Source of the DNA: a virus
DNA length: 35,021 nt
Virus record (IMG/VR): IMGVR_UViG_3300008459_000172
Coordinates: 1 to 35,021 of that record
Reading direction: 5' to 3' (one strand)
Shown: positions 1 to 35,021 of the stretch, in pieces
Layout of the letters: each line of letters begins with the position of its first letter
Position numbering within the stretch: the first letter of the stretch is position 1
Position numbers and translations under genes: made by a program
Notes under the pieces: generated by a model
What the model was told of the DNA's origin: nothing
The model's input: the letters and a program-made list of their open reading frames with translations, nothing else
Databases searched by the model: none

Positions 1-459
1 AATTGGCTTTGTATCTAATGGTAGTTCTACAACATTAACATCTTTTTTGTTATACTTTCCAGTTGGTGCATGACCAGCTACAAAATTCTTAACACGAGCA
101 TAATCTTCACCTTTAGAACTCGCAGCTAATGCATAAGTTCCTGGTTTAGCTGTTTCAATGTATTTGTAGGATGCTAGTAGTGGATTGTCCTCTGATACTT
201 GCTTTACAACAATATTTCTAGCTCCAGCTAACAACAAGTTCCAAACTTTTACACTCTGATCTCTTGTGATGCCTTCACGCTCTTTTGGTCCTATTAGTAT
301 CTCTACTCTAGACACGTTAGGTTCTTCTGCGTATCTTTTAGCGAGTTCTAAGTGACCACCATGTGGTGGTTTGAATCCTCCAGGTAGCAATACAACTATT
401 CCAGACTCTTCTTCTATTAAAATTCCTTCTACTAAAAACTTAGTTAGTTTGTTCATCAT
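1..459 (-). CDS. HxGH-type nucleotidyltransferase, N-terminal 153 residues, cut by the window edge
   Basis: The reading frame is open from an ATG at 459 to the left edge, so the C-terminus is outside the window. Residues 25-42 carry a nucleotidyltransferase N-terminus: a hydrophobic strand (VVLLPGGFKPPHGGHLELA) with the HxGH motif at H33-G-G-H36. In this superfamily (cytidylyl-, pantetheine- and NMN-adenylyltransferases) that motif binds the phosphates of the incoming NTP. A following strand is VEILIG at 52-57. The downstream ISSTxxR-type motif that would help identify the substrate is missing from the visible part. The start is supported by AAGG six bases upstream (466-469), one of the few Shine-Dalgarno-like sites in the window. 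The ATG overlaps the upstream gene's TGA as ATGA. Such proteins are known in T4-like phages, sometimes in NAD or nucleotide metabolism; the exact substrate is unknown here. Confidence 0.8.
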   Translation of the reverse strand, partial: MMNKLTKFLVEGILIEEESGIVVLLPGGFKPPHGGHLELAKRYAEEPNVSRVEILIGPKEREGITRDQSVKVWNLLLAGARNIVVKQVSEDNPLLASYKYIETAKPGTYALAASSKGEDYARVKNFVAGHAPTGKYNKKDVNVVELPLDTKPI

Positions 460-995
460 AAAGTACCTTGTGTATAAATATCAGTGGGTTTTGTTTGACG
501 CTTTAATTCCATCACTTCAGCTTGTAGTTTTTCAACTTTATTTACTAAGTTAATGATTAGTTGTCCAACTGATATATCTTTTATAGAGTCATAATTCTTG
601 ATGTACAGGTCGTTTGTTATTGTATTGCCGTTTACAAACAGTCTATAATTGTCATATTGCATTTCATCCAAGGATTGACCAATATAAACTTTCTCAACAT
701 TCCTATAGTCAACCAATTCTCTCTTTTCTATATTCTTTGTAACTGGATTGTATGCCATATAGTTTGGAACAAAATACATTTTATCATTTTGTATTTGTAC
801 ATCTGTTTTAGGTGTTCCAATTCTTAATGTGAATGGGTTTGTTTCATGCTTATCTTTGATCTCTTTGATAGACTCTCCTTGCCAACCTTGATAGATATTT
901 TTAATTAGTATTTTACCAAGTGTTTGTTCATTTACCAAACCTTGTATGGCTGGGAAAGGTATTGTACAGTTTCTTATTGTGTTGTTTTTAATCAT
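456..995 (-). CDS. Hypothetical protein with C-terminal coiled coil, probable fibre-associated protein
   Basis: A 179-residue protein that I do not recognise by family. It starts one base after the TAG of the upstream tail gene and its TGA overlaps the next ATG, so it is translationally packed with both. Residues 60-135 look beta-rich, ending in a segment (FVNGNTITNDLYIKNYDSI, 120-138) like the end of phage fibre shafts. Residues 141-167 form a heptad-like helix (ISVGQLIINLVNKVEKLQAE) typical of the trimerising C-terminal coiled coils of tail-fibre proteins. There is no signal peptide or membrane segment. Position after several tail genes suggests a small fibre or fibre-accessory role, which is inference. 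It could also be a chaperone-like assembly protein. Confidence 0.7.
   Translation of the reverse strand: MIKNNTIRNCTIPFPAIQGLVNEQTLGKILIKNIYQGWQGESIKEIKDKHETNPFTLRIGTPKTDVQIQNDKMYFVPNYMAYNPVTKNIEKRELVDYRNVEKVYIGQSLDEMQYDNYRLFVNGNTITNDLYIKNYDSIKDISVGQLIINLVNKVEKLQAEVMELKRQTKPTDIYTQGTL
473..480 (-). promoter_or_regulatory. TATTTATA element before the nucleotidyltransferase
   Basis: Exact coding-strand TATTTATA, 13 nt before the ATG at 459 and inside the end of the upstream gene. It is one of six copies placed just before starts in this window. Role as promoter core or initiation element is inferred. Confidence 0.45.
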
Positions 996-996
996 A

Positions 997-2352
997 CTAT
1001 TCCATTGGTGCTTCCTCTATAGGCGATCCACCTCCTCTAGTTGTTGTTCTTGTTGCAACTGATGTTGGCTTAATAAATGCTGGGTCTGTTGTAACACCCA
1101 CTTTGCAGATCTGTATATCATCTACCATTACTCCAAAATAAACATTGTCGGTTAACGAACCACTCACCTCAATACAAAATTGTGCTGGGTATCCGTACTG
1201 GACTACATTAAAATTAAACTTTTCGACAATATACCCAGTTTGTATATCAAAAAAAGATAATTCTGGTCCTCCATTAAATCCATGACCAATTTTTATTATG
1301 TTGCTGTCAGGTGGATACCATCCATCGGTTCCTGGTATTCGTTGTGATGATGACGGTACTTGTGGTACAACGTTGTGTATAAACACACTCATAAAAGACC
1401 CTGTGTCTGGTCTTTGGTCATAAAAATTATTAGTTCTTTTTAAGACTAGCTGTACATTGTATATTCCACCATTTTCATTAAAAATCTCATCCACTCTGTA
1501 TCCCGTATACTCTTTAAACCAGTAGTCTGTTCCTCCAGATGTACCACTGCCACTATAAGGAGTTGGGAAAAATAAACGTCTAGCTTTTAATGCTTCAGTC
1601 ATATGTCTTAATCCAGTTGCTGTGTTATTTGATGCTGATATAGATGCTACTACAAGTGAAGCGGATACTGCTGTTCTCGTTATACCTGCTCCTCCAGCCT
1701 GATCAAAGTATTGACCATCTATGGATGATGTTGATTTTGATGTTAATGATGGATATATTAGTTGGTAGGATACTTGATCTAACGCTTGTTGACCTTCTTG
1801 TATACTAACTGGTGTGCTTGTAATATAAGTTGGATAGACGGATGAACCAGTTAATGTGTGCAAGTGAAAAAATGCTGGGGCTAATGTGAATTTAGGATCA
1901 CTAACTTTCCAACTTGATGTGACACTATAACTAGATGCACCGAAGCTAGAGCCATTGGTTTGGTACGCTTTATTAAAACTTTTAGAAACAAAAGATAGAC
2001 TATAAAATCTTGTCACGTTTGCTGGCCAAGCAGGTCCCTCATCAGGTTGATTGTCAGCTTCCACATAAGACCAAGATGGTACTAATGCATTCCACAAAAA
2101 ATCACAAGCGTGAGATCCCCAAGGAATTGCTCTATGTATCTTGTTATTTAAACTTGCTGAGTCCCTTGTTGTTAAAAACGTAGAACCGCTTACTTCATCA
2201 GGGTAGTTTAAGAAAGAGTGTGATACTTGAATATTTCCTGTTAAAGATGAGGATGTTATCCAATCTTCGTTAAGATAACCTTGGTATCCACTGGTACTCC
2301 CAGTTGGAAATCTTTTGTAAAACAAATCAAAAACTTTTGTAGTAAATGGCAT
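997..2352 (-). CDS. Tail/fibre-like structural protein
   Basis: A 451-residue protein, low in charge and rich in Ser, Thr, Gly, Tyr and Phe, as expected of beta-structured phage fibres. It opens with MPFTTKVFDLFYKRFPTG. Near the C-terminus a beta-sandwich-like stretch contains FCIEVSGSLTDNVYFGVMVD at about residues 395-414, and the protein then ends in a flexible Thr/Arg/Gly-rich tail. The start ATG lies one base after the TAA of the upstream 703-residue gene, with no Shine-Dalgarno. No enzymatic motif, signal peptide or membrane helix is visible. Its place between a long structural gene and a coiled-coil protein, in a run of tail genes, points to a virion surface or fibre role. I cannot assign it to a named family; it is probably a receptor-contact or fibre component, by context only. 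Confidence 0.75.
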   Translation of the reverse strand: MPFTTKVFDLFYKRFPTGSTSGYQGYLNEDWITSSSLTGNIQVSHSFLNYPDEVSGSTFLTTRDSASLNNKIHRAIPWGSHACDFLWNALVPSWSYVEADNQPDEGPAWPANVTRFYSLSFVSKSFNKAYQTNGSSFGASSYSVTSSWKVSDPKFTLAPAFFHLHTLTGSSVYPTYITSTPVSIQEGQQALDQVSYQLIYPSLTSKSTSSIDGQYFDQAGGAGITRTAVSASLVVASISASNNTATGLRHMTEALKARRLFFPTPYSGSGTSGGTDYWFKEYTGYRVDEIFNENGGIYNVQLVLKRTNNFYDQRPDTGSFMSVFIHNVVPQVPSSSQRIPGTDGWYPPDSNIIKIGHGFNGGPELSFFDIQTGYIVEKFNFNVVQYGYPAQFCIEVSGSLTDNVYFGVMVDDIQICKVGVTTDPAFIKPTSVATRTTTRGGGSPIEEAPME

Positions 2353-2353
2353 A

Positions 2354-4465
2354 TTAAGTATATGAATTATTGTATTGTAAGCTTAATTTATCCGTTTGAC
2401 ACGTGTTTGATACAATCTCAGCTTTGAGATTCAATACTATATCATCCAAGTATGTTGAATACTCAGATTGTCTACCAGTGTAGTCAAAATAATCTAGCTT
2501 TATATCTATGGATTGCGATAAGGAAGCTGCTTCTACAAATTCTTGTGGAAGTGGTATTGCGTATTGAACTATGTTTGGTGTAAATCCATTAATAGCATAT
2601 GGTTTAATGCTTATGTCCGATATATACGCACTACCAGTTATGCCTGCTGCATAGTTCACTATCTTTGTTCTTATGACTGGTGAGCCAAGTCCTTCTCCAT
2701 CAGTCTCAAAGTCAAACATAACCTTGCCATAATATTTTCGAGTTGGTCGATTATTTACAACCTTGCCAATGTATTTTCCAAATCGAGATTGATCTTGCTT
2801 GTATCTTGTTTTTTCTACGTTTCTACTTTTGAAAAAGGCTTTAGGATATGGCACAGATCCTACAATATAGGTACTTAAAATATCACTATTCATGTATATT
2901 TCAGCCTCTGTGTATGGGTCTAGGGTAAGGTAAAAACTTAACGTGTAAGTTTGATTAATGTTATAATTTTGATTGTATGCTGTTGTTAAGACAGTAGATT
3001 GTGTAAAGGCTGCTGGTAATACTGTCGATTGTACTAGAACACTGTTGTTAAGTGATCCTGTTACAGTGTCAAATCCGTACGGATTTTCTCTATACACAGT
3101 CCAATAGGTATCTAGTATAGATCTCGTAGTAAAATATCCAAGCATTCTATAATCAGATTCATGATTTAGATAATTTTCTGTATTAGGATATTCAGCGTCT
3201 GTGAGGTACTCTACTGGTACAATTACTTGATCATTTAGTATTTTATAGTCTCCAGTAAGTGTTCCTAATTTAGCAGACGTTCTTATTCTGTAGACCTGAC
3301 CACTTATAGGATTTAGGTCGCTAAAAGTTAATTCTACGTAGGATTGACTCACAGTTGAACTTGTTACAAAGTTTGTTGAACTTGGTACATAGGTTATACT
3401 TCCTGTAAAGATTGCAGCTTGTCTGTATATGTATTGTGATGCGTAGTTTTCTGCAATAGCGTTGTTGTCTATTGTTACAACTGACAATGGATTGCTTAAT
3501 ATAGCTTGAGTGCTTGAAATCACTTCAACAATGTTGCTCTTGTAAGAACCTAGCTGATCATAAACACTACCAGACACCTCTATTCCAGAGGGTAGATTTG
3601 GTAATAGTGATCTTGGAGTACTCTCGGAATTAAAAAACTCAAAGTAGCCTCCTAAATGCTGCTTTGTAAAAAAAGACTCACTTGCTATCAATCTAGTATT
3701 AAACCTTCTAGTTTGATCATATGCAAAACCACCTTGAATGTCATCATCAATCTCTCTACGAGACGTTACAACAGTATTAGTTGTTGTTGGTGTTTGATTT
3801 GGATTTGCTAGTATGCCTTGTAGTCTTGGATCTAATATATCAGGACTTGTTGCAAAGTCTCTGTCATATCCTGCAAACTCAGATGTCTGTATCTGAAACA
3901 AGTTAACGCTACCGGTTGCTATCACAAAATTGTAAGCGCTAGAAGTTATTTGTGTTAATATTCTAGCTGGTGTGACTATTTGAGCTAAATTTACGAATGG
4001 TGGTTTATCAAATATAAGCTCTGCCGTGTTTCTTTCAAATGGTAGTATATTAAATGATTTTGTCCAACGAATGTTTGGTCTATCTCTATATTGTGTTGGT
4101 ATAGGGTTTCCGTTTAAATCATAAACAGCCTCACCAACAAAGTACATTGTTGCAATACCTCTAGCTGTTATGTCATAGATGTCAATAGCTATATAATAGT
4201 TGTTAAATCGATCAACATAATTTAATACCTCACAGAAGACGTTGTTACCTTCAGCATCAACCACTTCCATGTCTATTGGCCTATTTAAGCGTAGATTTAT
4301 ACCATTGCCTTTTAGCTTGATAACGTACCTACCACCACTCACTACAAGTGGAAAATCTTCAATAACGAAATAGTTTGGTGAGTTTGTTGATAGATCCTCT
4401 ACATAATATTTTTGTAAAGAGTACCCTCGTCTTTGTGGTATTTTATATGTTGTATATGATGACAT
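2354..4465 (-). CDS. Large beta-rich tail/baseplate structural protein
   Basis: A 703-residue protein with the composition of phage structural proteins: many Ser, Thr, Tyr and Asn, few Cys, no transmembrane segments. Residues about 25-115 form a beta-sandwich-like N-terminal domain (a YVIKLKGNGINLRLNRPID strand region, then DIYDITARGIATMYFVGEA) of a kind I associate with large structural proteins of marine T4-like phages. The middle is long and repetitive in Ser/Thr. The region around 515-635 (TYTLSFYLTLDPYTEAEIYM through AYISDISIKPY) resembles carbohydrate-binding beta-jelly rolls of the CBM4/9 type; this is a weak resemblance. The start is an ATG 16 nt after the Mre11-Rad50 fusion gene, just behind an 8-bp inverted repeat. 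Function as a fibre or baseplate component is inferred. Confidence 0.75.
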   Translation of the reverse strand: MSSYTTYKIPQRRGYSLQKYYVEDLSTNSPNYFVIEDFPLVVSGGRYVIKLKGNGINLRLNRPIDMEVVDAEGNNVFCEVLNYVDRFNNYYIAIDIYDITARGIATMYFVGEAVYDLNGNPIPTQYRDRPNIRWTKSFNILPFERNTAELIFDKPPFVNLAQIVTPARILTQITSSAYNFVIATGSVNLFQIQTSEFAGYDRDFATSPDILDPRLQGILANPNQTPTTTNTVVTSRREIDDDIQGGFAYDQTRRFNTRLIASESFFTKQHLGGYFEFFNSESTPRSLLPNLPSGIEVSGSVYDQLGSYKSNIVEVISSTQAILSNPLSVVTIDNNAIAENYASQYIYRQAAIFTGSITYVPSSTNFVTSSTVSQSYVELTFSDLNPISGQVYRIRTSAKLGTLTGDYKILNDQVIVPVEYLTDAEYPNTENYLNHESDYRMLGYFTTRSILDTYWTVYRENPYGFDTVTGSLNNSVLVQSTVLPAAFTQSTVLTTAYNQNYNINQTYTLSFYLTLDPYTEAEIYMNSDILSTYIVGSVPYPKAFFKSRNVEKTRYKQDQSRFGKYIGKVVNNRPTRKYYGKVMFDFETDGEGLGSPVIRTKIVNYAAGITGSAYISDISIKPYAINGFTPNIVQYAIPLPQEFVEAASLSQSIDIKLDYFDYTGRQSEYSTYLDDIVLNLKAEIVSNTCQTDKLSLQYNNSYT

Positions 4466-4468
4466 TTC

Positions 4469-4495
4469 ATATAAATATCTTCTAACAATTTATAT
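4469..4495 (-). promoter_or_regulatory. Inverted repeat with TATTTATA before the 703-residue structural gene
   Basis: Coding strand ATATAAAT, 11-nt loop, ATTTATAT: a perfect 8-bp inverted repeat. It spans the stop codon of the fusion gene and ends 3 nt before the ATG at 4465. The downstream arm contains an exact TATTTATA at 4470-4477, and the upstream arm reads TATAAATT, close to the T4 late-promoter core. No T-run follows it, so it is unlikely to be a terminator. A late promoter or protein-binding site is the most likely reading. Confidence 0.5.
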
Positions 4496-7400
4496 AGCTC
4501 AAATCATTTTTACGATCTATTGTAATGATATTATCAACCATATCCCTAACAACATCTATATGAGATATTACAAGATTAAATCTAAAAATATCCTTCATAT
4601 GAGTAAATAGTGTATGCATAGAGTTTAAGTTGCTACTATCTAAAACACCCAATCCTTCATCTATTGCAATAAAGTCAGGTTTTGGTAGATTTGTAATCTT
4701 TATAAGTGCTATTCTAATAGCTAAAGAAGATATAAAACGCTCCATTCCTGAGCTCAATTCTAGTGGCCACTTACTGTCGTCGTAGCATATAAACGCGTTT
4801 ATGTTTTTACCATCTGTTTCTAAATCCACTGTGAAATCAATAACCTGATTTAGTATGTTGTTAACATAAGATTGTATGTATGGAACAGCCTTACTTATTA
4901 GTACATAAGGAATGCCATCCTTGCAAACAGCCTTACAGTAAAGGTCATAAGCTACCTGCTTGTCAACCAATTCTTGCATATGTTCGATTGATTTGTTGCA
5001 TTCAGATATTGTCTGCTCAGCTACTTTAATTTTTGCATGAAAATCCTTAACAACGTTATTTAGTTTTGATAATTCAATCTTTTTTAAAGTAACCTTTCCT
5101 TGAACATCCTTTATACTACTCTGTATCACTTTATTGTTTTCTAATATTGTAACATTATCATTATAGGTTTTAATATCACCATTAATTTTATCTATTTTAT
5201 GTTGCTCGATATCAATATCCTTTTCAAGTTTTTCATACTGGTTCTCCAGTCTTTCAACTAAATTCTTAGCTTCACCATACTCCTTAATTAGAGATTGAAT
5301 AGTCTCCGCTTCTGTTTGAATAAACTTGTTATTATTGATAAAATCACCAGCTTCTTTTAGCTTTTGTAGAAAATCATGTACAGTCTGTCTGTCACTCTCC
5401 AATTGTGTTTTTGTTTCTATAGCATCTTGTACAAACACGTTAGAGGTGCAATACGTACAATTTGGATCGTATTCATGCTGTTTTAGTTTTTCTAACTTAG
5501 ATAGCTTGTTTGATATTGTTAATTTCAAATTAGCTAATGTACCATCCAATTCAACCTTTTCTTGTAACTTCTTTTGATAATCTTGATACAAGCTGACATC
5601 AAAGGTAGTTTTGTGGTTTTGTAAGTTGGCGTTTATTTCATCACGAATTGCTGTTTGTTCCTGCAATTTTACACTTGTTTGTGTTAAATTAGTTTGTAAG
5701 GCAACTAAGTTTGTTTTTGATTTTTCTAAATTGGATTCCAATATTTTGATATCCAATCCCTCTGCTGTGCAAGGCTGTAGTTGTTTGTTTAATTCTAATA
5801 GTTCGTCGGTCAAACTTTGCAATTCCTGTTCAGCAACAGTTACATCGCTCAAAGCTCTTGTTTGCTTTGTATTATTAATTTCTAATGATCTCTCTGCATC
5901 ACCAAGCTTTGTTTCAAAGTCTTGCTTCTGATACTCTTCTAACACAATTGTTGCTGTTCTATTCTCTTTATTTGCCAATTCATACAGCGTATCAAAGATT
6001 TTTAAATCTAAAAAGTTTGCAAGTAAATCCTTTCTCTCACCTTGAGTTTTGTCTATAAAATTGGAATTGTTACCTTGTAAAGATAAAGCTGTTAATATAA
6101 AGTCATCAAAAGATCCGACGTATGTTTGTATAATCTTATCTGTGTCTCTACGCTGCTCTCCATTTAACATAACCTTCTCACCTTCTGATGTTATATACCA
6201 GAAATCTATATCAACTCTTAACTTACCCTTCAACGGACCACTTTTATATTTATAAGCCTTTTTCTCAATAAAATAATCCAATCCACCCAACTCAAAGTTG
6301 AATTTACAGTAGAAGTCATCCTTCTTTCTATTCAATACTTGCTCGGCCTTACTTGCTCTAAAAGAATGATCAAACAAACAAAAGCATAGTGCATCTAACA
6401 CTGCCGACTTGCCTGCGTGATTTGGCGCAAATAAACCACACGTACCTTCAAAAGTTTGAAAGTTTACAATATTATCTTCACCATAACTAAACATGTTGCT
6501 GAACTCAAACTTCTTAGGTTTCCATACTATGTTTCTAACTACCTCCGTCTGTTGAACAGTTTTATTTAGGTTTGTGTTTATGTTAAGTACTTCCGTTAAA
6601 ACATCTTCTGCAATGCCAGTTTGTTGTAGGTAATCCTTAATGAGTTGGTTTTGGTATTGTACATTTCTAATATCATTTTGACTCAAAGACTCACCAAACA
6701 AATCATTTCCATCATCAGCAGAAACTTTATCCAATCTTTGCACCAATACGTCATTAACCTTGTAGTCTTTACGTAAAGTTGCTAAGATTCTTTTGACGTC
6801 TGCTGGATTGGTTTGTTTAGTTCTCAATCTTACATTTGTCTTGGAATTGATTGGTAGGTTACTTGGAAGCATACCGCTAACAACATCAATAGTATAGTAT
6901 CCATAATCATTGCGAATGTCGTGAAAATCATACTTTATGTCACCTTTTTCTCGCAAGTCAACTAAACCATATCCATGTCCTTCAAACGACTCTCCAAAAT
7001 TTTGTTGCACTAGCGATCCTGGATAGAACACAATCGGATCCTTTTTACATAGAATTTGTCTCTTGTGTATATCTCCCAACAACACTAAATCAAAACCTGC
7101 GAAAACATCCCAGTCTAGACCGTGAGACAATGTTAAGCCGCTATCTACTTGACTATTAGCAATAGTACCATGATACATAGCTATGGTGTGTTTATACTGC
7201 TTTCCTTCTGGAAGTTTATCAAAAGTAATGTATTCACTCTTATCTTCCAATAAAGACATTACACTAATAGCAACATCGCCTATTTCGTATAGGCCTGAGT
7301 TGCGTAAATAGTATAAATTGTTGTGACCAATAGCTTCCACTACTGGAGTAAGTGCATCTAGGCGATTGTTATTATTTAGATTGGTGTCATGGTTACCACA

Positions 7401-7667
7401 GATAACAATAGTTGGAACTCGATTAGCTAACTCAATAAATAAGCAAGAAACCATATTGATTAGCTCAGGACTCATGTCAGTCTTAGCATGAACAATGTCA
7501 CCACCAATTGTAACAATACTATTTTCTGGAAGTTGATCTACAGCTTCAAATAGCTTTTTAAAAACTTCTTTGAATTCCTTATGTCGTTTCCAGTTTCTTA
7601 TATGTACATCAGCAATATGCAATATATAATCAACTTTTGATATTTTACTTTTAATCTTATTTATCAT
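4482..7667 (-). CDS. Mre11/SbcD-Rad50/SbcC fusion: recombination nuclease and ATPase in one chain (T4 gp47-gp46 equivalents)
   Basis: One uninterrupted 1061-residue frame. Residues 10-260 are a calcineurin-like Mre11 nuclease with all metal-binding motifs: DVH (D20, H22), GGD (D57), GNHD (92-94), YHG (H166) and GDIH (D199, H201), then PGS at 216-218. Residues 385-1061 are a Rad50-type ABC ATPase: Walker A APNHAGKSA (414-422), two long coiled coils flanking a zinc-hook CxxC (C737, C740), signature LSSGMERF (971-978), Walker B FIAIDE (999-1004), D-loop GVLD (1007-1010) and H-loop SH (1035-1036). Known role of the family: ATP-dependent end resection for recombination and recombination-dependent replication; in T4 the two halves are separate proteins, gp47 and gp46. 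The first Walker A glycine is Ala here. It follows the primase gene by 32 nt, behind a TAAAAATTAAATAA element. Confidence 0.95.
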   Translation of the reverse strand: MINKIKSKISKVDYILHIADVHIRNWKRHKEFKEVFKKLFEAVDQLPENSIVTIGGDIVHAKTDMSPELINMVSCLFIELANRVPTIVICGNHDTNLNNNNRLDALTPVVEAIGHNNLYYLRNSGLYEIGDVAISVMSLLEDKSEYITFDKLPEGKQYKHTIAMYHGTIANSQVDSGLTLSHGLDWDVFAGFDLVLLGDIHKRQILCKKDPIVFYPGSLVQQNFGESFEGHGYGLVDLREKGDIKYDFHDIRNDYGYYTIDVVSGMLPSNLPINSKTNVRLRTKQTNPADVKRILATLRKDYKVNDVLVQRLDKVSADDGNDLFGESLSQNDIRNVQYQNQLIKDYLQQTGIAEDVLTEVLNINTNLNKTVQQTEVVRNIVWKPKKFEFSNMFSYGEDNIVNFQTFEGTCGLFAPNHAGKSAVLDALCFCLFDHSFRASKAEQVLNRKKDDFYCKFNFELGGLDYFIEKKAYKYKSGPLKGKLRVDIDFWYITSEGEKVMLNGEQRRDTDKIIQTYVGSFDDFILTALSLQGNNSNFIDKTQGERKDLLANFLDLKIFDTLYELANKENRTATIVLEEYQKQDFETKLGDAERSLEINNTKQTRALSDVTVAEQELQSLTDELLELNKQLQPCTAEGLDIKILESNLEKSKTNLVALQTNLTQTSVKLQEQTAIRDEINANLQNHKTTFDVSLYQDYQKKLQEKVELDGTLANLKLTISNKLSKLEKLKQHEYDPNCTYCTSNVFVQDAIETKTQLESDRQTVHDFLQKLKEAGDFINNNKFIQTEAETIQSLIKEYGEAKNLVERLENQYEKLEKDIDIEQHKIDKINGDIKTYNDNVTILENNKVIQSSIKDVQGKVTLKKIELSKLNNVVKDFHAKIKVAEQTISECNKSIEHMQELVDKQVAYDLYCKAVCKDGIPYVLISKAVPYIQSYVNNILNQVIDFTVDLETDGKNINAFICYDDSKWPLELSSGMERFISSLAIRIALIKITNLPKPDFIAIDEGLGVLDSSNLNSMHTLFTHMKDIFRFNLVISHIDVVRDMVDNIITIDRKNDLSYINC

Positions 7668-7674
7668 AAATGCT

Positions 7675-7688
7675 TTATTTAATTTTTA
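7675..7688 (-). promoter_or_regulatory. TAAAAATTAAATAA element before the Mre11-Rad50 fusion gene
   Basis: Exact 14-nt coding-strand match to the elements before the genes starting at 13186 and 13979. Here it sits 7 nt before the ATG at 7667. No Shine-Dalgarno is present. It may be an A-rich initiation enhancer or the core of a promoter. Confidence 0.45.
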
Positions 7689-7699
7689 AGTTATAGAAT

Positions 7700-8659
7700 T
7701 TATTTCAGAAAGTCAACAGCTAACATATTGACTGTTCCAAAGTTCATTTTTAAACTCAGTAATTCGAAGAAATCTATTTTTTTAGCTTTTGTTAAGCAAT
7801 CTACCATATCAACGTATCCAATCTCATTTGGATCCTTGCCAGGAATCGTTACTAAATAAACATTAAGTCCTTGGTTTAGAAAATATTCTATGTGATTGAT
7901 TGAAGCCTTCATAGCATCGGCATCCAGTGCAAGGTATATGTCCTTAGCGTACGAAACTAATTTAGCTTTTAAACTTGGCGATATTATTTTACCAAACAAT
8001 GGTACTGCATTTCTTTTGGTTGATATGGCATCAAAAGCACCTTCAACTACTACAACCGGCTCATTCCAGTTTATTTGATTTTCAAAACCTATAATATCCT
8101 TAGACACTGGTGGATTTTTGTGTTTGATAGTTGCATTATCATAATAACTTCTACCAACATAGTAATTGATTACACCATGATCATTAAAGCTCGGAATAAT
8201 AACCATCCCAGCATAAGGACCATTCTCACAGTAACCAATTTGATATCTCAATATATCGATAGGTGTAAGTCTTCTTATATTAAGAATATAATGTAACGCG
8301 TTTTTGTAATCGGGAGTGTTTTGATTGACCCATAATGGCTTATAATCTTCAGGTAAACCTATCAACTCTCTACCATAATCCTGTCTACCATTATTAGTAT
8401 TATCACCATAGATCTCCTTAATCTTCTGGCAGGTTTGTGTGTTAGCATTACTTTTTCTTAGTAATGACGTTATAGTTTGACCTTTACTATCACAAACCCA
8501 ACAATGCCATTTTTGTGTAGTTAAGTTAACTTGTAACTTAGGCTTGTAGTGGTTGCAAAATGGACAATGGAAACTTATTTCACCAGCCTTTTTGTGCTGT
8601 AGGCTAGAGCCTAAATGCTCGTCCAGGATATGTTTAACTTGTAATAAATTTATAGTCAT
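7700..8659 (-). CDS. DnaG-type DNA primase (zinc ribbon plus TOPRIM)
   Basis: A 319-residue primase. The N-terminal zinc ribbon has two CxxC pairs (CPFC at 32-35, CWVC at 53-56), as in DnaG and phage primases, where it helps template recognition. A TOPRIM domain follows: VVVVEGAFDAIS at 202-213 with the catalytic Glu at 206, and LALDADA at 243-249 supplying the acidic DxD pair (D246, D248). GKDPNE at 274-279 is the usual C-terminal TOPRIM feature. The size is close to T4 gp61 and there is no helicase domain, so it should make RNA primers with a separately encoded helicase, not seen in this window. It lies between endonuclease I and the recombination fusion gene. The 43-nt upstream gap holds a possible sigma70-like promoter. 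Confidence 0.93.
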   Translation of the reverse strand: MTINLLQVKHILDEHLGSSLQHKKAGEISFHCPFCNHYKPKLQVNLTTQKWHCWVCDSKGQTITSLLRKSNANTQTCQKIKEIYGDNTNNGRQDYGRELIGLPEDYKPLWVNQNTPDYKNALHYILNIRRLTPIDILRYQIGYCENGPYAGMVIIPSFNDHGVINYYVGRSYYDNATIKHKNPPVSKDIIGFENQINWNEPVVVVEGAFDAISTKRNAVPLFGKIISPSLKAKLVSYAKDIYLALDADAMKASINHIEYFLNQGLNVYLVTIPGKDPNEIGYVDMVDCLTKAKKIDFFELLSLKMNFGTVNMLAVDFLK

Positions 8660-8702
8660 ATATAGACTATACGAACTTTTTTTGAGAAATCAAACCAATA
8701 GG
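8660..8702 (-). promoter_or_regulatory. Possible promoter in the gap before the primase gene
   Basis: On the coding strand TTGATT and TATAGT are separated by 16 nt, resembling a -35/-10 pair, and the -10-like hexamer ends 6 nt before the ATG at 8659. Transcription would then start almost at the ATG, which weakens the case. Neither of the two recurring A/T elements is present in this gap. Confidence 0.25.
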
Positions 8703-9101
8703 TTATTTAAGCCACTCCATAGGAATAACCTTATCTGCATAAATAAATCCATACTTGTTACACCAATCTGCGTAAGTAGTTTTAGATCCTTTACGAATTT
8801 TGTTTTTAGAATTTTGAAACACAAATCGAATATCTAATTCGGGATGCTGTTCTTTTATTAATATATGCTTTTTTCTGTCTTCTACAACAAATCTACCCTT
8901 TGTTTCAACAAAAATTCCATTAGGTAATCTAAAATCTGGAGTGTATTCGTGATGAGTAACTGGTTTAATGTACCGTACTTTATGCTTTTCGTACTCACCA
9001 TCTACATTGACTTGTTTTAATTGTGCATCAACAATTTCCTCAAGACCACTTCTATAACCTTTTTCCCTTGCTATTTTTAGTGTAGCTCTTCTTTTATTCA
9101 T
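8703..9101 (-). CDS. T7-type endonuclease I (Holliday-junction resolvase)
   Basis: A 132-residue protein matching phage T7 endonuclease I (gp3) in size and active-site layout. RSGLEE at 17-22 gives the N-terminal catalytic Glu (E21), YTPDF at 53-57 gives D56, and VETKG at 65-69 gives the E66-x-K68 pair. T7 uses E20, D55, E65 and K67, the same spacing shifted by one residue. The family cleaves four-way junctions and branched DNA, resolving replication and recombination intermediates before packaging. It starts 15 nt after a tail gene and precedes the primase, opening a three-gene DNA-metabolism cassette within tail genes. All expected catalytic residues are intact. Confidence 0.92.
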   Translation of the reverse strand: MNKRRATLKIAREKGYRSGLEEIVDAQLKQVNVDGEYEKHKVRYIKPVTHHEYTPDFRLPNGIFVETKGRFVVEDRKKHILIKEQHPELDIRFVFQNSKNKIRKGSKTTYADWCNKYGFIYADKVIPMEWLK

Positions 9102-9116
9102 AACTGTATATCGTTT

Positions 9117-10784
9117 TTATCTATCGTATCTTACTATAATGGTTGTATCCATATTATCTGGCAACTGTACCGGTTGACTGAGCTTACCAATCATCAAAAG
9201 TCTACCATAATCGTCATACAAACCCACAGAAGTAACAAACGGTTTAAAATTTGAACCTGATAGTATTGGTTTACACACATATTCACCTCTAATTGGATCA
9301 TTCTCAATCAACGTTGGATTTGTGCTCATAGAAAACTCACCAGGATTAACTGTGCAGGACACCTCAGTCTCCCACATTGTATGAGTACCTCTCGATTCAA
9401 CTGATAATATATCACTAAACCTTGATGGAATTGATGTGAGTGTAAACATTCCTTGATTATAAAAAACATTACCTATATTAGTGTTACCAACTCCTAACGT
9501 GTGATGTAGTATGTTAACCTCATTTTGGTTAAGATACTTATTGTATAATTTTATATTGTCAATAGTCCCATTAAAACCTCTATCTAATTTGTAAGAGTTT
9601 CCTATATAGATGTTTGACAGATTTCGTGAATCAGTGTCACAATTTATCATCACACCACTATCAGTGGAGTTTCCAATAGCACTATTTACGTGCAAGTACA
9701 TAGTAGAACCAGATCTTGTTGCAGCTACATGATATAGTGTATCAAGACTCATAGAAATGCTACTTGTTAACATGAAATTACCATCACCACCAGCATCTCT
9801 CTCAAACATTAATTTTTTACTACCCGACAAGTAGGTCAATCTGTAAGGTGCATTATTTGGTGTAGTATAGGTTATTGTGTTTCCATTCTCATCTAATCTT
9901 ATATCATCTACAACACTTTGTTTTGATATGATTATAGAGCCTGAAGGATGTGTTGGTGCTTGTGTTGGTCTTACCATTAGACTAATAGCATAGTCTTGGT
10001 TTTCAAAATTATACTTCTCTCTATACTCAGTAACAACGTTTGGTTTAATTTGAATACTTGAGCTTAAAGAAGCTGTGAAATGCATAGTTGCTCCTAACAA
10101 ATCAACATCCGTAGGATAAGGCATCATACTGCCAGTGACACTAACTACACTAATATTAGTGTATATAGACTCCATTACCCACATACCTCTATTAAAACTA
10201 CTAGTATGGTTGATAAGTCCAATGCCTGTGTATTTATACAACTCATCAAAAGGCCACTCACCTACTGGCATTCTAGTTACAGACGACGAATAGTTTGTAT
10301 AAGCTCCTCCAACAAACTGTCCATACGGTGAATAGTATTCACCATCAGCAATTTTTAAATTACCAAAACCATCATCCGAAATATTCCACTCACCCGTAAC
10401 TTCAGTAACCGATCCACTAACATAATAGGTACCGCTTATTGGAGCAATTGACCATTTAGCTTTTATATTAACAGAGCTAGGCATCACAGCCTCACCAAAC
10501 TTAGATTGAGGCAAACTTATAATATAAGCTTGATCTTCCAGAAATCTAATCTGTGTATTTATATTCCCAGAACCAAAAGAAGCTTTGTTATTACTTAAGA
10601 AATTTCTATAAAAAAGATGGTCTATTGAAGTGTGTACAACTCTCTCAAACTTCCCATTACTGGTTAGTGATTCAAGATTATCAGAGTAAGAACTACCTTG
10701 ATGAAAATAATCTCTTAGTGGATTATTTAACAAATAGTCAGTTCTAGGATTGTAGTTGGCTTTATATATTGTGTATATTGACAT
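9117..10784 (-). CDS. Tail fibre-like protein with LamG-type domain and shared C-terminal module
   Basis: A 555-residue structural protein. Residues about 258-430 form a LamG/concanavalin-like jelly roll: AISLMVRP near the start, LYHVAATRSGSTMYLHVNS in the middle and the typical closing FNGTIDNIKLYNKYLNQNEV. Such domains often bind glycans, so a receptor-binding role is plausible. The last 100 residues (about 455-555) are a module also found at the end of the protein encoded at 12158-13186: a Cys-containing strand, a FSMSTNPT segment, then SVGLYDDYGRLLMIGKLSQP. The N-terminal 60 residues contain an HTSIDHLFYR segment of the kind seen in T4-like structural proteins. The ATG overlaps the upstream stop codon (TAATG), indicating coupled translation. 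It has no enzymatic motif. Confidence 0.82.
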   Translation of the reverse strand: MSIYTIYKANYNPRTDYLLNNPLRDYFHQGSSYSDNLESLTSNGKFERVVHTSIDHLFYRNFLSNNKASFGSGNINTQIRFLEDQAYIISLPQSKFGEAVMPSSVNIKAKWSIAPISGTYYVSGSVTEVTGEWNISDDGFGNLKIADGEYYSPYGQFVGGAYTNYSSSVTRMPVGEWPFDELYKYTGIGLINHTSSFNRGMWVMESIYTNISVVSVTGSMMPYPTDVDLLGATMHFTASLSSSIQIKPNVVTEYREKYNFENQDYAISLMVRPTQAPTHPSGSIIISKQSVVDDIRLDENGNTITYTTPNNAPYRLTYLSGSKKLMFERDAGGDGNFMLTSSISMSLDTLYHVAATRSGSTMYLHVNSAIGNSTDSGVMINCDTDSRNLSNIYIGNSYKLDRGFNGTIDNIKLYNKYLNQNEVNILHHTLGVGNTNIGNVFYNQGMFTLTSIPSRFSDILSVESRGTHTMWETEVSCTVNPGEFSMSTNPTLIENDPIRGEYVCKPILSGSNFKPFVTSVGLYDDYGRLLMIGKLSQPVQLPDNMDTTIIVRYDR

Positions 10785-12079
10785 TATTGATTAAAAGTAT
10801 ACCAATTGTTTACAAAAGTACCAGTACTAACATTTATGCTTGCTGTATGATCCGCAGCATAGGTCTTACTATTACTATAAGATGCTAGATTGATTGTAGA
10901 TTTAGTGCTACCTAAAGAGACAGGATCAGACACTTCGTAAGTACCCGTGTTAACAGTAAAATATAAACTCTCATTTAAAGTATTGCTATTTCCTGCTGTA
11001 ATACTTATAACAGCATTTCCTGCGTTTAGGATTTGATTATTTCTAGTTATGGATGCTTTTTGTATAAGATTTCCTAAACCAACACCTACATAGCTTGACA
11101 AATCCAACTCACTTCCAACTTTTAACGTATTGTTATAATAGTCGTAGTAGGCATCAAAATAGATACGACCCGATCTCATAACAATATGAACTCTCTGAGT
11201 TAGGTAAGTAGAGGTGTTATAATCATAATAATCGTTGTCTAATAGAATTTCCGCAACATCAGATAAAGCAAACATAGTAACTGATACATCTCCACTTGAA
11301 AGATATAAAGTATCATCGTCAAACAAGCACCATATAGAAAAATTATCAATAGCTAGTGTGTCTGATTGATTAACAAAAAAGGTTCTTAATGCATTTGGTT
11401 TTGGACCCATTACATAAGGACCTTTATCTATAACACCTGGTGAATTTGGTTCATATAAAGCCAAATATATATCGTCTCCTGAGGAACTTCTAAACAAAGT
11501 GCATATCTTGCTTGTTGGCGTTGTATCAACTCCCCAATAATCACCAATAGCATCTGGAGCAGTGTAGTTTTGATTACCAATATATTCATACAAACCACCA
11601 CAATTAGGATCTTCCTGTATACCTGCAAAGATATTATTTGTACTTATGTCAAAGCATGCATCGTACACAACCACATCATTTACAGTAGGCAATCCATTAC
11701 TACTACCAATTGTTAGATCGCTATTATATAGGTACGCAGTGGCTCGTTCAAAGGCTAAAATTTTATCTAAACCAACACTCATTTCACCAAAAGCATAAGA
11801 TATCTTGCTTCGAGTAGCCAGTAATGCAAAGTTTTCTTCACCATCAATTCGATAAAGACTACTTAAATCAGGATCGAGTGAACTACTCCTTAATGCATAA
11901 AAAGAACCATCTCCAACACTACGATTATAGGTTTGAACAAAAAGCTCTGTAAAAGGCTCATTTGATATTGAGTTGGTAGCATAACCGTAACTCATATTCT
12001 GATCTGTCCATAACTTATAGCTACGAAACGGTGTTACCCTAATATCGGATTGATCAATACTTTTGAAAATTCCTGCCAT
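10784..12079 (-). CDS. Probable tail/fibre structural protein
   Basis: A 431-residue protein beginning MAGIFKSIDQSDIRVTPFRS, an N-terminal type I associate with structural proteins of marine T4-like phages. The body is rich in Tyr, Asp, Ser and Asn with regular short beta-strand patterns and no helices of note, no transmembrane segment and no catalytic motif. A run of similar strands between residues 60 and 330 could be a beta-propeller or sandwich, but I cannot fix the fold. Its start follows the intrinsic terminator at 12095-12125 and a TATTTATA element 4 nt upstream, so it probably begins a new transcription unit that continues into the LamG fibre gene, whose ATG overlaps its stop. A fibre or adhesin role is inferred from position. 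Confidence 0.75.
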   Translation of the reverse strand: MAGIFKSIDQSDIRVTPFRSYKLWTDQNMSYGYATNSISNEPFTELFVQTYNRSVGDGSFYALRSSSLDPDLSSLYRIDGEENFALLATRSKISYAFGEMSVGLDKILAFERATAYLYNSDLTIGSSNGLPTVNDVVVYDACFDISTNNIFAGIQEDPNCGGLYEYIGNQNYTAPDAIGDYWGVDTTPTSKICTLFRSSSGDDIYLALYEPNSPGVIDKGPYVMGPKPNALRTFFVNQSDTLAIDNFSIWCLFDDDTLYLSSGDVSVTMFALSDVAEILLDNDYYDYNTSTYLTQRVHIVMRSGRIYFDAYYDYYNNTLKVGSELDLSSYVGVGLGNLIQKASITRNNQILNAGNAVISITAGNSNTLNESLYFTVNTGTYEVSDPVSLGSTKSTINLASYSNSKTYAADHTASINVSTGTFVNNWYTFNQ

Positions 12080-12083
12080 TGCT

Positions 12084-12091
12084 TATAAATA
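12084..12091 (-). promoter_or_regulatory. TATTTATA element before the 431-residue tail gene
   Basis: Exact coding-strand TATTTATA 4 nt before the ATG at 12079, directly after the T-rich tail of the terminator. Its place between a terminator and a start fits a transcription restart point, though a start site inside the coding region would then be expected. Confidence 0.45.
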
Positions 12092-12094
12092 TAC

Positions 12095-12125
12095 TAATAA
12101 AAGAAAACCCTCTATTAAGAGGGTT
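12095..12125 (-). terminator. Rho-independent terminator after the 342-residue structural gene
   Basis: Coding strand: AACCCTC, loop TTAATA, GAGGGTT, followed by TTCTTTTATTA. The 7-bp stem is perfect and has five G/C pairs, unusual in this AT-rich DNA. It lies 33 nt after the stop codon of the gene ending at 12158. It is the only convincing intrinsic terminator in the window. Confidence 0.85.
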
Positions 12126-12132
12126 CAGTCAA

Positions 12133-12145
12133 TAGATACTATCTA
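12133..12145. repeat. Short palindrome TAGATA-C-TATCTA upstream of the terminator
   Basis: Perfect 6-bp inverted repeat around a single base, in the 78-nt gap between two tail genes. Just beyond it, at 12148-12156, the coding strand has GAACCCCTC, a near copy of the terminator's first arm that could compete for pairing. It may be an operator, an accessory RNA fold or chance. Confidence 0.35.
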
Positions 12146-12157
12146 ATGAGGGGTTCT

Positions 12158-13186
12158 TTAATAATCAAGTTTCACTTTCACCAAAGCTTCACGATTGAAT
12201 GTCTTTAACAATGGCTTGCTCAACTTAGCAACAGCCAACAATCTATTCATATCGTCATACATACCAATGGTAGTAACGTAAACACTTGGATTTCTCAACA
12301 TACTTGGATGCAAGAAAGCACCAGTACTACCAGTTACAAATGTTGGGTTATTTGAGAAGTTGAATTGAGAATTAGTAATACGCACAAAGAAATGTGTTGA
12401 TGTTACTTTTTCTTCACTACGAGCTGCAAAGTACGATGAACCAGAAATTCTAGCGGACATAGTTACATGATTGCGAGCCTGTACGGCAGAAGCTGAGTCG
12501 AAAGGTATGCCTGCGTTTGTTCTTAAATAACCAGCATGCAATACAATAATACCCTGATCAGGATAAAACAATCCGTATTGTTGTGATGATGCCGTTACTC
12601 CACCCGAACCACTGTAGATTCCAAAGACTCTACCTGCTTCGTTTATAGAATAAACTTCACCAGCACCACTACCATCTATTAAACTAATATAGCTAGTAGC
12701 CCAATTAGCAGATCCACTACCAAATCTAAGCTCCCAATTACCTGGATCAATTTTTTGACGGAATCTTGATCTTGCTACATTTAGAACAAGGATTTCATTT
12801 GCACTTGCATTATTGATTGTAAAGACCCTATCGGTAGGTGGCAACAACATATTTCTATACTGCGAGTATATAGCTCTTGATGGCGTGTCATTCGCATTAT
12901 TACCTACTGTGTTTGGATCACCTACAGAACCACTTCCAAATCTATGACCATAAGCTACAGCAAACTGTACTTGAGCATTGGTCGATGTACTAGGATCTCT
13001 ATGATAAACATTTACATAGTAATCACCAGATTGAGAAACCTGTGATGATGCCGTATAAAAACCAATTCCACTAGCATAAGATGCCGAGAATGGATTCATG
13101 TTCTCTGACCATATTGGCTGGGAGATTGTTTGAATGTCTCCCTGAATTACGTCATCTGGTAAAAAAGCCTTATATATTTCTGCCAT
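12158..13186 (-). CDS. Tail structural protein with the shared C-terminal module
   Basis: A 342-residue protein whose last 90 residues match in layout the end of the LamG fibre protein encoded at 9117-10784: FNFSNNPTFV, then TTIGMYDDMNRLLAVAKLSKP and a short basic strand. I recognise this C-terminal type from gp10-like or fibre proteins of marine T4-like phages, where it presumably mediates attachment or trimer closure. The N-terminal 250 residues are Gly/Ser/Tyr-rich beta structure without a motif I can name. The gene sits alone between two elements: a TAAAAATTAAATAA element 4 nt before its ATG and an intrinsic terminator 33 nt after its stop. It and the preceding gene (13212-13979) share the same upstream element, suggesting matched, probably strong expression. 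Confidence 0.8.
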   Translation of the reverse strand: MAEIYKAFLPDDVIQGDIQTISQPIWSENMNPFSASYASGIGFYTASSQVSQSGDYYVNVYHRDPSTSTNAQVQFAVAYGHRFGSGSVGDPNTVGNNANDTPSRAIYSQYRNMLLPPTDRVFTINNASANEILVLNVARSRFRQKIDPGNWELRFGSGSANWATSYISLIDGSGAGEVYSINEAGRVFGIYSGSGGVTASSQQYGLFYPDQGIIVLHAGYLRTNAGIPFDSASAVQARNHVTMSARISGSSYFAARSEEKVTSTHFFVRITNSQFNFSNNPTFVTGSTGAFLHPSMLRNPSVYVTTIGMYDDMNRLLAVAKLSKPLLKTFNREALVKVKLDY

Positions 13187-13190
13187 TTTG

Positions 13191-13204
13191 TTATTTAATT
13201 TTTA
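13191..13204 (-). promoter_or_regulatory. TAAAAATTAAATAA element before the 342-residue structural gene
   Basis: Exact 14-nt match to the copies before the starts at 7667 and 13979, 4 nt before the ATG at 13186, inside a 25-nt gap. Confidence 0.45.
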
Positions 13205-13211
13205 CGTTTAA

Positions 13212-13979
13212 TTATGCTCCTAAAGCACCACCTCTTGGTGGAGTTGCTGTTGGCATTGTTACATTTTGTGTTAAAAAGTTAGTAGGATCAACTGTAATTG
13301 CGATAGTCTTAAATCCACCAGTTTCATTACCAATTATGGTTAACAAAGCTCTCTTAACTGTTGTTAAATCTGCTTGTGTTTTTGGTTTTATAATAAATTT
13401 CTTACCAACAGCAGTAATAGTTTTACCTGCTGTAGTGCTTGAAGTTATCTCATCATCTAAGAAAGTACCACTAACAGTGCCCATTGAAATTAATGAACCA
13501 GCCGCTGTTTCAGTTGTAGTCGCTGTACGAGCAGATACTCCTCCATCAGGAGCAATTGCAAGAGTTGCAACTGTATCATCTGAAAGAATTACTGTATATC
13601 CTAAAGTATCATTTCCACCTTGCAAATTAACTGTTGACGGTGTTACCGTAATCTCTTGAGTAAGAGATGTAAATGTTAAAGCAGAAGGTGTAACGTCTAT
13701 TACAGGAATACCTATTGCATCCTTTGGTAAAGTTACAAGCTTATATCTAAGCATCTGAGTTTCATCAGGTAACGCTTCTAATACTGGCATATTTTCAATA
13801 ACAGCTCCATAGTAGTTTGTTCCTAATGTATGTGCTGGATTCCATAAATCGTAATCGATTTCATCATCACTTAAAGCAAATTTCGTAATGTTTAATCTAC
13901 CACCAGCAGCCAAAATTTCTCGGCCCTTGTTTGTTAAAATTGCATCTACTGTTACTGTAGAATTGTCTAGATACCCCAA
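13212..13979 (-). CDS. Virion structural protein of the MGYLDNS type, with Ig-like C-terminal part
   Basis: A 255-residue protein. Its first 45 residues (MGYLDNSTVTVDAILTNKGR, then ITKFALSDDEIDYDLWNP) follow a conserved N-terminal pattern of structural proteins in marine T4-like phages. Residues about 90-240 are beta-rich with repeated Thr/Val strands (PSALTFTSLTQEITVTPSTV, LSDDTVATLAIAPDGG), like a bacterial Ig-like domain. The start is TTG: no ATG lies in frame nearby, and the conserved N-terminus begins exactly there. An 80-nt gap separates it from the upstream gene, one of the two longest in the window. A TAAAAATTAAATAA element ends one base before the TTG. The role is probably a tail or baseplate accessory; the exact position in the virion is unknown. 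Confidence 0.8.
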   Translation of the reverse strand: MGYLDNSTVTVDAILTNKGREILAAGGRLNITKFALSDDEIDYDLWNPAHTLGTNYYGAVIENMPVLEALPDETQMLRYKLVTLPKDAIGIPVIDVTPSALTFTSLTQEITVTPSTVNLQGGNDTLGYTVILSDDTVATLAIAPDGGVSARTATTTETAAGSLISMGTVSGTFLDDEITSSTTAGKTITAVGKKFIIKPKTQADLTTVKRALLTIIGNETGGFKTIAITVDPTNFLTQNVTMPTATPPRGGALGA

Positions 13980-13980
13980 T

Positions 13981-13994
13981 TTATTTAATTTTTA
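13981..13994 (-). promoter_or_regulatory. TAAAAATTAAATAA element before the TTG-start structural gene
   Basis: Exact 14-nt match to the copies before 7667 and 13186, one base before the TTG at 13979. It lies at the end of an 80-nt gap (13980-14059) that is otherwise A/T-rich with no hairpin terminator that I can see. Confidence 0.45.
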
Positions 13995-14059
13995 ATGTTA
14001 ATAATGTGTGAATTTTAATTTTCCTTATTTTATTATAAGTATCACTAATTTCAAAAAAA

Positions 14060-17000
14060 TTATACAATCTCAAAAGTTCCTAATGGACTAGGAGATGTTT
14101 GTAGCCCTCTACCACCACCAGTAACTATTTTTACAACAGGACCACCATCTATAGTGTCAGGACTATTTACATTCCAATCTGGTGATGTGAGTTTACAACC
14201 ATCATATCTTGCATTCCTCATACCATAGCTATCAACTAAGTGAAAATCCTGAGTCTCAGCTCTGTAGTTTAAACATTCTAATTGAACATTTAAGATTGAC
14301 ATAGCACCGCCATCTAAAGTGAAAGAACCAATACAATCAAAATAAAGATATGGACCAGTTGCTTTTATGATTGCTGTTGCTGTAGTATCGTTGCTTACTG
14401 TAGCTATCACATTAGCGTCCGAGCCACCAGCACGTAAGGTTACAGAAGGTATAGTGTCTCCTACATTCACAACAGAACAAGAAACTCTATAAGTTACTTT
14501 ATACAATAAGTTGTATGTAGATAAATCTTCTTCTTTATAAAAGAAGGCTGGCACTTTAGCAGACGCCGTCACAGCACCTTGAGCACCAACAACCTCAAAC
14601 CTTAAACCAAAACTACTCGATAAAGACCAATAAGCTGTACTATTGTATGTATCTACAACATTTCCAGCTACCGTCGTTGTTCCAAACACTAAACCATAGT
14701 GTAGTGTCCAATCGCTATCTTGAAGCTTAGAAGCACTATCGAAAGTGACTAAAGAGCCAGTCTGAAATGCTTTTTTACCATATATGTTAACGTCTGTAAC
14801 GTCTGATGTTAAATTTGAAATACCACTTCTATGACTTGTCATAATAACAGGACATAGTGCTTCGTGATAGTCATAACGGCTACTAGTAATCCAGTAAGGC
14901 TCGGATCTTGTTGGACCACTACCACTTGTAGCATAGGTCATAAAAACATATTGCGAACCTTCATAACGAACATTACGACCATAAGCAGTTTCACCAACCT
15001 CGATAGTATCAGTGTACTCATCAACACTACCAACTTGATTATACTCATTTGCAGAACCAGACAATCTTAAAATAACACCATCAATACCACCAACAACATT
15101 TGAGACAGCAAAATCATCTCCATCAACACTAATAATATCTTCTGGTATTCTTATACCTTGTCGAACACTCTCAAATTCTCTATCTGGATATTGAATAATA
15201 TCGTTATACTCTCTTAACTGTTGCTCATCACCACTAATCCGCAAATAAACACCATCATTACTACTTATAACAGCTTCTGGTACATAAACTGGACTATCTC
15301 TAAAAGGCTCTCCATCACCATCAGACACAAATCCGTCAACAAATATTACACTATCTGGTATATCGATAGAACTCGAATAGTGCAACTCTTCAATTGATGG
15401 TGTTTTTGTAGGTACCTTACTTCTATGAAGTAGGTGTGGCTCTATTACTAAACCAACTTGAGCATTTGCTCGATATGGTATAAACTTCTTTATTATTTTA
15501 AATAACGCAGCATCGTAGTGTCTTAATAATCTAATGTAATTTTGAACAGCTCCCTTACCACTATACTTTTTAAAATATTCGAAGTTTAACGATTGTAGAT
15601 CTGGATAATAGTCTAATCCTAAGTGTGATGGATCACCAACATAATCATCCAAACTCAAACCACCAAACTGCTCAGCAATATCCTGATTAGTTTCATTTGT
15701 AGGTGAAAAATAAACTCCAAGTCTAGAACTATCAGGTGGATTATTGTCTGTTAAAGCTTTTTCAACTTTTATATTTGGATAAAGTTGATTTACGCCTGCT
15801 GTTATAGTCTCATCTATTCTAATCTTATTGCTAATACTGCGATTAGCACCCATATCAGGCCACTCCATAGAATGAATCTCAACAATAGGTTCATAAAGTG
15901 GAGATCTTAGTCTGTGAAAGGTAGCTGTTTTTGCTGTGATACTGTCACCAAATGTATTGCTGGATTGATCTGGATGTTGCGATCCAAAACTAGAAGTTAA
16001 GCCAAAGTCAATTTTTCTGTTATCAGAACCTAAACAAAGTCTAAAGCTAAGATCATAAAAACTTGAAGTACTTCCTGTGAATCCTTGTATTGGATTACCT
16101 TGAAAATTAGTTGGAGCTAATGCTTGATTATCTAATATAGAATTTTCTAAAGAGGTTTTCCAATATCTAAACTCCTGTATACTACCAGTAAACAGTGTCA
16201 TGGAACTAGAATCATTTACTGTATACGACCCAGATCCAGGAATCCATAAAGTTCCAGATGTTATGAAACTACTGTTGTAAGAGCTGCTTGTTAAACCGTT
16301 TATAGATAAGCTAGCTGTTTGAGTTGATACTACCTTTTCGTAATTGGTTTTTTTAACAATTAATGTATACGTTTGATTAATATTGATAGAATCATCTTCT
16401 ATGTCTCTTTGTAGAGTTATACTATGAAAGGTTCCATCATATATTGAGGAACTAACACTAGCTGTTGCCCAACCAGCACTACCACTTAAATAAAATCCTA
16501 CATACTGATAACCGTTATTATCTGTGTGAGTTTTGATCTTCCACTTATTTGGAACTTCTATTATACTTTGTTCCTTTGTTTGGTTTTTTACCATTTTAAC
16601 TCTTAGTTGAGTTGCCATAGGTACTAAACTATTTTCCAAAGGTTTCCATGGAATACTTATTAATTCTGTTGGATCTCCAGTACTATAAGATGAGCTGCCA
16701 TACACAGCAGAACCATATAAGGAAGTTACTCCAACACCACCATAACCAACTTGTAAAGCATAGTTAAACCTATCATGCACAAAGTCGGTCTTTGTATCAA
16801 AATCAGGCTCAACTCCACCATATTCTCTAATTCTTAAGATTGTTCTCGGAATACCAAAACAATTTATTAAAGCTCTTAACCCTCTATCAGTACCTTTTGT
16901 TTTTAGCAAGTAGGGTAGATTGTTAATAATACGTTTCCAAATTTCTCTTGTTTTATCCTCTGTACTGGTTCCAAAAGTTGAGACCATAGAGCCAGATACA

Positions 17001-18586
17001 TCAGTACCTAAAACATAACTCCACAAGTCATCTAGAGTATTGCCGTTCTCAAAATCAACACCTAAGTTTTTAGCTATGTGATAAACCAACTCCTTACTGA
17101 AGCCATCCAATAAAGATTGCTCTCTATTGTATGTGTAAGACATTTGCTTTATATAAGTGTGTATTAGATCGAAATAATGACCTATCATATTCACAAATAA
17201 AACATAGCTATCATTGGTAGGATCTTCTAAAACATGTGCAGGTACTAATCTGTATAAAGCATTATTATTATTCTCATCAAATAGGCTCGCTGAAGTTATG
17301 ATTCCATCAAACCATTCCTCAACTTGAGAAGATGTATATGAAAATCTTGTGTATGGTTTTACACTATTGGATTTTGGCCAAGTAGTTGGATAAAATTCAC
17401 CATAACTGTTAGTTACATAACTACTAGACTCATAGAACAAATACTTTTCATATCCGTCAAAGGTACCTACTAACGCTGCTCGTTTTGTTTGAGCATCAAT
17501 TACGTTGGCTTGAAAGTAAGTACTAGCTGTTACACTACTACTTGGCAAGCCATTTAAGTCAATGGTTAAAGCTGCGATTCTAGAATCATACTGTTCTAGT
17601 AAAGATACTTTATACTTGAAGTTTTGTAGACGTTCAACAGCAGAACCAAAGTGTATAAAATTATTAAAATCTTTGTAATCTACATTTAAGGGTATCCCTT
17701 CAATAAACGAGGAACTAAATAATCTATTTACTAAATCTTGTGAAGTTGTAGTATTTGTTGACAATAAGTCATCCCAATCCTTATAGGCAGTAGAAACACT
17801 TGTCTGTTCCTTCACCAACACATCCCAGTTTGGCCCAGCAATTTGAGTTGTAGTTTTAACTGGTTTAGGTGGTATAATTAATATGTCGTCCTCATGATCT
17901 TCATTTAGTTGTTGACTCAACCACACCAAGTCACCAATGACAACACTGTCAGGTATTGGTGTGTTTAACTTAAAAATTATACTGTATGGTGAGGATGGAA
18001 AAGTAAATCTATCTTGTACGTAATCAAATACTTGAACTGAAGTGTTTGCATCTTTGTGAATAAACAAATTTGGAAGCACTTGTGGCTTTGGTAACTGAAA
18101 GAATCTTGTTTCAAAAGCACTCAGAAAACCAGTATTGCTGTAAGTATTAGAAGTTGTAGGAACGACCCTTATCTCCAACCTATCAGCACTAATTTCTTGT
18201 ACTTGCAATTTGTGTGCATCACCGGATCCAAGATAGTTTCTATAGAATTTATAAACTGTTTTATATCTACCCGATTGATACCCAAGACTTAGTAGGTCAT
18301 TTTCAACATCAACAGTTACCGTTGTTGAAGTTTTATCATAACCCGTAACCCTATAATTTGTTTCAAGGTACTGGTCAACAGCATTATATACATCCAATTG
18401 AACTACATCATTAGGATATACATAAATAAGATCAGGCTCTAATCCAAAAGGTCTTACAAAGTTGGATGTGGGTAGCGGTACATTCTGATTTGATAATCTT
18501 ATAGCTGATGGTAATGTATTAGCAGAACCATCCTGAGATGCTCCTAAATTAATAGATTTGAAATCTATGACTCTTCTGTTAGACAC
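14060..18586 (-). CDS. 1508-residue baseplate/tail protein with gpI-like segment, LamG-type domain and tandem repeats
   Basis: The largest gene in the window. Residues about 450-590 resemble P2 tail protein I (a homologue of T4 gp7 in the baseplate wedge): a helical stretch with FSKELVYHIAKNLGVDF, then NLPYLLKTKGTDRGLRALIN and GIPRTILRIREYGG, the KGT...REYGG pattern being the diagnostic part. Residues about 655-820 look like a LamG/ConA domain ending in MTLFTGSIQEFRYWKTSLEN. Residues about 1070-1190 contain tandem repeats around IPE-x-IIS and DGVxLRLSG. The remainder is beta-rich. The start is GTG; there is no nearby alternative, and TATTTATA lies 11 nt upstream. Coming shortly after gp25- and gp6-like genes, it is plausibly the wedge partner of those proteins fused to surface-binding domains. 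The gpI assignment is an inference from motif pattern. Confidence 0.85.
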   Translation of the reverse strand: MSNRRVIDFKSINLGASQDGSANTLPSAIRLSNQNVPLPTSNFVRPFGLEPDLIYVYPNDVVQLDVYNAVDQYLETNYRVTGYDKTSTTVTVDVENDLLSLGYQSGRYKTVYKFYRNYLGSGDAHKLQVQEISADRLEIRVVPTTSNTYSNTGFLSAFETRFFQLPKPQVLPNLFIHKDANTSVQVFDYVQDRFTFPSSPYSIIFKLNTPIPDSVVIGDLVWLSQQLNEDHEDDILIIPPKPVKTTTQIAGPNWDVLVKEQTSVSTAYKDWDDLLSTNTTTSQDLVNRLFSSSFIEGIPLNVDYKDFNNFIHFGSAVERLQNFKYKVSLLEQYDSRIAALTIDLNGLPSSSVTASTYFQANVIDAQTKRAALVGTFDGYEKYLFYESSSYVTNSYGEFYPTTWPKSNSVKPYTRFSYTSSQVEEWFDGIITSASLFDENNNNALYRLVPAHVLEDPTNDSYVLFVNMIGHYFDLIHTYIKQMSYTYNREQSLLDGFSKELVYHIAKNLGVDFENGNTLDDLWSYVLGTDVSGSMVSTFGTSTEDKTREIWKRIINNLPYLLKTKGTDRGLRALINCFGIPRTILRIREYGGVEPDFDTKTDFVHDRFNYALQVGYGGVGVTSLYGSAVYGSSSYSTGDPTELISIPWKPLENSLVPMATQLRVKMVKNQTKEQSIIEVPNKWKIKTHTDNNGYQYVGFYLSGSAGWATASVSSSIYDGTFHSITLQRDIEDDSININQTYTLIVKKTNYEKVVSTQTASLSINGLTSSSYNSSFITSGTLWIPGSGSYTVNDSSSMTLFTGSIQEFRYWKTSLENSILDNQALAPTNFQGNPIQGFTGSTSSFYDLSFRLCLGSDNRKIDFGLTSSFGSQHPDQSSNTFGDSITAKTATFHRLRSPLYEPIVEIHSMEWPDMGANRSISNKIRIDETITAGVNQLYPNIKVEKALTDNNPPDSSRLGVYFSPTNETNQDIAEQFGGLSLDDYVGDPSHLGLDYYPDLQSLNFEYFKKYSGKGAVQNYIRLLRHYDAALFKIIKKFIPYRANAQVGLVIEPHLLHRSKVPTKTPSIEELHYSSSIDIPDSVIFVDGFVSDGDGEPFRDSPVYVPEAVISSNDGVYLRISGDEQQLREYNDIIQYPDREFESVRQGIRIPEDIISVDGDDFAVSNVVGGIDGVILRLSGSANEYNQVGSVDEYTDTIEVGETAYGRNVRYEGSQYVFMTYATSGSGPTRSEPYWITSSRYDYHEALCPVIMTSHRSGISNLTSDVTDVNIYGKKAFQTGSLVTFDSASKLQDSDWTLHYGLVFGTTTVAGNVVDTYNSTAYWSLSSSFGLRFEVVGAQGAVTASAKVPAFFYKEEDLSTYNLLYKVTYRVSCSVVNVGDTIPSVTLRAGGSDANVIATVSNDTTATAIIKATGPYLYFDCIGSFTLDGGAMSILNVQLECLNYRAETQDFHLVDSYGMRNARYDGCKLTSPDWNVNSPDTIDGGPVVKIVTGGGRGLQTSPSPLGTFEIV

Positions 18587-18605
18587 TTATATTTTAATAT
18601 AAATA
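18587..18605 (-). promoter_or_regulatory. TATTTATATTAAAA element and small inverted repeat before the 1508-residue gene
   Basis: TATTTATATTAAAA (18592-18605) is identical over 14 nt to the sequence before the gene starting at 28470. The TATTTATA core ends 11 nt before the GTG at 18586. It overlaps a 7-bp inverted repeat (TTATATT-AA-AATATAA) running nearly up to the start codon, which might affect initiation. Confidence 0.45.
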
Positions 18606-18621
18606 TATTGATAAAATAAAG

Positions 18622-21183
18622 TTAGGGAGTTGTATCATCCTGATCTTCAGCATCAACACTACTATCTGGTAAACTTGTATCGTCACCAAAACCTAAATCA
18701 AACGCACTACCAGATACACCTACTGGTATTAATGTTGATAGATCGTCTAAGTTTATACCATTAATCAAATCGAAGGTACCTTGTAATTCAATATAAGGAT
18801 CGCTTGGTTGTGTTGGTATTGGTACAGTTTGTGGTACTTCTAGAGGATAGTTAAAGTCTGGTTTAATTGCCGAATTAAAGGCGTTTGGATCTGTATATTT
18901 TGCTTTCTGTATTCCTACTACAGTTTGGTTAGCTGGTGGTAGTTGATACGAGGTGTATGTTTCGTTAATCTCAAAATCATTAGGTGATAATAAAAACTTT
19001 ACACTTGTAATTCCACAACGTGGATTTCCATACTCATGATTTCTTAAACCAATACCAGCACCATCACCAAGATCATTTACATACAACTCCTGATCAACCC
19101 AACCCTTCGTTCTCGGCGAAGTATCTTTCATAGCTTGTGTTAGATTCTTAAATCTAACTGTAACACGAACTGATCTTGTTTTAGACGGCACTACAATATT
19201 TTTTCCAACTCCAAACATAGCCGCAGCACCAAAATCCTGTACAGCTCTCCACTTTTTAGCATCATTAAAACCATCAAACCCTGATCCATTTGGATATGAC
19301 TGATTACCGTACTTGTTAAAATTATACTTGTTAAGCAAAAATTTAGCATTAACATCAGTAAGCTGGTTGCCTATTCCGCTAACCTGCGAACCGTTTATAG
19401 TAGGTCTTATGTTATATGGTGCCAAATCAGTACTAAATAAAGGTCGTATTGCATCTGTTGTTGTATAGGTCTGTCCAAATACCGTTATGGGATTATTGCT
19501 TGGTATTATGCATTCATAGAGTCCATATAAAGTTAATGGAAAGTATACCTTTTCCTTTATAGCCCAAACATCACGATTACTAGGACCATCTAATACCTCA
19601 GTCTTCAATAGAGCATCAAACTCATCCAGGTATTCTAGAACAACTGTAGTCGTATCCTCTACTAGAGGTGTAATTTCTATAGGAGTCCCTTGTAGTGGTC
19701 TTATTGGTGGTATAATGCCTTGCAATGGTGTTTGTCCATTCCAAATAAGACTACCATTATAAGCTCGTGCGAGTGAACTAACACCAACCAACTCATCTGG
19801 AGGCATGTTTCCAAAGTTAGAATCAACAAAGAGATATCTACTCAAAAGAAAATTTAAGTTAGTAAATCCAGCAACTGTTGGAGACGCACTTAATCTGTGT
19901 TGATTATAATAGGCCTCTAAATCTTTTAAATAATAGTTATAGCTTTTAACACCATCCGCTGTTGATACCTTTACATTGTAACCAGTAATACCAGCTCCTA
20001 CATATGCAAAAAATTGTGAAGACACATATTTTACACCATAAACCTTACCATCAATCATATCTGAAACCTCAGACAAATCAACAACCTGAGTCATTTGAAC
20101 CTCAGGATCATTTCCTAATTTTTCAAAACGAATTCTATCTCTTGTAAAATATTGTGATTGATAATTATCATACTCATTAAGTAATGTTGTGGAATTGATA
20201 CTTACATTTTTGTTGTATGCATCCATAAAACGTATTCCTGGATAAAAGGCAGCATACGGCTTTGGTTGATTGTACACAAAGTCCTCGTTTGGAATTATTT
20301 GTGGTAAGTTCCATTCGATGGATCCCTTCTCCTCTGCGTTTAATATAGGAGAACCATTTATCACCACATCTACAGTAGATATTAAGTTTGTAGTTGCAAA
20401 ACTAGAATCCCTCTCCAACCTCTTTCTATAACCATTATAAAACAATATACGATCATCCCCGGTTGTAAAATAAAAATCAGTAGGTGCTGAATCAATTAAC
20501 TCAGTTCCTTTAGAACCTTCGTACAACTTATAACCATTTATAGCAGTCCAACCAGCTAATCTGAAACTTCCAAAGTCTTTCACATTAGCCGCATCAGATA
20601 TAAATGTAGTTACTTTTATGCTTGTGTCTGCTTGCCAACCATTTAAACCACCATCACCATCACCATTTAAAATTAAATTTTTAAGTAGTTTAGGATGCTT
20701 AATCGGATCTACGATCTCAACGTCTATCGGGTCTGAGACAACTGTTCCATATGGATTTGATACCTCACAAACATACCTACCAGTAAGATCTGCTGAACTT
20801 GATGCTCTTGATACAAGAAATGTGTTTGTTCCTATACCACCACCTACATTATTTAGTTCATATATTGGTGATTCATCTCGAGTCCATTTATAGGATATAT
20901 TTGTTGTGTCATTAATGTTTAAAGTATTAGACAAATCAACAGACTCTAAACCTAACAAAAATTCAGTACCCTCTAACATGAGCACCCTGTTAGATTCAAT
21001 CTTAATGTATTGAAAAATTGGAGTGCCAATTTGTATATCCTCTAACCAAGTAAACTGCTTAAAATTGTTTACAGGTTGCGATACTATTAGCGGCAATTGT
21101 ACTGTGTCAGCAGTCAATTGAAATTCACCAGCTCGTATAGCACCTTCTTCAGATAACCTCGAAAGTTGTATAGTACGTCTCAT
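18622..21183 (-). CDS. Ig-domain tail/baseplate protein, paralogue of the gene at 21188-24598
   Basis: An 853-residue structural protein. Residues about 66-158 are an Ig-like (I-set) domain: W100 in a YKWTRD strand and the closing LTGRYVCEVSNPYGTVVSD with Y137 and C139. A segment NLILNGDGDGGLNGW (169-183) follows, like the start of CBM4/9-type jelly rolls. About residues 342-410 (a YFTRDRIRFEKLG start, then VYGVKYVSSQFFAYVG) align with the same region of the upstream neighbour, so the two arose by duplication. It ends in a very acidic tail (DSSVDAEDQDDTTP). The ATG follows the upstream stop by 4 nt, with TATTTATA overlapping that stop. A surface-exposed wedge or whisker-like role is plausible; Ig domains in phage structural proteins often aid weak binding to cell surfaces. 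Confidence 0.85.
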   Translation of the reverse strand: MRRTIQLSRLSEEGAIRAGEFQLTADTVQLPLIVSQPVNNFKQFTWLEDIQIGTPIFQYIKIESNRVLMLEGTEFLLGLESVDLSNTLNINDTTNISYKWTRDESPIYELNNVGGGIGTNTFLVSRASSSADLTGRYVCEVSNPYGTVVSDPIDVEIVDPIKHPKLLKNLILNGDGDGGLNGWQADTSIKVTTFISDAANVKDFGSFRLAGWTAINGYKLYEGSKGTELIDSAPTDFYFTTGDDRILFYNGYRKRLERDSSFATTNLISTVDVVINGSPILNAEEKGSIEWNLPQIIPNEDFVYNQPKPYAAFYPGIRFMDAYNKNVSINSTTLLNEYDNYQSQYFTRDRIRFEKLGNDPEVQMTQVVDLSEVSDMIDGKVYGVKYVSSQFFAYVGAGITGYNVKVSTADGVKSYNYYLKDLEAYYNQHRLSASPTVAGFTNLNFLLSRYLFVDSNFGNMPPDELVGVSSLARAYNGSLIWNGQTPLQGIIPPIRPLQGTPIEITPLVEDTTTVVLEYLDEFDALLKTEVLDGPSNRDVWAIKEKVYFPLTLYGLYECIIPSNNPITVFGQTYTTTDAIRPLFSTDLAPYNIRPTINGSQVSGIGNQLTDVNAKFLLNKYNFNKYGNQSYPNGSGFDGFNDAKKWRAVQDFGAAAMFGVGKNIVVPSKTRSVRVTVRFKNLTQAMKDTSPRTKGWVDQELYVNDLGDGAGIGLRNHEYGNPRCGITSVKFLLSPNDFEINETYTSYQLPPANQTVVGIQKAKYTDPNAFNSAIKPDFNYPLEVPQTVPIPTQPSDPYIELQGTFDLINGINLDDLSTLIPVGVSGSAFDLGFGDDTSLPDSSVDAEDQDDTTP

Positions 21184-21187
21184 TCAA

Positions 21188-24100
21188 TTATAAATATGTT
21201 CCAGCTACTTTATCTTGTAGTGGTGCATAAGCGATAATATAATCGTTGTTTGCACTAGTAGTACCATAACTAGGACTACCTACGCCACTAGTACCATCTC
21301 TCGAATCTACTGGTTTTATACCCACTAAAGACGGCCCAATAATACCATCTCTCACTCTTAGGTTTAATAGATAAGGAGATCTTAATGTTTGTCTAGCTAG
21401 ATTTGTTGGTTGTGAGTTACTGATTGAACTTAAACCAAATGTATATTCATTAGCGAATGTAGTATCAGCTAAATCTATATTAAGTGTACTACTATAGTAT
21501 TGATTAATTTGCTGATAAACGTCAGGTTCAGTTAATGTATTAGGTTGTATACTGTTTAATTGAAAGTAAAATGGTACACTATTATAAGCATAATCGTTTA
21601 ATGAAGCTGAGTAGCTTCTCAACTCATCTAATGCAAAAGGTGTTGTTGTAGTTGCAAAGTTATCTATATCATCTTGAACAGGCTGCAAAATTTCATTGAC
21701 CTTTTTAATATAAAAGTAATTGTTTTCAACCCGAACAAGACTGTAAGCACCTATATTAGTGCGCAATGCTCTAATACATTGTATGGGATGGTCACTTATA
21801 CGCACAATAGACTCTGTTGTTCTTTCAACAAAGGGTATTGGATCTATAAAAGGATCGTGACTTGTTAGTGGAAACTGATTTGACGGTAGAGTTTGCTTCA
21901 TTGTTTTGTATCCCATTCCTCCTCTATTCATCGAAGCTGTTAAAATTGTATCTAAGTTGCATCTTAGTACAAGATCGTTAGACATACTATGCCTTAAATC
22001 AAAACTACCAGATAAAACTGTGATATCCGTAGTGTTTGGATCATCGGGTGGAAACAAGTCTTTATTTCGTGATAAAGTTACTTTCGTATTACTCAAATCC
22101 GAAAAGTCAAAACTTAAATAGTAGCCTAAAATAGGATATTGATGTGCTAAGAGCGTACTTGAAGGTATGTAAGTAAACCCAACATAATCGGGTTCATTAG
22201 GTTGATCTATGTTGAGCAGTTGTGTATAATACCTAGGATCAAAAGATTGAGAAGTATCTGGTAAAGCAAATGATATGTGATATCTAGCTTTACCCTCCCA
22301 AATAGATTGATAATCCAGAGTAGCTATCGTTAATCTATCTGTAGTAGACTTATCTGTGACATATAAGTAGTTTTCTAAAGAAGTTGCAGCTTGTTGATAT
22401 TTTTGCTCATAAGCTGGTTTTGGTGTGTTGATACCATCGTTAACATTGTAAGTGGGTATATATCTATATTTTGCAAATCTCTTATAGGTGGCTTCCGACT
22501 TAGTGTTAAAACTAGCATCTTGCGCAGCAAGATCAGAAACACCTTCGGTGTAGATAATGCTACCTAAACTAAATGGAAACAAACCCTCAGTTAAGATAGA
22601 TACTGGTCTTGGTGATTGTGATGGTACAATATCCTCTATAGATAATTCCAACTCATCACCCTCTTCTATCAAACCACTATTACCAATAGCAAAACCCTTA
22701 TCATTCAATCTAAACTTTAACCTCCACCTTCTAGTATTCAATCCAGCAGGATCATAGTCTCTACCAGCATCAAGCACACTTGGTACGAATGATTCTTGTG
22801 TTGAGTTTTGTGTAAGTATATTATTTGTTATTGTATTTGTAAAAGAATTATTTTGTGTAAGTATTGGTAATAGTGTTAGATTCAAAGCTGTAATCATTCC
22901 ACGTGGATCATTAGCCAACGGAAGAAAATCTAAAGGATCAACTCCACCATACCGACTATCCTGTCTCTTTAAAGTTTGATAAACGTTGTTTAAATAGTTT
23001 GCCGATACGTCTGATTCCCATGTATTTTTTTTCCACGGAAACTCCCAACCTAAGATTTCAAAGATTTCATCACTACTTTCATACAACTCTTTTGAAGTAT
23101 CAAACATACGTGAATCATTGCAAACAAAGTTTAAAACAATTCTAACTTTTGTTGTTTTTGGATTCAATCTTTCTAACACTAGTTTGTTAAACTCAACATA
23201 CTGTCCATAGGTGTATCTCTTTGTTGGATCTGGGTATAAATCTTGAGCTGTTAGTAAGGTTACATCTAAAAAGTCTCCTTTTGAAGATGAACCGACTCCA
23301 TATACATCTGTTGGATATATTTTTGTACCATTCTGAACACTACCATACCAGAACCATTTTCTATTCCACGGATCCCTAACAATAAGTCTATCAGCGGAAG
23401 TAGCAACATTACCAAATTGGTCATAATACTTAGTAGATAACCTTATATCATTATCATACTCTTCAATAGACACGTAAATATCTTCTGATGGAAATTGTGG
23501 AGGACCGGAGTTTAATGTGTTTTCTACACCAATTCTTGGTGCTTTTCCAATATAGTAACGTAGATCTGTACGCTTTGTTATTGGTAGTAGGTTTCTAACT
23601 AATTGGAATCTATTAATAGCATTGCCTATGTAGCAACTAAAAACAGCTCTAACTCCTTCTACACCAAAAACACCACCTTTTAGTAGTGGTTGAATATCTG
23701 TTAAGTCAATATCTTGGTAAGCTCTTACTAAAGTTGCACCACCTCTTTTTAGATACTTTAACCTTGCTCTTGTAAAATAAGAACCTTGATTTATGACTAA
23801 ATCCTCAGTCATATTAAACCCTCTCAATACACCACTATCTAACTGGTAAGGTCTTGGATGCAACATATCAGGTGTATACCCAAACAAATCAACTCTATTT
23901 GGTCTTTTAAATTCTTGAGATGGTATCTCACTAAACTTTTTAGTTGTGAAATCATCACTATTAGATTCCCACTCATCTGTACCCTGTTTTCCATATGGAT
24001 TTCTAACAAGATTCTTATAAAAGAACTCATCAAAATCAAGATTTAAAACCTCGAGATTTATGGTTTCACTCGAAGTAGTACCTATATCATTTTGAACTTC

Positions 24101-24598
24101 ACAAACATAAGTCCCAGCATGTTCCGGTTGTATGTTTACAAACTGCAAAGTACTACTGCTTACTATTAACCTAGATTGTAAAGATTCAATATCGTAAGAT
24201 GTGACTAGATTTCCATCTTTACGCCAAACATAGGTTAATCCTTCATTTGGTGGTATCATTGTAGGAATACCGTTCTCAACATTTAAAATACTGGGTTGCT
24301 GAGCTATCAGCTTAAAGGTGAATGTAGCACCTAAGTTTGTTTTCACAGATCCATCAGGAAAGAGATACATAGCGTCTCCTGTAGCATCTGCTGTAGCGTA
24401 TGGTTTTATCGGTGGATCTGAAGCTTCGCTTATTGGTGATATTATTATTGGTGGTTTGTTTATGAAAACTGGCAATAAATCGTAGACAGTTTCATTTTCA
24501 TTGGTGTTAGATAAACTAAAAAAACTAATACTCCCAGAGCTATGAGCCGGAAGATTGTCGTTTAAGTCACCATTTAGCGTTCCATCAGGGTTTCTCAT
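21188..24598 (-). CDS. 1136-residue Ig-domain tail/baseplate protein
   Basis: The protein has an Ig-like I-set domain at about residues 88-187: W125 in TYVWRKDGN and the closing PEHAGTYVCEVQNDIG with C166; the usual first Cys is absent, so there is no disulfide. Next comes NLVRNPYGKQGTDEW (196-210), a CBM4/9-like strand start, and residues 272-335 (SYFTRARLKYLKRG, VFGVEGVRAVFSCYIG) that match the downstream paralogue. The C-terminal 700 residues are not shared at a level I can see, apart from general beta structure. The ATG overlaps the upstream stop as ATGA, coupling it to the DNRLRE-like gene. It lies two genes after gp6, where T4 has wedge genes 7 and 8. Homology to those is not evident; wedge or peripheral baseplate function is inferred. 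Confidence 0.85.
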   Translation of the reverse strand: MRNPDGTLNGDLNDNLPAHSSGSISFFSLSNTNENETVYDLLPVFINKPPIIISPISEASDPPIKPYATADATGDAMYLFPDGSVKTNLGATFTFKLIAQQPSILNVENGIPTMIPPNEGLTYVWRKDGNLVTSYDIESLQSRLIVSSSTLQFVNIQPEHAGTYVCEVQNDIGTTSSETINLEVLNLDFDEFFYKNLVRNPYGKQGTDEWESNSDDFTTKKFSEIPSQEFKRPNRVDLFGYTPDMLHPRPYQLDSGVLRGFNMTEDLVINQGSYFTRARLKYLKRGGATLVRAYQDIDLTDIQPLLKGGVFGVEGVRAVFSCYIGNAINRFQLVRNLLPITKRTDLRYYIGKAPRIGVENTLNSGPPQFPSEDIYVSIEEYDNDIRLSTKYYDQFGNVATSADRLIVRDPWNRKWFWYGSVQNGTKIYPTDVYGVGSSSKGDFLDVTLLTAQDLYPDPTKRYTYGQYVEFNKLVLERLNPKTTKVRIVLNFVCNDSRMFDTSKELYESSDEIFEILGWEFPWKKNTWESDVSANYLNNVYQTLKRQDSRYGGVDPLDFLPLANDPRGMITALNLTLLPILTQNNSFTNTITNNILTQNSTQESFVPSVLDAGRDYDPAGLNTRRWRLKFRLNDKGFAIGNSGLIEEGDELELSIEDIVPSQSPRPVSILTEGLFPFSLGSIIYTEGVSDLAAQDASFNTKSEATYKRFAKYRYIPTYNVNDGINTPKPAYEQKYQQAATSLENYLYVTDKSTTDRLTIATLDYQSIWEGKARYHISFALPDTSQSFDPRYYTQLLNIDQPNEPDYVGFTYIPSSTLLAHQYPILGYYLSFDFSDLSNTKVTLSRNKDLFPPDDPNTTDITVLSGSFDLRHSMSNDLVLRCNLDTILTASMNRGGMGYKTMKQTLPSNQFPLTSHDPFIDPIPFVERTTESIVRISDHPIQCIRALRTNIGAYSLVRVENNYFYIKKVNEILQPVQDDIDNFATTTTPFALDELRSYSASLNDYAYNSVPFYFQLNSIQPNTLTEPDVYQQINQYYSSTLNIDLADTTFANEYTFGLSSISNSQPTNLARQTLRSPYLLNLRVRDGIIGPSLVGIKPVDSRDGTSGVGSPSYGTTSANNDYIIAYAPLQDKVAGTYL
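21189..21196 (-). promoter_or_regulatory. TATTTATA element overlapping a stop codon, before the 853-residue gene
   Basis: Exact coding-strand TATTTATA, 5 nt before the ATG at 21183. It also encodes the last residues of the upstream gene, whose TAA begins inside it. Retention of the 8-mer where it must also be coding suggests selection, but one case is weak evidence. Confidence 0.4.
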
Positions 24599-25680
24599 TG
24601 ATTACGTGTAACTTTAAAAATCCAATTTTCATCATATATTTCATATGACAAGTCTGACCCAGAATTAGGCACTTTTATTAATATTCTATAGTATCTTTCT
24701 GGTTGAAGACTATCTAAATGAAGCTTCATATAATTTCCATTATCATCACTACTCAACTTTGTGTAATTACTAAAATTAATAATCACATCATCATTGTGTG
24801 CGCTATAGATAGCATATTGAGTTCCAACTGGCAACTTATACCTATTCAGATAAACAGAAGCTGTAGTAAAGGCGTCAACTGGATACCTATACCTTGCAGA
24901 AAACCTCACCATAGGTGTTGACTTTTCTTTATAGCTTGACTTCAGATTGACAGCAATAAGATTAAACTCTTCTTGCACATTAAGTGATTGTAAAGAGCCA
25001 GTAGCAACACTATCGTCATAACCAGCCTCTAGTACTGGCAAATAAACTGTGTTTGTATCTTTGCTAAAGAATTTTAAGCTGTTAAATGTTTTAGGAGAAC
25101 TTTCGTCTGAGTCACTTTTCTTAATAAGAAATCCATTAAAAGTAATGGATTGTGACTGTATTAGTCTCATTAAGCTTGTCACATCAAGATTTACATCTGC
25201 TGTTGTATAGCTATAAGATTGCGAAACTGCGACACTATCATACCAATTACCACCACCTGGTGTAAGACTCCAAGAACCTGTCACACCAGCTCCAAAAGAA
25301 CCAGTAGACCACACAGAAGTGGATCTAAAATACCAAGAAGCTCCCTCTACTGTTTCTGGAACATTACCGTAACGTCCAATACCCATATCCCACGAACCAG
25401 ACAAGGCATAACAATACAAGCTATAATCCACAGGAATCTCGTTAGCTTCAGCTACATACATCTTCAAATTAAAATTGAAATTGTTAGGATTGTATCCTAA
25501 GTCAACTATACTCTTAGAGATGGCTGCGTAGTCAAAGTCCAATAATATCCTACTGTTAGCAGCATTACCAGCGTCATTAAAATCTTTTCTTAACTCTAAT
25601 ATAGCATCTAATCCTGTATTTCTGTACGGATAGTTTTCATATAAAGTTGTGTCTTTTGTAGGGTAATATCTTAATATCAT
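24595..25680 (-). CDS. DNRLRE/CBM96-like adhesin or baseplate structural protein
   Basis: A 361-residue protein. The N-terminal half has the layout of a DNRLRE (CBM96-like) beta-sandwich: PTKDTTLYENYPYRNTG (7-23), a strand RILLDFD (44-50), several Trp-containing loops (SGSWDMGIG, ASWYFRST) and DVTSLMRLIQ-x-NGFLIKK near 163-188. These domains bind polysaccharide or decorate surface proteins. The C-terminal half is a second beta domain with ERYYRILIKV and no known motif. It begins 2 nt after the gp6-like gene and its stop overlaps the next ATG, so it belongs to the baseplate operon. Glycan binding is inferred from fold resemblance. It could also be a purely structural connector. Confidence 0.75.
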   Translation of the reverse strand: MILRYYPTKDTTLYENYPYRNTGLDAILELRKDFNDAGNAANSRILLDFDYAAISKSIVDLGYNPNNFNFNLKMYVAEANEIPVDYSLYCYALSGSWDMGIGRYGNVPETVEGASWYFRSTSVWSTGSFGAGVTGSWSLTPGGGNWYDSVAVSQSYSYTTADVNLDVTSLMRLIQSQSITFNGFLIKKSDSDESSPKTFNSLKFFSKDTNTVYLPVLEAGYDDSVATGSLQSLNVQEEFNLIAVNLKSSYKEKSTPMVRFSARYRYPVDAFTTASVYLNRYKLPVGTQYAIYSAHNDDVIINFSNYTKLSSDDNGNYMKLHLDSLQPERYYRILIKVPNSGSDLSYEIYDENWIFKVTRNQ

Positions 25681-25682
25681 TT

Positions 25683-27578
25683 TTAGTAAGTTGCTATACG
25701 TCCTTTAATATCGTTATTTGGATATTTTATCTCAAATATACACGGATCTAAACTTGGATAAATAATATTGTCTTTAGTAGCCTCAGCTATACTATAAGCA
25801 ACATTACTATATCCCAAAGTTTCATCGTTGAGATTTTTTATAGTTACACGTGGGACAGTTTGTACACCTTTAACAGACAACAATACACCTAAGATATCAC
25901 TATACACAATAGGTTGATTAATCTGCCACATGTCAATGTTGAAAAACTCCTTCATTGCGTTTACACAATTTAACAACACTTCATTGCCATTAAAGTTACG
26001 CAAAGGTATAATATCAAAATCAATTCCTATATTAATTATATAGGCATCTCTAAAATTAATACTATCAGTTAGCATTCTATATTGACTGAGATAGGTTTTT
26101 AAGTTTTCCTTAACTGCTTTATTAACTTTTGTTAAATTCTTATTGTTGTCATATCCAAGCATATACATATTCATTGCTAGTGGATTTGCAACAGTATCGT
26201 TAAAGTTGTCAGTAGTCGTTATGTTATTCTGCTCGTCTGGTGTTATAAAAACTTTTGAAACACTACCAAACACATTTGGCATTGCATATGCTCTGATAAT
26301 ATAATCCTCCTTTGTCACAGCTCTATTTTGCGATGTAAGTTGTGCTAAAGCATTCTGCCTTATCTCTTCTATAGTTTCACCACTTCTTCCACCACCAGCA
26401 GCAGTTGGATTATTTACAGCAACTGAGTTTCTTATTGTTTCGTTTAAAGTTGGGTTTATAGTTGGTAAACTGCTAATGTCGACAAAGATACTAGTTAGCT
26501 CATTGATGGTATTAGAAGGTACATTAGCTTGTACTCCACCACCAACTAAATAAGTCACTGTTAATGTTGTGTTTGATGGTGCTATACCATAAGTACCTGT
26601 AAAAACAGGACCTGCAGGATCTATTGAATAATCTATATCATCTTTACCAGTCGGTAACGCTACCGATACATTTTCCGGTGTAGCTACAATTTCTTCATCA
26701 GGTGCAGAACTTACACCAGATCCAAACTGAACTTCTAAACCACCTTCAACAACTCTTGTTATAAACCTTCTTGGAACCCTTAGTAGTTTTACTAAATAAG
26801 GAACTTCCTCACTGTATACAGCAGCATCCGGATCATTAAATTGTATATTTTCTACTTTTTGAAAAATGGTATCTTGAGCTAAATAAGGTACCTCATACCA
26901 TGTGTTTCCATTAGAATCCACAATAGAGTCAATAGCAATTAATCCCTCAGCCTCCAACTTAAACTTAAAAAATTTAGTTACTGAACTAACATCAATGGTA
27001 GCTGTTACTGGCACAGCAGAGATAGCTCTAGTCTTCTTTTTTGCCAAGTAGTAATTTGGAGCTCCGCTATTGTCTAGGCTATATACAGTTATTTCTGTTG
27101 GATCATAAACATTGTTGATAGAAAAGTCAATTGGATTTTGCATTAAAAATTCAGTACCACCAACAGAACTACGAACTCTTGCACCAGAATTAATTTTAAC
27201 AGCGTATCTAGTATCAGGTGCAACACCATCAGCACTACCAGAAGCTGGTAATAACTGGTAAACGTCCATATCAACAATAGAAGGTACGCTTAGTTTTGGC
27301 TTATATCCCATTGCCGCAGCAATAGACAACACACTACGTCTTTCTGTAGCGTGTAATAATAACGATTCTTTAAATTGAGAATCAATATAATAATTTAATA
27401 CGTCACCAACATAAGCAGCCATTTCAAGAAACATCATGCCTGGTGAAGCTTCGTTGAAATCATTATATGTGTTTGGATAATAGGTTTTAGTAAAGTCTAC
27501 AAGACCTAACTTTAGTGTGTCAAAATCTCTATTGAGATACTTTATTTCTTTAGATGTTATTTTTGAAATATCAGCCAT
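25683..27578 (-). CDS. Baseplate wedge protein, gp6/J-like
   Basis: A 631-residue protein of the baseplate J-like family (T4 gp6, P2 gpJ). The N-terminal helical region (about 40-95) contains NEASPGMMFLEMAAYVGDVL and a following ATERRSVLSIAAAMGY, both characteristic of gp6. Residues about 396-445 hold GGGRSGETIEEIRQNALAQL followed by RAVTKEDYIIRAYAMPNVFG, the conserved core of the J-like domain. In contractile tails this protein dimerises to form the inner baseplate ring that clamps the hub and transmits the trigger to the sheath. It follows the gp25-like gene by 2 nt, the usual order. The length is close to T4 gp6. There are no odd features. Its identification as a contractile-tail baseplate gene is the strongest evidence that this is a myovirus-type phage. 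Confidence 0.93.
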   Translation of the reverse strand: MADISKITSKEIKYLNRDFDTLKLGLVDFTKTYYPNTYNDFNEASPGMMFLEMAAYVGDVLNYYIDSQFKESLLLHATERRSVLSIAAAMGYKPKLSVPSIVDMDVYQLLPASGSADGVAPDTRYAVKINSGARVRSSVGGTEFLMQNPIDFSINNVYDPTEITVYSLDNSGAPNYYLAKKKTRAISAVPVTATIDVSSVTKFFKFKLEAEGLIAIDSIVDSNGNTWYEVPYLAQDTIFQKVENIQFNDPDAAVYSEEVPYLVKLLRVPRRFITRVVEGGLEVQFGSGVSSAPDEEIVATPENVSVALPTGKDDIDYSIDPAGPVFTGTYGIAPSNTTLTVTYLVGGGVQANVPSNTINELTSIFVDISSLPTINPTLNETIRNSVAVNNPTAAGGGRSGETIEEIRQNALAQLTSQNRAVTKEDYIIRAYAMPNVFGSVSKVFITPDEQNNITTTDNFNDTVANPLAMNMYMLGYDNNKNLTKVNKAVKENLKTYLSQYRMLTDSINFRDAYIINIGIDFDIIPLRNFNGNEVLLNCVNAMKEFFNIDMWQINQPIVYSDILGVLLSVKGVQTVPRVTIKNLNDETLGYSNVAYSIAEATKDNIIYPSLDPCIFEIKYPNNDIKGRIATY

Positions 27579-27580
27579 TC

Positions 27581-28009
27581 TTATAGTGGTGCATTAATAT
27601 TAATTTCTAATTCAACAGATCTTGTATCAAACTTATTACCCTCTAAACTTATTGTAAGCCTAATACCCAATCTATTCAGGTCTTCTGTAGGCTGTAATAT
27701 CAATTCGTTTATAAATATATAAGGAAGCCAATATGTAAAATTATTCCTTATATCGGCCTCTAGATCTAAGAGAGTATCCTCTGTTAAATTTTCAAACAAG
27801 GTTTTTTTTAGGTTGCAACCAAAGGTTGGTAACATTATACGCTCACCTTGATCTGTAAGTAAAAGATTCTTTGCGTTAGCCACTGCTTGATCTAAAGTTG
27901 TGTAGGTTTGCTTAAACGTAGAACCATTGCTACCTACCAATGGTAAGTCAACACCAATAGCTACATCGGGCTCAAAATCTAATGGGTGTAATCTTATCTC
28001 TACCGCCAT
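27581..28009 (-). CDS. Baseplate wedge protein, gp25-like
   Basis: A 142-residue member of the gp25/gpW family (called lysozyme-like although the baseplate members are structural). Diagnostic parts are NLLLTDQGERIMLPTFGCNL (48-67), LFENL (71-75), WLPYIFI (94-100) and a final pair of beta-strands (RLTISLE, SVELEININ). In T4 and related injection systems gp25 starts sheath polymerisation and binds gp6. It is one of the few genes here with a Shine-Dalgarno: AGAGG six bases before the ATG (28016-28020), inside the end of the upstream gene. It lies between the small helical gene and the gp6-like gene, spaced by 2 nt on both sides. Confidence 0.92.
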   Translation of the reverse strand: MAVEIRLHPLDFEPDVAIGVDLPLVGSNGSTFKQTYTTLDQAVANAKNLLLTDQGERIMLPTFGCNLKKTLFENLTEDTLLDLEADIRNNFTYWLPYIFINELILQPTEDLNRLGIRLTISLEGNKFDTRSVELEININAPL

Positions 28010-28011
28010 AA

Positions 28012-28470
28012 TTAACCTCTATATCCCTGACTTTTCTGCTCAGCCGATTTTAGTACACTTGAATAATCTTTCATAAACGCTGTTGTAGGATCGTTACTCA
28101 TAGGGTAGTGTCCTCCTGTTGGCATCTCGTTTTCAAAAAAGTCTGGAGTAGCTTGACCAAAACCAGCAATACTGTTAGTGGTTCCAAAGCCACTATCCAT
28201 TTCAGGCCAATCTTGATATTCTTCAGATGGACGACTACGCATATTATCCGCAGTTTCTTTTAAAATGTTATTTAATGCACTATCAATGGTTGTGTAATTT
28301 TTTGTAACATCCCTTTGTGTAGTTGGTATAGGTGCAGTTTTCTTAGTAGGTACTGCTGATTGTCTTTCGTTAATTGATGGTTTAATTGATTTTAATTCCT
28401 CTTTAACCACCTGTCTAACTTCTTCACGTATAACTTTACGCAATACTTTTACAAAAGCTTCTACTTTCAT
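28012..28470 (-). CDS. Small helical protein of the baseplate operon, function unknown
   Basis: A 152-residue protein. Residues 1-30 form a strongly amphipathic, charged helix (KVLRKVIREEVRQVVKEELK). The middle is a disordered Pro/Thr/Lys linker and the C-terminal third is Gly/Asn-rich, ending in a helix (MKDYSSVLKSAEQKS). It has no Cys, no membrane segment and no catalytic motif. I have seen short proteins with this KxLRKxIREEVR-type start in T4-like marine phages, but know of no established function. It heads the unit that continues with gp25- and gp6-like genes, behind an inverted repeat and a TATTTATA element. It may be an assembly or linker protein of the baseplate. Confidence 0.75.
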   Translation of the reverse strand: MKVEAFVKVLRKVIREEVRQVVKEELKSIKPSINERQSAVPTKKTAPIPTTQRDVTKNYTTIDSALNNILKETADNMRSRPSEEYQDWPEMDSGFGTTNSIAGFGQATPDFFENEMPTGGHYPMSNDPTTAFMKDYSSVLKSAEQKSQGYRG

Positions 28471-28474
28471 GTTG

Positions 28475-28506
28475 TTTTAATATAAATAGTCGGACTTCTA
28501 TTTATA
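28475..28506 (-). promoter_or_regulatory. 9-bp inverted repeat with TATAAATA and TATTTATA before the gp25-gp6 unit
   Basis: Coding strand TATAAATAG, 8-nt loop, CTATTTATA (28481-28506), then TTAAAA. The upstream arm overlaps the stop of the 974-residue gene and is an exact T4-type late-promoter core (TATAAATA); the ATG lies 27 nt past the end of this arm. The downstream arm plus TTAAAA matches the site before the gene at 18586 over 14 nt. No T-run follows, arguing against a terminator. Confidence 0.55.
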
Positions 28507-31422
28507 ACCATTAAATGGCAATGGTGGTATACCAGTAATTGCTGGTGGAGTGACTAAACCTTTCATGCCTATTAACTGAGTTTGATAACCCAAAGCTAAC
28601 TGTCTTATAAATGTTGAGGCACCCTCATCAGGTCTAGCTTTGATTCTTGGTCTAAAACTTCCAACATACAACACTCTATGCTGACTCCCAGTTGGACCTA
28701 ACCAACTAGCTCCAGTCCAAAAAACTCTTGTTGCTGTAGCAAATACAAAAGTCATGAAGTATGCATCTGAATTTTTCTTTTTTTGTGCGTTTGTTTGAAG
28801 ATCTCTTTTAGCTTGAGCCTCTTTAACTTGTGTTCTTTTTTTATTTTCTTCCTTTTGCTTTTTTACAAACTTCAACACTCTTGACTTTATAAAAGAAACT
28901 AACTTCTTTACCTGGGATTTTACAAATAGAATAAAAAACATAATATAAGAATTGTTTTTGCTCAATTCTTTAAGTGCTATCTTTAAATACTGTCCATACT
29001 TACCTTTTTCGATATTCTTAACGTCCAGTAAAGTCTTTATAGTTTCCCTGACTTTTGCTAAGTACTTTGTTTCAATACCAACTAATTTCATAACAACACT
29101 AGTATCTTGTAGCGCAGCTAATGTTAGGTTATTTAAAGTGTCAACCATTTCCTTTGTTGTGGTAGGTGGTGACACAAACAAATCTCTTATAGCCTTTAAA
29201 GTTTGAAATGCTGGTGGATTGTTTTTTAAACTTTCTAAATCTGAATTTAATTGTGAAACTATCTCTTGAGAGTTTGGACTCTTAAAAGTGTTTATTAAAG
29301 CTCTAACAAGAAAGTCTATAATAACCATGCCCTTCAGATCATCCTTAACTTTAAGCTTTTCGTTGTATAACTGAGCTTGTACACCTTGAGACTGGTCAAT
29401 CGATTTAAAATCATAATAACCATCAATCATAGAGTCGATGGGCACTTGGTTTGCTTGTAAGGTGTAATCTCCCTTTTCAATGTTTTTGTATATATTAATT
29501 CCACCTTTAGCCATCTTCGCAATACAAGAAACCTTCTTCAATATTTTACGTACCGTTCGTATTTTATTACGAATTGTTCTTATTCTACCTTGAGCTTCCT
29601 CAGCTTTATCTTTTGGATCTTGTACATCACTTTTTATAGGCAAAGAATTGATAACTGATGTTTTTAAATCTTGTTTAAACTTGTCAATGTTTTTTTGCAA
29701 CTTAGACTTTTCCTTTTTAACTTGAACCTTTGCCCATTTAGGATAAGATTGAACTTTTGGTATTATCTGTGTTGCAAAATACTTTAAAGCATCTTTGAGT
29801 GATTTTAAACGAGATACTTGTGGTTTAGTTATTTGTGTTACCTCACCACTGTCAGATCTAAGTTTCTTAATCTCCACAAATAAGTTTTCTATATCAGTTA
29901 ATAATGCTATAATTTCATAAACAAACTGTTGTACATATGATGTAGTCTTTTCAAAAAAGCGTACAAAGGTTTGGTAATCGCACTTTGTCTGTATAACAAT
30001 TCTAGTAGCAGCTTCAGCAAAATCTAATAAACCTGAGTCTGCTAAATACTTAACTACTTTGTTAGTTTCACCGTTAATATTGCTTTGCTCTGTAGTAGGT
30101 TGTGGTAAGTTTATTTGTGGAATACTAGTTGCATTATTAATCACATCCGCTCTTTGTAAGGCCGTCCAATCTTTCTGAGCTTTAATAAGCTGCTTCTGAT
30201 ACAGTAGAATATCTTGTTTTATTAACTCAAACGTGTTTGTAGCACTCAGATATAAAGTTGTGGATTTGCCGACAACATCAACACTAAGCTTATATACTTT
30301 ACGTAGTGTTTTTATTTTTGCTTGTAACTGCTTCAACTTTTGTTGATGTTTTTTTCTTTTATCGTTGCGAGTTTTGCTAGACTTATCGTACCTATCCGTT
30401 TTTTTACTATACTTTTTACCTATAGCAGAATCTCTTATCTTAGCCGCTAGTTGATCTTTTAACTTTTTTATTTTGTCACGCAACTTATCCTTAATTCGTC
30501 TTACTAATTGATTTTTTTTAATTTGTAATCTTTTTAGCTTTGGTCGAATAAACCTCACAAAAAGATCAAATTGATTTACTCTTTTTGCTAAATTTTGAAC
30601 GCGTTCCTTTTTTTTAGCTAAATCATTCACGACATTTATTATCTTGCTTGGATCAAACACTCCTTCCGCTAATTGTAATATAATCTTAGCAGCTCCTACC
30701 AATTTACTATACAAATACCTCTTAACTGACATTTCGCTACTAAAGTTTGATAAAAAAGGATCTGTCCGATTACCATAGTCTGATAATAGTAAAGCTAACT
30801 CTGTAACACTACCGATATTTAATGGATTAAAGTCTGCAAGCTTTTGCAAAAAGGTAAACTCTTGTGAGTAGAGTGATTCAAAATCAGCTGGTGGTATTGA
30901 CACTCTAACGCTATCTAAAATTTTAAAAGCGTCTTTGATGTCCACAACCTGCTGTCTAATTTCTTTTTTTATATCTTGTACGATCTGATTAACTGACTTT
31001 GTTATATTTTTTAATTCCTCTCTCACTAAACGTATCTCTTCTACCAGAAGCTTAACCTCTTTAAGTTGCTCTTTGACTTTTCTTATCAATAAAGATATTG
31101 TTGTGCCTAACGATTGTATTGAGCCTTTATCTAATTTCTTCCCTCTAGCCACAAAGTACGCATACAATATTTTATACATTCTTCTGCGACGCAAGTCTGC
31201 TGTAGTGAAGGGTGATACTCCTATGGTAAAAGGAGGTGGTACGGTTGGATTTAGTCCAGGAGCTGGTAGTATTGGAGGTACTCCAATTGGCATTCCCATT
31301 CTAATAGTTGAGACATATGCACTTGTTATAGACTCAGCCCAATCCTTTGCATCTGACAGCATACCAGCATCTAGCTTGGTTAGTAGTGGTCTTGTAAAAG
31401 TAAGTTCAAAATTATAAGCCAT
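28498..31422 (-). CDS. 974-residue lysine-rich coiled-coil structural protein
   Basis: I do not recognise this protein by family. Residues 44-72 are proline-rich (MPIGVPPILPAPGLNPTVPP), 108-170 form a long coiled coil, 265-380 are an extremely basic helix region (repeated KK, KR and RR around LRDKIKKLKDQLAAKI), and more coiled coil follows near 565-650 and 840-900. The last 90 residues are again Gly/Pro-rich (GLVTPPAITGIPPLPFNGYK), so the ends resemble each other. There are no transmembrane segments, so a classical membrane-inserting tape measure is not obvious, but the length and coiled coils would suit a tape-measure or hub-like role. It lies between the VanY-type enzyme and the gp25-gp6 unit, in the tail-tip region. 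A DNA- or wall-binding role for the basic part is speculation. Confidence 0.8.
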   Translation of the reverse strand: MAYNFELTFTRPLLTKLDAGMLSDAKDWAESITSAYVSTIRMGMPIGVPPILPAPGLNPTVPPPFTIGVSPFTTADLRRRRMYKILYAYFVARGKKLDKGSIQSLGTTISLLIRKVKEQLKEVKLLVEEIRLVREELKNITKSVNQIVQDIKKEIRQQVVDIKDAFKILDSVRVSIPPADFESLYSQEFTFLQKLADFNPLNIGSVTELALLLSDYGNRTDPFLSNFSSEMSVKRYLYSKLVGAAKIILQLAEGVFDPSKIINVVNDLAKKKERVQNLAKRVNQFDLFVRFIRPKLKRLQIKKNQLVRRIKDKLRDKIKKLKDQLAAKIRDSAIGKKYSKKTDRYDKSSKTRNDKRKKHQQKLKQLQAKIKTLRKVYKLSVDVVGKSTTLYLSATNTFELIKQDILLYQKQLIKAQKDWTALQRADVINNATSIPQINLPQPTTEQSNINGETNKVVKYLADSGLLDFAEAATRIVIQTKCDYQTFVRFFEKTTSYVQQFVYEIIALLTDIENLFVEIKKLRSDSGEVTQITKPQVSRLKSLKDALKYFATQIIPKVQSYPKWAKVQVKKEKSKLQKNIDKFKQDLKTSVINSLPIKSDVQDPKDKAEEAQGRIRTIRNKIRTVRKILKKVSCIAKMAKGGINIYKNIEKGDYTLQANQVPIDSMIDGYYDFKSIDQSQGVQAQLYNEKLKVKDDLKGMVIIDFLVRALINTFKSPNSQEIVSQLNSDLESLKNNPPAFQTLKAIRDLFVSPPTTTKEMVDTLNNLTLAALQDTSVVMKLVGIETKYLAKVRETIKTLLDVKNIEKGKYGQYLKIALKELSKNNSYIMFFILFVKSQVKKLVSFIKSRVLKFVKKQKEENKKRTQVKEAQAKRDLQTNAQKKKNSDAYFMTFVFATATRVFWTGASWLGPTGSQHRVLYVGSFRPRIKARPDEGASTFIRQLALGYQTQLIGMKGLVTPPAITGIPPLPFNGYK

Positions 31423-31425
31423 ATG

Positions 31426-32859
31426 TTAAACTGCAAATTGTCCTCTTGCTAATCCTAAATCACTATAAAATAATACACTATCGTTTCCAGCCGCTAGTTT
31501 TGTATAAGGATTTGCTGCATTATTTGGTAAATACTCAAAATGCCACTCTTCACTAGACACAACTCTCACAAAACCAAACTTGTAAGAATTTTTAACCAAC
31601 CACTTGTATACTTCTGGTTGAAAATTACCAACACTTGGAGTATTCCTACTGCCTGTATTCAAATCTAATGCTGCACCTATTCCATGATTGGAAGATTTTG
31701 GTTTTGCAGTAGCTGGTTTGTATGCGTTAGAGGATGCATTCATTACAAAGTCATTAATATCGGCAAAACCCTGACTTCTCGCAAAAGATTCTGGAGTCAT
31801 TGTTGCTTTGTTATATCCAATCCACCTAGAAGGCTCTCTTCTCAAAGACTCTTGTGTAGTTATAAGAACCTTCGATCCCTTACTACCAACACCAGTAAAT
31901 GTTTTGCCTAGTGCAGGACGATACGCAGAAGAGATTTTTATATTAACACCATCACGTAACGCCTCAGCTTGCATTTTTAAAAATGCTTTAGCTGTGTCTA
32001 CTTGCACTGGTCTATTATCCAATACAACTAATTGTAGAGCTCTACCATCATTATCAAACAATCCTGTTGTTTCAACATATTCTAAGTCATCTACATTAAC
32101 AGCAGGTTTAACTGCTGGTACGGCTACAGAAGTGTTTATTATAGATGCCGCAGTTACCGAAATTAATCCAATAGATGTATTGTCAGGTTTAATGAATCTT
32201 CTTAACATTCTTTGAAGAGTCTGTTCTTTATCGGTTGAAGCATTAATTTTTGTTTTAGCACTTTCAAGTCCAATATAATACAAACCACTATCACCATATA
32301 ACACAAAACCATACTTTAAGCCATTATTAATCAACCACTTCTGTACCTCCACTTGCTTAAATACATCCTCAGGCTTCGGCTTTACAAATCTACCAGATCT
32401 TCTTGGATCTAAGTTTGACTTGTTGGGATAGGGATATACAGTTGTTACGTAATCTGGTGGTATTCCACCTTCAAAACTTTCAACCAAAGTTGGTTCAAAG
32501 TCTATAGGACTCAAACTATCCACATAATTCTGCAATGATTCAAAGTTGCCTTCATCAACAATTTCTTCAATACTCTTAGCTGGATCAAGTAAGGCTGATA
32601 CACCAGAAGGTGATTGATAACCTACAGCAGTCGTTGTCCATGATTCGTTTGAACTATCTCCCTCATCTACTGTTTTGTTTTTTACTAAAGTTCTCAACTC
32701 ATCAACAATTTCATAAACAGATTTATAAGCCTCATCAACATTCATAGAGACTCCCTTATCCTGCTTTAGAGCTTGCATCATCAGATTAAAATTTGCATTA
32801 GCTTCTCTATAAACAAAAGACTCATCTACTTTTAATGTATCGTTTTTTATATTTGCCAT
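31426..32859 (-). CDS. VanY-type D,D-carboxypeptidase domain protein (tail-associated)
   Basis: A 477-residue protein whose C-terminal part (about 265-447) is a zinc peptidase of the VanY/DacB-LAS family. The family motifs are present: SAYRP (311-315), SxHxxGxAxD as SSNHGIGAALD (389-399, ligands H392 and D399) and EEWHFEY (437-443, catalytic Glu and third ligand H440). Family members trim D-Ala-D-Ala or cleave wall peptide bonds. Residues 171-198 (EVQKWLINNGLKYGFVLYGD, then LYYIGL) copy the segment just before the last ligand (PEVYKWLVKNSYKFGFV) but lack its Glu and His: a decayed duplicate. The N-terminal 130 residues are helical and acidic, perhaps a virion-attachment region. No signal peptide, so it acts as part of the particle rather than by secretion. 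It follows the spike-like gene by 1 nt. Confidence 0.88.
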   Translation of the reverse strand: MANIKNDTLKVDESFVYREANANFNLMMQALKQDKGVSMNVDEAYKSVYEIVDELRTLVKNKTVDEGDSSNESWTTTAVGYQSPSGVSALLDPAKSIEEIVDEGNFESLQNYVDSLSPIDFEPTLVESFEGGIPPDYVTTVYPYPNKSNLDPRRSGRFVKPKPEDVFKQVEVQKWLINNGLKYGFVLYGDSGLYYIGLESAKTKINASTDKEQTLQRMLRRFIKPDNTSIGLISVTAASIINTSVAVPAVKPAVNVDDLEYVETTGLFDNDGRALQLVVLDNRPVQVDTAKAFLKMQAEALRDGVNIKISSAYRPALGKTFTGVGSKGSKVLITTQESLRREPSRWIGYNKATMTPESFARSQGFADINDFVMNASSNAYKPATAKPKSSNHGIGAALDLNTGSRNTPSVGNFQPEVYKWLVKNSYKFGFVRVVSSEEWHFEYLPNNAANPYTKLAAGNDSVLFYSDLGLARGQFAV

Positions 32860-32860
32860 C

Positions 32861-33751
32861 TTAGTTTATATCATCATAAGGATTCTGTGTTTCAAAATAA
32901 TCAGGTCGATCTTGAAGAGGTCCTGAAGTATTGTTAGAGGCTACACCCGGTTCTATAGCAGTGCCTGATGTGGATGTAGGACCTGCAGTTGTTCCAGTTG
33001 TCTGTGATACTGCTTCAGATACTGTTGCTGGAGGTTCTGGTGCTGGATCTGGCATCTCATGGCTTATACCATCAATATATCCATAGGTGCTTAGCATCTC
33101 AGGTAACCTCGCTTGTAAGCAAGCTAGTTCATACATGGTATCCTCTCTAAAATAAGCTTTTCCTGTTGGTGTTAATATAGTTGCGTTCTTTATTGTGATC
33201 AGTAAATCTTCTAATAGATTTGCTAACTTTAAACCAAGTACTAAAGGTTCATAGTCTTCATCCAAAGTAGCATCTGCCTTTGTTTTAGGTGCTTTTTTTA
33301 TACCACCACCTTCATCTAAACCCTTTCCTTTACCTGGAACACCTAAGTATAAACCATCTTCACCAAATAAAGTAATTCCATCATCAGCGTCTATATTAAC
33401 ATTTCCTGGTGATGAGATTGCGATACCAGCTTGACCAAACAACATCAAATAATCAACACGACTATTAATAATAATACGATCTGAATTAAACAACAACTGA
33501 CTACCTGCGTAATTATTTTTTTTAGCGCTATCACCATCTGACAAGGATAATAGTGTGTTTAAATCGCTTTTTTGACCAACAAGACTCGATTCATAAGAAA
33601 AATCATCCATTGGAAAATCTATCTTAGGTTGTGGTGACGGTATACTGCCTGTAGAAGCACTTTGTACAGTTGCACCATCGCTGGATGGTAAACTTAAAGC
33701 ATCACTTTGGTTTAGCTGCTGCTTTAAACTATCGTAAGTTACTATAGGCAT
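32861..33751 (-). CDS. Spike-like baseplate protein with gp5/VgrG-type beta repeats
   Basis: A 296-residue protein. Residues 84-137 are regular short beta strands (LLFNSDRIIINSRVDYLMLF, ISSPGNVNIDADDGITLFGE), the pattern of the beta-helix at the end of T4 gp5 and VgrG spikes, where it forms the membrane-piercing needle. Residues 168-190 (EPLVLGLKLANLLEDLLITI) are a helix that often follows such a helix in gp5-like proteins of marine phages. The OB-fold and lysozyme domains of T4 gp5 are absent, and residues 228-296 are a disordered Pro/Thr/Ser tail. It lies between a GH108-like and a VanY-like enzyme, so the wall-degrading activity seems to be on separate chains. It could also be a hub or tip adaptor; the spike role is inferred from the repeat pattern. 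Confidence 0.7.
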   Translation of the reverse strand: MPIVTYDSLKQQLNQSDALSLPSSDGATVQSASTGSIPSPQPKIDFPMDDFSYESSLVGQKSDLNTLLSLSDGDSAKKNNYAGSQLLFNSDRIIINSRVDYLMLFGQAGIAISSPGNVNIDADDGITLFGEDGLYLGVPGKGKGLDEGGGIKKAPKTKADATLDEDYEPLVLGLKLANLLEDLLITIKNATILTPTGKAYFREDTMYELACLQARLPEMLSTYGYIDGISHEMPDPAPEPPATVSEAVSQTTGTTAGPTSTSGTAIEPGVASNNTSGPLQDRPDYFETQNPYDDIN

Positions 33752-33752
33752 T

Positions 33753-34685
33753 TTAATCTGGTAATTTTAATTCCATTTGTTTATAACTAGAGGCCTTCTG
33801 CATTAAATGCTGAGACTCATTTTCTGAGAGATCATAATTCCTTTTTACATTTAAACAAAAGGTTTCCGTTATTTTAATTAAAAGCATTAGATCAGATCTA
33901 TCGCTATTAACTAAACGCTCAAGCCAAGCATTTCTGTAAATTGCATTAGGCCCTTCAGGCTTACTCATTTTTCTTATATAATTGTACTTGTTCAAAAAAC
34001 AATCTAATGCAAATTGTGGTGTGAGTGTGTTTAGGTTTTGTATAAAAACAACCCAACTACCAACTAAACCATTCCATCCATATCTTGTAGCAACACCACT
34101 AAAGTCCATATAAAACGGATCGTATACATAATAATTAGAACTCCAAACACTTTGACCCAATAAGAATCCCAACCAAGGATCTTCTGTCATTACAGCTATT
34201 GGATACCTAGCATCTTGACTACTAAACACATAGTAAACATACAAAGCCGCTAATTTTGGTCTTCCACAAACTAAGCTTAACAGTACTTTAGAAAACTCAG
34301 GTTGAGATCGCCAGAATGGGTAATCTGTGTTCCAACTACGAGCTACATCAGCCACTTCAGTTATATCAGTATCGATGAAGATTGAGTTAAAGGATGTTGT
34401 AAATAAGTCTAGAGATACACCTTTCATAGAAGGTTTATCCGGTTGTGTTGGATTATCAATCCAACTAGATTCCCAACTATGCATTTGTGGTATGATAGTG
34501 GAATCCATAAGTTGTATTATGTTTTGTTTAGAAACCTTTGTAGATATTAGACCTGAGTTTGCTAGACCTTTGGTCACTATAAGATCTACTAATAGATCGA
34601 CATTACGTTCAAACACATCAGCCATTTGGTTGATTCTATCTTGTATAGATTTTGATCTTGTCGATGGTATTGTATATGTAGACAT
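33753..34685 (-). CDS. GH108-like muramidase domain protein (tail lysozyme candidate)
   Basis: I choose the ATG at 34685 (310 residues) over an upstream in-frame TTG at 34703, which would overlap the preceding gene and adds only six residues. Features resembling glycoside hydrolase family 108 (phage N-acetylmuramidases): WESSW with Glu at 72, where GH108 has WEGGY and its catalytic Glu; PSMKGVSLDLF (85-95), matching the TNKGVT-type motif; and NAWLERLVNS (252-261), like the GWLNR end of the GH108 fold. The two Gly after the Glu are Ser here and the middle region is longer than usual, so activity is uncertain. With the adjacent spike-like and VanY-like genes it forms a probable tail-tip set for getting through peptidoglycan. 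The alternative is a purely structural derivative of that fold. Confidence 0.6.
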   Translation of the reverse strand: MSTYTIPSTRSKSIQDRINQMADVFERNVDLLVDLIVTKGLANSGLISTKVSKQNIIQLMDSTIIPQMHSWESSWIDNPTQPDKPSMKGVSLDLFTTSFNSIFIDTDITEVADVARSWNTDYPFWRSQPEFSKVLLSLVCGRPKLAALYVYYVFSSQDARYPIAVMTEDPWLGFLLGQSVWSSNYYVYDPFYMDFSGVATRYGWNGLVGSWVVFIQNLNTLTPQFALDCFLNKYNYIRKMSKPEGPNAIYRNAWLERLVNSDRSDLMLLIKITETFCLNVKRNYDLSENESQHLMQKASSYKQMELKLPD

Positions 34686-34687
34686 TT

Positions 34688-35021
34688 TTAAATTTTTTGC
34701 CAAGCTTTTACCAAATCCTTATCTCGTTCAATAGTACTGACTGATGTTCCACCGGAACCATTTGTACTTGGTATACCATACCTAGCTCTCCAACTTTTAA
34801 GCTCTCTTGCACAACTAAGTCTCATTTCTACTTTTTGTGATGTACACATGTAGATGCTTGAATCATCATCATCGGCACTCTCCAATGTTGATGCTTCGGA
34901 CTCAGTAGTTGTTGTAGATCTATCAACTCTTAATATCATAATACCACTACCACCAGTTCCTGCTTGAGACCAAGGACTGGTACCTACTGGTGTTGTAGAT
35001 CCTAATCTTATGGAGTTTCCA
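34688..35021 (-). CDS. C-terminal 110 residues of an unidentified protein, cut by the window edge
   Basis: The frame is open to the right edge, so the real start is outside the window; an internal ATG at 34939 is not needed as a start. The visible part has a Gly/Ser/Thr-rich beginning (SPWSQAGTGGSGI), an acidic linker (TESEASTLESADDDDSS) and a more compact end with two Cys (YMCTSQKVEMRLSCARELKS). No family can be assigned. It is followed after 2 nt by the GH108-like gene, so it belongs to the same operon. It may be a tail or neck component by position only. Confidence 0.65.
   Translation of the reverse strand, partial: GNSIRLGSTTPVGTSPWSQAGTGGSGIMILRVDRSTTTTESEASTLESADDDDSSIYMCTSQKVEMRLSCARELKSWRARYGIPSTNGSGGTSVSTIERDKDLVKAWQKI

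What the first reader, a model, noticed from the sequence alone, without database searches (positions are those of the whole stretch)
4482..7667. Mre11 nuclease and Rad50 ATPase fused in a single 1061-residue chain
All Mre11 metal motifs and all Rad50 ATPase motifs, including a zinc-hook CxxC at 737-740, sit in one open frame. In T4 and in bacteria (gp47/gp46, SbcD/SbcC) they are separate proteins from adjacent genes. A fusion fixes stoichiometry at 1:1 and places the Rad50 head about 125 residues after the nuclease core.
Basis: partly seen in the sequence, partly recalled or inferred. Interest (0 to 1): 0.75.

Follow-up and report, generated by a model that had tools for sequence, protein, structure and literature searches.

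The report
Phage Mre11-Rad50 fused repair nuclease
A virus of bacteria encodes, as one protein instead of two, the nuclease-ATPase pair (Mre11 and Rad50) that trims broken DNA ends; the fusion is real and shared by many aquatic phages, but this kind of fusion was already described in 2011.

Summary
Confirmed: window 4482-7667 (-) is one 1061-codon frame with a complete Mre11 half and a complete Rad50 half. It is not an assembly error. All 80 retrieved relatives are open across the junction, and 66 are full-length in one frame. The isolate Microcystis phage Mel-JY01 carries it (39% identity, full cover) as its only hit to either domain family. One detail is wrong: residues 260-385 are not a linker. 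They are the Mre11 capping domain, a disordered stretch and the Rad50-binding helix-loop-helix; the true linker is about residues 371-380. One metal ligand departs from the canonical set: motif V is GDIH (Asp199 for the usual His). The kind is known: Yoshida, Claverie & Ogata (2011, PMC3175470) described Mre11/Rad50 fusions (Mimivirus R555 and others), abundant in aquatic viral metagenomes beside phage primases and T7 gp3-like endonucleases; R555 has the same His-to-Asp change. The window has these same neighbours. All seven related records over 115 kb that were searched encode a RecA-family recombinase. Most likely function: gp46/47-like end resection and tethering for recombination-dependent replication, by a homodimer equivalent to M2R2. 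Verdict: new member of a known kind.

The parts
4482..7667 (-). Fused Mre11-Rad50 gene, 1061 aa plus stop
   Evidence: 66 full-length relatives in one frame
6918..7628 (-). Mre11 nuclease domain, residues 14-250 (D20, H22, D57, N92, H93, H166, D199, H201)
6735..6902 (-). Mre11 capping domain, residues 256-311
   Evidence: model secondary structure; S. aureus SbcD nuclease+cap matches model 13-312, Z 25.6
6663..6734 (-). Low-confidence, probably disordered stretch, residues 312-335
   Evidence: pLDDT near 40 in both models
6558..6662 (-). Rad50-binding helix-loop-helix of Mre11, residues 336-370
   Evidence: two helices in models; profile 155-361 aligns to T. maritima Mre11 165-368
6528..6557 (-). 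Fusion linker, residues about 371-380
   Evidence: coil in models; Rad50 structures align from 380-382 on
6003..6527 (-). Rad50 ATPase N lobe with Walker A and Q-loop, residues 381-555
5478..6002 (-). Rad50 coiled-coil outgoing arm, residues 556-730
   Evidence: long helices in models
5439..5477 (-). Zinc hook, residues 731-743, with C737 and C740 (bases 5448-5459)
   Evidence: CxxC invariant in 32 close relatives
4836..5438 (-). Rad50 coiled-coil return arm, residues 744-944
   Evidence: long helices in models
4485..4835 (-). Rad50 ATPase C lobe with signature, Walker B, D-loop and H-loop, residues 945-1061
7700..8659 (-). DnaG-like primase (zinc ribbon and Toprim), directly upstream; neighbour, probably same operon
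   Evidence: directly upstream in all 80 relatives
8703..9101 (-). T7 gp3-like endonuclease I; neighbour
   Evidence: kept in 67 of 80 relatives

Best explanation
The gene encodes a complete Mre11-Rad50 nuclease-ATPase as one chain: Mre11 nuclease, cap and Rad50-binding helices, about 10 linker residues, then Rad50 with coiled coil and zinc hook. Shown: the intact fused frame, both sets of motifs, conservation of the fused form in a large clade of aquatic phages, conserved neighbours. Inferred: two chains pair into the equivalent of the M2R2 head; the ATP cycle of the Rad50 heads gates the Mre11 active sites at DNA ends, and the zinc hook tethers ends. The enzyme resects double-strand ends of the phage genome and so feeds a phage RecA-family recombinase for recombination-dependent replication, as gp46/gp47 do in T4. 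The neighbouring primase and T7-like endonuclease I would serve priming and junction resolution.
For: Domain and motif hits; structure matches to SbcC (Z 30.8) and SbcD (Z 25.6); conserved primase and endonuclease I neighbours; RecA-family recombinase in all seven related records over 115 kb that were searched; sole Metallophos and AAA_23 hit in phage Mel-JY01; role of gp46/47 in T4 (PMC3016281, PMC3016280).
Against: No experiment on any fused member was found. Dimerisation could not be modelled (single-chain prediction only). The three largest-scale roles of Mre11-Rad50 (resection, host DNA breakdown, hairpin cleavage) cannot be told apart by sequence. Motif V departs from the canonical ligands.
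Confidence: 0.75

Rival explanations
1. The frame is joined by a sequencing or assembly error, and the two genes are really separate.
For: Metagenomic contig; 3 of 80 relatives do have broken frames, away from the junction.
Against: 80 of 80 related loci are open across the junction; 66 full-length fusions from independent assemblies; the same fusion in the isolate Mel-JY01.
Confidence: 0.005
2. The gene also yields a separate Rad50 by internal initiation, or the chain is cut into two subunits, so the fusion is only genetic.
For: The window has a GGAGG motif just before the junction.
Against: No in-frame start with a Shine-Dalgarno-like site at the junction in 28 relatives; the GGAGG is not conserved. 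The first conserved ATG (M392) would remove the first Rad50 strand. Proteolysis not tested.
Confidence: 0.05
3. The main role is host-genome breakdown or cleavage of hairpins and foreign DNA ends rather than recombination-dependent replication.
For: gp46/47 are also annotated as needed for host DNA degradation in T4; SbcCD cleaves hairpins (established knowledge).
Against: Conserved link with primase and endonuclease I, and co-occurring RecA-family recombinase, point to replication and recombination; the roles are not exclusive.
Confidence: 0.15
4. The Mre11 half has lost nuclease activity through the His-to-Asp change in motif V, and the protein only tethers DNA.
For: Asp replaces the usual first His of motif V in all 22 fused sequences compared.
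Against: All other ligands are kept in nearly all members and the Asp is itself invariant, as expected of a working ligand; Asp is a common Mn/Mg ligand (general knowledge).
Confidence: 0.07

Closest known systems
Viral Mre11/Rad50 fusions: Mimivirus R555 and its aquatic metagenome relatives (Yoshida et al. 2011, PMC3175470)
   Same: N-terminal Mre11, C-terminal Rad50, short linker after a kept Rad50-binding helix-loop-helix, Asp at the His206 position, abundance in aquatic viruses, primase and T7 gp3-like endonuclease as neighbours. Giant-virus fusions are the top structural matches among viral models.
   Different: R555 is 1351 aa with a longer coiled coil and comes from an amoebal giant virus; the window is a contractile-tailed phage with a 1061-aa protein.
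Phage T4 gp47/gp46
   Same: Same two activities and motifs; contractile-tailed phage; RecA-family partner.
   Different: Two genes, separated by 46.1 and 46.2 in T4; GHFH in motif V; only distant in sequence.
E. coli SbcD/SbcC
   Same: Same fold of both parts and same order, D before C.
   Different: Two overlapping genes, GHIH motif V.
SPO1-type phage SbcD/SbcC (Herelleviridae)
   Same: DnaG-like primase gene next to the SbcC-like gene.
   Different: Split genes with several small genes between them; about 22% identity.

Membership tests
Mre11/SbcD nuclease | Calcineurin-like phosphoesterase with DxH, GD, GNHD, H and GHxH metal motifs | tested here: inconclusive
   All motifs present except that the first His of GHxH is Asp. 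The fold and sequence matches are to Mre11/SbcD.
Mre11/SbcD nuclease | Capping domain and C-terminal Rad50-binding helix-loop-helix | tested here: met
   Cap 256-311 and helices 336-348/354-370 in the model; profile match to T. maritima Mre11 through residue 368.
Rad50/SbcC ATPase | Bipartite ABC ATPase head with Walker A, Q-loop, signature, Walker B, D-loop, H-loop | tested here: met
   All motifs present; Z up to 30.8 to SbcC and Rad50 heads.
Rad50/SbcC ATPase | Antiparallel coiled coil with CxxC zinc hook | tested here: met
   Helical arms 556-730 and 744-944; C737 and C740 invariant in 32 relatives. Zinc binding itself not tested.
Viral Mre11/Rad50 fusion (R555-type) | Mre11-like domain followed by Rad50-like domain in one chain | tested here: met
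Viral Mre11/Rad50 fusion (R555-type) | Asp at the position of P. furiosus His206, as reported for R555 | tested here: met
   D199
Viral Mre11/Rad50 fusion (R555-type) | Sequence clade with Mimivirus R555 | not tested
   R555 is not in the searched collections; only structural similarity to giant-virus fusions was seen.
M2R2 complex | Dimer of Mre11 and of Rad50 | not testable with these tools
   Structure prediction here takes one chain only.
M2R2 complex | ATP-dependent nuclease activity | not testable with these tools
   Needs a bench assay.

The most novel reading that the evidence does not exclude
The fused, Asp-type (GDxH) Mre11-Rad50 is a single old viral enzyme class, formed once, that spread over aquatic phages, huge phages and amoebal giant viruses, with a metal site and cis-coupled mechanism unlike the studied split complexes.
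Probability: 0.25. Interest if true: 0.5.

Novelty: new member of a known kind. Interest (0 to 1): 0.25.

Why it matters
It gives complete genes, gene context and an isolated phage (Mel-JY01) for a fusion type that was known in 2011 from giant viruses and short aquatic metagenome scaffolds. A natural single-chain Mre11-Rad50 of about 120 kDa would be a convenient object for structural and enzymatic work, and the invariant Asp in motif V raises a testable question about metal use.

Tried and rejected
Artefactual join: rejected. Internal start for a separate Rad50: rejected on 28 relatives. Cellular copies: 11 loci in bacterial and archaeal assemblies; most are short MAG contigs, several with the same phage primase next to the gene, so probably phage contigs binned with a cell, and the one in a WOR-3 'chromosome' (L093) ends in a run of N, an apparent scaffold join. 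Plasmids: four weak hits, none covering 80% of the query. A close split relative: not found; the nearest split pairs are about 22-29% identical. Vibrio phage D254 looked like a possible split cousin (overlapping genes, GDLH, Rad50 start like the fused junction), but falls with the split group on a long branch. Rfam on the insert in LR756508: no hit. pT24 as query found only its own genome in IMG/VR. No later paper on these fusions was found in the held library; one search was malformed. Bacillus phage 0305phi8-36, cited in 2011 as a fusion, was not found under the accession tried.

Full report
Observation. The window is a whole IMG/VR record of 35,021 bases. The frame at 4482-7667 on the minus strand is open for 1061 codons from ATG. 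Pfam and PHROGs put a Metallophos domain at its N terminus and a Rad50/SbcC-like ATPase over the rest. The sequence resembles solved Mre11 in residues 16-251 and solved Rad50 on both lobes.

Not an artefact. A scan of IMG/VR gave 184 relatives, of which 80 were fetched. Sixty-six of the 80 are full-length in a single frame, 11 are cut by a contig end, and 3 have a frame broken elsewhere: L035 near residue 206, L036 near 124, L055 between 531 and 612. All 80 are open across residues 330-395. The isolate Microcystis phage Mel-JY01 has the fusion at 39% identity over the whole length, annotated only as 'AAA domain containing protein'. It is that genome's only hit to either domain family. The 735-kb huge phage LR756501 (1202 aa) and Tenacibaculum phage pT24 (1310 aa) have divergent fusions.

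Anatomy. Two AlphaFold2 models (mean pLDDT 76.7 and 82.9, pTM 0.44 and 0.49, so domains are more reliable than their arrangement) give: nuclease 14-250, capping domain 256-311, disordered 312-335, helix-loop-helix 336-370, coil 371-380, Rad50 N lobe from 381, coiled-coil arms 556-730 and 744-944, hook 731-743, C lobe 945-1061. The Rad50 part matches E. coli SbcC with Z 30.8 (rmsd 3.2, 349 residues) and the Mre11 part matches S. aureus SbcD nuclease plus cap with Z 25.6 (rmsd 3.5, 279 residues). The family profile aligns 155-361 to T. maritima Mre11 residues 165-368, near its C-terminal Rad50-binding end. That agrees with the 9-12 residues estimated in 2011 from the 28 A gap in the T. maritima complex. 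No internal start with a ribosome-binding site lies at the junction in 28 relatives examined.

Active sites. All Rad50 motifs are present. Among the Mre11 ligands, motif V reads GDIH: Asp199 stands where P. furiosus Mre11 has His206. All 22 fused sequences compared have Asp there. Nine of ten split ones have His; the exception is Vibrio phage D254. The 2011 paper reports the same change in Mimivirus R555.

Context. A DnaG-like primase lies directly upstream in all 80 relatives and a T7 gp3-like endonuclease I before it in 67. Baseplate wedge genes further along mark the window as a contractile-tailed phage. All seven related records over 115 kb that were searched encode a RecA-family recombinase; three shorter ones, probably fragments, show none.

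Evolution. In trees of the concatenated heads, of Mre11 alone and of the Rad50 heads alone, the fused phage proteins lie together against ten split pairs, support 100/99 each time. This fits one fusion event among those sampled. Sampling was seeded with fused queries and long branches are present, so it does not exclude the several events proposed in 2011. The closest predicted viral structures are mostly giant-virus proteins of like length (Tupanvirus, Harvfovirus, Catovirus), with the Tenacibaculum phages also among the top hits.

Mechanism. Inferred: a homodimer equivalent to M2R2 that resects and tethers DNA ends for recombination-dependent replication, by analogy with T4 gp46/47 (PMC3016281, PMC3016280) and supported by the co-occurring RecA, primase and junction nuclease. 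Not shown: dimerisation, zinc binding, nuclease activity, phage phenotype.

Novelty. Yoshida, Claverie & Ogata (2011) described Mre11/Rad50 fusions in Mimivirus, bacteria, eukaryotes and a Bacillus phage, and aquatic viral metagenome homologues with the same kind of neighbours. The finding is a well-supported new member of that kind.

Noticed in passing
L082 (LR756508.1) 6674-7591: In this 484-kb phage the fusion gene is interrupted just after the conserved Mre11 motif GDIHKRQ by about 900 bases with a 305-aa ORF that has zinc-finger-like Cys motifs and a weak TnsA-like endonuclease domain match, perhaps a homing element; no Rfam intron match.
   Followed up: partly
L083, L097-L102: The huge-phage branch of the fusion lacks the Q-loop glutamine and has an altered D-loop region, so its ATPase may work differently.
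   Followed up: no
L087, L089, L116: His22 of the first Mre11 metal motif is Gln in these three fusions.
   Followed up: no
L091, L092: The zinc hook aligns to a longer-spaced cysteine pair (CGEEYSSC, CGNEHPTC) instead of CxxC.
   Followed up: no
L119 3157-5896: Vibrio phage D254 has split but overlapping SbcD and SbcC genes, with GDLH in motif V and a SbcC start (KQFEFSNVFAYGEGN) like the fused junction; a possible picture of the state before fusion.
   Followed up: partly
L093 (CP070664.1): A WOR-3 'chromosome' carries a phage-type fusion gene that runs into a 300-base run of N, which looks like a scaffold join of phage and host sequence.
   Followed up: partly
window 31426-32859 (-): This ORF has a VanY D-alanyl-D-alanine carboxypeptidase domain and a weak match to a tape measure profile, probably a tail-borne wall enzyme.
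   Followed up: no
window 9117-10784 and 14060-24598 (-): A LamG-domain protein (9117-10784) and three very large ORFs (1508, 853 and 1136 aa) without PHROG match, probably tail or fibre proteins.
   Followed up: no
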